A DNA stretch of 64,000 nucleotides, taken from contig NZ_JASHKN010000004.1 in the NCBI RefSeq assembly GCF_030056735.1, forward strand, positions 215,412 through 279,411. The letters run 5' to 3'. The position numbers and the translations under genes are program-made. This document shows positions 1 to 64,000 of the stretch, in pieces. The notes under the pieces were generated by a model that did not search any database, was not told the origin of the DNA, and saw nothing but the letters and a program-made list of their open reading frames with translations. Position 1 is the first letter of the stretch. Every line of letters starts with the position of its first letter. This stretch comes from Rhodococcus sp. IEGM 1409 (lineage in GTDB: Bacteria; Actinomycetota; Actinomycetes; Mycobacteriales; Mycobacteriaceae).

Positions 1-434
1 AGTTGCGGCCCGTCGGTGGTCGCCAGGGCGGCGAACAACTGCGAGAATCCGTTCCGAGTGACGGGGTCCGCGACAAAACTGCGATTGATGTTCTGCATGA
101 AAGCTGTTGCAGCGTCAGCTGTTCGGAGAGCCATTGCTTCGGCGTGGATGTTCCCGGACAGGATGGGAATGTGGGCGTACATCGCCGGTACTGGCACGAT
201 GTCGGGTGTTTCGTTCGCTTCGGTTTCGGATCGCACGTCGTAGACGGCGGTCAGCCCCAGCGATTCCACGATTGCGAGATCCTCGGGCGAGGGCGTCAGC
301 ACGTTTGCGCGGTAGAAGACTCCCCGGTTCATCGCCTGTCCGCTGGTCGTGACGTACCCGGGGCCGGCCACATCGCGGAAGTTGTGAATCGAAGCCAGAC
401 GTGGAGTATCGGGTAGGGCAGTGTCGGAAAGCAT
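1..434 (-). CDS. Tyrosine/serine phosphatase-like protein, N-terminal part (cut by window edge)
   Basis: The reading frame is open from an ATG at 434 down to the window edge, giving about 144 N-terminal residues. The start MLSDTALPDTPRLASIHNFR is followed by DVAG. The HNFRDVAG motif near residue 17 and the later VYDVRSETE are typical of the Y_phosphatase3 (PtpB-like) family, where the N-terminal part precedes the HCxxGKDRTG catalytic loop. That loop would lie outside the window, so activity cannot be judged. In the family these enzymes dephosphorylate protein tyrosine/serine residues or phosphoinositides. The gene is divergent from secG. The assignment rests on motif recognition only. Confidence 0.75.
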   Translation of the reverse strand, partial: MLSDTALPDTPRLASIHNFRDVAGPGYVTTSGQAMNRGVFYRANVLTPSPEDLAIVESLGLTAVYDVRSETEANETPDIVPVPAMYAHIPILSGNIHAEAMALRTADAATAFMQNINRSFVADPVTRNGFSQLFAALATTDGPQ

Positions 435-643
435 GGAGCGGGCCTTTCGGAGGTAGAGTCGCGTCAACTGAAAAACTACTGAATCGGTATCTCGACAGTG
501 TGATCGATGCCACTGACCAAGAGTCGTGCCTGGCCGGGTGCAGAGGTGTGTGCAAGGCGGGTATGTGGTCAGGCTATCTGTCCGCGCCTGTATGGTGTTA
601 TCGGTTGTAGTTGTCCCTATTGGATTGGTGGACGTAGACAGAC

Positions 644-877
644 ATGAAACTGTTCCTGGATATCCTGCTGGTCATCACCAGCTTGCTCCTCATCGCCTTG
701 GTGCTCTTGCACCGCGGTAAGGGCGGCGGTTTGTCGAGTCTGTTCGGTGGCGGTGTCCAGTCCAGCCTGTCCGGATCGACTGTTGTCGAGAAGAACCTCG
801 ACCGGTTGACGGTCTTCACCGCGTTGATCTGGCTCATCTCGATCGTCGGCATCGGCCTGGAGATCAAGTTCGCCTGA
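644..877 (+). CDS. secG: Preprotein translocase subunit SecG
   Basis: SecG is the small auxiliary subunit of the SecYEG membrane channel, which exports unfolded proteins. The 77-residue product has two hydrophobic segments (about residues 3-21 and 53-73). They are separated by a glycine/serine-rich loop containing HRGKGGGLSSLFGGG, the diagnostic SecG pattern. Length matches actinobacterial SecG. A clear terminator hairpin follows at 932-956, so it is probably transcribed separately from the downstream ppc. In mycobacteria secG follows tpiA. Here the gene to its left is instead a divergent phosphatase. Confidence 0.95.
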   Translation: MKLFLDILLVITSLLLIALVLLHRGKGGGLSSLFGGGVQSSLSGSTVVEKNLDRLTVFTALIWLISIVGIGLEIKFA

Positions 878-931
878 ATCTCGGCTCATGTTGCACAGCT
901 GGTAATTTTTCACTCACGAATTTCAGACACG

Positions 932-960
932 GAACCCCGCCTATCGAGCGGGGTTCTTTG
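932..960 (+). terminator. Rho-independent terminator after secG
   Basis: A 9-bp stem GAACCCCGC / GCGGGGTTC (932-940 with 948-956) with a 7-nt loop is followed by a T-rich tail. It lies between the secG stop and the ppc start. Confidence 0.8.
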
Positions 961-980
961 TTTCGGTCGATAATTGTGTG

Positions 981-3755
981 ATGACTGAAACCGCGTCGCA
1001 TCGAGAAACACCGCGAGAGGCCACCGAGCCGCTGCGCGAAGACATCCGGCTTCTCGGCGGAATACTCGGACAAATAGTGCGAGAGCAAGCCGGCGACAAT
1101 GTTTTCGATCTGGTCGAGCGAGCCCGTGTCGAGTCGTTCCGAGTCCGTCGGTCGGAGATCGACCGCGCAGAGCTGGTGTCACTGTTCGCCGAAATCAGTA
1201 CGGACGACGCCATTCCCGTCATCCGTGCGTTCAGTCACTTCGCGCTGCTCGCCAACCTGGCCGAGGACATCCACCGCGAGCGTCGACGGGCCATCCACGT
1301 CAACGCGGGTGAACCGCCCCGAGACAGCACTCTCGCGGCCACGTACACCAAACTCGATGCAGCCGATATCGACTCGGCCACCGTCGCAGAAGCGTTGCGG
1401 GGCGCCCTGGTCTCACCCGTCATCACTGCTCACCCGACGGAGACTCGACGCCGCACGGTGTTCGAGACGCAGAGTCGAATCACCGAGTTGATGCGATACC
1501 GCGAGCGCACGGCGCTGAGTGTCGCCGAAACCGCTGACGTCGATCTGCAATTGCGCCGTCAGATCCTGACCCTGTGGCAGACGGCTCTGATCCGACTCAG
1601 CCGCCTCCGTATCCAGGACGAAATCGAGGTAGGCCTGCGCTACTACGATGCGGCGTTGTTCGAGGTTATTCCGAAGATCAATGCGGAGGTCCGCAAAGCT
1701 CTGCGCGCGCGTTGGCCGGAAGCAGGTCTCCTGCCGGAACCGATCCTGAGGCCGGGTTCGTGGATCGGCGGTGACCGGGACGGCAATCCGTATGTGACCG
1801 GCGAAATCGTCCAGCGTGCCACTTCGCGCGCTGCCGCAACTGCTCTCGAGCATCATCTCGAGGAACTCGAACATCTCGAGCGTGAGCTGTCGATGTCGGC
1901 GCGGCTGGTGTCCGTCACGCCCGAACTCGATCTGCTGGCGTCCACTTCCGGCGACGATTCGGCATTCCGGGCCGACGAGCCGTACCGTCGCGCGATTCGC
2001 GGTATCCGTGGGCGATTGAGCGCTACCGCACTGTCGGTGTTGGGGGAGTTGCCGGCCCACGGTTCCGATGACGGTCTCGAGGCGTACACCGATCCGGCAC
2101 AACTGCAGCGGGATCTCGGAATCATCGACACCTCGCTGCGTCGTTTCGGCGACGAGACCATTGCCGACGATCGACTGGATCGACTCCGAGAAGCGGTGGA
2201 GGTGTTCGGCTTTCACCTGTCCGGTCTGGACATGCGGCAGAACTCCGAGGTACACGAAGGCGTCGTCGCAGAACTTCTGGCGTGGGCCGGAGTTCACCCG
2301 GACTACGCGTCGTTGCCGGAAGCCGAGCGAGTGGAATTGTTGTCGGCCGAGCTGACCACGAGGCGACCGCTGACTTCGCCGGACGCCGAGTTCAGCGAAT
2401 TGACCACCAAGGAACTGGCCATCATGGCGGCCGGCGCGAAGGCAGTGCGGGTTCTCGGAGCGGGCGCAGTACCCAACTACATCATCAGCATGTGTACCTC
2501 GGTCAGTGACATGCTCGAAGCTGCGGTGCTGCTCAAAGAGGTCGGGGTGCTCGATCCGGGCGTCGGTAGCGAACCCTCCTGCCCGATCGGCATCGTTCCG
2601 TTGTTCGAGACGATCGAGGATCTGCAGGGCGGCGCCGACACACTGCTGGCGACGCTCGACATCCCGGTCTACCGTGCGATCGTCCGGTCCCGCGGTGACA
2701 GTCAGGAAGTGATGCTCGGGTACTCCGATTCCAACAAGGACGGCGGCTATCTTGCTGCCAACTGGGCGCTGTACCGTGCCGAGCTCGACCTCGTCGATGC
2801 CGCGCGTAAGAGCGGGATCAGATTGAGGCTCTTCCACGGCCGCGGCGGAACGGTCGGACGTGGCGGCGGACCGAGCTACGAAGCGATTCTGGCTCAGCCT
2901 CCCGGTGCAGTCGCTGGTTCTCTGAGGATCACCGAGCAGGGCGAGGTGATTGCTGCCAAGTACGCCGAACCGCGGCTGGCGCATCGCAACCTCGAAACAC
3001 TCATCGCAGCGACTATCGAGTCGACGTTGCTCGATGTAGAAGGTCTCGGCAGCGACGCTGATGCGGCCTATGCGGTGTTGGACGAGCTTGCGGCACTCGC
3101 CCGCACCGCGTACAGCGAATTGGTGCACGACACACCAGGATTTGTGCAGTACTTCGAAGCGTCGACACCCGTCGCCGAGATCGGGGCACTCAACATCGGC
3201 TCTCGCCCGGCCTCCCGCAAGCAGACCAAGGCGATCTCCGACCTGCGTGCGATTCCCTGGGTGCTCTCGTGGAGTCAGTCTCGCGTGATGCTTCCGGGTT
3301 GGTACGGCACCGGCGCCGCGTTCGAAAGATGGATCGACGGAGACGACAGTCGGCTTGCCACGTTGACGGCACTGTACGAGAAGTGGCCGTTCTTCCGTAC
3401 CGTGCTCTCGAACATGGCAATGGTGATGTCGAAGTCGGATCTCGGTTTGGCGGCCCGCTACGCGGACCTCGTACCCGACGCAGAACTGCGCGATCGAGTC
3501 TTCGGAATGATCACCGACGAGCACGAACGCACAATTCGCATGTACAAGGCAATCACGGGCAACGAGAATCTCTTTGCCGACAACCCAGGACTCGAGCGTT
3601 CGGTCCACAACCGTTTCCCGTACCTCGAACCTCTCAACCATCTACAGGTCGAGCTGATCCGTCGGTACCGTTCCGGCGACGAAGGCGATCAAGTGCGTCG
3701 GGGCATCCAGCTGACGATGAACGGCCTGGCCACTGCACTTCGCAACAGTGGCTAG
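981..3755 (+). CDS. ppc: Phosphoenolpyruvate carboxylase
   Basis: This cytosolic anaplerotic enzyme carboxylates phosphoenolpyruvate with bicarbonate to oxaloacetate, feeding the TCA cycle. The product is about 924 residues, a full-length bacterial PEPC. Visible signatures are the first active-site block [13 protein letters not shown] (about residue 150, catalytic His) and the glycine-rich block [15 protein letters not shown] (about residue 618). [15 protein letters not shown] follows, and the conserved hydrophilic C-terminus is present. The frame opens one codon earlier with GTG (978), but the ATG at 981 is the simpler start. Mycobacterium tuberculosis lacks ppc as far as I recall, so this is a difference from the otherwise shared gene order. 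Confidence 0.96.
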
Positions 3756-3861
3756 GTGTGACAGCGGATAGGTCGGCAGGTTTACCACGGTGTGCGTGCG
3801 GCGACTCTAGGGCTGTCGCACGCACACCTCCTGCTGCGCACAGGACCGAACGGGGACCGCA

Positions 3862-4647
3862 GTGGATCTGCAATTGGACGGGCGAATTGCCGTGGTCACC
3901 GGCGCGGGAAAAGGTATCGGGCTGGCTGTCACGCGATCGTTGGTAGCCGAGGGCGTCCACGTTGTCGCCGGCTCTCGGTCGCTCTCGCCGGAACTCGAAT
4001 CGCTGCAGTCCGGAGGCCGTATCACGTTTGTTGCGGTCGATTTGGCGAGTGCCGAAGGCTCAACGCGACTGCTCGAGGTCGCAGCAGAAAGAGGAGGCGC
4101 CGACATCCTGGTGAACAACGTCGGTGCTGTCACCCCGAGAACCAGCGGTTTCGCACGTATCACAGACGAAGAGTGGGCGGCATCGTTCAATCTGACTTTC
4201 TTGTCGGCTGTGCGCACGGTTCGCGCCGCGTTACCGGAATTGATCCGCCGAGGTGGCGGGAGCATCGTGACGATCAGTTCGGTCAACGCCTTCCTGCCTA
4301 ACCCCATGGTGATCGACTACAGCGCCGCCAAAGCAGCGCTGACCAACTTCTCGAAGTCGTTGTCGAAAGAGCTGGGCGGGAAAGGGATCCGCGTCAACAC
4401 CGTCAGTCCTGGGCCGGTGCAAACGGAGTTGTGGCTCGGGAAGCGCGGAGTGGCGTCGACGTTGGCGAAGGCGAGTGGATCAGCCGCCGACGACATCGTC
4501 GAAAGTGCCGCGGCCGGCGCCGAGACTGGGCGGTTCACTTTCCCTGAAGAGGTTGCCGACCTGGTGTTGTTCCTCACCAGCGATCGTGCGGGGAACGTGA
4601 CGGGCGCGGACTTCGTGATCGACGGCGGTCTGATCAAGACCTTGTGA
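3862..4647 (+). CDS. Short-chain dehydrogenase/reductase
   Basis: This is a classical SDR of 261 residues that probably reduces or oxidises a carbonyl/alcohol with NAD(P)(H); the substrate is unknown. It shows the Rossmann cofactor motif TGAGKGIG (about residues 14-21), the structural NNVGAV motif (about 89) and the catalytic Ser region TISSVNAF. The YSAAK catalytic Tyr/Lys lies near residue 153 and PGPVQTELW follows it. The start is GTG. The last 19 bases of the gene are repeated immediately downstream (see repeat at 4629-4668). It is convergent with the membrane-protein gene that follows. Confidence 0.88.
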   Translation: MDLQLDGRIAVVTGAGKGIGLAVTRSLVAEGVHVVAGSRSLSPELESLQSGGRITFVAVDLASAEGSTRLLEVAAERGGADILVNNVGAVTPRTSGFARITDEEWAASFNLTFLSAVRTVRAALPELIRRGGGSIVTISSVNAFLPNPMVIDYSAAKAALTNFSKSLSKELGGKGIRVNTVSPGPVQTELWLGKRGVASTLAKASGSAADDIVESAAAGAETGRFTFPEEVADLVLFLTSDRAGNVTGADFVIDGGLIKTL

Positions 4648-4668
4648 CCTCTGATCAAGACCTTGTGA
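4629..4668. repeat. Tandem 19-bp direct repeat at the junction of two convergent genes
   Basis: The 19-mer TCTGATCAAGACCTTGTGA occurs at 4629-4647 and again at 4650-4668, separated by CC, giving a 21-bp period. The first copy is the 3' end of the SDR including its stop. The second copy supplies the last codons and stop of the convergent membrane-protein gene. Confidence 0.95.
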
Positions 4669-5167
4669 TCATTGCCGCCTGAAACCTGATCAGGTGCGCG
4701 ACGGTCGATGACGTGATGCACAGGATCACTGCGGACACGATGACCACCCACAGTCCCCACCCGATGGACGGCCCGGTGGTGTGCCCGGCGACCTCGGCAC
4801 TACGTCCCACGATGGTCGCGGCGTTTCCGACGGCAACGATCAGGACAGCGATTCCCACCAGCGGTCCCGTGCAGTGATTTTTCATGTCGGGGGTTACATC
4901 GCGAACCATGATCGCGATCAGCGCAGTGACCGCCCCCATCGCGAGGAGGAGAGTAATCACCCCGCATTCGTCGATACCACTGTGGTCGAGGGCGGAAGAC
5001 GACGTCCACGGGCCGAGGCTGCCGGCAACGATCCCCGCGCACGCCCACAACGATCCGACGAGATTCGGTCCGAAACGGGCGGGCATGAGGGAGGGAATTG
5101 CGCGGGTAGTCGGCGGCTGAAACCCGAAGGCGCGTTGGTGATCCGGCTGATTGGGTGTGAACGTCAC
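4655..5167 (-). CDS. Small membrane protein of unknown function, four TM segments
   Basis: I do not recognise a named family. The 170-residue product has a polar N-terminal tail of about 30 residues and four hydrophobic stretches (about 34-53, 66-87, 102-120 and 133-158), so it should be an inner-membrane protein. The second segment is preceded by DECG. The final residues AMITRS and the stop codon fall in the second copy of the 19-bp repeat shared with the neighbouring SDR, so this C-terminus looks recently re-created. Nothing in the context points to a role. Confidence 0.75.
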   Translation of the reverse strand: MTFTPNQPDHQRAFGFQPPTTRAIPSLMPARFGPNLVGSLWACAGIVAGSLGPWTSSSALDHSGIDECGVITLLLAMGAVTALIAIMVRDVTPDMKNHCTGPLVGIAVLIVAVGNAATIVGRSAEVAGHTTGPSIGWGLWVVIVSAVILCITSSTVAHLIRFQAAMITRS

Positions 5168-5288
5168 GCGACGGACCGCCTTTCCTCCGCGGCGTCGATG
5201 CGCCCAATCCGTTGCTTTTTCGGAGTCTAAGGGCCGTCCACTTCAGTTTTGCCGAATCGACCGAAATTGATCGAACCGGCACTACCGG

Positions 5289-5609
5289 TCAGTGAACGAA
5301 GTCCAGCGCTTCCTTGATCCACGCATTGAACTCGACGTTCGAACTCGTACCGGTTCGGTCGACGACGATCCATCCCTTGCTCATCGGCTTGCCCCGCATC
5401 TCGGGCCAACTTGCACCCTTGTGTGTCAGGAGCTCGTCGACTCGATCGGGGTCACAACGAACCATGATGTTGCCGTGTGAGTTCGCGCTGGCGGCCAGCT
5501 TCCCGTTGACCATGAAGCTCAGGCCACCGAACATCTTTACTTCCTCGACGTTGTCCTCGCCCGAGAGCGCGTCGCGGATACGCTCAGCTAGCGCTTTGTC
5601 GTATGCCAT
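5289..5609 (-). CDS. TfoX N-terminal domain protein
   Basis: This is a 106-residue single-domain protein starting MAYDKALAERIRDAL. It contains VEEVKMFGGLSFMVNGK, the hallmark of the TfoX_N fold, and later WPEMRGKPMSKGWIVVD. In enterobacteria the TfoX N-domain belongs to a competence regulator. Stand-alone actinobacterial versions are small proteins of unknown role that often sit beside DUF1801 proteins, as here (6393-6737). An RBS-like GGAGG lies just upstream (reverse strand). Regulatory function is not established for this form. Confidence 0.88.
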   Translation of the reverse strand: MAYDKALAERIRDALSGEDNVEEVKMFGGLSFMVNGKLAASANSHGNIMVRCDPDRVDELLTHKGASWPEMRGKPMSKGWIVVDRTGTSSNVEFNAWIKEALDFVH

Positions 5610-5637
5610 GGAGGCCTCCTGGGGGTGGAGTTCCAGG

Positions 5638-6360
5638 TTAGATCAGGTGGCGCAGGTACGTCTGTGGGTCGTGAAGGAACCGTCGCCAGTTCGAGACGAG
5701 ATCGAGGTCTTCCCATCCTGCGGCTCTGATTCCCCATTCGCCGATCTCGAGCAGGTTGGCGTTCGGCAGTGCCGCGATGATCGGCGAGTGCGTCGCGATC
5801 ACTGCCTGTGCGCCGGAGTCCACCAGCTCACCGAGCAACGCGGCGAGCGTCAACGTTCCTTGGAAGGAGAGGGCGGCATCGGGTTCGTCGATGAGATAGA
5901 ACCCGCCGTCGGAGGTTCTCGACGACAAGATCTCGAGCAGCGCTTCTCCATGGGAAAGGTGATGATATTGCGGTTCAGGGTGCCGGGGATTGGGGTTGTC
6001 CTCCAGGTACGTGTACAACCCGTGCAGGGTTTCGTCCCGAAGGTAGTACGCCCACTTCGATGCGCCGGGGCTCCGTTCGACCAGAAGATCGAGGCCGCCC
6101 GGTTCACTTGATCGGGTCTGATGCCGCGTATTGGTCGACCCGCCTTCGGCATTGAGACCGAGAACGGCGGCAAGAATTTCGATGACGGTCGACTTACCGG
6201 CTCCGTTCTCGCCGACCAGAATCGTGACACCCGGTGGAAGTTCGAGACCGTCCTGAACGATCTGCGCGACCGCAGGCACCGTCATCGGCCAGCTGCCTAC
6301 GTCAGCGCCCGACGATGGCCCGGCCTTGATGCGGCGGATGGGTTGTCTCTGCACGGCCAT
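5638..6360 (-). CDS. AAA/ABC-type ATPase, RecF/SMC-like (predicted)
   Basis: This is a 240-residue soluble ATPase of the stand-alone ABC-like kind. It shows Walker A LVGENGAGKST (about residues 44-54), a degenerate signature LSHGEALLEIL (about 153), Walker B FYLIDEPDAALS and an H-loop ATHSP. No membrane segment or substrate domain is present, so it is not an evident transporter subunit. Such proteins (COG3910-like) are usually annotated only as predicted ATPases. It is flanked by small stress- or metal-type proteins in the same direction, and an operon with 5289-5609 is possible (28-bp gap). Confidence 0.82.
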   Translation of the reverse strand: MAVQRQPIRRIKAGPSSGADVGSWPMTVPAVAQIVQDGLELPPGVTILVGENGAGKSTVIEILAAVLGLNAEGGSTNTRHQTRSSEPGGLDLLVERSPGASKWAYYLRDETLHGLYTYLEDNPNPRHPEPQYHHLSHGEALLEILSSRTSDGGFYLIDEPDAALSFQGTLTLAALLGELVDSGAQAVIATHSPIIAALPNANLLEIGEWGIRAAGWEDLDLVSNWRRFLHDPQTYLRHLI

Positions 6361-6392
6361 ACGTTCTCACACGGCTCCGACGGGAACTGAGG

Positions 6393-6737
6393 CTAGTGGC
6401 GCTGCGCGAGCAATTCGACGATCCGAGCCACGAGATCGAGGGGGATCGGTTTGTTCAGCGGGAACTTCACCGTTGATTTCGCCGCTCGGTACGAGTCGAC
6501 CGACTTCTCGAACTCGCCGTCGCCCGCCGGGAGTGGGTACATCGAGATGTGGTGTTTCCAACCTGCGAAATGAACCAGGTTCTTGCCGTTCACCGTCATG
6601 GTCGGCATCTGATAGCTGATGGTTTCATCGAGGCCGGGAACGGTGTTGTGAATCGTCTCGCGGATGCTTTCGAGGGCTGGTTGCACGTCGGCGGGATACG
6701 ACGCGATGTATTCGTCTATCGTCGCGAATTCGGCCAT
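6393..6737 (-). CDS. DUF1801 protein (YdhG-like)
   Basis: The 114-residue protein starts MAEFATIDEYIASYPADVQP. It contains PGLDETISYQMPTMTVNGK and HFAGWKHHISMYP, the characteristic DUF1801 pattern (fold of the Bacillus frataxin-like Fra/YdhG proteins). Some members were proposed to handle iron, but function here is unproven. It is cytosolic and has no signal peptide. It is read in the same direction as the ATPase gene, 32 bp upstream of it. Confidence 0.85.
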   Translation of the reverse strand: MAEFATIDEYIASYPADVQPALESIRETIHNTVPGLDETISYQMPTMTVNGKNLVHFAGWKHHISMYPLPAGDGEFEKSVDSYRAAKSTVKFPLNKPIPLDLVARIVELLAQRH

Positions 6738-6804
6738 GCTCGGATCCTAATCGCACTCCGACTCCCACTGACGGCGGCTTGGCGGGCAAATGAGACCATT
6801 AGGT

Positions 6805-6933
6805 ATGAAAAATGTGGAACCCTGGGAGTTCGCTGGCATGCTCACGCATCTGCGCGCCTATCTGACCAACGCACGGCGCTTTCTGCGGGGATGGTCGTAC
6901 CGCGAGGTAGACGGCTCGTCGGAAGATCGTTGA
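6805..6933 (+). CDS. Possible 42-residue small protein
   Basis: This is a short ATG-to-TGA frame encoding MKNVEPWEFAGMLTHLRAYL and 22 further residues. The product is amphipathic, with an Arg-rich middle (NARRFLRGWSYREVDG). It lies in the gap between two genes on the other strand and does not overlap either. No strong ribosome-binding site is visible. No family is recognised. It is kept only as a candidate. Confidence 0.35.
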   Translation: MKNVEPWEFAGMLTHLRAYLTNARRFLRGWSYREVDGSSEDR

Positions 6934-6943
6934 CTAGTTAGGC

Positions 6944-7867
6944 TCAGCGTTGCTGATGCCAAAAATCTGGTCGGCTGCCGTCGGTGTCGGTGAACCCGTA
7001 TTCGGTTCCGAGTTCACCTGAACTGACCGATCGCTGATTCCATCGCTTCCGGTTGGGATCGGCAGCGAGGGCCGCGATCGCACGTCCAATGAATCTCGGT
7101 GACTCGGAGCGTGCGAAATCCGGTGGCGCAGTCGGACGATCCCGATTCGGCAACAAAGCGTCACGCCAATTCGATTCACCGACACCAAAATTGTCGAGCA
7201 TCATCTCCGATCGCAGGAACCCCGGAGTGATGGCGACGGCAGTACACCCGAACGGGGCCAGCTCGTGGCCTTGCGAAAACGCGAGCCGGTTCACGGAAAC
7301 TTTCGCCAAGTCGTAGAACACCGAGATGCGATAGTTCGACGCGTTGTATTCAGTAGTGCCGTCGGTTATTTCGGCGACCAGTCCGCCAGGTCGAACGATC
7401 ATCAGCGGCAGTAGGTGATGCGACGTGGTGATGTGGGTGTCGATCGCCAGGCGCAAGATGTGAAAGCCGTTGTCCAGATCGTGTTCCCACACCGGTGTGT
7501 TCCACTCCGCCGGACCACCCTTGAGCAATTCCGCGCCCCAGATGTCATTGACCAAGATGTCGATATGTCCGTAGTCGGCGCGCAAGCGTTCGGCGAGATC
7601 AGCCACTTGCGTGCTCTTGAGGTGATCGACGGCAATCGGCACTCCGACGCCGCCCAGTGCGGTGACAAGTTCCGCAGTCTCTTCTATGGTCTCGTCGCGC
7701 GGGTAGTCCGACTGAAGTATCCCGGAAGATGTGCTCCGACCAGTGCAGATGACGGTGGCACCGGCCTCGCCCAAGGCTGCGGCGATTCCGCGTCCGGCGC
7801 CCCTCGTCGCCCCGGCAACAACAGCTACTCGCCCGCGAAGTGTGTTCGGATTCGGTGTCCACGACAT
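6944..7867 (-). CDS. SDR family oxidoreductase (atypical active-site spacing)
   Basis: This 307-residue NAD(P)-dependent oxidoreductase has the cofactor loop AGATRGAGRGIA (about residues 17-28), followed by CTGRST, which favours NADP(H). The classical NNAG is replaced by VNDIWGAE. The likely catalytic Tyr-Lys pair is YDLAK (about residue 190), preceded by YNASNYRISV. A longer frame opens at 7948, but the ATG at 7867 (MSWTPNPNTLRGRVAVVAG) starts the recognisable fold and is preferred. The substrate is unknown. The protein is about 50 residues longer than classical SDRs, with the extra sequence C-terminal. Confidence 0.82.
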   Translation of the reverse strand: MSWTPNPNTLRGRVAVVAGATRGAGRGIAAALGEAGATVICTGRSTSSGILQSDYPRDETIEETAELVTALGGVGVPIAVDHLKSTQVADLAERLRADYGHIDILVNDIWGAELLKGGPAEWNTPVWEHDLDNGFHILRLAIDTHITTSHHLLPLMIVRPGGLVAEITDGTTEYNASNYRISVFYDLAKVSVNRLAFSQGHELAPFGCTAVAITPGFLRSEMMLDNFGVGESNWRDALLPNRDRPTAPPDFARSESPRFIGRAIAALAADPNRKRWNQRSVSSGELGTEYGFTDTDGSRPDFWHQQR

Positions 7868-8193
7868 TGTTCGATTGTTCTCGCCCGGATTGCTTCGTTC
7901 AAGAGTGAGGGCGATCTGCGGAACCGAACCTTGATCCGCGGCGTCCAAGGTAGTAATTGCTCGGGGGAGCGAATCAGGGGGAGAGATGAATCGTTGTGTC
8001 GGGCAAAGTGCCCGTTGGAGAAACGGGATCTCGGGATTGAGTTCCGTTCCGTCAAAAGGAAATTCGCATCTGATCAGGGCTCGGCGGGTAATCGAAACTC
8101 GCCACGATGAGAAAGTCGTCGACGTTCCACCAAGCCGGGAGTCGCCCGAAGACGACTCCCGACCGGTGTGAAGATCAGATCTGTGAAATCAGA
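7868..8193. other. Intergenic stretch: upstream of SDR, downstream of pgl
   Basis: There is no convincing gene here. The short frames are poor and lack ribosome-binding sites. The only structure seen is the hairpin at 8136-8161, probably the end of the pentose-phosphate operon. The promoter of the leftward SDR should lie near 7870-8000, but I cannot point to clear -35/-10 boxes. Confidence 0.5.
8136..8161 (-). terminator. Hairpin downstream of pgl
   Basis: A 9-bp perfect stem (CGGGAGTCG / CGACTCCCG) with an 8-nt loop lies about 30 bp beyond the pgl stop. There is no strong T tract, so the terminator role is inferred. Confidence 0.6.
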
Positions 8194-8934
8194 TCACGGC
8201 AGCTGCGAGGCAGCGTCCGTATCCAGGAACCAACGCGTCGCAACCAATCCCGTGGCTCCGGCGGACGGCCAGTCCTCGGCCGAAGCGCCACCAACAGCTT
8301 CGGCAACGGCCTCGGCCTTTGCTGCGCCGGAGACGAGCAACCAGACCTCTTTGGCACGCCGAACAGCAGGCAACGTCAGTGTGATGCGAACTGGTGGCGG
8401 CTTGGGAGAGTCCGTTACCGCGACGACGAACCGCGCTTCTTCTCGAACGGCGTCGGTATGCGGGAACAACGAGTTGACGTGTCCTTCGCCGCCCATGCCG
8501 AGCAGGTGCACGTCGAACGTCGGAACCTGATTGCCGTGTGCCTGAGCACCCAGCAATTGTTCGTACGCCGTCGCCGCGCCGTGGGGATCACCGTCGTAGA
8601 TGCCGTCGGATGCGGCCATCGCATGAACCCGGTCGGGATCGACCGACACATGATCGAGGAGCGCCTCACGTGCCTGCACTTCGTTCCGCTCGGGATCGCC
8701 GGACGGCAGGAACCGCTCGTCGCCCCAGTACAGATCGATCTGAGACCAGTCGATGTCGCCGGGAGCTTTCCGCAACTTCTCGAGAAGTGCGATCCCGGTT
8801 CCGCCACCGGTCAGAACGATGGACGCGACTCCTCGAGCCTTCTGGGCCTCGACGATGGTCGTGACCAGGCGTGCGGCAGCAGCATCGACCAGTTGGCCGG
8901 CGTCGGAAAACTTCTCTACGACAACATCACTCAT
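8194..8934 (-). CDS. pgl: 6-phosphogluconolactonase
   Basis: The enzyme hydrolyses 6-phosphogluconolactone to 6-phosphogluconate, the second oxidative step of the pentose-phosphate pathway, in the cytosol. The 246-residue protein carries the family motif [20 protein letters not shown] (about residues 68-87) and the [13 protein letters not shown] block (about 146, normally GxGxDGHxASLFP). It is the last gene of the tkt-tal-zwf-opcA-pgl operon, and its ATG overlaps the opcA end by 8 bp, so translation is probably coupled. The same order is found in mycobacteria (devB/pgl after opcA). Confidence 0.93.
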
Positions 8935-9835
8935 AGGTCACCTTCTCCAATCCAGCCAGAGCTTCCTCGTAGATCTCGTCGGGATCGAGTCGACGCAATT
9001 CCTCGGCGAGGCAATCGCGTGTCTCTCGGCGACCCAGAGAAACCAGCGCGTCGGGCTGACCGGTACGGATCAACGTCGCGGTCGTGCCTTCCTGCGGACG
9101 ACTGATGGAGATGCTGCGGGTCTCGAGCTTCAACTCGACCGTCAGCTCACCCGTACGCCGGATGACCGGACCGTCGATCTTGGCTGCCAGCCAACCGGCG
9201 AGAATATCCAGTGCCGGTTCGGTTTTGAGACCGGAGACCACTGCGGAGGTGATCTTCTCGTGCGGCGGCTGATCGAGAGCCGACGCGAGCAGAGCGCGCC
9301 AATAGGTGACGCGACTCCAGGCGAGATCGGTGTCACCGGCGGTGTACGACGCGAGTCGTCCCTTGATGGTGGCGGTCGGATCGGGGGCGCCGGTCGCATC
9401 GGTGATACGCCGTATCGCGAGCCTCCCGACGGGATCCTTGGCCGGAATCTCGGGTGCCTCGAGGGGCCACCACGCGACTACCGGTGTGTCGGGGAGCAGG
9501 AACGGAATGACGACACTGCTCTCGTGATCTGCCAGGGGACCGTAGAGGCGCAACACCACTACCTCCGAAGCGCCGGCGTCCCCGCCGACACGGATCTGAG
9601 CATCGAGCCGAGGCTCGCTCTGCTCGTCGCCGCGCAGAAGCACAATGACGCGGCAGGGGTGCTCGCGGCTTGCCTCGTTGGCGGCCTCGATGGCGGCCTC
9701 GGCGTTCCCGGTGTCCCTGGTGCAGACGACAAGCGTGAGCACACGTCCCAAGGTGACAGCGCCGCCGGTCTTACGCACCTCGACCAGTTTCTTGCTGACC
9801 TGGACCGTGGTGGTGGACGGCAAATCGAGAATCAC
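8927..9835 (-). CDS. opcA: Glucose-6-phosphate dehydrogenase assembly protein OpcA
   Basis: OpcA is an accessory protein that in actinobacteria and cyanobacteria is needed for active, properly assembled Zwf. I place the start at GTG 9835, which overlaps the zwf stop by one base. A GGAGG sequence lies 8-9 nt upstream (inside the zwf end), and the product begins [17 protein letters not shown] at 302 residues, the usual actinobacterial length. Longer frames up to 9970 run through zwf and are not supported. The middle of the protein has [13 protein letters not shown], typical for OpcA. The partner is the adjacent Zwf. Confidence 0.93.
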
Positions 9836-11379
9836 TAGGGTCGCCTCCATTCGCGTCCGGTGCGTTGCATCATTTCGTCCGCAGACGGTGGTCCCCACGT
9901 TCCTGCCTCGTAGGGTTCCGGCTTGCCGCCGGCAGCCCAGTGCTCGAGGACGGGATCGAGGATCTCCCAAGACAATTCGACTTCGGCATTCACCGGGAAG
10001 AGAGACGGTTCACCGAGCAACACGTCGAGAATGAGTCGCTCGTACGCCTCCGGGGACGACTCGGTGAAAGCCTGACCGTACGAGAAGTCCATGTTGACGT
10101 CGCGGACTTCCATGCTCGATCCGGGAACCTTCGAGCCGAACCGCATGGTGACGCCCTCGTCGGGCTGCACGCGGATGACCAGAGCGTTCTGGCCCAGGTC
10201 TTCGGTCATCGTCTTGTCGAACGGCAGGTGCGGTGCACGTTTGAACACCACCGCGATCTCGGTGACGCGACGGCCGAGTCGTTTGCCGGTGCGCAGGTAG
10301 AACGGCACTCCCGCCCAGCGGCGGGTGTCGACCTCGAGGGTGATGGCAGCAAAGGTCTCCGTGATGGAATCCGCTGCGAAGCCGTCTTCTTCGAGGAGCC
10401 CGACCACCGGCAGCCCGCCCTGCCAGCCGCCCGCGTACTGGCCGCGGGCGGTGGTCTCGTCGAGGGGCTCGGCGAGGCGAGTGGCAGAGAGGACCTTGAT
10501 CTTCTCCGCCTGTAAGTTCAGTGGCTCGAAGCTGATGGGTTCTTCCATCGCCGTGAACGCGAGCAACTGCAGCAGGTGATTCTGGATCACGTCGCGGGCC
10601 GCGCCGATACCGTCGTAGTACCCGGCGCGTCCACCGAGGCCGATGTCCTCGGCCATCGTGATCTGAACGTGGTCGACGTAGTGAGCGTTCCAGATCGGAT
10701 CGAACAACTGGTTCGCGAAGCGCAGAGCCAGGATGTTCTGGACCGTTTCCTTACCGAGGTAGTGGTCGATACGGAAGACCGTGTCCTCGGGGAACACTTT
10801 GTTGACGACGGCGTTCAGTTCGCGAGCGCTCGCGAGGTCGTGACCGAACGGCTTCTCGATGACAACGCGTCGCCATTGACCGTCCTCGGCCTGCGCGAGG
10901 CCGGAGGCGGACAGCTGTTCGAGGACCTGAGGAAACGCGTTGGGCGGAATCGCGAGGTAGAAGCCGTGATTGCCGCCGATGCCACGCTCGTTGTCGAGCG
11001 TCGCCAACGTGTCGGACAGGTTCTGGAAGGCCTCGGCCTCGTCGAAACTGCCTTCCACGAACCGGATGCCTTCGGCGAGCCGCTCCCACACGTCCTGACG
11101 GAACTTGGTGCGGGCACCGTCCTTGACTGCTTCGAGGACGACGTTCGCGAAGTCCTCGTCCGTCCAGTCACGCCGGGCGAACCCGACCAGAGCGAATCCG
11201 GGCGGCAACAGTCCACGGTTGGCGAGGTCGTAGATGGCGGGCATGAGCTTGCGCCTGGCAAGGTCGCCGGTAACACCGAAAATCACCAGGGCGCAGGGCC
11301 CCGCAATGTGCGGAAGCCGTTTGTCGGTGCTGTCCCTAAGGGGATTCACCCAATCTGATGCCGCCGCGGAATCGCTCAC
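9835..11379 (-). CDS. zwf: Glucose-6-phosphate 1-dehydrogenase
   Basis: The enzyme oxidises glucose-6-phosphate with NADP+ and opens the oxidative pentose-phosphate pathway. The 514-residue protein has the coenzyme loop GVTGDLARRKLMPAIYDLA (about residue 29) and the active-site signature RIDHYLGKETVQNIL (about 196). The start is GTG 11379, four bases after the tal stop, giving VSDSAAASDWVNPLRD. The longer frame to 11643 is an out-of-family extension across tal. It lies between tal and opcA in a tightly packed operon, which fits joint control of NADPH supply. Confidence 0.95.
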   Translation of the reverse strand: MSDSAAASDWVNPLRDSTDKRLPHIAGPCALVIFGVTGDLARRKLMPAIYDLANRGLLPPGFALVGFARRDWTDEDFANVVLEAVKDGARTKFRQDVWERLAEGIRFVEGSFDEAEAFQNLSDTLATLDNERGIGGNHGFYLAIPPNAFPQVLEQLSASGLAQAEDGQWRRVVIEKPFGHDLASARELNAVVNKVFPEDTVFRIDHYLGKETVQNILALRFANQLFDPIWNAHYVDHVQITMAEDIGLGGRAGYYDGIGAARDVIQNHLLQLLAFTAMEEPISFEPLNLQAEKIKVLSATRLAEPLDETTARGQYAGGWQGGLPVVGLLEEDGFAADSITETFAAITLEVDTRRWAGVPFYLRTGKRLGRRVTEIAVVFKRAPHLPFDKTMTEDLGQNALVIRVQPDEGVTMRFGSKVPGSSMEVRDVNMDFSYGQAFTESSPEAYERLILDVLLGEPSLFPVNAEVELSWEILDPVLEHWAAGGKPEPYEAGTWGPPSADEMMQRTGREWRRP

Positions 11380-11383
11380 AGGC

Positions 11384-12508
11384 TCAGCTCTTCGGGGTTG
11401 CTGCGCGGAGCTGCTCGGCAGTTGCGTCGAGCAACTCGTTCCAGGACACCTCGAACTTGTCGACGCCCTCGGTTTCGAGGACCTTGAACACGTCCGCAAG
11501 GTCGATGCCGACAGCAGCGAGCTGATCGAAGACCGCCTGAGACTCCTGAGCGGTGCCCGAGATCGTGTCGCCCGTGATCTCACCGTGGTCGGCGAGAGCG
11601 TCGAGCGTCTTCTCCGGCATGGTGTTGACGGTGTTGGGTGCAACCAACTCGGTGACGTAGAGCGTGTCGGGGTAGTCCGGGTTCTTCACGCCGGTCGACG
11701 CCCACAGCGGGCGCTGAGCCTTGGCATCGTCTGCCAGGAGTGCCTGGAAGCGGGGCTGGACCTCGAAGATCTGCTGGTAGGCGTTGTACGCCAGGCGAGC
11801 GTTTGCGAGTGCAGCCTTGCCACGAAGCTCGAGAGCTTCCGGCGTGCCGATTGCCGTGAGGCGGTTGTCGATCTCGGAATCCACGCGGGAGACGAAGAAC
11901 GAGGCGACCGACTCGATGGACGAGATGTCGCGGCCGGCAGCCTTGGCGGTGTCCAGACCTTCGAGGTATGCGCCCATCACTGCTTCGTAGCGCTCGACCG
12001 AGAAGATCAAGGTGACGTTGACGCTGATGCCCTCGCCGATCACCTTGGCGATGGCGGGAATGCCTGCCAGCGTCGCGGGGATCTTGATCAGGACGTTCGG
12101 GCGATCGACGATCTTGTGAAGCTCGATCGCCTGCGCGACAGTGGCGTCGGTGTCGTGTGCCAGGCGAGGATCGACCTCGATGGACACGCGGCCGTCGACG
12201 CCGTTCGACGCCTCGAACTGCGGAGCCAGGATGTCGCACGCAGCGCGCACGTCGTCGGTGGTCACCGCGGTGATGGTGGCGTCGACATCGGCGCCGCGCT
12301 GCGCGAGCTCACGAACCTGAGCGTCGTAGTCCGAGCCCTTGGAGAGGGCTGCCTGGAAGATCGACGGGTTGGTCGTGACGCCCACGATCGACTTCGTGTC
12401 GATGAGGTTCTGCAGGTTGCCGGACTGGATACGATCTCGCGAGAGGTCGTCGAGCCAGATGGAAACGCCTGCAGCGGAGAGCTTTTCGGTATTCACGTTC
12501 TGTGTCAT
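11384..12508 (-). CDS. tal: Transaldolase
   Basis: Transaldolase transfers dihydroxyacetone units between sugar phosphates in the non-oxidative pentose-phosphate branch through a Schiff-base lysine. The 374-residue product is the long actinobacterial type. The catalytic lysine lies in [12 protein letters not shown] (about residue 132). Two starts compete. ATG 12517 overlaps the tkt stop as ATGA, while ATG 12508 ([14 protein letters not shown]) sits 9 nt after AAGGGA and matches the family N-terminus better. I use 12508. Confidence 0.94.
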
Positions 12509-12513
12509 CGAGA

Positions 12514-14646
12514 TCATCCCTTCAGGTCTTCAATGGCGCGGGCCGTAGCCGCGACGGCAGCGAGGGAGCGCTGCGCGGCTTCGACAGTCGCGTCGGCAGT
12601 GATGCCGAACTCCCGGAACAAGGTCTTGTAATCGGCGGAAGCGCCGTAGTGCTCGAGCGAGACGGCCTGACCGGCGTCGCCGAGGATGCGCCACCATGGC
12701 ATCGCGATGCCGGCTTCGACGGACACGCGTGCGCGGACGGCGGGCGGAATGACCTCGTCGCGGTACGCCTGATCCTGCTCGAGGAACCAGTCGAGGCAGG
12801 GCACGGAAACGACGCGGGTTGCAACGCCCTGAGCTTCGAGCGTCTCACGAGCCTCGGTGGCCAGATGCAGTTCGGAACCGGTGGCCAGCAAGATGACCTC
12901 GGGCGAACCGTTGGCTGCGTCGACGAGAACGTACGCGCCGCGCTTGACGCCCTCGGCAGCCTTCTCCTTGGTGCCTTCGAGAACCGGGATGTCCTGGCGG
13001 GTGAGTGCCAGAGCGGTCGGTCCCGTCTTGTTCTCGAGTGCTGCCTGCCACGCGAACGAGGTCTCGTTGGCGTCACCCGGGCGGACGACGGCGAGATTCG
13101 GGATGGCGCGCAGTGCGGCGAGGTGCTCGACCGGCTGGTGAGTCGGGCCGTCTTCGCCGAGACCGATGGAGTCGTGGGTCCAGACGTAGGTGACGGCAGT
13201 CTTCATCAGTGCGGCCAGGCGAACGGCCGGACGCATGTAGTCGGAGAAGACCATGAAGGTTCCGCCGTACGGGCGGGTCGGGCCGTGGAGCGCGATGCCG
13301 TTGAGGATCGAGCCCATTGCATGCTCACGGATGCCGAAGTGGAGCGTGCGGCCGTAAGGCTGCGCATTCCAGTCGTTGGTGGAGATGGAGAAGGGGCCGA
13401 ACGAATCTGCACCCTTGATGGTGGTGTTGTTGCTGCCCGCAAGGTCAGCGGAGCCACCCCACAGTTCGGGCAGGATCGGTCCGAGCGCGTTGAGTGCCGA
13501 ACCGGAGGCCTTGCGAGTCGCAACGCCCTTGGCGTCGGCCTCGTAGGTCGGGAGCGCGTCGGCCCAGCCTGCGGGGAATTCACCGGCGAACAGGCGGTCG
13601 AAGAGTTCCTTGCGCTCGGACTCACGTGCTGCCCACGCGTCGAACTCGACCTGCCACGCCTTGCGTGCGTCTGCTCCGCGGGAGACGACCTCGCGAGCGT
13701 GGGCCAGAGCGTCGGCGTCGACGTCGAAGGACTTGCTCGGATCGAATCCGAGGGCTTCCTTGACCGCAGCGACCTCGTCGGCGCCCAGTGCGGAGCCGTG
13801 GACGTCGCCGGTGTTCATCTTCTTCGGAGCCGGGAAACCGATGATGGTGCGGAGAAGGATGATCGACGGGCGATCGACGACGGCCTTTGCCGCAGCGACT
13901 GCGTCGAGGATGCCGGAGACGTTCTCGCCGCCCTCGACGTGCTGAACGTGCCAGCCGTACGCCTCGTAGCGCTTTCCGACGTCTTCGCCGAGAGCGATCG
14001 TGGTGTCGTGCTCGATGGAGATCTTGTTGGCGTCGTAGAAGACGATCAGGTTGCCGAGTTCCTGCACACCGGCGAGGGACGAGGCCTCGGACGTAACGCC
14101 TTCTTCGATGTCACCGTCGGACGCGATCACGTAGATGTGATGGTCGAAGGGGGAGGAGCCGACCGGGGTCTCCGGATCGAACAGCCCGCGCTCACGACGC
14201 GCAGCCATCGCCATGCCGACCGCGGAGGCGAGGCCCTGGCCCAGCGGACCGGTGGTCATCTCGACGCCGACGGTGTGGCCGACCTCGGGGTGGCCGGGGG
14301 TCAAAGCGCCCCACGTGCGGAGAGCCTCGAGGTCAGCGAGCTCGAGACCGTAGCCCGACAGGTAGAGCTGGGTGTACAGCGTCAAGGACGAATGGCCACA
14401 GGAAAGAACGAAGCGGTCACGGCCGACCCATTCTGCATCCGAAGGATCGTGTCGCATGACGCGCTGGAAGAGGGTGTAGGCCAACGGCGCCAAGCTCATT
14501 GCAGTTCCGGGATGGCCGTTGCCGACCTTCTGAACCGCGTCGGCGGCGAGCACGCGGGCGGTATCGACAGCCTTGGTGTCCAGGTCGGTCCAGTCCGAGG
14601 GGTGGACGGGTTGCGTGAGGACGTGGATCTCGTCTGTGATCGACAC
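12514..14646 (-). CDS. tkt: Transketolase
   Basis: This thiamine-diphosphate enzyme exchanges two-carbon units between ketoses and aldoses and is the first gene of the leftward pentose-phosphate operon. The 710-residue product starts at GTG 14646 ([13 protein letters not shown]) behind an AGGAGA ribosome-binding site. The apparent 5' extension to 14772 has no family similarity. Visible motifs are [13 protein letters not shown] near the N-terminus and the ThDP/Mg block [13 protein letters not shown] followed by FYDANKIS (about residues 155-190). The C-terminal region carries [16 protein letters not shown] (about 470). Confidence 0.95.
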
Positions 14647-14847
14647 TGGCAGATGTCTCCTGACATGGTGTACGTGGATTGCGAGGGTGGGGTGTCCCTC
14701 CACTGCGTAACCCAGCCTAATGGTCCTGGCTGTCCGGGTCGATTCGGTTCCTCCATGGCTGCGGTCTACCATCGTCCGTAGTAGAGAACAGTGTCAGCAG
14801 TGTGTCGTGAAGAGTTAGTGCGGTAACGCGTGGTGCAAGGAGAGAAC

Positions 14848-15831
14848 GTGCGGACAGGGCAACAGCCGAGCGGACATGGCTTCGGCAGCCCAGGTGCCGC
14901 CCCGCGGGCGACCAATACCGATACGGTGTGGGGTCGCGCAACGGGCAAGGTTCTGGCTTATATCGCGCTCACGAAGCCGCGAGTAATCGAATTGCTGTTG
15001 GTGGCAACCATTCCTGCAATGCTGCTGGCCGATCGCGGAACAGTCGACATCGCCCTGATCCTCAGCACCCTCTTCGGTGGCTGGATGGGCGCAGCGAGTG
15101 CGAACTCGCTCAACTGCGTCGTCGACGCCGACATCGACAAGGTCATGAAGCGCACGGCAAAGCGTCCGCTGGCCCGCGAGGCGGTGCCGACGCGTAACGC
15201 GCTCGTCTTCGGGCTTCTTCTCGGACTCGCATCGTTCCTGTGGCTGTGGTGGCGAGCCAACCTCCTCGCCGGCATCCTCGTCGTGATCACGATCGCGTTC
15301 TACGTCCTCATCTACACGATGGTTCTCAAGCGTCGTACCTGGCAGAACGTCATCTGGGGTGGCGCTGCCGGATGTATGCCCGTCCTCGTCGGCTGGGCCG
15401 CAGTCACCGGGTCACTGAGCTGGCAGCCCGTCGTGCTGTTCCTGATCATCTTCTTCTGGACGCCGCCGCACACCTGGGCGCTCGCAATGCGCTACAAAGA
15501 AGACTACAAAGCTGCCGGTGTTCCGATGCTTCCCGTGATCGCCACCGAAGAGCACGTCACCAAGCAGATCCTGTTCTACAGCTGGGCGATGGTCGTCACG
15601 ACGCTTGTCCTCGTGCCCGCGTCCGGCGTCATCTACGCCGCCATCACCATCGTCGCCGGCGCGTGGTTCCTGCTCATGGCCCATCAGCTGTACCGCAGCG
15701 TTCGTGGCGGTGCCCAGGTCAAGCCGCTGCGCCTGTTCCTGCAGTCCAACAACTATCTTGCGATCGTCTTCGTCGGCCTCGCTGTCGACTCGGTTCTCGG
15801 ACTCCAGACGATCAGCGACATGCTCAGCTGA
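14848..15831 (+). CDS. ctaB: Protoheme IX farnesyltransferase (heme O synthase)
   Basis: This integral-membrane UbiA-family prenyltransferase adds a farnesyl group to heme b, giving heme O, the precursor of heme A for cytochrome aa3 oxidase. It has eight or nine hydrophobic segments. The first Asp-rich motif is [15 protein letters not shown] (about residue 90) and the second polar motif is [15 protein letters not shown] (about 220). I choose GTG 14848 because AAGGAG ends 5 nt before it; in-frame GTGs at 14830/14833 are alternatives. It is divergent from tkt. The partner enzyme CtaA is encoded at 17365. Confidence 0.94.
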
Positions 15832-15835
15832 TTCT

Positions 15836-15881
15836 GCTGTGCGCCTTTGTTAACCGCGGGCGGTTAACAAAGGCGCACAGC
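15836..15881. terminator. 46-bp near-perfect palindrome between convergent ctaB and qor
   Basis: Twenty-two-base arms are fully complementary (15836-15857 with 15860-15881) and separated by only GG. The palindrome lies 4 bp after the ctaB stop and 6 bp before the convergent qor stop. It is almost certainly a bidirectional transcription terminator. Confidence 0.8.
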
Positions 15882-15887
15882 GCATCG

Positions 15888-16853
15888 CTACGGAATCAGA
15901 ACGATGGATCCCGTGGTTGCTCGACCTTCCAGATCCCGGTGCGCTGTCGCCGCATCGGCGAGGGGGTATTCGGCCCCGACGCGAATATCGAGTTTCCCGG
16001 CTGCAATAGCGTCGAAGACATCGCCGGCACGCCAGGTCAGTTCCTCACGAGTGCGAATGTGATGCGCGAGCGTCGGACGCGTCAGGAACAGCGAGCCCGA
16101 CGAATTGAGCCGCTGCGGATCCACCGGCGGAACCGGACCACTGGCCGCACCGAACAACGCGACAGTGCCGCGAATACGCACGGAAGCCAAGCTCGAATCA
16201 AAAGTTGTTGCGCCGACGCCGTCGTATGCCGCCGCGACTCCTTCGCCGCCGGTCAATTCCCGCACGCGCACGGCGATGTCCTCTTGGTACCGCAGGACCT
16301 CCGTGGCGCCGGCGCCACGCGAGAGTTTTTCCTTCGCATCGGATGACACAGTCGTGATGACCTTCGCCCCGAGGCTGACGGCCATCTGCGTCAGGATCAA
16401 CCCGACGCCGCCCGCGCCCGCGTGCACAAGCACGGTGTCGCCGCTTTGGATCGGATACGTCGACTTCGCGAGGTAGTGCGCTGTCATCCCCTGAAGGAGC
16501 GCCGACGCTGCGGCCGATGCCGGTACACCGTCGGGCACTTTCACTGCGACTGCGGCGGGAACAGCTACCTTCTCGGCGTAGCTGCCCGTGGCCGCGGCCC
16601 ACGCGACACGGTCGCCTACAGCGAATCCGGTGACGTCGGAACCGACCGCTTCGACGACACCGCTGCCTTCGTCACCGGGAATGTAGGGGAGCGGGCGCTT
16701 GTACTGGCCCATTCGGAAGTACGTGTCGATGAAATTGATGCCGATCGCCTCGGTCCGGACGAGTAGATCGCCTGGGCCCGGTTTCGGTTCGGGTTGTTCG
16801 GACAGAGTCAGAACCTCTGGTCCGCCGGTCTCGGTCACGTAGATGGCTCGCAT
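15888..16853 (-). CDS. qor: Quinone oxidoreductase (zeta-crystallin-type MDR)
   Basis: This is a zinc-free medium-chain reductase that probably passes electrons from NADPH to quinones or enones. The 321 residues start MRAIYVTETGGPEVLTL. GDEGSGVVEAVGSDVTGFAVGDRVAW is the GroES-like part and LVHAGAGGVGLILTQMA the nucleotide-binding loop (about residue 142). The zinc-structural cysteine lobe is absent, as expected for the QOR subgroup. The position between ctaB and ctaA matches mycobacterial Rv1454c. Confidence 0.9.
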   Translation of the reverse strand: MRAIYVTETGGPEVLTLSEQPEPKPGPGDLLVRTEAIGINFIDTYFRMGQYKRPLPYIPGDEGSGVVEAVGSDVTGFAVGDRVAWAAATGSYAEKVAVPAAVAVKVPDGVPASAAASALLQGMTAHYLAKSTYPIQSGDTVLVHAGAGGVGLILTQMAVSLGAKVITTVSSDAKEKLSRGAGATEVLRYQEDIAVRVRELTGGEGVAAAYDGVGATTFDSSLASVRIRGTVALFGAASGPVPPVDPQRLNSSGSLFLTRPTLAHHIRTREELTWRAGDVFDAIAAGKLDIRVGAEYPLADAATAHRDLEGRATTGSIVLIP

Positions 16854-16936
16854 GGTTTCTGTTCTACACCCGCGGCGACCGAGCCTCAGTCCATGCCTGG
16901 TGTCGCTTCCGGGCTACCGACCAGTATTGTCGAGTC

Positions 16937-17299
16937 ATGAGCACCGATACAGAGAAGTCGGACGCCACCCCGTCCGCGCCGGAACTGCCGAAGTCCACGG
17001 TGAATGCCATCACCAAGTTCGTCGCCGAGCACGGCGGAACCGCCAGCGCCGTCATCCAGCCGGTCGGCGTGGCCGGCGTTCGCATCACCCTCGTGGGTGC
17101 CGACGGCATCCTCGGTGACCAGGTCGTCGAGGACCTCGCCACGGCCAATGCCGTCGTCGCGTCCTTCGAAAACGTCACCGTTGCCGAGTGGGAGCGTGAG
17201 CTGACGAGCATCGTCACCCCACAGGAAGGCCACTTCAAGAAGATGGCCGGTTGGGTTGCCAATCAGACTCGGTTCCCGAAAGCACGCAACGAATCCTGA
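16937..17299 (+). CDS. Conserved hypothetical protein (120 aa)
   Basis: This small soluble protein has an acidic/polar N-terminal tail (MSTDTEKSDATPSAPELPKS). A compact domain follows with VAEHGGTASAVIQPVGVAGV, repeated short beta-like stretches and a C-terminal HFKKMAGWVANQTRFPKAR. I recognise no named family. It stands alone between divergent qor and convergent ctaA, where mycobacteria have the uncharacterised Rv1455, though I cannot confirm homology by eye. It ends before a long palindromic terminator. Confidence 0.75.
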   Translation: MSTDTEKSDATPSAPELPKSTVNAITKFVAEHGGTASAVIQPVGVAGVRITLVGADGILGDQVVEDLATANAVVASFENVTVAEWERELTSIVTPQEGHFKKMAGWVANQTRFPKARNES

Positions 17300-17303
17300 A
17301 ATG

Positions 17304-17353
17304 ACGTGTGGGGCGGTAGGAACACATTTTGGTGTTCCTACCGCCCCACACGT
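17304..17353. terminator. 50-bp palindrome between convergent genes
   Basis: Twenty-two-base perfectly complementary arms (17304-17325 and 17332-17353) flank a 6-nt loop. The palindrome lies between the 120-aa gene and ctaA, which converge. It is a probable bidirectional terminator. Confidence 0.8.
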
Positions 17354-17364
17354 GTCTTCAAGCG

Positions 17365-18339
17365 TCAGACAGCTGGTATCGGCGAAATGGTCGGCGTGAA
17401 CTGGCGGGTCTTACCCGCGGCCCAAACTGCGGCGGTTGCAGCCGTGCACAGCCCGGCACCAGCGACGTGAAAGACGACCAAGACTGCTGGTACGTCGGTG
17501 AAGTACTGCACGATTCCGATGAGTGCCTGCGCAACGATGAGCGCGAGCAAAACCTTCAATCGGATCTTCACGGCCGCAGACGTCCCGACCGCATACAAGC
17601 CGAAGGTCAGACCCACCACTAACGCGAGGTAGCCGACCAATAGTTGTGAATGCAGATGAACCAGGGTCACGATCTCGACCTCGAGGCGAGGCACAATACG
17701 ATCCATATTCTTGTCACCCGCGTGTGGGCCCGCACCGGTCACCAAGGTTCCGGCGACGAGCACGCCGGCGAGGGCAACTCCGGACAGAGCGGTCAGCCAA
17801 CGCAGCGGCCTCGGCATCACGATCAGAGTTGTTGCCTCGTCGGGTTCGGCGATTTTCGCGTACATCACCGTCGCAACCCAGACCATCAGCATCGACGCCA
17901 CCAGGTGGATTGCCACCGTCCACCACAGCAGCCCCGTCCGGACGGTGATTCCGCCGATCACTGCCTGAACCACAGTGCCGAGCGGCATCATCCAGGCGTA
18001 GACAAGTACCTCTTTGCGACGGCGAGCGCGAGTCACTGCGAGCACGATTGCAGCCGCGACAATGACAACCAGGAATGTGAGCAAACGGTTCCCGAACTCG
18101 ACCGCCTGGTGGAGTACTGCGACCTCGCCATGGCCGACCGGAACGAAGCTACCGGGGAAGCACTGCGGCCACGTCGGGCAGCCGAGCCCCGAAGCAGTCA
18201 CGCGAACCACCGCACCGGTGACAGCAATACCGCCCTGCGTCAGGATCACGATGAACGCGATGATCTTCTGCGTTTTCAGCGAGGGGAGAGGTAGTCGATC
18301 CACCAAGCGCAAAAATTCGGCATACACACGATTCACCAC
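17365..18339 (-). CDS. ctaA: Heme A synthase (COX15/CtaA family)
   Basis: This integral-membrane monooxygenase oxidises heme O to heme A for cytochrome c oxidase. The 324-residue product has about eight hydrophobic segments. Conserved features are GGIAVTGAVVRVTASGLGCP (about residues 36-55), the heme-ligand histidine region VLHQAVEFGNRLLTF, VHLHSQLLVGY and VVFHVAGAGLC. The start is one of two adjacent GTGs (18339/18336). The first codons and the region upstream of them belong to a sequence that is repeated 554 bp away (see 18875-18938). CtaB at 14848 makes its substrate. Confidence 0.9.
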   Translation of the reverse strand: MVNRVYAEFLRLVDRLPLPSLKTQKIIAFIVILTQGGIAVTGAVVRVTASGLGCPTWPQCFPGSFVPVGHGEVAVLHQAVEFGNRLLTFLVVIVAAAIVLAVTRARRRKEVLVYAWMMPLGTVVQAVIGGITVRTGLLWWTVAIHLVASMLMVWVATVMYAKIAEPDEATTLIVMPRPLRWLTALSGVALAGVLVAGTLVTGAGPHAGDKNMDRIVPRLEVEIVTLVHLHSQLLVGYLALVVGLTFGLYAVGTSAAVKIRLKVLLALIVAQALIGIVQYFTDVPAVLVVFHVAGAGLCTAATAAVWAAGKTRQFTPTISPIPAV

Positions 18340-18384
18340 GCCAACGATCGTAGTTCCCCATCAACTACACAGTGTCGTTGGGGC
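18321..18384. repeat. Direct repeat copy 1 (ctaA 5' end and leader)
   Basis: This copy shares a 20-bp identical core, ACGCCAACGATCGTAGTTCC (18338-18357), and additional partial identity on both sides with copy 2. It spans the first ctaA codons and its leader. Confidence 0.8.
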
Positions 18385-18536
18385 CGTGCCGGGTGACTGC
18401 GACACGCGACATGCATGCGATTGCACTGCGTTCGATGCTCGGTGTGCAGCTCAAAGTGTCCAAGGGACAACCAAGGATCTACGCACTTGCTCCGCTGACG
18501 ACCACTCACCAGGCAATCGAATCCTCATGATACAAA

Positions 18537-18720
18537 ATGTATGGCTTCTCGATGCTCTACGCAGGGCTTCGTTTGGGTGAATCTGTTGTGAAGCAACGTA
18601 TTTACGAGTAGGACGAAACGCAGAAATCGAACTCACTCCGCATGCGCTGCAGCACAAATTCGCAACCGAACTGGTCAACAACGGTTGTTCACCGGAGATT
18701 CTGCGTAGCCAGCTCTCTCG
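18537..18720 (+). pseudogene. Tyrosine recombinase (integrase) remnant
   Basis: Two fragments are visible. Frame 1 (18537-18611) reads MYGFSMLYAGLRLGESVVK and resembles integrase box I (LYxxGLRxGE, with the catalytic Arg); it ends at TAG 18609. Frame 2 (18623-18721) reads EIELTPHALQHKFATELVNN and continues GCSPEILRSQLS. This matches box II (TPHxLRHTFAT), but the catalytic Arg is Gln (HALQH). The two blocks are about 25 codons apart instead of roughly 80-110, so the gene carries a stop, a frameshift, an internal deletion and a lost catalytic residue. It is clearly non-functional. Confidence 0.72.
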
Positions 18721-18874
18721 GTGCGTGACGACCGGACACGCGACTGCAAGTGCGTGGTGTGCATGCACTGCATGCAGAGGTGGTTAGCTGAGTTAGGCGT
18801 TTTTCGTTGCGCGGACAGCACGAAGCGCGCTGCTATTTGTGTAGTGGAACGTACAACTACATGCGGTTACCCGG

Positions 18875-18938
18875 CATGCACACGATTCGCTACGCCAACG
18901 ATCGTAGTTCCGCCCCAGCTACCCACTGTAGTTGGGGC
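18875..18938. repeat. Direct repeat copy 2
   Basis: The second copy of the 20-bp core lies at 18892-18911. The GTG-GTG that starts ctaA in copy 1 has become GTA-GCG on the matching strand here, so this copy no longer carries that start. It overlaps the hairpin at 18910-18940. Confidence 0.8.
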
Positions 18939-18940
18939 GG
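18910..18940 (-). terminator. Hairpin after the mptB-ABC-exported-protein operon
   Basis: A 13-bp stem with one G-U pair (18910-18922 with 18928-18940) and a 5-nt loop lies 7 bp beyond the stop of the exported-protein gene. It is GC-rich with no long T run, so it is a probable terminator. Confidence 0.6.
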
Positions 18941-18947
18941 GCGCGCG

Positions 18948-20393
18948 TCAGTTTGCGCGAACCCGCACGATTCCCGAGATCGTTCCCTGGAAGTACTCGC
19001 CGGACTCGGTGATGAGCGCAGACATCTGCAGGGTGTCGTTGAGGATGGTCGACGGTAGGGGAGTCGAACCGATCTGTGACCCGTCCTTCGAATCGATCAC
19101 CGCGAACGAGTAACCGTCGAGCGGGGAGGTGTTCGGAGCGCCGTCCCGCGTCACGGTGTAGATCGCGCCGTCGGCCGTCGAGAGGTGAGGGACCGCCGAG
19201 CTACGAATCGTGTTGTCCCACACCACATGGCAGCCGACCGGATCGATGTCGACGCGGGTCATGCCGCCGTTGAAGGGCGCCGTGGCTGGGACCGCTGGAC
19301 CGGCACCTTCAGGAGTCGCGGGGTACGGGTATCCGTAAGTGCCGGCGACGTAGACCGAATGCCCGATGCCGACGGGCGAGTTCTCGCTGCCGCTCGGGGA
19401 GCCGTCCTGGCTCGCGGCAGTCAACACCGGCTGTGTGCACACCTCGGCGCCCGTGTCAGCGCGATAGACATGCAAGCTCACCGTCGGGTGAGCATTGTCG
19501 ACGATGGTCAAGAAATCGCTGCCCGTCGACGGGCCGAAGTACGTCGGAGTCGATCCGGTTCCCCAGCTGAGCTGACCCGGATTGCGGGCCGGCCCGCGAT
19601 CGTACGGCTGACGCCAGTCGACGACGACCTCGTCGCCGCTTCGCTTCAACTGGTAGAGCGCGTGAGTGGTGGCGACGGCAGTGCCCGTCGGGGAGGTGGA
19701 GATGCTGTTCTGCACCTGTTCGCCCTCGGGGAGAGCGATGCTGTGCGCGATTCGATCCGTGCCGACATACCCGACGGTGCCGTGCCCGGTGGCGAACCAG
19801 ACATTGCCTTCCCAGTCCGGAGCAAGGCCGGTGACATTGTCGTCGGCGGCAACCGCACCACTGAGATCGACTACATCGGCGAGCTCCAGCCGCCAACTGC
19901 CGTCCGGATTCTGAGCGTGGGAAATGCGGACCAGCTGACGATTTCCGTCGACTGCGACGAGGCGGTTCTCGTTGTCCAGGTAGGCGTAGACGCCACCGAG
20001 CAGACTGCCCTTCGCGAGCGGCAGTTGCGCTACGGATCTGCCCAACGGCGTGGCGTCGGCCTTCGGATCGATCAAGTGGATGGTCGGGATCTGGCCGATC
20101 ATCGTCGTGCAGAGCGAGACGATCATGCCGTCGGAACCCTGCAGGACCGTCGGGCAGGCGGCCATCATCGGGAAGGCGGTCACTTCGTGGGGGCCGGTTC
20201 CGGGTCCGGGCAGCGGAGTGACGTCGGACGAGCCCGCGTCACCGTGCATGGTGGAGGTACCGACGGGACCGAGGAACGGATTTGCAGGTGCGAGTGGACC
20301 GGACACCGAAGGAGTCGCCGTTGCGGGTCCGGCACACAACATCACTGTTGCGGCCACACAGCCGACGATCTGAGCTGTCCGTCGCGTACTCAC
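18948..20393 (-). CDS. Exported beta-propeller-like protein of unknown function
   Basis: The 481-residue product has an N-terminal signal sequence (VSTRRTAQIVGCVAATVMLC, then AGPATATPS), so it is secreted or periplasmic-like. The mature part has repeated WEGNVWFATGHGTVGYV- and DGAIYTVTRDG-type strands with few helices, resembling PQQ/WD-type propellers, but I cannot name a family. The start is GTG 20393, overlapping the ABC permease stop as GTGA, so translation is coupled. Upstream reading to 20831 is a shadow of the permease. It is the last gene after mptB, the ABC ATPase and the permease, which suggests a role with that exporter or in the envelope. Confidence 0.8.
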   Translation of the reverse strand: MSTRRTAQIVGCVAATVMLCAGPATATPSVSGPLAPANPFLGPVGTSTMHGDAGSSDVTPLPGPGTGPHEVTAFPMMAACPTVLQGSDGMIVSLCTTMIGQIPTIHLIDPKADATPLGRSVAQLPLAKGSLLGGVYAYLDNENRLVAVDGNRQLVRISHAQNPDGSWRLELADVVDLSGAVAADDNVTGLAPDWEGNVWFATGHGTVGYVGTDRIAHSIALPEGEQVQNSISTSPTGTAVATTHALYQLKRSGDEVVVDWRQPYDRGPARNPGQLSWGTGSTPTYFGPSTGSDFLTIVDNAHPTVSLHVYRADTGAEVCTQPVLTAASQDGSPSGSENSPVGIGHSVYVAGTYGYPYPATPEGAGPAVPATAPFNGGMTRVDIDPVGCHVVWDNTIRSSAVPHLSTADGAIYTVTRDGAPNTSPLDGYSFAVIDSKDGSQIGSTPLPSTILNDTLQMSALITESGEYFQGTISGIVRVRAN

Positions 20394-21244
20394 GTGAACT
20401 TGAACCACCTTGCTGCGCAGACACCGGCCACTGCGGCCCAGATGAGAAGTACGAGAATCGAGAACCAGTCCGTCGAGGTGTCGAGGGCCGCTTCGAGAGC
20501 GTGTGCGAGAGCACCGGACGGAACAATGCGCACCAGCGTGTGGACAGCGGTCGGAAGTTCGCCACTGGCGAAGACCACACTGCCGATGCCCACCATGATG
20601 AACCACAAGACGTTGGCGAGAGCGAGAACGATCTCTGCTCGCAAAGTGCCGCCGAGCAGCAGTCCCAGCGCTGCAAACGTGACAGTACCGATGGCAATGA
20701 CCACTGCGCCGAGTACCAGTTCGGCGAACGACGGACGCCACCCCAACGCCAAACCGATAGCGCCGAGCAGCAGTGACTGCAGTGCCACGACGATGATGAC
20801 GGCAGCGCTCTTGCCTGCGATGATTCCCCACCGCGGTAGCGGCGTTGCGCCGAGTCGTTTGAGCGCGCCGTATCGGCGATCGAATCCGACGGCGATGGCC
20901 TGTCCGGTGAACGCCGTCGACATCACGGCAACCATCATGACACCAGGGAGCACGGTATCGACCCGAGAATCACCCAAATCGCCGATCGGAAGTAGACACA
21001 GCCCGATGAGCAGGGTGATCGGGATGAACATGGTCAGCAGCAATTGCTCACCGTTGCGGAGAAGAAGAGTCAGTTCCAGCTTGGTCTGCGCCGCGAGCAT
21101 GTCGGCCGCCGAACTGGGGCGGGGATCCGGCGAGAAGGTGCCCGGCTCGAAGCGGTTCTCGGCGAGCCGCCGTTCTCTCGCCACGCTGATGGGACTGTTC
21201 TGGCCGTTCGCTGCTGTTTCGTTCATGACCTTGATCTCCGTCAT
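20390..21244 (-). CDS. ABC-2 type transporter permease
   Basis: This is the membrane subunit of a two-component exporter. The 284 residues contain six hydrophobic segments (about 70-90, 107-125, 148-170, 176-200, 206-228 and 262-280) behind a cytoplasmic N-terminus. FDRRYGALKRLGATPLPRW before the third segment is typical of DrrB/ABC-2 permeases. It pairs with the ATPase encoded immediately upstream (4-bp ATGA overlap) and matches mycobacterial Rv1457c by position. The substrate is unknown; adjacency to mptB makes a lipid or glycolipid possible. Confidence 0.88.
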   Translation of the reverse strand: MTEIKVMNETAANGQNSPISVARERRLAENRFEPGTFSPDPRPSSAADMLAAQTKLELTLLLRNGEQLLLTMFIPITLLIGLCLLPIGDLGDSRVDTVLPGVMMVAVMSTAFTGQAIAVGFDRRYGALKRLGATPLPRWGIIAGKSAAVIIVVALQSLLLGAIGLALGWRPSFAELVLGAVVIAIGTVTFAALGLLLGGTLRAEIVLALANVLWFIMVGIGSVVFASGELPTAVHTLVRIVPSGALAHALEAALDTSTDWFSILVLLIWAAVAGVCAARWFKFT

Positions 21245-22182
21245 CCCCTCAGTTCCCGGCCCGTCAATTCGAGGAAGACGTCTTCCAGACTCCGTTGATC
21301 GACGCGGATGTCATTGATCAGCACGTCCTGATCGGCACACCACGTCGCGACAGTCGCCACGGTTGCCGGATCGATTGCACCTTCGACGACGTAGGTGCCG
21401 GGGTTGGATTCCTCGACGCGGAACCCGGCTAGTGAACCGGCCAGCGAATCCAGGCTCAAACCGGGAACCGTCGTCAGACGGAGTTGTCCTTCGGCGCCCT
21501 TGCTGGTGACCTCGGCCGGCGTTCCCGATGCGACGATTTTGCCGTGGTCGATGATGACCAGTTCGTCGGCGAGCGCTTCGGCCTCGTCCATGAGGTGCGT
21601 GGTGAGCAGGACGCTGACGCCGTCGCGGCGCAGAGCGTCGATGAGTTCCCACACGAGTAGACGTGCCTGAGCGTCGAGTCCAGCGGTGGGTTCGTCGAGA
21701 AATACCAACTCGGGACGGCCGACCAGCGCGCATGCCAGAGACAGTCGTTGCTGCTGGCCGCCGGAGAGGCGACGGTAGGGCGTCTTGCGCGCATCGGTGA
21801 GGCCGAGTTTGGAAAGGAGCCAGGTGGGATCGAGTGGGTCGGCAGAGTATGCGGCGACGAGGTCGAGCATTTCTCCGGCCTTGGACCCGGGGTACGCGCC
21901 GCCGCCCTGCAGCATGACGCCGATTCGCGAGCGGACTTCACCGGAGTCGGCGATGGGGTCGAGACCGAGCACTCGAACGGTGCCGGCATCGGGGGTGACA
22001 AACCCTTCGCACATCTCGACGGTTGTTGTCTTACCGGCTCCGTTGGGTCCGAGCAGGGCAACGACCTGGGCCGTCTCGACAGTGAGATCGATACCGTCGA
22101 CGGCTCGAACACCGTCGAAGGACTTGACGACACCCTGGATCTGTACCGCCGGCGTCGACGATCTGGAAGCTCTCGAGGTCAC
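21241..22182 (-). CDS. ABC transporter ATP-binding protein (DrrA-like)
   Basis: This ATPase subunit drives the adjacent ABC-2 permease. The 313-residue protein shows Walker A LLGPNGAGKTTTVEMCEGF (about residues 43-61), signature LSGGQQQRLSLACAL (about 139), Walker B LVFLDEPTAGLD and an H-loop LLTTHLMDEAE. The C-terminal 80 residues form the accessory domain of DrrA-type exporters and end in DQRSLEDVFLELTGREL. It overlaps mptB (ATGA, 4 bp) and the permease (4 bp). It corresponds to Rv1458c by position. Confidence 0.92.
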   Translation of the reverse strand: MTSRASRSSTPAVQIQGVVKSFDGVRAVDGIDLTVETAQVVALLGPNGAGKTTTVEMCEGFVTPDAGTVRVLGLDPIADSGEVRSRIGVMLQGGGAYPGSKAGEMLDLVAAYSADPLDPTWLLSKLGLTDARKTPYRRLSGGQQQRLSLACALVGRPELVFLDEPTAGLDAQARLLVWELIDALRRDGVSVLLTTHLMDEAEALADELVIIDHGKIVASGTPAEVTSKGAEGQLRLTTVPGLSLDSLAGSLAGFRVEESNPGTYVVEGAIDPATVATVATWCADQDVLINDIRVDQRSLEDVFLELTGRELRG

Positions 22183-23933
22183 GGGGAATCAGCGTAAGCC
22201 CCCGCCGAGTTGTCTTCGTCTACCGGTCCGCCTTTCGTGATCTCCGCTACTGGCTTGTCGCTACGCCAGGGGAGTGAATTGCGGGTGAAGACGATGAGCG
22301 TTCCGGCGGTGAGGATGGTCGCGATGACGGCCTGCACGATCATGAACGGAAGGTATTCGGCGCCGTTGGACATCAACATGACACTGACGATCGAGGTGAA
22401 GACCACGGCGGGGATGCGGAAAATCGGTGCGGTGGCCCAGGCTGCTAGCGGAAGTATCGCCCACAGCAGGTACCAGGGCTGAACGACCGGGAACAGGAGA
22501 ACGATGGCTCCGAGTGCGATGCCGAGTCCACCGACCGGGTGAATGCGACCCATGTATACCGAGATCATCATCCGCGCGGTGATGAGAATGGCGACCAGGT
22601 ACGCGATTGGCCGCGTGATCGTGAGGATGGCCGTCGTGTGATCGCCGAGTCCGAGCAATACACCTGCCAACCCCGTGCCGACGCCCAGGAGTGTCGGGAT
22701 GGACATCCAACTCCGGACTGCCGTAGCGGTGTCGAGGGTGTTGATCCACCCCATACCGAGCCCACTGGCCGCGCTGATGACAAACGTGACGACGGCGGCA
22801 ACGATGCCCAGGAGAATCGCGGCTCCCGCCAAGGCTTTCCAGGTTCCACCCCAACGCCGGGCCAGAGCCATGCCGACAAATCCGAGTGCAAGCAAGGACG
22901 GAATTTTGACGGTCGACGACAACGCGATCAATCCGGATCCCGCGATGAGATAGAACAGCGCCCGCCCACGGATGGGCCCGGACCCTTCGACTGCGCGGAG
23001 GGCGATCTCGATTCCGGCGAGCATCAACCCGAGCATGAGCGCTTCGTTGTGGATGCCGGCCACCAAGTGGAAGAGCAGCAGCGGGTTCGCGGCACCGAGC
23101 CAGAGTGAACTGACGGCGGAGACGCCGCATCGCTTGGCCAGTCGAGGTATCGCCCACACGATGAGCGCGACGCCGGCCAACGCGAGCAAGCGGTGCAAGA
23201 AGATTCCGGCCACGATGTTGTCGCCGGTCAGTGAGCTGATCCCGCGCCCCAGCCAGAGGAAGAACGGCCCGTACGGAGCCGGCGTGTCCCGCCAGATGGT
23301 CGGAACCGTGCGGGTGAGAACGTGGTCGACGCCCAGTGCCGCCTTGGGACCGATGGCGTATGGATCGAGTCCGCGGGCCGCGATTTCGCTTTGTGCCAGA
23401 TACGAGTAGACGTCGCGGCTGAACATCGGCGGTGCGACGGAGAGCGGCAGGATCCACAGCAGGAGTGTGCGGTCCAACTGAGAGCGGGTCATGCGCCGCG
23501 GTGCGCCGGAGCGGCTGCGTATGTCTCCGACGGCGAATCGGCCCATCATCAGCCAGGCGAGAACGACGAGCACCGTTCCGGTCATCGTCATGGTGAGCGA
23601 GACCGTCGGCATACGTCCGGGAAGACTGAGGACTCGAAGGCCTGCGGTCGGATTCTGCAAGACGGGTTGTGCGCCGGCGCCGAGCGCGCCCACTGCCATC
23701 AATACCGAGCCGGTTGCGCCGAATCTGCGGATCCCTCGCAGTTGCGCGGTTTCCTTCGCGTTCAGGCCCGGGCGCTCGCTTTCGTCGCCGTGCAACACCG
23801 CGGCCATACTCTGCCGGGGAACGGACCCGAAAGGCCGAACGCCGATCGTGGAAAGCGCGAGTGCCTTGGGTTTGTCCAGCAGGATCGCGCGCGCCGATCG
23901 CGCGGTCGTCGTCTTCTCGGGGGTCTGCGGCAC
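22179..23933 (-). CDS. mptB: Alpha-(1->6)-mannopyranosyltransferase MptB-like
   Basis: This is a GT-C polytopic glycosyltransferase that in Corynebacteriales starts the alpha-1,6-mannan backbone of lipomannan on the outer membrane face, using polyprenyl-phosphomannose. The 584-residue product (GTG 23933; an extension to 23978 is less likely) has 12-14 hydrophobic segments. A first-loop acidic motif lies in SRDVYSYLAQSEIAARGLDP (about residues 165-184), and PAPYGPFFLWLGRGIS follows. Position next to the ABC pair and divergent from sufR equals Rv1459c. It is the first gene of the operon. Confidence 0.87.
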   Translation of the reverse strand: MPQTPEKTTTARSARAILLDKPKALALSTIGVRPFGSVPRQSMAAVLHGDESERPGLNAKETAQLRGIRRFGATGSVLMAVGALGAGAQPVLQNPTAGLRVLSLPGRMPTVSLTMTMTGTVLVVLAWLMMGRFAVGDIRSRSGAPRRMTRSQLDRTLLLWILPLSVAPPMFSRDVYSYLAQSEIAARGLDPYAIGPKAALGVDHVLTRTVPTIWRDTPAPYGPFFLWLGRGISSLTGDNIVAGIFLHRLLALAGVALIVWAIPRLAKRCGVSAVSSLWLGAANPLLLFHLVAGIHNEALMLGLMLAGIEIALRAVEGSGPIRGRALFYLIAGSGLIALSSTVKIPSLLALGFVGMALARRWGGTWKALAGAAILLGIVAAVVTFVISAASGLGMGWINTLDTATAVRSWMSIPTLLGVGTGLAGVLLGLGDHTTAILTITRPIAYLVAILITARMMISVYMGRIHPVGGLGIALGAIVLLFPVVQPWYLLWAILPLAAWATAPIFRIPAVVFTSIVSVMLMSNGAEYLPFMIVQAVIATILTAGTLIVFTRNSLPWRSDKPVAEITKGGPVDEDNSAGAYADSP

Positions 23934-24052
23934 ACCAGGCAGCGTAGCGGCTCCATCCGGCCGGACAGACAAGCACAAACAACGTGCGTTGTCCGGATAT
24001 TCCCGAATGTAATGCAGGTTGCCCTTAGTAGACCTGCGAAAGGAATTCGGTC

Positions 24053-24067
24053 ACACTTGTGTTGTGA
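24053..24067. promoter_or_regulatory. Putative SufR operator
   Basis: ACACTTGTGTTGTGA (24053-24067) is an exact match to the inverted repeat ACACT-N5-TGTGA that I recall being reported for mycobacterial SufR. It overlaps the proposed sufR start codon (GTG 24064), so bound SufR would block transcription of its own operon. Confidence 0.65.
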
Positions 24068-24810
24068 AAAGAAATGCGTCAGACCCTCGAAGCAAGGAAG
24101 TTGCAGGTCAGCCCACTGTAGCGACCTCGCCGAGTGCTGCCGCAAATCCGGTGACGGTGAGCGTCGAAGGCCAGACCCGGGCCGCAGTGGTCAAGCTGCT
24201 ACTCGAAGAAGGCCCCATTACCGCCTCCGAAATCGGCACACGCCTCGGTTTGAGTGCCGCAGGTGTCCGACGTCACTTGGACGCCTTGATCGAGTCCGGC
24301 GAAGCCCGTACCGCTTCTGCGGCGTCGCTGCGCCAGCGCGGACGCGGTCGACCCGCCAAACAGTTCCAGATCACCGCGACCGGTCGCGGGCGCCTCGGTC
24401 ATACCTACGACGATCTGGCAGGAGCCGCGATGCGGCAACTTCGTGAAATCGGCGGGGACGCGGCAATCGAGGAGTTCGCCAAGCGCCGGGTGCAGGCGAT
24501 CGTCGGAGACGTCGAACCGGCTGATCCGACAGATGTGGACAACGTCGAGGCGACAGCGGACGCAATCGCCGAAGCCTTCAACGCGGTGGGGTTCGCAGCG
24601 TCGACCCGGCCGGTCGGCAACGGCGTGCAGATCTGCCAGCATCACTGCCCGGTTTCCCATGTGGCAGAAGAGTTTCCGGAACTGTGCGAGGCAGAGCAGC
24701 AAGCATTCCGGCAATTGCTCGGAACGCACGTCCAGCGTCTGGCGACCATCGCCAACGGTGACTGCGCCTGCACGACGCACGTGCCCCTCGTGTCCACCGG
24801 GAGTAGATGA
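24064..24810 (+). CDS. sufR: Fe-S-sensing repressor SufR of the SUF operon
   Basis: This is an ArsR/DeoR-like winged-helix regulator that, with a [4Fe-4S] cluster bound, represses suf genes. The 248-residue form (GTG 24064) has a helix-turn-helix around ITASEIGTRLGLSAAGVRRH (about residues 49-68) and a following wing RGRGRPAKQFQIT. C-terminal cysteines lie at about 191, 195, 208, 234 and 236 (CQHHCPVSHVAEEFPELC and GDCACTTH), matching cluster ligands of the family. An in-frame ATG at 24019 is possible but would place the operator inside the gene. It is first gene of the suf operon and equals Rv1460 by position. Confidence 0.92.
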   Translation: MKRNASDPRSKEVAGQPTVATSPSAAANPVTVSVEGQTRAAVVKLLLEEGPITASEIGTRLGLSAAGVRRHLDALIESGEARTASAASLRQRGRGRPAKQFQITATGRGRLGHTYDDLAGAAMRQLREIGGDAAIEEFAKRRVQAIVGDVEPADPTDVDNVEATADAIAEAFNAVGFAASTRPVGNGVQICQHHCPVSHVAEEFPELCEAEQQAFRQLLGTHVQRLATIANGDCACTTHVPLVSTGSR

Positions 24811-24965
24811 CCGGACCACAGCGTTCTACAGAGCGTTGCCCCAGAGCAGCGTTCGAAGAGAGATTTTTCAGCTAGTTCTTCAAAGTCAGAACTGCTCGAC
24901 CGCAGCGACCAGCCCTCGCTGAATCCGAGCAGCCGTCAAGAAACAAGACTCCGGAAGGAGCTCGC

Positions 24966-26426
24966 ATGACCGTCACATCAGACCAGGCGACTACCACTGC
25001 AGCTGCAGGCACCGAGCCGCTCACGCAGGAAGAGGCCATCGCGTCCCTCGGTCATTACGGCTACGGCTGGTCCGATTCCGACGAAGCCGGAGCCAGCGCC
25101 CAGCGCGGACTCTCCGAGGCTGTCGTGCGGGACATCTCCGCGAAGAAGAGCGAGCCGGAGTGGATGCTCGACATCCGCCTCAAGGCTCTGCGCACCTTCG
25201 ACAAGAAGCCGATGCCGAACTGGGGCTCCGACCTCGAAGGCATCCACTTCGACAACATCAAGTACTTCGTCCGGTCCAGCGAGAAGCAGGCCGAGTCGTG
25301 GGAAGACTTGCCCGAGGACATCAAGAACACGTACGACAAGCTCGGCATCCCCGAGGCGGAGAAGCAGCGCCTGGTTGCCGGCGTCGCAGCTCAGTACGAG
25401 TCCGAGGTCGTCTACCACTCGATCCGTGAGGATCTCGAGCAGCAGGGCGTCATCTTCCTGGACACCGACACCGGCCTCAAGACGCACCCGGAGCTGTTCA
25501 AGGAGTACTTCGGATCGGTCATCCCGGCCGGCGACAACAAGTTCTCCGCGCTCAACACCGCTGTGTGGTCGGGTGGCTCGTTCATCTACGTTCCGCCGGG
25601 AGTCCACGTGGACATCCCGCTGCAGGCGTACTTCCGCATCAACACCGAGAACATGGGTCAGTTCGAGCGCACCCTGATCATCGTCGACGAAGATGCCTCC
25701 GTGCACTACGTCGAGGGTTGCACCGCACCGATCTACAAGTCCGATTCACTGCACTCGGCCGTAGTCGAGATCATCGTGAAGAAGGGCGGCCACTGCCGCT
25801 ACACGACCATCCAGAACTGGTCCAACAACGTCTACAACCTGGTGACCAAGCGCACCAAGGTCGAAGCCGGTGGATCGATGGAGTGGATCGACGGCAACAT
25901 CGGTTCCAAGGTCACCATGAAGTACCCGGCCGTCTGGCTGATGGGTGAGTACGCCCGCGGTGAGGTTCTCTCTGTTGCGTTCTCCGGCGAGGGCCAGCAC
26001 CAGGACACCGGCGCCAAGATGCTCCACCTCGCGCCGCACACGTCGTCGACCATCATCAGCAAGTCTGTCGCCCGCGGCGGTGGACGCGCGTCGTACCGCG
26101 GTCTGGTGCAGGTCAACAAGGGTGCCCACGGCTCCAAGTCGACCGTCAAGTGTGACGCTTTGCTCGTCGACCAGATCAGCCGAAGCGACACCTACCCGTA
26201 CGTCGACATCCGCGAGGACGACGTCACCATGGGTCACGAGGCCACGGTTTCCAAGGTCAGTGACGATCAGCTCTTCTACCTGATGAGCCGCGGACTGACC
26301 GAGGACGAGGCGATGGCCACCATCGTGCGTGGATTCGTCGAGCCCATCGCGAAGGAACTCCCGATGGAGTACGCGCTCGAGCTCAACCGCCTTATCGAAC
26401 TTCAGATGGAAGGGGCTGTGGGTTAG
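24966..26426 (+). CDS. sufB: Fe-S cluster assembly scaffold SufB
   Basis: SufB is the core of the SufBC2D scaffold on which [4Fe-4S] clusters are built. The 486-residue protein contains [20 protein letters not shown] (about residues 213-232), HYVEGCTAP with a conserved Cys (about 255) and a right-handed beta-helix core. The conserved C-terminal helix contains [18 protein letters not shown] strong GGAAGGAG ribosome-binding site lies 6 nt before ATG 24966. No intein is present, unlike in M. tuberculosis SufB (Rv1461), and the length fits an intein-free protein. The 155-bp gap to sufR holds no other gene. Confidence 0.96.
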
Positions 26427-27646
26427 TGACCACGCCAGAGACCGGAGTCATCGGAGCCGTTGCCGGGGAGAACCCGACCGCTCCTGTAAAGGGTGCAGCC
26501 ACAGGCTCACCCATCACGAACAAGGGCGAGCAGTTCTCGTCGTTCGACGTCAACGCATTCGAGGTCCCGGGCGGACGTGACGAGATCTGGCGGTTCACCC
26601 CGCTGCGTCGTCTGCGCGGATTGCACGACGGCAGCGCAGTTGCCAACGCTCAGGTCACCGTCGAGGTGGACGGTGGCAGCGACATCACCGTCGAGACCGT
26701 CGGCCGTGACGACGAGCGTCTGGGCAAGGCTGGCGTTCCTGCGGATCGCATTGCAGCGCAGGCGTATTCGAGTTTCGCGACTGCGACGGTCATCTCGGTT
26801 GGCGCCGAGGTCGAGGTCGAGAAGCCCGTCGTGGTCACCATGACCGGCCCCGGAGTCGACAACGTCGCCTACGGACACACCCAGATTCGTCTGGCGCAGT
26901 TCGCCAAGGCGACGTTCGTCATCGATCAGCGCGGCAGCGGAACCTTCGCGGAGAACATCGAATTCGTTCTCGGTGACAGCTCGCAGCTGACCGTGGTGGC
27001 CATTCAGGACTGGGCGGACGACGCAGTTCACGTGACGTCACATCACGCTCGCCTCAGCCGCGACGCAGTGCTCCGGTACACCTCGATCAGCCTGGGCGGC
27101 GACCTGGTTCGCCTCTCCGCCACCGTCAAGTACGACGGACCGGGCGGCGACGCGGAACTGCTGGGCCTGTACTTCGCCGACGCCGGCCAGCACCTGGAAC
27201 AGCGTCTGCTGGTGGATCATTCGCAGCCCAACTGCAAGTCCAACGTGGTCTACAAGGGTGCGCTTCAGGGCGATCCGGGATCCGGCAAGCCCGACGCGCA
27301 CACCGTGTGGATCGGCGACGTTCTCATCCGCGCTGCAGCGGAGGGCACCGACACGTTCGAGCTCAACCGCAACCTGGTGCTCACCGACGGCGCCCGCGCC
27401 GACTCGGTTCCGAACCTCGAAATCGAGACCGGTGAGATCGTCGGAGCCGGCCACGCAAGTGCGACGGGACGTTTCGACGACGAGCAGCTGTTCTACTTGC
27501 GTGCTCGCGGTATCCCGGAGGATCAGGCGCGTCGTCTGGTCGTACGTGGGTTCTTCCACGAAATCATCAACAAGATCGCTGTTCCCGAGGTGCGCGATCG
27601 CCTCGAAGCTGCGGTCGAAGCCGAACTCGCAGCAGTCGGCTCCTGA
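26426..27646 (+). CDS. sufD: Fe-S cluster assembly protein SufD
   Basis: SufD is the second beta-helix subunit of the SufBCD scaffold, needed for iron acquisition by the complex. The 406-residue product shows VDHSQPNCKSNVVYKGALQG (about residues 263-282), GHASATGRFDDEQLFYLRARG and the C-terminal IPEDQARRLVVRGFFHEII, shared with SufB. The start is GTG 26426, overlapping the sufB stop by one base, so translation is coupled. It corresponds to Rv1462. Confidence 0.95.
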   Translation: MTTPETGVIGAVAGENPTAPVKGAATGSPITNKGEQFSSFDVNAFEVPGGRDEIWRFTPLRRLRGLHDGSAVANAQVTVEVDGGSDITVETVGRDDERLGKAGVPADRIAAQAYSSFATATVISVGAEVEVEKPVVVTMTGPGVDNVAYGHTQIRLAQFAKATFVIDQRGSGTFAENIEFVLGDSSQLTVVAIQDWADDAVHVTSHHARLSRDAVLRYTSISLGGDLVRLSATVKYDGPGGDAELLGLYFADAGQHLEQRLLVDHSQPNCKSNVVYKGALQGDPGSGKPDAHTVWIGDVLIRAAAEGTDTFELNRNLVLTDGARADSVPNLEIETGEIVGAGHASATGRFDDEQLFYLRARGIPEDQARRLVVRGFFHEIINKIAVPEVRDRLEAAVEAELAAVGS

Positions 27647-27679
27647 CCGCCCTTATACTTCTCATCTTGAAGGAATTTC

Positions 27680-29766
<2,087 letters not shown>

Positions 29767-29769
29767 ATC

Positions 29770-30273
29770 ATGCGCATGGAGCAGATGTATCAGGAAGTGA
29801 TCCTCGATCACTACAAACATCCGCACGGCCGCGGACTCCGTGAGCCGTTCGGCGCTGAGGTGCACCACGTCAACCCGACGTGTGGCGACGAGGTGACGTT
29901 GCGCGTCCAGATCTCCGAGGACGGAACCGTCTCCGACGTCTCGTACGACGGGCAGGGTTGTTCGATCAGCCAGGCGTCTACGTCAGTACTCAACGACCTC
30001 GTCATCGGGATGCAGGTCACCGACGCACTGAAGACGGTGACGGCGTTCAACGAGATGGTGAGCAGTCGAGGCACCGTCGAGGGGGACGAGGACGTCCTCG
30101 GCGACGGCATCGCGTTCGTCGGTGTCTCGAAGTACCCGGCACGCGTCAAGTGCGCCTTGCTCGGATGGATGGCATTCAAGGATGCTGTAGTCCAGATTGT
30201 CGACGGCGGTGCTGTCACGACGGCGGACAGCAGCAGTGAATTGGTCGACACGACTGAAGGACAGGGATCATGA
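29770..30273 (+). CDS. sufU: SufU, zinc-dependent sulfurtransferase partner of SufS
   Basis: SufU accepts persulfide sulfur from SufS by zinc-ligand exchange. The 167-residue IscU-like protein retains the three cysteines in NPTCGDEV (about residue 38), YDGQGCSISQAST (about 63) and ARVKCALLGW (about 130), plus the insertion typical of SufU rather than IscU. The start may be ATG 29770 or 29776. It lies 3 bp after sufS and overlaps the next gene by 4 bp. It corresponds to Rv1465. Confidence 0.93.
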   Translation: MRMEQMYQEVILDHYKHPHGRGLREPFGAEVHHVNPTCGDEVTLRVQISEDGTVSDVSYDGQGCSISQASTSVLNDLVIGMQVTDALKTVTAFNEMVSSRGTVEGDEDVLGDGIAFVGVSKYPARVKCALLGWMAFKDAVVQIVDGGAVTTADSSSELVDTTEGQGS

Positions 30274-30692
30274 CCGAGACACAACCAGTGCAGGACGCCG
30301 AGGTCGGCGCTCCGGTGAATCCGAATCCCGATTCGACTGCGGAATTCGGTGGCGCACAGGGCAGTGGAACTGTCCCGTCGCCTGAGCGGCTCGACGAACT
30401 CGAAGAAGCGATGCGCGACGTCGTCGACCCCGAACTGGGAATCAACGTCGTCGACCTCGGATTGGTCTACGGACTCTTCGAAGACGACGGCGTCGTCACG
30501 ATCGACATGACTCTGACGTCGGCGGCGTGCCCGTTGACCGACGTGATCGAGGACCAGGCGCGCGGCGCACTGGTGCGTAGCGATCTGTGTACCGACATGA
30601 AGATCAACTGGGTGTGGTTGCCGCCGTGGGGACCGGACAAGATCACCGAAGACGGACGCGAGCAGCTGCGCGCACTCGGCTTCACCGTCTGA
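30270..30692 (+). CDS. sufT: SufT-like DUF59/MIP18 Fe-S maturation protein
   Basis: This is a small cytosolic DUF59 protein thought to help deliver Fe-S clusters to clients. The 140-residue product has a variable 40-residue N-terminal tail. The core follows: EAMRDVVDPELGINVVDLGL (about residues 47-66), then VYGL and later LTSAACPLTDVIE with the conserved Cys. The start overlaps the sufU stop (ATGA). A terminator follows at 30733-30765, so this closes the suf operon. It corresponds to Rv1466. Confidence 0.92.
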   Translation: MTETQPVQDAEVGAPVNPNPDSTAEFGGAQGSGTVPSPERLDELEEAMRDVVDPELGINVVDLGLVYGLFEDDGVVTIDMTLTSAACPLTDVIEDQARGALVRSDLCTDMKINWVWLPPWGPDKITEDGREQLRALGFTV

Positions 30693-30732
30693 CAAGTAAT
30701 CTCAGTACGATCAACTGAATAGATCTCATCGG

Positions 30733-30770
30733 AGCGTCGGTACCCGTTCGTCGGGTACCGGCGCTTCGGT
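30733..30770 (+). terminator. Rho-independent terminator of the suf operon
   Basis: A 14-bp stem with one G-U pair (30733-30746 with 30752-30765) and a TTCGT loop is followed by TCGGTTTGTT. It sits 40 bp after the sufT stop and isolates the NRPS gene from suf transcription. Confidence 0.85.
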
Positions 30771-31030
30771 TTGTTATATAGGGCCGTTTTAGCCATGATA
30801 TTCAGGACAATAGTCCCGAATGATTGTTTGATGAAGATTTGCTGGAAGCTGACTCATCGGTAACATCGCAGCTGATTGTCACGATGTGATCTCCGGCGGG
30901 CGATTTGCGAGTTTCCGCCGGAGCTTTCCAATGTATTCGTCTTATTTCGAAGTACCCCGATCAGTTCGAAGCGTCCGGCGGGCGCATACACCTGTTTGGA
31001 TCATGATCAAGTTGTAAGAGGGAGATTCGT
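30771..31030 (+). promoter_or_regulatory. AT-richer leader/promoter region of the NRPS gene
   Basis: No gene is seen. The segment is markedly more AT-rich than its surroundings up to about 30850. It contains a hairpin (stem CTCCGGCGG / CCGCCGGAG, 30891-30899 with 30915-30923, then CTTTCC) that could attenuate transcription. Two TTCGAA hexamers lie 19 bp apart (30946 and 30965), and the palindrome GATCATGATC is near 31002. GAGGGAG precedes the GTG start by about 6 nt. Any regulator is unknown; no IdeR iron box was recognised. Confidence 0.45.
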
Positions 31031-34000
31031 GTGGATGGCAGTCCCGACCGAGGAATCGTTTCCGCAGCTCGTCCAGACGACGAACTCACCTTCCCTCTTT
31101 CTGCCGCGCAACTTTCCCTACTTGTCGCACAACAGCTTCGACCCGAGATACCAGTCAGCATCGCTCAGTACGTCGATGTGGACGGCCCGCTCGACATCGA
31201 CCTGCTGACCGCCGCCAGTAAGCAGACCGGCCGTGAGATCGGTTCCGGATACCTGCGCCTGGTCGAGGTGGACGGGGTTGCGCGTCAGTGGCTCGATGTC
31301 GACATGGACGATTCCCTCGACGTGGTCGACCTACGCACCGAAACGGATCCGGAATCGGCGGCGCGCGAATGGATGCGGCGCGAACACACCGCAGCCATCG
31401 ATCCGTTCACCGATCGCCTGGTCAGGCTCGCGGTCCTGGTTCTTCGCGACGACCATTCCTACTGGTACAGCCGCATCCATCACGTAGCCCTCGACGGTTT
31501 CGGTGCGATGTCGATGATGAACCGCACAGCCGAGATCTACACCGCCGCCGTACGAGATCTGCCAGTTCCCCCAGTGGTAACTGCGCCTCTCCAAGCTTTG
31601 GTGCAGGCTGAGTCGGACTATCTGGGCTCTACGCGGTGGGAGCGCGACCGTGACTACTGGACTACGAAGATGGCCGACAAGCCGAGCGGAACCTCGCTCG
31701 CGTCCTCGACTGCTCCCGCGCAGGCGTGGTCACGTCTGCGGTCGGCGACGGTGCCTGAAGAACTGCGAAGCTCCCTCGAACGAATTGCCGAAGCGCACGA
31801 CGTGACGACGTCCTCGGTGGTAATCGGCGCTCTGGCCGCCTACCTTGCCCGGGCCATCGGAACTCGCGATGTCGTGCTCAGTCTCCCGGTTTCGGGGCGC
31901 ACGACAAAGGCTGCACGCAGGTCCGGCGGAATGATGTCGAACGTCGTCCCGATACGCGCGAGCGTCGACCCCTACTTCGCAGTGGGGGACTTGCTGCGTG
32001 AGGTGAAGATCGAACTGACCGGCGCACTGCGTCATCAGAAGTACCGCCACGAGGACCTGCGACGCGTCCTCAACGCCGGTGATCACAGTATCGCCGACGG
32101 ACGCGGCTTCCACGGACCGTTGATCAACCTCATGCTGTTCCACTCCGGAATCACCCTCGGCGACGCGCGCGGCGAACTCCACGTGATCTCGACCGGGCCG
32201 ATCGAAGACCTCTCGGTCAACGTCTATCAGACTTCCACAGCCGAGGGGATCCAGATCGACTTCGCCGCGAATCCAGACCTCTACACCGACGAGGACGTCT
32301 CGCGTCACCATCGACGGTTCCTCGAATTCCTCGAATTGTTTTGTGCCGCAGAATCGGGAACTCGATTGATGGACATCGACCCGGACGCCGCGGGGAAGTG
32401 GATCGCAGAAGTCCAACACGCCCGCAACGTCGAATACTGGTCATCGACATTGTCGAACCCGGCCGAGGAGCTGGGGTTGCCGGTCGTCGCTGGAACCGGT
32501 CGAACGTCCACGCCCCTCCAGATCGAGGCAGACCTCTGCCGCCGCCTCGAGACGATGGCGACGACGATGAACACGAGTCTGTTCGTGCTTTTCCAGTCTG
32601 CGATGACCGGACTGTTGCGCCGCGTCGGTTCGGCCGACGAGGTGTCGATCGGAGTTTCGGTTCGCGGATACGGCGCCTCGAATCCGGACGACTTCGTCTC
32701 GATGTTCGCCAACCAGCTGGTGCTTCGCTCGACGGCGTCGAACACCATGACGCTCACAGATCTGGTCGGTGCGGTGGACGCCGTCGCGATCGACGCCTTC
32801 GAACACGCAGACATTCTTCTGTCTTCGGTGACCGCCGCCCTCGGTGAGGGTCGATGGGTGGAGACGGGCCCGTTGTTCCGGGCGATGGTCTGCTTCGAGG
32901 AACCGCTCGATGCACATCCGAAATTTCCGGGACTCATGGTCGGTGCGCCTATCGGGTCCGACCTCGCGACAGCTCCGGAACTGTTTGTCTCTCTGGCGAT
33001 TCCGACGGGTGAGCATGCCGACTTCGATCTGCCGATCTCCGGCGTTCTGGATTGGCTCGGCACGAAAGAGCAAGCCGAAGACCTCGCCGACCGCTATCTA
33101 CGAATCTTGACCGCGATGGCCAGCGCTCCGCACTCGGTGCTCGGCTCTGTGGACCTGCTCCGCGCGGACGCGCGCCAGGCGCTTGTACCGCCCGTTCTGC
33201 CGACTACCCCGGTCCGAACGCTCTCCGACATCTTTGCCGACCGTGTTCGCGCGACCCCTGACGCGACCGCCGTCGTCGTGGGCGACGAGCGAGTGTCGTA
33301 CCTCGAACTCGATCGAAGATCGAATCGGTTGGCGCGCAAGCTCGTCGATCATGGCGTGCAATCCGAGTCGCTGGTCGGAATCATGCTGCCGAAGTCAGTC
33401 GACATGATCGTCACGGCTGTCGCGGTGCTGAAGGCCGGCGGCGGATATCTCCCGCTCGATCGTGCGCACCCGGCCGAGCGCTTGGCGTATGTGGTCGAGG
33501 ATGCGCAACCGGTGTGCATCATTTCCGATTCCACCTTCCCGAACTCCGATGTGACGGTCGTCGGAGTCGGCTCCGACGAGTACTCCGGTGCGAGTCTGGA
33601 AGCCGATGAGCGCCCGCACGCGCACGGTGCCGACAATCTGGCGTACGTGATCTACACCTCGGGGTCGACGGGTCGACCCAAGGGTGTCTCCGTCACCCAT
33701 GCCACCGTGGTGCGATTGTTCGAGAACACGCACGTCGAATTCGGGTTCGACGGCAACGACGTGTGGACGATGTTCCACTCGTTCGCCTTCGACTTCTCGG
33801 TGTGGGAACTGTGGGGCGCGCTGCTCCACGGTGGAACGCTGCTCCTGGTCGATCACGAAGTCTCACGCGACCCCGATGCCTTCCGAGCGCTGGTCGCTGC
33901 GGAAGGCGTCACGGTGCTCAATCAGACGCCCTCGGCCTTCTACCAGTACGTCGAAGCGGACCTTCGGGCCGATTCACAGACTCGGCTCCGGTTCGTGATC

Positions 34001-37000
34001 TTCGGTGGCGAAGCTTTGGACCTGCGTCGCCTCGGGCGCTGGTATGACAATCACACGGGCTACGACAATCACACGGAATCCGGGCCCGCACTCGTCAACA
34101 TGTACGGCATCACCGAGACGACGGTGCACGTCACGCATCTCGAACTCGACAGGGCGAGCGCGAGTTCGGTAACCGGCAGCCGGATCGGTGACGCGATCGA
34201 CGGACTTCGTGTGTACCTGCTCGACGAGCATCTCTCGCCGGTCCCGGTGGGAATCGCGGGGGAGATCTACGTCGCCGGCGGTCAACTCGCCCGTGGTTAT
34301 CTGGGCCGGCCCGACCTCACCGCGGGCCGGTTCGTCGCGGATCCGTTCAACGCCGGCGGACGACGGTTGTACCGCTCCGGCGATCGCGCACGCTGGATTG
34401 CGCCCGGACAACTCGAATACCTCGGGCGCGGCGACGCACAGGTCAAGATCCGCGGATTCCGGATCGAACTCGGAGAAATCGACTCCGTCATTCTCAGCGC
34501 GCCGGGAATCGACGACGCCGTGACCGTCGTCGCTCCGACGCCGGCCGGTGGCGCTCTCGTGACGTATGTGACGGCTTCCGACGTCGTGGACGTCGAAGTC
34601 CTCCGCGCCCACGCCGCCGAAGTCCTTCCGACCTACATGGTTCCCGATGCCTTCATGATCATCGATTCGATTCCGTTGACCACCAACGGAAAACTCGACC
34701 GGCGTGCGCTGCCGTCGCCGATCCTGGCCTCCACCAAGGCCTTCCGGCCCCCGACGACACCGACCGAGGACAAGGTTGCCGCGGTTCTGGCTGACATCCT
34801 GGGTAGCGGACCGCTCGGGCTCGACGACAATTTTTTCCATCTGGGCGGAAACTCGCTGGTAGCGACGACGGCTGTGGCTCGCTTGACCGAAGCCACCGGG
34901 GTTCGGATGCCGCTGCGTGCACTCTTCGATCACCCCACGGTGTCCGGGATCGCGGCGACGATCGAGCGTGCCGCACAGACGCCGGACGCCGACGGTATTC
35001 AGGTCGTAACCCGGCCGGCGGTACTACCGCTCGCTCCCGCGCAGCAGCGACTGTGGTTCCTCAACCGCGTCGCACCGGAATCAGGTGCCTACAACATTCC
35101 GTTGGCGGTGTCGCTGCGCGGTGACGTCGATGCCGACGCGCTGGGCGCCGCGATCGTGGACGTGGTGACTCGCCACGAGTCACTGCGCACCGTGTTTCCT
35201 CAGGTCGGGGACAACGCAACGCAAAAGGTTCTGGGCCTGGGCGAGGGTATCGCGGGGCTCGAGTCGATCGAGGTGGAACGCGAAAGCCTCGAAAGAGTGA
35301 TCTTCGAATTCTCCTCGGCCGGTTTCGATCTGGTCCGCGAACGCCCGGTGCGCTACTTGCTGATCACTGTCGCCGATGACGAGGAGGCCGTCCTCGTCGT
35401 AGTTCTGCACCACATGGTGGCCGACGGTTGGTCACTCGCGCCGCTGGCTGCGGACCTCACCGGCGCCTACGCGGCCCGTGTCGGCGGCAATGGCCCACAG
35501 TGGGCGCCCCTTCCCGTTCAATACGCCGATTACGCGCTCTGGCACCGGGAACACCTCGGTGACGCTACATCCGCCGAGTCTCTTGCCCACTCGCAGATTG
35601 CGTTCTGGAAGCAGCGCCTGGCGGGAGCGCCCGAGCGACTCCATCTGCCGACAGACCGTCAGCGCCCACTCGATCCGTCCATGCGCGGAGCCGGCGTCGA
35701 CATCAGGATCGGTGCTTCCACCCACCAGAAGCTTGGCGCGCTCGCCGCAGATCACGACGCCACTGCATTCATCGCGCTACACGCGTGCTTCGCGCTCCTC
35801 CTGGCCCGCTACAGCGGCACGGACGACATCGTCGTCGGAACGCCGGTGGCGGGTCGAGGGGACAGGTCTCTCGATCTGCTCGTCGGTATGTTCGTCAACA
35901 CCCTCGCCTTGCGAACCGTCGTCGATCGTGACGCAAACTTCGGGGAGTACCTCGCGCAGGTCAGAGTCGTCGATGTGGATGCCTTCGACAACGCGGACGT
36001 GCCGTTCGACGTCGTCGTGGACGCGCTCGAACTGGACCGATCATCCTCGCATCACCCGGTGTTCCAAGCGGCCATCACCTCACGGATAACCACCACGCAC
36101 ACAGCCGAACTGGCAGGAGTGTCGATGACGGCACGGGCGGTCGAGACGGGGCTGACCAAGTTCGACCTCGAACTCACCGTCACCGAACGTCGCGAGGCCG
36201 GGTCCGCAGCGGGTATCGATGCCACGTTCACCTATTCCACCGATCTGTTCGACAGGACAACCGTCGAAGCGTTGGCGCGAAATTTTGTGACACTCGTGGA
36301 ATCGGCAGTATCGGAACCGGCTGCACCGGTGGGTGACCTTCGTGTACTCGGCGCCCGGGAGAGCGCCGCGACACTGCCGCGACGCGGTGACATCTCGCTC
36401 GGCGAATCGACCTTGGCGCAGATCCTGGGCGAGACCGCGCTGGCCCATCCCGACGCGATCGCCCTCGAAGACTCCGAGCGATCACTCTCGTACGGAGAGT
36501 TGGAGCGCCGATCGAATCGGATCGCTCGATACCTCATGGACCTGGGCGTCGGACCCGAGACACCGGTCGCACTGGCCGTCGCCCGATCGGTCGACTCGGT
36601 GCTCGCAGTCTGGGCGGTCACCAAAGCCGGCGGCGTTTTCGTCCCGGTCGATCCCCGTTATCCCGCAGATCGCGTTGCGCACATGCTCGAGGATTCGGGT
36701 GTGCGGATCGGAATTCGGTCAGCCGAGGTTGCGGCTGGTCCGGCGGTCGGCGAGAACGTCGCGGTCTGGATCGACCTCGGCGACGCGGACACGGTTGCAG
36801 AATGTGCCGCCTACTCCGACGCTGCGATCGACGACGCGGACAGAACGGGATCGATCACTGCGGCGTCGGCTGCGTACGTCATCTACACGTCCGGGTCGAC
36901 CGGAGTGCCGAAGGGCACCGTCGTCACTCATGCGGGTTTGGCCAATCTTGCTCGCGAACAACAGGCTCGGTACCGGATCACCGCTGATTCGCGGACTCTG

Positions 37001-40000
37001 CATTTTGCGTCACCGAGCTTCGACGGCGCCGTCCTCGAACTTCTGCTCGCCGGTTCGACCGGCGCGACGATGGTGATCGCACCCCCCGACATCTACGGTG
37101 GGGACGCGTTGAGTGAATTCTTCCGAAGCCGCGAAGTCACACATGCGTTCATCACCCCGGCCGCTCTGGCAACTGTCGATCCGGAGGGAGTGTCGGCGCT
37201 GGAATGCGTAGTCGTCGGCGGCGATGTGTGCACTCCGGAACTGGTCTCGAGCTGGGGTAACGGGCGCAGACTGCACAACGGATACGGCCCGACCGAAACC
37301 ACCGTCATGGTCGCCATCAGTGATCCACTTTCACCGGGCGAGCCGATCACCATCGGCGGTCCCATCCGCGGAATCGACGCCGTGGTGCTCGACGCCCGGC
37401 TGCAACCGGTCCCGATCGGCGGCGTCGGCGAGCTGTACATCGGTGGGCCGGGCCTCGCGCGTGGATACCACCTCCGTCCCGCACTGACGTCGGATCGTTT
37501 TGTCGCGCATCCGTACTCGACGCCCGGTGCCCGGATGTACCGAACCGGTGACCTCGTCCGCTGGACCAAGGACCTCACCCTTCGTTATGTCGGCCGTAGC
37601 GATCATCAGCTCAAGATCCGCGGGTTCCGCATCGAACTCGGCGAGGTCGACGCTGCCTTGATGGATTCCCCTCTCGTCCACTTCTCCACGACAATTCCCG
37701 TCGAATCTGCTGCCGGTACCACCCTGGCGTCGTACGTGCTGCTGAACGGCGACGCTGATACCGAGTCGCTCTTTGCGACCCTCGCCGATACGCTGCCGCG
37801 CTACATGATTCCGTCGTCGATCACCCCGATCGACGCGATTCCGCTGACCCCGGTTGGCAAACTCGATCGCAGAGCACTACCGACACCGATACCGCGCGAA
37901 ATCCTCGGAACAGGTCGCGATCCGGAGCCCGGGCTCGAACGAACCGTCGCCGACGTCTTCGTTTCACTGCTCGACGTACCCGAGGTCCGGGCCGCAGACA
38001 GCTTCTTCGATCTCGGAGGCAACTCCCTCGTCGCGACGCAGGTGTCCGCGCGGTTGAGTGCGGCGACGGGACTCGCCGTGGACGTGCGCTCGATCTTCGA
38101 AGCACCGACCGTCGAAGCGCTCGCTGCGCATCTGACGGCAAGCGCCGCAGGATCAGACGATCGACCTGCCCTGAGCGCCGGTGCTCGCCCGGACCGCCTG
38201 CCACTCTCCGCTGCACAACAGCGACTGTGGTTCGTCAATCGCTTCGATCCGCAGTCCGCGGTCTACAACATCCCGTTCGCGATCCGGATCACCGGAGACA
38301 TTCACGGCGGTGCACTCGAAGAGGCGCTCGCGGACGTCATCGCGCGCCACGAGGTGCTTCGAACGATCTACGTCGACAGCGCGGACGGCCCGAGCCAGGT
38401 CATCCGAGAACTTTCTGATGCGCAGTTCTCTGTCGAGCGCTATGTCGGCTCCGAAGGAGTCGACTCGGCGACAATGGAGTTCGCGGCGCGCGGGTTCGAT
38501 CTCGCTTCGGATCTGCCGATTCGGGCACTGCTCGTGCGTGAGAACGCCGACGCTCACGTGCTGGTCGTCGTCATCCACCACATCGCCTTCGACGGCTGGT
38601 CCCTGACTCCCTTTGCCGCAGATTTCATTGGGGCGTACTCCGCACGCGTCGTCGCAGATGTACCGGTATTTGCGCCGCTCGAGGTGCAGTACGCCGATTA
38701 CGCGCTGTGGCAGCAAGACTCGCTCGGAGAGATCAGCGACCCGGAGTCTCTGGTTGCCCGCGAGCTGACATTCTGGACGGCTGCCATGGCGGGCGCCCCG
38801 GATGAGGTACTCCTACCAGTGGATCGCCCACGCGGGTCTGTCACCACTTCCGCCGTCGGATCGGTGCCGATCGTCATCGATGCGGCGACGGGGGAGCGAC
38901 TCGGCGCCCTGGCACGACGGAGTGGTACGACGCAATTCATGGTCGTGCACGCGATCCTGGTGGTTGTTCTCGCGCGCCTCGGTGCAACCGACGAAGTGGT
39001 GATCGGGACTCCGGTAGCGGGCCGCGGGCGACCCGAGTTGGATTCCCTGATCGGGATGTTCGTCAATTCGGTACCGCTTCGCACACCGGTCGATCACCGA
39101 GCGTCGTTCACCTCTTTGCTCGAGGCGGTCCGCGATCTCGACCTTGCCGCTTTCGCGCACGCCGAGCTTCCCTTCGAGGTGCTGGTCGACGCCCTCGATC
39201 TCGACCGGTCCACCACGCGGCACCCCCTGTTCCAGGTCATGCTGTCGTACCACCAGAATCTGCTCTCACCGCAGGTCATGGTCCACGACGCGCATCTCGA
39301 GGCGCAGCCACTCGAACCGTCCGTCGCGAAGTTCGACCTCGAGTTCACCCTGCTGGCCGGCGATTCCGAGAACACGGAGATCACCGGATCGCTCAGGTTT
39401 GCCGAGGCGCTCTTCGACACCGTCACCGCAGAATCGATCGCTGACCGTGTGCAGTCTGTGGCCCGCGTAGTCGCCGCCGAACCGGACACGGCGATCGACG
39501 ACATCGAATTCCTCAGCACCCTCGAGCGGGCGTCGCTGATGCCGGTTCGCGGTCCGGTGTGGACAGCCTCGCGTACCTTGGCCGAGATCTTGACGCGGAC
39601 CGCTACCCGCTCAGGCGAATCGGTGGCCCTTCGATCCGGTGACACCACGGTGCTTTACCGCGACTTGTTCGCCCGTGCGTCGTCGCTTGCCCGGCGCTTG
39701 ACCACTGAAGGGATCGGCACCGAAGATATTGTGGCAACAGCCATTCCGCGTTCGATCGACTCGATCGTCGCGTTGTGGGGCGTTGCCTTGACCGGTGCCG
39801 CGTTCGTTCCGGTTGATCCGCGATATCCCGCCGATCGAATTCTGCACATGCTCACCGATTCGGGAGCCACTCGCGGAGTGACGACGGAAGCGGTGATCGA
39901 ATCGCTGCCCCGCCCGGTTCCATGGATGACGATGGACGGCATCGAGGACGATGGTGTCGGGCAGCCGGTTCCGGCCGCACCGATCCGAATCGACAACCTC

Positions 40001-43000
40001 GCCTACATCATCTACACCTCCGGATCGACGGGAAAACCCAAGGGCGTCAGCGTCACTCACCGTGGCCTGAATGCACTGGCTGCCGAGCAGACCGTGCGCT
40101 ACGGCATCTCGGCGCAGTCGCGGACACTGCACTTCTCCTCACCGAGTTTCGACGCATCCATACTTGAACTGCTGCTCGCTGTGGGTGAGGGCGCGACGAT
40201 GGTGATCGCAACTCCTGACGTGTACGGCGGTGAGGACCTCGCGAGACTTGTCACCGATCACGAGGTGACCCACGCGTTCATCACGCCGGCTGCGCTGGCC
40301 TCGGTCGATCCCACCGGGCTGGACGTCTTGCAGTCGATCGTTGTCGGCGGCGAGGCCTGCTCACCCGAACTGGTCCACAAGTGGGCACCCGGCCGCCGGT
40401 TGTTCAACGGATACGGGCCGACGGAAACCACCGTCATGGTATGCATCAGCGATGCTCTGACAGCGGGGGAGACCGTGACCATCGGCGGACCCGTCCGCGG
40501 CGTGTCCGCGGTGGTTCTCGACGGTTCCGCTCAGCCGGTTCCCGTCGGGGTCACCGGTGAGCTGTACATCGCCGGCCTGGGACTTGCCCGCGGCTACCTC
40601 GATCAACCCGCATTGACGGCGACGCGATTCGTGGCGGCGCCGTTCGGTCCGGCCGGCACCCGCATGTACCGGACCGGAGACCTGGTTCGGTGGACGCCGC
40701 TCGAGACGCTCGAATACGTCGGACGCTCTGATCATCAGGTGAAAGTGCGCGGATTCCGCATCGAACTGGGCGAGATCGACTCCGTCCTCAGCACTTACCC
40801 CGGCGTCGAGTTCGCGGTCACCGTGGGCGTGAACGCAGCTTCCGGTGAGACGATGTTGGCGTCGTACGTGGTGCTCGGCACGGAAGCCGTCGAGGTAGAC
40901 GAACTGTTGAGCCACGCGCGCCGCTCACTGCCCGCCTTCATGGTGCCGTCGGCGATCACCCCGATCGAGCGCGTTCCGCTGACCCCCGTCGGGAAACTCG
41001 ACCGGGCGGCGCTGCCTGCGCCGACACTGCGTTCGGCCGAGCGAAGTGTCGAGCCGCTGACCACAGCGACCGAACTCCAGGTTGCCGTCGTCGTGGCGGA
41101 ACTGCTGGGAATCGAACAGATCAGTGCGTCGGACAGCTTCTTCGAACTCGGTGGCAACTCCCTACTCGCCACCAGACTGGCCCAGCGCCTCGGGGAGTCA
41201 TTGAGTAGGCAGGTACCTGTCCGAATGCTGTTCGAGCACCCCGAAATTCGGGAACTTGCCGCTGCACTCGACACATCCGCCGAGGTAAAGGCACTTCCTC
41301 CGATCAGCGCCGCCGATCGCCCGGACCGGATTCCGCTTTCCTACGCGCAAGCGCGCATCTGGTTCCTCAACCAGATGGATCCCAGCTCACCGGCCTACAA
41401 CGTCCCTGCCGCGATTTCGCTCGACGGTGCCCTAGACGTGCCGGCCCTCGAAGCTGCTGTCCTCGACGTGATCGAAAGACACGAAATCCTGCGCACGGTG
41501 TTCCCCGACTCCGACACCGGTCCACACCAGGTGATCCAGGATGCGTTCACCTCGCTGGAGTTCGGAAACGCCGACACCCGCGAACCGGCAGAGCTTGCCG
41601 GAGAATTTGCGTCGCGCGGATTCGACATCACAACTCAAGCCCCCGTTCGGGCACTTCTGCTCGAGTCGACGCCGCAACAACACACTCTGGTCATCGTGAT
41701 CCACCACGTCGCGGCGGACGGGTGGTCGATCGCGCCGTTGATGAAGGACGTGCTCACCGCCTACGTCGCGAGAAGTTCGGGACACGCCCCTGAGTTCACG
41801 CCCCTCGAGGTGCACTACGCGGACTTCGCCATCTGGCAGCGAGAAGCGCTGGGCGCGGTGAACGAATCCGAGAGCGTGCTCGGGGCGCAGGCGTCGTACT
41901 GGCGGGAGACGTTGCTGGGAGCGCCCGAGCTGATCGACCTTCCGAGCGATCGAACTCGCCCGCTCACCCAGTCGTTGAGCGGTGCCCACACCGCGGTCTC
42001 GCTCCCGGTGCACACCCGGATCGCGGTCGAGGCGGTTGCCGGCGCGAATGCGTCGACGCCGTTCATGGTGTTGCACGCTGCCTACGCCGTGCTGCTGGCC
42101 AGGCTGAGCCGAAGCACCGACATCGTGATCGGATCCCCGGTCGCCGGGCGAGGACACCGAGTTCTCGACGACCTCGTGGGAATGTTCGTGGGCACAGTAG
42201 GGCTGCGCACGACGATTGATCCCGGATCGACCTTCGTCGACGTCCTGCGGACGGTCCGCTCCGTCGATCTCGACGCGTTCGCCCACGCGGACATTCCGTT
42301 CGAGCAGGTCGTGGACGTCGTGGCACCACCCCGGACCACCGACCGTCATCCGGTGTTCCAGACGATGATCTCGTTCCACGGCGCTCACCCGACGGCATGG
42401 GATCTCCCTGGACTTGCCGTTCGTGCCCACGAGATCACGCCGGACATCGCCAAGTACGACCTGCAGTTCACCGTTGTCGAACAGACCGCGGAGGAGGGCG
42501 GCGGATACGCGGCCTCCCTCACGTATGCAAAGGACCTCTTCGACGCCGATACGGCGGCGTCGTTTGCGGTGATGCTGGAAACGATGGTCGAGACACTGAC
42601 CGCCCAGCCCTCCGTCGTCGTCGGTGACGTGGACCTCGTAGGACGCGGTCTGCGCGCGTTGCACGGACGTCCGGCCGGCGATGCTCTGACCTTGCCGGAG
42701 TTGCTGCTTCGCGGCGCCGCCGACCGGCATGCCTTGGCACTTGTCGACGTCGGCGCATCCACCACGCTCACGTACGGCGAACTCGACCGCCGCTCCGACG
42801 CGATGGCGTTCGCTCTGATCGCTCGCGGGCTTGCTCCGGAAATGATTGTGGCACTCGCGCTTCCGAGGTCGGTCGACTACGTGATCGCGCTCTGGGCCGT
42901 GGCGAAAGCCGGCGGGGTGTTCCTTCCCGTCGATCCCGCCTATCCCGCCGAGCGGATCGAGCACATGCTCACCGACAGCGGGGCAGTGCTCGGTATCACC

Positions 43001-45286
43001 AAGGGCCTATATCTGGCCGAACTCCCGGACGTCACGTCGTGGATCGAACTCGACGCGGTCGAATTCACCGCCGAAATCGAGGCCGTCCATTCCGAGACTC
43101 TGCCCGACGCGCCACTCGAGCTCGACAACCCGGCCTACCTGATCTACACCTCGGGCTCGACCGGAAAACCCAAGGGCGTATTGGTCACTCACGCGGGACT
43201 GGCAGCGTTTGCCGACGAACAGCGCGAACGCTTCGGCGTCACTGCACACTCCCGCGCTCTGAGCTTCGCCTCGACGAGCTTCGACGCTTCGGTGCTCGAG
43301 CTACTGCTGGCTTTCGGGGCCGGTGCGACGATGGTGATAGCGCCCTCGACGGTTCTCGGCGGCGTCGAATTGCACGAACTGCTCGACGAGCAGGCGATCA
43401 CCCATGCCTTCGTGACTCCGGCCGCGCTGGCGACTGTCGATCCCGCTGGACTCGACCATCTCGAAGCCGTTGTCGTCGGCGGCGATGCGTGCTCTGCTGA
43501 CCTCGTATCTCGGTGGGCCCCGGGGCGTCGGATGTTCAACGCGTACGGCCCCACAGAAGCAACCGTCGCTGTCACCATCAGCGATTCGCTCGCAGCGGGG
43601 GAGCCGGTGACGATCGGCGGTCCGATCCGCGGCGTGGACGCGATGGTTCTCGATTCCCGTCTCCACTCGGTCCCCGGCCGGATCGTCGGCGAGCTCTATG
43701 TCAGCGGCGACGGTCTCGCCCGCGGGTACCTCGGCAACCCAGCTCTGACGGCAACGCGGTTCGTTGCCGACCCGCACGGACCCGAAGGCGCTCGGATGTA
43801 CCGCACCGGGGATCTCGTGCGTGAAGATCGCGCAGGGTCGCTTGTCTACCTCGGACGCGCAGACCACCAGGTCAAGGTGCGAGGGTTCCGGATCGAACTC
43901 GGTGAAATCGACGCGGTGCTGGCGTCGGAGGCGTCTGTGCATTCGGCCGTCAGCGTGGTCGTCGGTGAAGGTGGCGACGCTCGGATCGTCGCGTACGTCG
44001 TCCCGGCAAACGGGGACGTCGACGCAACCGCGCTACGCCGCCACACAGCCATATCCCTGCCTGCGCACATGATTCCGTCCGCTTTCGTCGCGATCGATGC
44101 AGTCCCGACCACACCGGCCGGCAAGCTGGATCGCACCGTTCTACCTGCCCCCGTCTGGGAATCGCCCAGTGGACGCGGCCCGGAAGGCAGCGACGAGATT
44201 GCGATCTGCGCTGCTTTCGCAGAGGTACTGGATCTCGACGACGCCGACACGTACGCCGATTCGAGCTTCTTCGAACTCGGCGGAAACTCACTCATGGCAA
44301 CGCGTTTGGTCGCTGCCATCAAAGAACGCACCAGCCTGACCGTCCCCGTCGCGTGGATATTCTCCGACCCGACTCCGGAGGCATTGGCGCGCAGACTCTT
44401 CGAACTCGAGGCAACAGTTGTGACAAGTGACGCGGATACCTCCGCACTTGCAGTAGTCCTGCCACTGCGCCCGGAAGGCCGCGCCGAGCCACTGTTCTGC
44501 ATCCATCCGGCCATCGGGTTGGCCTGGTGCTACGGGGCGCTCGATCGCTACGTCGATTCGAGCCGGCCGCTTTACGGCCTGCAGTCGCCGGTTTTGACGG
44601 ACCCCGAATTCCGGGCGGAGTTGATCGAGGACTTCGCGGCGCGGTACGTCGAGGAAATCCGCGGAGTCCAGCCGCACGGTCCGTATCACCTGCTGGGGTG
44701 GTCGATCGGCGGATTGATCGCTCACGCGGCGGCGGTGCAGTTGCAAACAGCCGGTGAGAGCGTCGCCGACCTGATTCTGCTGGACAGCTTCGTTCTCGAA
44801 GACCTGACCATGGCGGGTGCGCAGCCTTCTCTCGCCGACCTGATCGGCGGGTTGGGGATCTCGGTGCCGGACGTCGACGAGCGCGATCTGACACCCGAGG
44901 ACGCCGAAGAGCTCTTGCGCGGAGCCATCGGCGATCATCCCTTGGTCTCGAGCGAGCGGATCGAGCGACTGTTCGAGGAGTACTCGGCCGGCGCCGAGCT
45001 GGCTCACCGCTACCGCCCGGGCAAATTCGTGGGCGATCTGCTCTTCTTCTCGGCACAGACCGACACTTTCGACCCACTGCGAACTGCGTCGGCGTGGCGA
45101 CCGTTCGTATCCGGGGTGATCATCGACCGTCCGGTGCCCACGTCACACGCCGAGATGTTCACCGAAGCAGGACTGGACGCTGTCGGGCCCGTGATCAACC
45201 TGGCTGTCGGAACGGGTCGTCACGCGGCCCCGGACGTCGACGCAGAACTGGACGCTCTGATCGAGGTTCAGGACGTGCGCGGCTGA
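31031..45286 (+). CDS. Four-module nonribosomal peptide synthetase with terminal thioesterase
   Basis: This 4751-residue assembly-line enzyme has the order C1, C-lobe fragment, A1, PCP1, C2, A2, PCP2, C3, A3, PCP3, C4, A4, PCP4, TE. C1 (about 18-445, HHVALDG near 150) looks like the EntF starter condensation domain. Residues about 456-710 repeat only the C-terminal half of a C domain. Carrier serines lie in GGNSL near 1272, 2328, 3375 and 4417; HHxxxDG motifs of C2-C4 lie near 1460, 2516 and 3557; TE has GWSIGG near 4557. Pocket residues read by eye are A1 DFWNIGMVH (threonine code), A2 DGLFVGGVM, A3 DALFVGGVM and A4 DALFVGAVA (uncharged pockets, substrate unresolved). No epimerase, methylation or reductase domain is seen. 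The expected product is an N-acylated or N-aroylated tetrapeptide, Thr first, released or cyclised by TE. GTG start. It ends 1 bp from convergent ku. Confidence 0.95.
34043..34078 (+). repeat. 18-bp tandem duplication inside A1
   Basis: Two nearly identical 18-bp units (34043-34060 and 34061-34078) encode YDNHTG and YDNHTE in A1, about 10 residues before NMYGITETT. It is an in-frame micro-duplication. Confidence 0.85.
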
Positions 45287-45287
45287 C

Positions 45288-46145
45288 TCAGGCGTGCTTC
45301 TTCGCTCGCGCCTTGCTTCCACTCGTTTTGCCGGCAGAGGTTTTGCTTGCGTTCGACTTGGCTTCGTCCACACTGCGCTGGAGTGCGGCAACCAGGTCGA
45401 CCACTTCGGCGTCGGTGCCTTCCTGATCGACCTCGGCGGCAGGGATGACCTTCTTGCCGCCGTTCTCGATCATCTCGTCGAGCAACTGCCGCAGTTGGAG
45501 TTGGTAATCGTCGGTGAACTCGGTCGGATCGAAGTCGCCCGCCATGCTCTCGACGAGCGTCTGTGCCATCTTCAGTTCCTTGACCTTCGGCTTCTCCACG
45601 TCGTCGAGCGAAGGGAACTCTGCCGCGCGAACTTCGTCGGGCCACAGCAACGTCTGGATCACGAGGACGCCGTCGCGAGCGCGCATCGCGGCCAGCCGCG
45701 TCTTCTGGCGCAGCGTGAAATGCACGAGTGCTGTTCGATCACTCTCGGTAAGCACAGTCGAGAGCAGGACGTACGCCTTCGGCGATGCCGAATCCGGTTC
45801 GAGGAAGTAACTCTTCTCGAACAAGATCGGATCGATCTGATCGTTCGGCACAAATTCCAGCACCGGAATCTCGTGCTTCTCGGCGGCCGGGAGCTTGTTG
45901 AAGTCCTCGTCGCTCAGGATGACCCGTGATCCGTCCTCCGAGTCGTACGCCTTGTCGATGTCCGCGAACTGAACCGTGTTTCCGCACTCGGAACACACGC
46001 GGTTGTACTTGATGCGACCACCGTCTTTTGCATGGACCTGGTGAAATCGGATGTCGTGGTCCTCGGTCGCCGAGTACACCTTGACCGGAACGTTGACCAG
46101 ACCGAAGGCTATCGAGCCTTTCCAAATCGAGCGCATGTCTCCCAT
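45288..46145 (-). CDS. ku: Non-homologous end-joining protein Ku
   Basis: This homodimeric DNA-end-binding ring recruits ligase D for double-strand-break repair. The 285-residue product starts MGDMRSIWKGSIAFGLVNVP (MRSIW at 46136 is an equally good start). It has the Ku core with RIKYNRVCSECGNTV (about residue 44), VLEFVPNDQIDPILFEKSYF and ALVHFTLRQKTRLAAMRARDG. The Lys/Ser-rich C-terminal tail (about 262-285) is typical of actinobacterial Ku and binds DNA. No ligD is in the window. The 3' end lies one base from the NRPS stop, with no room for a terminator. Confidence 0.96.
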   Translation of the reverse strand: MGDMRSIWKGSIAFGLVNVPVKVYSATEDHDIRFHQVHAKDGGRIKYNRVCSECGNTVQFADIDKAYDSEDGSRVILSDEDFNKLPAAEKHEIPVLEFVPNDQIDPILFEKSYFLEPDSASPKAYVLLSTVLTESDRTALVHFTLRQKTRLAAMRARDGVLVIQTLLWPDEVRAAEFPSLDDVEKPKVKELKMAQTLVESMAGDFDPTEFTDDYQLQLRQLLDEMIENGGKKVIPAAEVDQEGTDAEVVDLVAALQRSVDEAKSNASKTSAGKTSGSKARAKKHA

Positions 46146-46285
46146 GATGGTCGCCGCCGGCCGTTTGCGCGAGGCAAACGCTCTCGGTTGATCCCGAACC
46201 GTTGCGTCCGGGTGGGCAGGTTCGGGGTACAGCGAGCGGGTATCCGCTCCGAGAATCCGACTCGCACACCTGGGGGCCCGCTCCG

Positions 46286-47257
46286 ATGAGTATCCGAACC
46301 TACCGTCGACGCGTCACCGCTGCGCAGGTGATTTCACTACTTCCACTGCTGTTCGCACCTTGGCCCGCAACAGCCGATCAGGCACGCACCGTCGCGGTCA
46401 CCGTTCATTCGGATGCGATGGACCGCGACATACCACTCGAGGTGATCCTTCCCGCCGACACCAGCGCCCCACGCCCGACGCTGTATCTGCTCAACGGCGC
46501 CGGTGGTGGCGAGGACAGTGCAACGTGGGAAGGACGGACGGATGTCCTGGAGTTCTTCGCCGACAAAAACGTCAATGTCGTGACGCCTTTGGAAGGAGCG
46601 TTCAGCTACTACACCGACTGGCAGAAAGACGATCCCGCACTCGGACGCAACAAGTGGCAGACATTTCTCACCCGCGAACTACCGCCGGTGATCGACGCGC
46701 AGTTCGGCACCAACGGGGTCAACTCCATCGCGGCGATCTCGATGACGGCGACCTCGGTTCTCAACCTCGCGATTGCGGCGCCGGGGCTCTACCGCAGTGT
46801 CGGTGCCTACAGCGGATGCGCGGAGACCTCCACCCAGCCAGGGCAGGACTACGTGCGGCTGGTAGTCGGCGCGCGGGGAGGCGCTGATCCGACAAACATG
46901 TGGGGACCGTTCGACGGTCCGGGATGGCGCGAGAACGATCCCGTCGTGAACGCGGAGAAACTGCGAGGAACCGAACTGTACGTCTCCACCGGTTCCGGGC
47001 TGCCAGGTCCACACGAAAACCTTCAGGCACCCGATGTGAACGGAAATCCCGGAGCGCTCCTGAATCAGATCATCGTCGGCGGCATCATCGAATCCGCGGT
47101 CAACGGGTGCACGCACGGATTGGCGGACCGACTGAACGCTCTGGGCATCCCCGCGACCTTCGACTTCAAGCCGACCGGAACGCACTCGTGGGGTTACTGG
47201 CAGGACGACCTGCACAATTCCTGGCCGATGATCGCCAGTTCGATGGGCGCGCAGTAG
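46286..47257 (+). CDS. Secreted esterase of the mycolyltransferase (antigen 85) family
   Basis: This is a 323-residue alpha/beta hydrolase with a signal peptide (MSIRTYRRRVTAAQVISLLP, then LLFAPWPATAD), so it acts outside the membrane. Related Ag85/Cmt proteins transfer mycolic acids to trehalose and arabinogalactan. The nucleophile elbow reads AISMTATS (about residue 151) instead of the usual GLSM. The other likely triad members lie in the LYVSTGSG region (acid) and GTHSWGYW (His, about 304). YYTDWQKDDPALGRNKWQTF is the typical Ag85-like loop. ATG 46286 is preferred over the upstream frame start at 46202. It is divergent from ku. Confidence 0.86.
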   Translation: MSIRTYRRRVTAAQVISLLPLLFAPWPATADQARTVAVTVHSDAMDRDIPLEVILPADTSAPRPTLYLLNGAGGGEDSATWEGRTDVLEFFADKNVNVVTPLEGAFSYYTDWQKDDPALGRNKWQTFLTRELPPVIDAQFGTNGVNSIAAISMTATSVLNLAIAAPGLYRSVGAYSGCAETSTQPGQDYVRLVVGARGGADPTNMWGPFDGPGWRENDPVVNAEKLRGTELYVSTGSGLPGPHENLQAPDVNGNPGALLNQIIVGGIIESAVNGCTHGLADRLNALGIPATFDFKPTGTHSWGYWQDDLHNSWPMIASSMGAQ

Positions 47258-47271
47258 TCGGTGCAGATTGC

Positions 47272-48402
47272 TCACCGCAGAAACGGCGCGCGCATCAACG
47301 TCTTTCGGACGTGCCACGGTGATGTCCGGAACAGTGTTGCCATCACCTTCGCCGTCGCGGACGCGTCCCGCCGATCGGACAGGTAGGACCGCTGAGCCTC
47401 GACCGGTAGATCGAAGAACTTGTCGAAGAATGTCGCGACCTCAGTCGGGTCGAGGGTGAGAAGTGCGTTCAGGCCAACGCGGCGAAGGGCGGACACCGCC
47501 CTGGCCGAGCGTGGCCAGAGTGCCGCGTTCGGATACCCATCGTCGGCGATTGCTTTCGCGACAGCGTCTGCCTCGGCGAGTGAGGAGGCAACGCTGTATC
47601 CAGTTCCCGGATGCATCAGACCGCCTCGCCCGCCGAACCGGAGGATGCCGTCCGGTGAGGATCCCCTTGGGCCTTCGACCGCAAAACGGACTCGCTCGAC
47701 CGGCGCGTCGTCGGGGACTTCGCAGCCCCGATTGTGAAGTCGGGTGCGCAGACGTGCTTCGAGTTCGCGGAGCCCCAACGCCGGCCGGCCGACGAGGCAG
47801 GTCTCTTCGAGGAGGACTCTGTCGTCGTCGAGTGGGACCGCATAGAGGAACGACGAGGCGTCGGCGTCGGAAGTGCCGTTGTCTCTTCGCCAGTCCATGA
47901 ACCAGGCTTCGTTGCCGCCCAGAATCGGAGCTGCCAGGGCGCGGTCCACGATCAGTCCGAAGGCGGTCTGCTGCGCGGTTGTCACCGTCAGATCGGTGCC
48001 TCTGGCGTCGACGACGATGGATCCCGTCAGCTGCGATCCGTCCACGCACACGACGGTAGTGGGGGACAGTGTTTGAGCGCGCAATGCTCTGAACTGCATG
48101 GAAGCACCAGAGAGAAATGATTGCAGCAATGATGTATTCAATACGCAATATGCGCGATCAAGCGTTTTCTGTCCGTTGGTCCACACGCTCGGACGTTGAA
48201 TCCGGCTCGCGATCACCTGGTCCGGCAGCCACGACGGCAACTCGTCCGCCCATGCCGAATACGTCGGAGTCCACATCCGGCGGGGGTGTGGATCGACGAC
48301 TACGACGGTGAGTTGCCTGGCGAGACAGCGGGTGGCAAGCGCCCGCCCCGCCGGGCCTCCGCCGACGATCACGACGTCCGCGGAGGAACCGTGTGTCTTC
48401 AT
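47272..48402 (-). CDS. crtL: Lycopene cyclase, CrtL type
   Basis: This FAD/NAD-fold carotenoid cyclase would convert lycopene-type ends to beta-ionone rings. CrtL-type enzymes acting asymmetrically are described in Rhodococcus. The 376-residue product (ATG 48402) begins MKTHGSSADVVIVGGGPAGR with the dinucleotide-binding GGGPAG motif. It continues with WADELPSWL, VDARG (about residue 128), FMDWRRDNG, FLYAVPLDDDRVLLEETCLV and GRGGLMHPGTGYSVASSL (about 255), all family hallmarks. No other crt gene is near. The frame continuing to 48798 crosses the next gene and is not used. Confidence 0.87.
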   Translation of the reverse strand: MKTHGSSADVVIVGGGPAGRALATRCLARQLTVVVVDPHPRRMWTPTYSAWADELPSWLPDQVIASRIQRPSVWTNGQKTLDRAYCVLNTSLLQSFLSGASMQFRALRAQTLSPTTVVCVDGSQLTGSIVVDARGTDLTVTTAQQTAFGLIVDRALAAPILGGNEAWFMDWRRDNGTSDADASSFLYAVPLDDDRVLLEETCLVGRPALGLRELEARLRTRLHNRGCEVPDDAPVERVRFAVEGPRGSSPDGILRFGGRGGLMHPGTGYSVASSLAEADAVAKAIADDGYPNAALWPRSARAVSALRRVGLNALLTLDPTEVATFFDKFFDLPVEAQRSYLSDRRDASATAKVMATLFRTSPWHVRKTLMRAPFLR

Positions 48403-48428
48403 GAGCGGCGTCTTCGTGTGCCCGCGAG

Positions 48429-49214
48429 CTACATCGATCCCGTTGCGAGCAGCCCGCCGTCGACCCGCACGGTTTCGCCGGTGATCCACGCCGCCGCGTC
48501 GGAGACGAGGAAGCCGACCAGGCCGGCAACGTCTGCGGGGGTGCCGAGTCGTTTCATCGGGTAGCCCGCCGACGCCTTGTCCTCGCCGGCAGCGACCAGG
48601 GCTGCCGCGAACTGAGTCTTGACGATCCCCGGAGCTACGGCATTGACACGAATGTTCGGTCCCAGTTGCCAGGCCAGTTCTTCCGTCAAACGGATGAGCG
48701 CAGCCTTCGACGCGCCGTATGCCGCGATGACGCCCGTCGATCGGATCCCCGCCACACTGGCCAGGTTCACGACGGCTCCACCGTGTTCGCCCATCCACGC
48801 CCGATGCGCTTGTTGGACGTAACCGAGGGCGGCAACCACATTCACGTCGAAGATCTTGCGCACAGCGTCGAGGTCCGCCTCCATGAGCGAACCGAAGACC
48901 GGATTGATCCCGGTGTTGTTGACCAGAATGTCGAGCGAACCGAACTCGGAGACGGCGCGGTCGACGGCGCCGGAGCGGGCTTCTGTATCGGCAGCGTTGC
49001 CCGCGAATGCGACGACCTTTCCGCCGTGTCCCAGGGCGGACAGTTCTGTTGCGGCGGCTTCGAGGGGCTCCGGCTTGCGGGCGGTGATCAAGACGTCGGC
49101 GCCGCGCGAGAGGAGCTCGGCGGCGACAGCTTTGCCGATTCCGCGACTTGCGCCGGTGACGATGGCGGCGCGGCCTTCGAGGTCGCGAGTACGAGTGCTG
49201 TTTTCGCTAGTCAT
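48429..49214 (-). CDS. SDR family oxidoreductase (FabG-like)
   Basis: This 261-residue classical SDR has TGASRGIGKAV (about residues 19-29), NNTGINP (about 95) and catalytic Ser in VVNLASVAGI. YGASKAALIRL (Tyr/Lys about 161-165) and PGIVKTQF follow. The C-terminus WITGETVRVDGGLLATGSM is that of 3-oxoacyl-ACP reductase-like SDRs. The substrate is unknown. It ends 27 bp before crtL in the same direction, so the two may be co-transcribed. It is divergent from the ABC-F gene. Confidence 0.88.
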   Translation of the reverse strand: MTSENSTRTRDLEGRAAIVTGASRGIGKAVAAELLSRGADVLITARKPEPLEAAATELSALGHGGKVVAFAGNAADTEARSGAVDRAVSEFGSLDILVNNTGINPVFGSLMEADLDAVRKIFDVNVVAALGYVQQAHRAWMGEHGGAVVNLASVAGIRSTGVIAAYGASKAALIRLTEELAWQLGPNIRVNAVAPGIVKTQFAAALVAAGEDKASAGYPMKRLGTPADVAGLVGFLVSDAAAWITGETVRVDGGLLATGSM

Positions 49215-49343
49215 GTCCCGAACGTTAGCGGACTCACACGCTGCTGGTCGGAACGACCGTCAGGTCACGGTAAAATCGATAGTTCTTGTGTCTGAAGTCA
49301 GGCATTGTTTACCCGTATTCGTCGTTTTTCCTGAGGAGTTTGC

Positions 49344-50975
<1,632 letters not shown>

Positions 50976-50976
50976 C

Positions 50977-51026
50977 CCCCTGTGAGTGGTTAGGTAGTCC
51001 CCGCACTCCCTAACCACTCACAGGGG
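50977..51026. terminator. 50-bp hairpin between the convergent ABC-F gene and acnR
   Basis: Perfect 18-bp arms (50977-50994 with 51009-51026) flank a 14-nt loop. The hairpin lies in the 60-bp gap between the two stops and is a probable bidirectional terminator. Confidence 0.8.
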
Positions 51027-51035
51027 CGAAGCCCC

Positions 51036-51602
51036 TCAATCCCGTCGCCGCACCGATTCTTCGACCAGGTCGAGAACAGCCGAAAGGTTGTCGACGCCGT
51101 GGCCGGAGGCGATTCTCGCGACCAGGCCGTCCATCACCAGATCCAGATACCCGATCAGGATTTCGGTGGGAACGTCGTCACGGAGCCGGCCCGCCGATTT
51201 CTGTCGGGCGAGGCGCGCACTGGTCGCTTCCGTCAGTTCTGCGGAGCGCTGCGACCATTTCTCACGGAAATCGGCGTCGTTGCGCAGTCGACGCGCTATC
51301 TCCAGTCGCGTTCCCAGCCAATCGAATTGATCGGGCTGCGCGAGCATGTCCCGCATGACCTGGACGAGGCCCTCTTCGGCGACGACATCTGCCATCCGGC
51401 TCGCATCCTCGCTGGCAAGCGCGAGGAACAAGCCGTCCTTGTCCTTGAAGTGATGAAAGATCGCTCCCCGGGACAAACCGGTGACTTCTTCGAGACGGCG
51501 AACTGTGGCGCCGTCGTAGCCGTATTCCGCAAAGCAGCGGCGGGCGCCGTCAAGGATCTGACTGCGCCGTGCCGCGAGATGGTCTTCACTGACCTTGGGC
51601 AC
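51036..51602 (-). CDS. acnR: TetR-family repressor of aconitase (AcnR)
   Basis: This 188-residue TetR regulator has an N-terminal helix-turn-helix YDGATVRRLEEVTGLSRGAI (about residues 29-48), followed by FHHFKDKDGLF. The gene lies directly downstream of acn in the same direction, as in Corynebacterium glutamicum, where AcnR represses acn. An operator matching the AcnR consensus lies upstream of acn (54690-54705). The C-terminal ligand domain is unassigned; citrate and Mg2+ are known effectors in the corynebacterial protein, as I recall. It corresponds to Rv1474c. Confidence 0.88.
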   Translation of the reverse strand: MPKVSEDHLAARRSQILDGARRCFAEYGYDGATVRRLEEVTGLSRGAIFHHFKDKDGLFLALASEDASRMADVVAEEGLVQVMRDMLAQPDQFDWLGTRLEIARRLRNDADFREKWSQRSAELTEATSARLARQKSAGRLRDDVPTEILIGYLDLVMDGLVARIASGHGVDNLSAVLDLVEESVRRRD

Positions 51603-51642
51603 GTTGTTGTCCTCGTCTCGCGCTTTCTTCGTGCTCTGAACG

Positions 51643-51681
51643 CACGTGGCGGACTCAGCACCTCGCTGAGTCCGCCACGTG
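51643..51681 (-). terminator. Hairpin between acn and acnR
   Basis: Perfect 17-bp arms (51643-51659 with 51665-51681) and a 5-nt loop lie between the acn stop and the acnR start on the transcribed strand. The hairpin may terminate most acn transcripts or limit acnR read-through. Confidence 0.75.
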
Positions 51682-51703
51682 GGTTAGAGCAGGGCTCGGT
51701 TGA

Positions 51704-54960
<3,257 letters not shown>

Positions 54961-55551
54961 ATGTCTGCTCCTACCAATCACGCTTTCGCGCCTGTACACG
55001 TGAAGTCCCCGTCGCACGCCGCTGTTCCATCGGACGTCGATCTCGACGACGTACTCGCGGATCTCTCGACGGACGGCGTCTCCGCCCCCGAGTCAGAAGT
55101 TGCGGGGCTGACCGCGGTGGTGACCGACGCTCGCGAACGTGGTGTCGACTTGAGTGTCGTTGTCGTCGATGCGAATCCCGGCCGCCCGTCCGATCTTCGA
55201 GACCTGGCCACGACGGTCGGCGAAACCGAAGGCGGAACGGTCCTTGTTCTGAGCCCGAACTGGATGGGCAGCTACAGCGACTCGATCTCTCGCGTGCAAC
55301 TCGAAACTGCGCAAGACCGATCTCTCGGTGAGAGTGCGAGTGTGACCGCGGGCCGTTTCTCGCACGAGATCGTGGCGCCGGGTCCGCCGTGGACGCTTTA
55401 CACGGTTCTCGTCATCGCCGTGGTGGCGGTAATTGCCGGAATTACCTTTGCCATCAAGTGGCGGCGACTTCCGGAAAGCACGCAAACCAGACATATCGCT
55501 TCTGCTTCAGAGATTGCGACATCTTCCGACCACCGGGCCGATTCCGTCTGA
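54961..55551 (+). CDS. Conserved membrane-anchored protein, Rv1476-like
   Basis: The 196-residue protein has an N-terminal globular part (about residues 25-125, with VVTDARERGVDLSVVVVDAN and GGTVLVLSPNWMGSYSDSIS). One C-terminal membrane helix follows (LYTVLVIAVVAVIAGITFAI, about 145-164) and then a short basic/polar cytoplasmic tail. It matches the uncharacterised mycobacterial gene located between acn and ripA, so it is a candidate envelope or cell-division accessory factor. Function is unknown. A strong terminator follows, so it is not co-transcribed with ripA. Confidence 0.82.
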   Translation: MSAPTNHAFAPVHVKSPSHAAVPSDVDLDDVLADLSTDGVSAPESEVAGLTAVVTDARERGVDLSVVVVDANPGRPSDLRDLATTVGETEGGTVLVLSPNWMGSYSDSISRVQLETAQDRSLGESASVTAGRFSHEIVAPGPPWTLYTVLVIAVVAVIAGITFAIKWRRLPESTQTRHIASASEIATSSDHRADSV

Positions 55552-55591
55552 CCTTGGTCCTTTTGCAAGATTTTCAGTAACTCGTCGAAAA

Positions 55592-55632
55592 CAGGTACTC
55601 ACCGCTGTTTGCGGTGAGTACCTGCCCTTTTT
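55592..55632 (+). terminator. Rho-independent terminator after the Rv1476-like gene
   Basis: A 14-bp perfect stem (55592-55605 with 55611-55624), loop TGTTT, is followed by CCCTTTTT. It is the best canonical terminator in the window. Confidence 0.9.
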
Positions 55633-55947
55633 GGTGCCTGCATGCCATTCGACCAGCTCAAATACCGATTGTGTTATTTGTGGCTAAAGTTTCCAAAGAA
55701 CGCTTGAGTGTCGTACGGTACAACTGGCACTTTTTGGGGAAGAAGTGTCGCAGACAGGCTGATGTTGTTCGACGCGTACTTGTCGGTTGCCTTGTTCTCG
55801 AGGTATCGGCGGTGGCGTTCTTACGGCACGTCCAGGTCGACGAGCAGCTCTCGGGCTGCAGGCGACCGGTGCTTGGTCTGCGCATTCCCTCCCCGCACGG
55901 ATCGCGACCCAGCGGGACGTGGCGTTACACGCGAGGGAGAGTTATTT
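55633..55947 (+). other. Long 5' region of the ripA-like gene
   Basis: About 315 bp without a supported gene. It ends in a good ribosome-binding site (GAGGGAGAG, 6 nt before GTG 55948). The first third is AT-rich (TTGTGTTATTTGTGGCTAAA), a likely promoter area, which leaves a long leader. I looked for the conserved c-di-AMP (ydaO) riboswitch blocks found before some actinobacterial cell-wall hydrolase genes and did not find them. Confidence 0.45.
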
Positions 55948-57564
55948 GTGAGGCAAGTAACACGTGGCGGCCAGTCCCGTCGTGGTCCTTCCCGTAAGTC
56001 GATGCGCCTGGCGCAACTGGTCATCGGATTCGGCGTCGTCGGATCCCTGATCGTCGGAACGCCCGCCATGTCCTCGGCCGTACCGCCGCCGCCACCGAAT
56101 CCGAGTGACTCGGACATCGCCGCGGCCGATTCGCAGGTCTCGTCGAGCGTCGGCACCGTAAGCGCGCTCATCAATCAAGTCGCATCAGCCAACGAACAGT
56201 TGTCGGCGCTCGACAACGAAGTCGCGATCAAACGTGAAGACGTCAACAAGACTCTCGTGGATCTGCAGAACGCTCGCGGCGCCGCAGACTCCGCAGCGCA
56301 GGCCGTCGGAGTCACCAAACAAGCTCTGAAGGACGCATCGGCGCAGATCGAGGTCGCTCAGACGGACTTCGACAAGTACGCACGCTCGAGCTACGTCAAG
56401 GGCACGAACACCGCGTCGATCTCGTCGTTCCTCGACGCCAAAGGCCCGGGCGACGTTCTCGACCGTGCCCAGGTCCTCAAACTTCTCGCCAATACACAGA
56501 GCACAGTGCTCGACGGTCTCCAACGAGCACGTACCGAGCAGGCGAACAAGGACTCCGCCACCCGCCAGGCAAAGCAGCAGGCCGACGCCGCAGCCGAGGT
56601 CGCCGCACAACTGAAGGATCTGGCCGAGCAAGCGATTCAGATCGCGCGCAACGCCCTCGATCAGCAGGTAGCCAAGAAGGCCTCGATCGAAGCCGAGCGC
56701 AACTCCGCTCAGGCTCAACTCGACGCCGCCCGCAACGCCGTCGCCGGCTTGCAGGGGCAACGCCAGGCGTACGCGACGTGGGACGAACAGCGCCGCGCCG
56801 AGGAAGCTCATCAGGCGGCCCTCGAAGCCGCTGCCAAGGAAGCCGCCGCTCAGGCCGCCGCCCGTGCAGCTGCCGACCAGGCCGCCAAGGATCGAGCTGC
56901 AGCACTGGCAGCAGCCCAGCGTCCGCACACCGCGGTCGAAGACCCGACTCCGACCGTCATCCCGGACGACGACGACACCTGGACCGACGAAGAAACCGGG
57001 ACCGACGAAGAAACAGGCACGGACGAAGAGACCGGCACCGACGAGGAAACGGTCACTACACCCAAGCCCACCACGCCCAAGCCGACGACGCCGAAGCCCA
57101 CCACGCCGAAGCCCACTACACCGAAGCCTTCCGTTACCGGAAGCGCTGCAATCGAATCCATCATCGACCGCGGAATGTCTCAGCTAGGCGTGCAGTACGC
57201 CTGGGGCGGCGGCGACGAGAACGGTCCGACGCGAGGCATCCGTGACGGCGGCGTCGCTGACAGTTACGGCGACTTCAACAAAGTCGGGTTCGACTGCTCG
57301 GGCTTGATGATCTACGCCTTTGCCGGCATCGGGATCTCGCTGCCGCACTACACCGGCTATCAGTACACCGCGGGCACGCAGGTTCCGTCTTCGGAGATGA
57401 AGCGCGGCGACATGATCTTCTACGGCCCCAATGCCAGCCAGCACGTGGCGCTCTACCTCGGTAACGGGCAGATGCTCGAGGCACCACAATCCGGTTCGAG
57501 TGTCATGGTCTCCCCGGTTCGCTGGGGCGGAATGACGCCGTACGCCGTCCGACTGGTGTCCTGA
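55948..57564 (+). CDS. ripA: RipA-like peptidoglycan endopeptidase (NlpC/P60)
   Basis: This secreted D,L-endopeptidase cleaves stem peptides and is needed for daughter-cell separation in mycobacteria. The 538-residue product (GTG 55948 behind GAGGGAGAG) has a signal peptide (about residues 20-50, LVIGFGVVGSLIVGTPAMSS). A long coiled-coil follows (about 60-325), including an Ala-rich helix that may block the active site. Next are an acidic TDEETG repeat (about 346-368), a TTPKP repeat (about 370-393) and the catalytic domain (about 405-538). Cys lies in VGFDCSGLM (about 450) and His in SQHVALYLG (about 497). It corresponds to Rv1477. No RipB paralogue follows. Confidence 0.92.
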   Translation: MRQVTRGGQSRRGPSRKSMRLAQLVIGFGVVGSLIVGTPAMSSAVPPPPPNPSDSDIAAADSQVSSSVGTVSALINQVASANEQLSALDNEVAIKREDVNKTLVDLQNARGAADSAAQAVGVTKQALKDASAQIEVAQTDFDKYARSSYVKGTNTASISSFLDAKGPGDVLDRAQVLKLLANTQSTVLDGLQRARTEQANKDSATRQAKQQADAAAEVAAQLKDLAEQAIQIARNALDQQVAKKASIEAERNSAQAQLDAARNAVAGLQGQRQAYATWDEQRRAEEAHQAALEAAAKEAAAQAAARAAADQAAKDRAAALAAAQRPHTAVEDPTPTVIPDDDDTWTDEETGTDEETGTDEETGTDEETVTTPKPTTPKPTTPKPTTPKPTTPKPSVTGSAAIESIIDRGMSQLGVQYAWGGGDENGPTRGIRDGGVADSYGDFNKVGFDCSGLMIYAFAGIGISLPHYTGYQYTAGTQVPSSEMKRGDMIFYGPNASQHVALYLGNGQMLEAPQSGSSVMVSPVRWGGMTPYAVRLVS

Positions 57565-57716
57565 CCGTCAGAGTAAATTGTCGCGGACGCCCGCTTTGTC
57601 AGGAGAAGTATCAAGTTCCCGACGTGGTGTTACGGCATCGAGCGCAACTACCTGGAATAGTTGACGGGGAACACGTTACTGTCGGTACTTTTCTAGGTGA
57701 AAGCGATGGATTCTTG

Positions 57717-58913
57717 GTGACCTCACGTGAAGATTCGGTCGGAACGGTCGACGTAAGCAAGGCGGGCGGAAGTGCGGACGGAGCAGCACCTTCACTGACA
57801 GCCGACGTTCAGACCTTGGAACGAGCGATCTACGAGGTCAAGCGAGTCATCGTCGGGCAGGACCGGCTTGTCGAGCGCATTCTCGTCGGTCTCCTGGCCA
57901 AGGGCCACGTCCTCCTCGAGGGCGTCCCCGGTGTCGCGAAGACGCTGGCCGTCGAGACTTTCGCGAAGGTCGTCGGCGGTTCCTTCTCTCGCGTGCAGTT
58001 CACCCCGGACCTGGTGCCCACCGACCTCATCGGTACGCGCATCTACCGTCAGGGCCGCGAGGAGTTCGACACCGAACTCGGACCAGTCGTCGCGAACTTC
58101 GTCCTGGCCGACGAGATCAACCGCGCCCCGGCCAAGGTGCAGTCCGCGCTCCTCGAGGTGATGGCCGAACGTCACGTCTCGATCGGTGGCAAGCGTTACC
58201 ACATGCCCGATCCTTTCCTGGTGATGGCGACGCAGAACCCCATCGAGAACGAGGGTGTCTATCCGCTCCCCGAAGCGCAGCGCGACCGCTTCCTGTTCAA
58301 AATCCTCGTCGACTACCCGACGGTGGAGGAAGAACGCGAAATCGTCTACCGGATGGGTGTCGCAGCCCCGGAGCCGCACCAGATCCTCGGTCCGGAGGAG
58401 TTGGTCAGGCTCCAACGCGTCGCCAGCAACGTCTTCGTCCACCACGCGCTCGTCGACTACGTGGTCCGGGTCATCGCCGCCACGCGCACGCCGCGTGAGG
58501 TCGGACTCGAGGATGTCGCAGGCTGGATCGCCTACGGTGCCTCACCCCGCGCGACGCTCGGCATTATCGCTGCGTCGCGGGCCCTCGCTCTCGTCCGAGG
58601 CCGCGACTACGTCGTGCCGCAGGACGTCATCGAAGTGATCCCGGACGTGTTGCGCCACCGCCTCGTTCTCTCTTACGACGCCATGGCCGACGAGGTGACT
58701 CCCGACGCCGTCATCGCCCGGGTACTGCAGACCGTCGGACTGCCGCAGATCGCCGCGCGGCCGGTTCCCACCGTTCCCGGCCCGCCCCAGCCGGGCGCAC
58801 CGCAAGCACCGCAGTTCAACGCACAGGGCACAGCTAATCCGCAGGGCATGGCCAATCCACAGGGCAACGGCGCGCCGATCGCGACCGCTGAGACGATGAG
58901 TCGCCCGCAGTGA
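57717..58913 (+). CDS. moxR1: MoxR-family AAA+ ATPase
   Basis: MoxR AAA+ proteins act as chaperones, usually for VWA-domain partners like the one encoded two genes downstream. The 398-residue product has Walker A GVPGVAKTLAVETFAK (about residues 68-83), Walker B LADEINRAPAKVQSALLEVM (about 130) and sensor 1 ATQNPIENEGVYPLPEAQRD. A Pro/Gln/Asn-rich C-terminal tail of about 50 residues (QAPQFNAQGTANPQG) is unusual. The start is uncertain: GTG 57717 (VTSREDSVGTVDVSK) is chosen because residues before it are not family-like. A possible -35 TTGACG lies at 57661. It corresponds to Rv1479. Confidence 0.9.
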   Translation: MTSREDSVGTVDVSKAGGSADGAAPSLTADVQTLERAIYEVKRVIVGQDRLVERILVGLLAKGHVLLEGVPGVAKTLAVETFAKVVGGSFSRVQFTPDLVPTDLIGTRIYRQGREEFDTELGPVVANFVLADEINRAPAKVQSALLEVMAERHVSIGGKRYHMPDPFLVMATQNPIENEGVYPLPEAQRDRFLFKILVDYPTVEEEREIVYRMGVAAPEPHQILGPEELVRLQRVASNVFVHHALVDYVVRVIAATRTPREVGLEDVAGWIAYGASPRATLGIIAASRALALVRGRDYVVPQDVIEVIPDVLRHRLVLSYDAMADEVTPDAVIARVLQTVGLPQIAARPVPTVPGPPQPGAPQAPQFNAQGTANPQGMANPQGNGAPIATAETMSRPQ

Positions 58914-59898
58914 CCGAAGGCCGCGACGGTGGCCAGGCGACACCCGCCGGATCCACCGGTTCTCCGCCGTCGTTCCGATCCGGCGAACTCAGTGATCCCA
59001 AACTCACCGCTGCGCTGCGCACCCTCGAACTGACGGTTCGTCGCCGCCTCGACGGTGTGCTGCACGGCGACCACCTCGGTCTGATTCCTGGACCGGGTTC
59101 GGAACCGGGGGACGCTCGTGAATATCAGCCGGGCGACGACGTGCGGCAGATGGATTGGTCCGTCACCGCCCGAACGACGCACCCGCACGTGCGTCAGTCG
59201 GTCGCAGATCGTGAGCTCGAGACGTGGCTTGTCATCGACCTGTCCGCAAGTCTCGATTTCGGGACGGCCGGATGCGAGAAGCGCGACCTGGTTGTCGCGG
59301 CGGCCGCAGCGATCACCCACCTGACCAGTTCGGGAGGTAATCGCGTGGGCGCCATCATCTCGACGGGCGCACAGACAACACGAATTCCGGCCCGTGGCGG
59401 GCGAATTCACGCACAGGCGATGCTTCGCAAGATCGCGACGACCCCGCACGCTCCAGACGGGGTGCGTGGCGATCTGGTCGGTGCGATCGAAGCGCTCAGA
59501 CGCCCACAGCGTCGGCGCGGACTCGCGGTGGTCATCAGTGACTTCCTCGGGCCGATCGACTGGGAACGCTCGCTGCGCGCCATTTCGGGACGGCACGACG
59601 TGCTCGGCGTCGAAGTAGTCGATCCGCGCGACCTCGAACTGCCCGACGTCGGCGACGTGGTGCTCCACGATCCGGAGTCAGGTCGGACGAGAGAATTCTC
59701 CACGACGCCGCAACTGCGAGCCGACTTCGCCAGAGTCGCCGCTGAGCACCGCGTCGAGGTCCGACAAGCTCTACGTCGTTGCGGCGCACCGCTGATGTCC
59801 CTGCACACCGACAGGGACTGGATCGCCGACGTCGTGAGATTCATCTCGGCACGCCGCCACAGTTATGGTGCCGGCGCCGGAACTGGGGGCGTTCGTTC

Positions 59899-59902
<4 letters not shown>
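58910..59902 (+). CDS. DUF58 domain protein
   Basis: This 330-residue cytosolic protein begins at GTG 58910, overlapping the moxR1 stop by 4 bp. It carries the DUF58 signature [20 protein letters not shown] (about residues 67-86) followed by a VWA-like fold ([13 protein letters not shown] about 107, [14 protein letters not shown] about 205). DUF58 proteins occur with MoxR ATPases and VWA membrane proteins, but their role is not settled. It corresponds to Rv1480. Confidence 0.9.
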
Positions 59903-61699
<1,797 letters not shown>

Positions 61700-61756
61700 C
61701 CCGCTTTTTCGAACACGCACACCTTTCTCGTACGTCTGAAATCAGGAGGACATCTC

Positions 61757-62557
61757 ATGGGCGGTTTGCTCGAGGGTAAGACCATTCTTGTCACCGGCAT
61801 CATCACCGATTCGTCGATCGCGTTCCACGTGGCCAAAGTCGCGCAGGAGCAGGGCGCGAAGGTGCTCATCACCGGGTTCGATCGTCTGCGCCTCATCGAC
61901 CGAATCGCCCAGCGCCTGCCGCAGCCCGTGCCGCCGGCAATCTCGCTCAACGTCCAGAGCTCGGAGGATCTCGCATCTCTCGCCGAGCGTGTTCGCGAGC
62001 TGGCTCCCGAGGGTATCGACGGCGTCGTCCATTCGATCGGCTTTGCTCCCCGTTCCTGCCTGGGAAGCCCGTTCATGGACGCGCCGTGGGAAGACGTGGC
62101 GGTCGCACTCGAGGTGTCCGCATACTCGTACAGCGCACTGGCCAAGGCGTTGCTGCCGGTGCTCAACGACAACGCGTCCATCGTCGGTATGGACTTCGAT
62201 CCGGCGCGCGCTATGCCGTTCTACAACTGGATGGGTGTCTCCAAGGCGACGCTCGAGGCCGTGAACCGCTACGTCGCCAAAGAGGTCGGCGTTCGTGGCA
62301 TCCGCTCGAACCTGGTGTCCTCCGGCCCGATCAAGACCCTGGCTGCCAAGGCCATTGCCGGTGACAGCACCGGTCCGGGCGCGGAGTTGGACAAACTGAA
62401 CACCGCATGGGACGGCGCTGCGCCCATCGGCTGGGACGTCGACGATCGCGAGCCGGTCGCCAAGACCGTCTGCACCGTCCTCTCGGATTGGTTGCCCGGC
62501 ACGACCGCGTCGATCATCTACGTCGACGGCGGCTTCCACGCGATGGTCGGCCAGTAG
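61757..62557 (+). CDS. inhA: Enoyl-[ACP] reductase InhA
   Basis: This NADH-dependent trans-2-enoyl-ACP reductase of FAS-II is the isoniazid target in mycobacteria. The 266-residue product has the cofactor region [20 protein letters not shown] (about residues 14-33). [10 protein letters not shown] (about 93) contains the Ser equivalent to the mycobacterial Ser94. The catalytic [17 protein letters not shown] has Tyr about 155 and Lys about 162. AGGAGG precedes the ATG by 7 nt. The high similarity to mycobacterial InhA fits a mycolate-producing host. Confidence 0.95.
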
Positions 62558-62626
62558 CACCACTTCTACTACGCAGGTGAGTACCCGGGTGACCCCCGCC
62601 GAACGGCATCGCGCAAGATTGAACTC

Positions 62627-63691
62627 ATGACCGCAAGTATGGACATGCAGTTCGATGCTCTTCTCGTTTTGTCGTTCGGCGGTCCCGAAAAACCCGAAGA
62701 CGTACGACCCTTCCTCGAAAACGTCACGCGCGGTAGGGGAGTGCCACCGGAACGGCTTGACGCCGTCGTCGAGCACTACATGCATTTCGGTGGGGTTTCA
62801 CCGATCAACGCGCTCAACCGAGACCTGATCGACCGGGTCGAAGGTGAGCTGGCAGCAGCCGGCATGGAGTTGCCCGTGTACTTCGGCAACCGCAACTGGC
62901 ACCCGATGGTCGAAGACACCGTTGCCAAGATGCGCGAGGACGGTGTCCGCAACGCCGCCGTGTTCGCCACGTCGGCATGGGGCGGTTACTCCGGGTGTCG
63001 GCAGTACCACGAGGACATCGCTCGTGCCCGTGAGGCGGTCGGTGACGGCGCACCGACGCTGACAAAACTTCGCCAGTATTACGACCATCCGCTGGTCGTC
63101 GGCGCATTCGCCGACGGGGTCCGAGCTGCCCGCGCAGAGTTGCCCGAATCGACTCGCGATGCCGCGCGCCTGGTGTTCACGGCGCATTCGGTACCGATTG
63201 CCGCGGACCGCAATGCGGGTCCGCCGACGGAGGGCGGAAACCTGTACAGCCGACAGGTTGCCGAGGCTGCGAAGCTTGTTGCCGAAGCCGTCGGCGTCGA
63301 AGATTTTGATCTGGTGTGGCAGTCACGATCAGGCCCGCCACAGGTTCCGTGGCTGGACCCTGACATCTGTGATCATCTGGACACGTTGTCCGCCAAGGAC
63401 GTTCGCGCCGTGATCGTGTGCCCCGTCGGCTTCGTCTCCGATCACCTCGAAGTGGTGTGGGACCTGGACACCGAGGCCAAGGACAAGGCAGCCGAACTCG
63501 GGATGGATTTCGTTCGCGCAGCGACACCCGGCCGCGATCAGCGTTTTGCGCAACTGGTGCCCACGCTCGTCCAGGAACTGGCCGAGGCCGAGCAACCACT
63601 GCGACTGGGGGTCGAGCCGCTGCTCGGCTCGACCACCAACGGACTCTCCTGCGCAGTGAACTGCTGCGCGGCCGTTCAGCGCCCCCGCTGA
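62627..63691 (+). CDS. hemH: Ferrochelatase (actinobacterial, likely coproporphyrin ferrochelatase)
   Basis: The enzyme inserts Fe2+ into a porphyrin. In actinobacteria the substrate is coproporphyrin III (CpfC, coproporphyrin-dependent pathway). The 354-residue product has [20 protein letters not shown] (about 13-32), VFTAHSVPI with the catalytic His (about 184) and [17 protein letters not shown] (about 230). Cysteines at about 124 ([10 protein letters not shown]) and at 342, 346 and 347 ([16 protein letters not shown]) suggest the [2Fe-2S] cluster seen in actinobacterial enzymes. It is third in the fabG1-inhA-hemH series, as in M. tuberculosis (Rv1485). Confidence 0.93.
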
Positions 63692-63702
63692 CGGCCCGAC
63701 GC

Positions 63703-64000
63703 TCAGGTGTTCGGCTGCTTGAGCTTTCCGCAGGGCCCCGGAACGGTGGACGTGCTGCGCGAGGTGAGGAGCGTCTCGACGATCTGTCGGTCTTCCGGGC
63801 TCAGTGACGGGTCGATGTAGTTGAGCGTCGGCGCTCCCAGTTCGCGGACTCGCCCGGCGAGGGTCGCGACAAACGAGACTCGTTCCTCGTCGTCGTCGTT
63901 GACGTCGTGGATCTGCAGAACCGACACCGGAAACTTGCGCAGCGTCACTGGCAGGAAGCGGGCGCTCAACACGTGGTCGACGTTGAATCCGGCCCACTGC
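63703..64000 (-). CDS. Hypothetical protein, C-terminal part (cut by window edge)
   Basis: The frame is open from the right edge to the stop at 63703, giving at least 99 C-terminal residues (QWAGFNVDHVLSARFLPVTL, then RKFPVSVLQ...). The start lies outside the window. The part seen is soluble, with an acidic stretch DVNDDDEERVSF and the end PGPCGKLKQPNT. The position next to ferrochelatase, convergent, matches mycobacterial Rv1486c, an uncharacterised protein. No domain is recognised. Confidence 0.7.
   Translation of the reverse strand, partial: QWAGFNVDHVLSARFLPVTLRKFPVSVLQIHDVNDDDEERVSFVATLAGRVRELGAPTLNYIDPSLSPEDRQIVETLLTSRSTSTVPGPCGKLKQPNT

Follow-up and report, generated by a model that had tools for sequence, protein, structure and literature searches.

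A single nonribosomal peptide synthetase (NRPS) gene, within the 64,000-nucleotide stretch of Rhodococcus DNA that we analyzed (‘the window’), encodes four modules, the first of which carries two condensation-type segments in tandem: a complete starter condensation domain (Cs, also termed C1) and, behind it, an isolated condensation C-lobe (‘dC’). On a modest balance of probability, we consider this gene to encode a clade-specific lipopeptide synthetase with an N-acyl-Thr-X-X-X product, in which dC is a C-lobe kept from an LCL-type condensation domain and likely serves as an adaptor against which the first adenylation domain (A1) packs.

The gene is an intact open reading frame on the forward strand, encoding 4751 residues plus a stop codon (in agreement with the first-pass annotation, which had described one 4751-codon gene), and its GTG start is preceded by a GGGAG sequence at 31020–31024. 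The same annotation had placed it between the suf operon and ku; we found a NifU-like gene upstream (the one suf member covered by the family search) and a convergent ku gene downstream, with the stop codons of the NRPS gene and ku separated by one base. A Pfam analysis of the protein returned five condensation stretches, four AMP-binding domains, four PP-binding domains and one thioesterase (TE), so that the earlier count of four C-A-PCP units and a thioesterase was correct as to modules and TE and had overlooked half a C domain. Signature motifs are present throughout (four HHxxxDG motifs, four A3 P-loops, four GGNSL carrier sites and GWSIG in the TE), and the protein, with its C, A and T modules, their catalytic motifs and a TE, is a type I modular NRPS. 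Module 1 is organized as Cs-dC-A-T, and no epimerization (E) domain was found between modules in the domain map. The features are as follows:

29770..30273, + strand: NifU-like (SufU) gene, upstream landmark (family scan of neighboring ORFs)
31031..45286, + strand: tetramodular NRPS gene, 4751 aa, GTG start, common to 7/28 same-genus genomes
31082..32350, + strand: Cs, starter condensation domain (aa 18–440), HHVALDG at aa 150
32393..33166, + strand: dC, condensation C-lobe alone (aa 455–712), without N-lobe or HHxxxDG
33215..34723, + strand: A1, Thr code DFWNIGMVHK (domain map and code extraction)
34754..34963, + strand: T1 carrier domain, GGNSL
35015..36355, + strand: C2, HHMVADG
36407..37891, + strand: A2, code DGLFVGGVMK (domain map and code extraction)
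37925..38134, + strand: T2 (domain map and motif)
38189..39520, + strand: C3, HHIAFDG
39572..41026, + strand: A3, code DALFVGGVMK (domain map and code extraction)
41060..41269, + strand: T3 (domain map and motif)
41321..42646, + strand: C4, HHVAADG
42686..44155, + strand: A4, code DALFVGAVAK (domain map and code extraction)
44183..44398, + strand: T4 (domain map and motif)
44441..45214, + strand: type I thioesterase, GWSIG at aa 4556
45288..46145, − strand: ku, convergent, downstream landmark (family scan of neighboring ORFs)

Code columns were placed using GrsA numbering. The A1 code is one that we take to specify threonine, as the first-pass annotation had done for DFWNIGMVH, and Thr at position 1 fits the sequence; the codes of A2–A4 are hydrophobic. 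A search of the open-licence literature for six A-domain code strings found no mention of them.

Among ten ORFs scanned around the gene (Ku and NifU included), we found no NRPS partner gene, MbtH, acyl ligase or carrier gene, hydroxylase, or aryl carrier with its ligase of the kind that marks an aryl starter. Beyond ku lie an esterase (46202–47257), an ABC-type ATPase (49344–50975) and a TetR-type regulator (51036–51602), which in our judgment are unrelated to the NRPS; the earlier statement that MbtH, tailoring, transport and regulator genes are missing holds for the adjoining genes. The genome's sole MbtH match lies at G000:C3:98439. The description of the gene as an ‘orphan’ likewise suits its near neighborhood, but the gene is no one-off: a check of the same place in other Rhodococcus genomes, as had been proposed, showed that 7 of the 28 same-genus genomes have it in the suf–ku interval. 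Its A-domain codes are identical across those seven, V/I swaps excepted, and whole-gene omega against six relatives is 0.107–0.150.

The dC segment, between Cs and A1, matches only positions 188–443 of the 445-position C profile, corresponding to the C-lobe, and begins at the first motif of that lobe. Among C-lobes it falls with those of the LCL type and apart from those of Cs domains or of C domains that follow an E domain; this split is partly circular, the LCL and other-C labels having been assigned by score against the C2–C4 profile together with position. The Cs-dC arrangement is found in two further synthetases encoded by this genome (8867 and 8950 aa; the own-genome count omits the N-terminal C domain of the synthetase designated C3, which spans two fetched stretches) and is spread over 10 genera of the host's family, and dC precedes A domains of several codes, Thr among them. 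A single origin was not rejected either for dC (p-AU 0.105, three long rows having been dropped beforehand) or for the Cs rows that carry it (p-AU 0.182, with reference and far rows dropped). Searches of an open-licence library returned no title on a starter-C half domain, and an AlphaFold model of low confidence (mean pLDDT 65.9, pTM 0.41) did not show dC packed reliably against A1.

PMC7804268 and PMC10212144 describe the XUC, the recombination junction between the N-lobe and C-lobe of the C domain that is used in engineering. The dC segment starts at this same lobe boundary, resembling a natural fusion that keeps the acceptor C-lobe; unlike in the XUC, a whole Cs domain has been placed in front, leaving two C-lobes in tandem.

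Within the intact genes, constraint is weaker on dC than on Cs (omega 0.106–0.228 vs 0.080–0.122). Three other species hold a Cs-dC-A* remnant at the same locus, with most of the A core gone, and two species carry an extra Cs-dC gene at the suf–ku locus; all five genes have lost the second His, with frames still open and omega about 0.25. In the three remnants dC is the most constrained segment, at omega 0.11–0.14 compared with 0.23–0.29 for Cs and 0.28–0.37 for A* (Fisher p for dC vs Cs of 0.037, 0.166 and 0.013, in three non-independent comparisons). A search for the trace of an inactive paralog in window positions 30001–31031 yielded nothing convincing (best E 0.33).

These values bear on two alternative accounts of dC. 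The first, which we regard as possible though clearly less probable than a retained adaptor, is that dC is a passive, functionless scar that persists only since its loss has not occurred. It has no catalytic motif, a stretch of the floor-loop region has also been lost from three of the four dC segments of other lineages shown, and its faster evolution relative to Cs in intact genes is as compatible with a scar as with an adaptor; even in those genes, however, its omega remains far below 1, and the stronger constraint on dC than on any other segment of the remnants (with the p values and non-independence given above) also argues against a scar. The second, which we hold to be doubtful, is that Cs-dC forms an initiation unit of its own, with the C-lobe-only dC as a selected, non-catalytic adaptor, and that the His-less copies (which in three species also lack most of the A core) are maintained at the locus as functional pseudoenzymes that might bind acyl donors, a carrier domain or the intact synthetase. 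The weaker constraint on dC than on Cs in intact genes counts against this pseudoenzyme and adaptor reading and in favor of a scar.

The N-terminal domain C1 is of the starter class, being an N-terminal C domain with HHxxxDG and no upstream carrier. The first-pass annotation had likened it to EntF and had suggested that it takes an aryl group from a separate carrier protein; the likeness stands at the level of the starter-C class only, and the aryl reading was weakened by the scores. By phmmer the nearest domains to C1 are other Rhodococcus Cs domains, with most fetched Cs of Rhodococcus, Nocardia and Gordonia at 289–426 bits, compared with 232–246 bits for DhbF-type Cs, 148 for the same genome's heterobactin-type starter (which, from its known pathway, we take to be an aryl acceptor) and 131 for EntF. 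The best match among solved structures was the Cs domain of RzmA (207 bits), of the acyl-CoA type, followed by ObiF1 (181), the Cs of CDA (180) and EntF (132).

In the tree, C1 is nested in a 51-row actinobacterial Cs clade (100/100) and is not grouped with DHB-accepting C domains; EntF, DhbF-type, ObiF1 and heterobactin-type Cs fall outside that clade, with weak deep branches (54/87). Because RzmA and CDA, the acyl references, are likewise placed outside it, on weak branches, the tree alone cannot choose acyl over aryl for C1, and this placement weakens the acyl reading and strengthens its aryl rival. The clade also contains the Cs domains of Rhodococcus starter-C synthetases (putative lipopeptide NRPSs, including the seven-module humimycin type). 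In PMC5550956, most NRPSs of the actinobacterial Cs clade are predicted to make lipopeptides, a prediction that itself derives from the starter domain.

At the site of R148 in RzmA, PMC7804268 associates Arg with C2, Met with C6 and Ala with C8 chains. The equivalent residue in C1 is Ala, as stated there for HolA at this chain-length site and as found in the heterobactin-type Cs, while the Phe or Leu of EntF, four DhbF-type rows and ObiF1 is absent from C1. With scores, tree and this tunnel residue taken together, an N-acyl chain appears the likelier starter group and the EntF/aryl reading was placed below it, although the tree by itself does not separate the two. The acyl- or aroyl-Thr-X-X-X product first suggested for the gene is retained in part: the sequence is consistent with Thr as the first residue, a starter of acyl type and release by the TE, and the aroyl option now ranks below the acyl one.

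We consider it unlikely that C1 instead loads 2,3-dihydroxybenzoate or salicylate from the carrier of the heterobactin-type cluster to yield a siderophore-like aryl-Thr-X-X-X. C1 shares its starter class with EntF, ObiF1 and DhbF and its Ala at the R148 site with the heterobactin-type Cs, it is not placed with known acyl starters in the tree either, and the genome holds one DHB ligase above the family cut-off, at a separate locus (G000:C22:730383); against this stand its distance from the heterobactin-type Cs and EntF, its lack of the Phe or Leu noted above, and the lack of any IdeR-like (iron) box in a search of the window that allowed up to 3 mismatches. The aryl-starter synthetases (EntF, DhbF and the heterobactin type) have a starter-type C domain and a TE in common with the window NRPS and, unlike it, lack dC; identity of its TE is 29% to EntF, 35% to the DhbF type and 48% to the heterobactin type (the last over only 111 residues).

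It is improbable that dC is an Interface-type domain recruiting a separate tailoring enzyme (e.g. a hydroxylase) to module 1: such domains belong to the condensation superfamily and occur at pathway starts (PMC10212144), but dC clusters with LCL C-lobes and fronts A domains of several codes, including that for Thr, itself already beta-hydroxylated, and no hydroxylase was present among the ten ORFs scanned.

Among known systems, RzmA and HolA (the rhizomide and holrhizin synthetases, with acyl-CoA lipoinitiation) provide the best solved-structure match to C1, although RzmA lies outside the clade of the window gene and its solved construct is the Cs domain alone. The 8867 and 8950 aa NRPSs of this genome have Ser at module 2, Thr at module 5 and the same Cs-dC arrangement as the window gene, and from PMC5550956 we infer that they are the humimycin-type pair. 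The humimycin-type pattern of seven modules, with Ser at 2 and Thr at 5 (the seven-module part drawn from that paper and from our domain and code maps), is not that of the window NRPS, which has four modules rather than seven, Thr at module 1 and a dC lineage of its own, and which lacks epimerases, with neither MbtH nor a ligase seen next to the gene. An NRPS of R. erythropolis D-1 is probably another gene, because it is predicted, in PMC13336364, to have five modules.

Under the lipopeptide reading that we prefer, the synthetase would have been inherited vertically within its clade. Its Cs domain would acylate L-Thr on T1 with a medium or long chain, drawn either from acyl-CoA or from a primary-metabolism acyl carrier. 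Modules 2–4, with LCL-type condensation domains and without epimerases, would extend this by three hydrophobic residues of L configuration, and the TE would free the N-acyl-Thr-X-X-X as a linear chain or as a ring formed via the Thr hydroxyl. The dC segment would be the C-lobe left from an LCL domain in which a whole Cs domain took the place of the N-lobe; it would be non-catalytic, and would most likely preserve the lobe against which A1 normally packs.

The gene is both clade-conserved and standing alone, and its first module displays a natural joint in assembly-line evolution, in which a whole starter domain precedes a retained C-lobe at the boundary where engineers cut. The inactive copies retained at the same locus constitute a natural test of roles for Cs-dC besides catalysis, and if dC is needed for A1, the arrangement would supply a rule for fitting acyl starters onto foreign modules.

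The nonribosomal peptide synthetase (NRPS) gene between the suf genes and ku consists of a single open reading frame:

31031–45286, + strand: tetramodular NRPS ORF, 4751 aa, GTG start (preceded at six bases by GGGAG)

In Pfam, the protein has five condensation matches, four each for AMP-binding and carrier domains, and one for a thioesterase. Profiles made from its own domains gave the order Cs (the starter condensation domain, C1; residues 18–440, the end being taken from comparison with solved structures), dC (an extra condensation C-lobe; residues 455–712), A1-T1-C2-A2-T2-C3-A3-T3-C4-A4-T4-TE, leaving no space where an epimerase could fit between a carrier and the C domain that follows. HHxxxDG is present in all four full C domains, a P-loop in all four A domains, GGNSL in all four carriers and GWSIG in the TE. 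The module picture in the first-pass annotation (four A domains, four carriers and a TE) stands, while its account of the condensation domains was incomplete, dC having been overlooked. Long antisense ORFs inside the gene (for example 41432–42964, − strand) are read as high-GC shadow ORFs.

Matches to the N-terminal 500 residues include a named record of R. qingshengii (97%), R. erythropolis NBRC 15567 (94%) and R. globerulus (75%); the genome belongs to the R. erythropolis/qingshengii group. Across 28 same-genus genomes, the distance between the sufS and ku matches was 15.5–17.7 kb in the seven with the full NRPS gene, 4.36 kb in G016, G022 and G023, and 0.96–1.18 kb in eleven (G005, G007, G008, G009, G010, G011, G015, G019, G020, G024 and G026). 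It was 2.5–7.0 kb in G006, G014, G021, G025 and G027, with no C1-like match in that gap among the matches listed. The two genes lie on separate contigs in G004, and ku was not found in G017. The ku match of G018 (G018:C1:3226772–3227629) contains one TGA. Beyond ku in the window (46202–51602) are an esterase, a lycopene cyclase, an ABC-type ATPase with two ABC domains and a TetR-type regulator.

All seven full genes have identical architecture, with A1 and A2 codes unchanged and V replaced by I in A3 of one and A4 of two; whole-gene omega between the window gene and its six relatives is 0.107 to 0.150. The shared position, architecture, near-identical codes and low omega indicate a gene that has been inherited in place and kept. 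Within these intact genes omega is 0.080–0.122 for Cs and 0.106–0.228 for dC, which indicates selection on dC, though less tight than on Cs.

The A1 code (DFWNIGMVHK) is one that we take to specify Thr. A2–A4 are 56% alike among themselves and 40–43% alike to A1; their apolar codes recur in other NRPSs of the fetched loci, and no paper containing these code strings was found in the open-licence library searched. The A1 stretch from GGEALD to NMYGITE (34004–34117) varies in length among relatives and contains a short repeat (12 residues) near the substrate pocket. The TE scores highest against its counterpart in an 8950-aa synthetase of the same genome (42.5% identity), followed by those of DhbF-type enzymes (35%), an 8867-aa synthetase of the same genome (36%), the heterobactin-type synthetase (48%, across 111 residues) and EntF (29%). 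This NRPS-rich genome has a single MbtH match (G000:C3:98439–98591), and therefore any MbtH help to the NRPS would act in trans.

C1 had earlier been likened to EntF. Its match to starter domains holds, but EntF scored lowest of four solved starters (RzmA 207 bits, ObiF1 181, CDA 180, EntF 132). Non-orthologous Cs domains of Rhodococcus, Nocardia and Gordonia in the fetched loci scored 289–426 bits (one at 248), Bacillus DhbF-type rows (presumably so, from their Gly and Thr codes) 232–246, heterobactin-type Cs 148 and EntF 131. The heterobactin-type cluster of this genome was recognized by its DHB ligase and by A-domain codes, as we read them. The window C1 falls inside a 51-row actinobacterial clade (100/100), with the aryl references outside and the acyl references RzmA and CDA outside too. 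At the chain-length site, R, M and A in RzmA, CDA and HolA correspond to C2, C6 and C8 chains (PMC7804268); this residue is Ala in the window and also in heterobactin-type Cs, Phe in EntF and DhbF-type domains, and Leu in ObiF1. From these comparisons we favour an acyl over an aryl starter, without regarding it as proved. A starter domain drawing on common acyl donors may explain the orphan setting of the gene.

dC covers C-profile positions 188–443 of 445, corresponding to the C-lobe; it begins at the YW or FW motif that opens the C-lobe in C2–C4 and aligns with the latter half of C domains of solved structure. A tree was built from 76 lobes, 26 of them dC (12 from the window gene's own lineage and 14 others); in it the LCL, Cs, C-after-E and own-lineage dC lobes each lie on one side of a strongly supported branch; the other 14 dC are not grouped by one branch and need three changes. 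On the LCL side of an 84/95 branch lie 25 of the 26 dC (the exception being one long row, from the 8867-aa synthetase), although the LCL label is partly circular, having been assigned from position and from scores against a C2–C4 profile. By this placing, dC is not a copy of the adjoining Cs lobe; it is most probably an LCL-type C-lobe. By our own mapping, the floor-loop region is partly gone in three of four dC shown from other lineages. An AlphaFold model of Cs-dC-A1 (mean pLDDT 65.9, pTM 0.41) gave no usable domain packing; within dC, ten-residue blocks ranged from 24 to 89, and the predicted strand-helix order resembles a C-lobe.

dC follows three of the seven starter domains found with C1 in the fetched loci of this genome. 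Among 61 family genomes scanned, Cs runs into dC in at least 26 of 150 listed rows and at least 10 of 31 genera, including Rhodococcus (lower bounds, counted by eye as query end ≥540 of 683). The 8867-aa and 8950-aa synthetases, the other two with dC in this genome, are seven-module enzymes with Ser at module 2 and Thr at module 5, in agreement with the account of humimycin-type and NRPS-5 synthetases in PMC5550956; we infer that they are those two enzymes.

Five inactive copies of the NRPS head were found in other genomes:

L060:12044–15424, L061:12475–15852 and L065:4472–7828: Cs-dC-A* ORFs with HQxxxDG, from three species
L062:2061–4253 and L064:2117–4294: stand-alone Cs-dC ORFs of 725–730 aa with HRxxxDV, immediately upstream of the complete tetramodular gene

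Those of the first kind (G016, G022 and G023) are single open ORFs of 1118–1126 aa that replace the full gene at the suf-ku locus; they have no carrier, and their A* has about 140 unmatched A-core profile positions, the pocket among them, and an altered P-loop. Those of the second kind belong to G003 and G018. The second His of HHxxxDG is gone in all five. They group together as one clade (100/100), whose sister group is formed by the seven Cs from intact genes; this relationship suggests that a tandem pair arose long ago and was subsequently sorted by loss.

Across the whole ORF, omega is about 0.25 in both kinds. In the Cs-dC-A* remnants it is 0.11–0.14 for dC, 0.23–0.29 for Cs and 0.28–0.37 for A*; in the 730-aa pair it is 0.21 for dC versus 0.25 for Cs. 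Fisher tests on the numbers of synonymous versus other changes among the remnants, in three comparisons that share sequences, gave p values of 0.037, 0.166 and 0.013 for dC versus Cs, and 0.012, 0.015 and 0.007 for dC versus A*. Because omega is this low, and lowest in dC, the head copies do not look like plain debris. The NRPS is an ordinary kind of enzyme with an unusual build; what is new is the half domain dC, the spread of the Cs-dC arrangement and the retained inactive copies.
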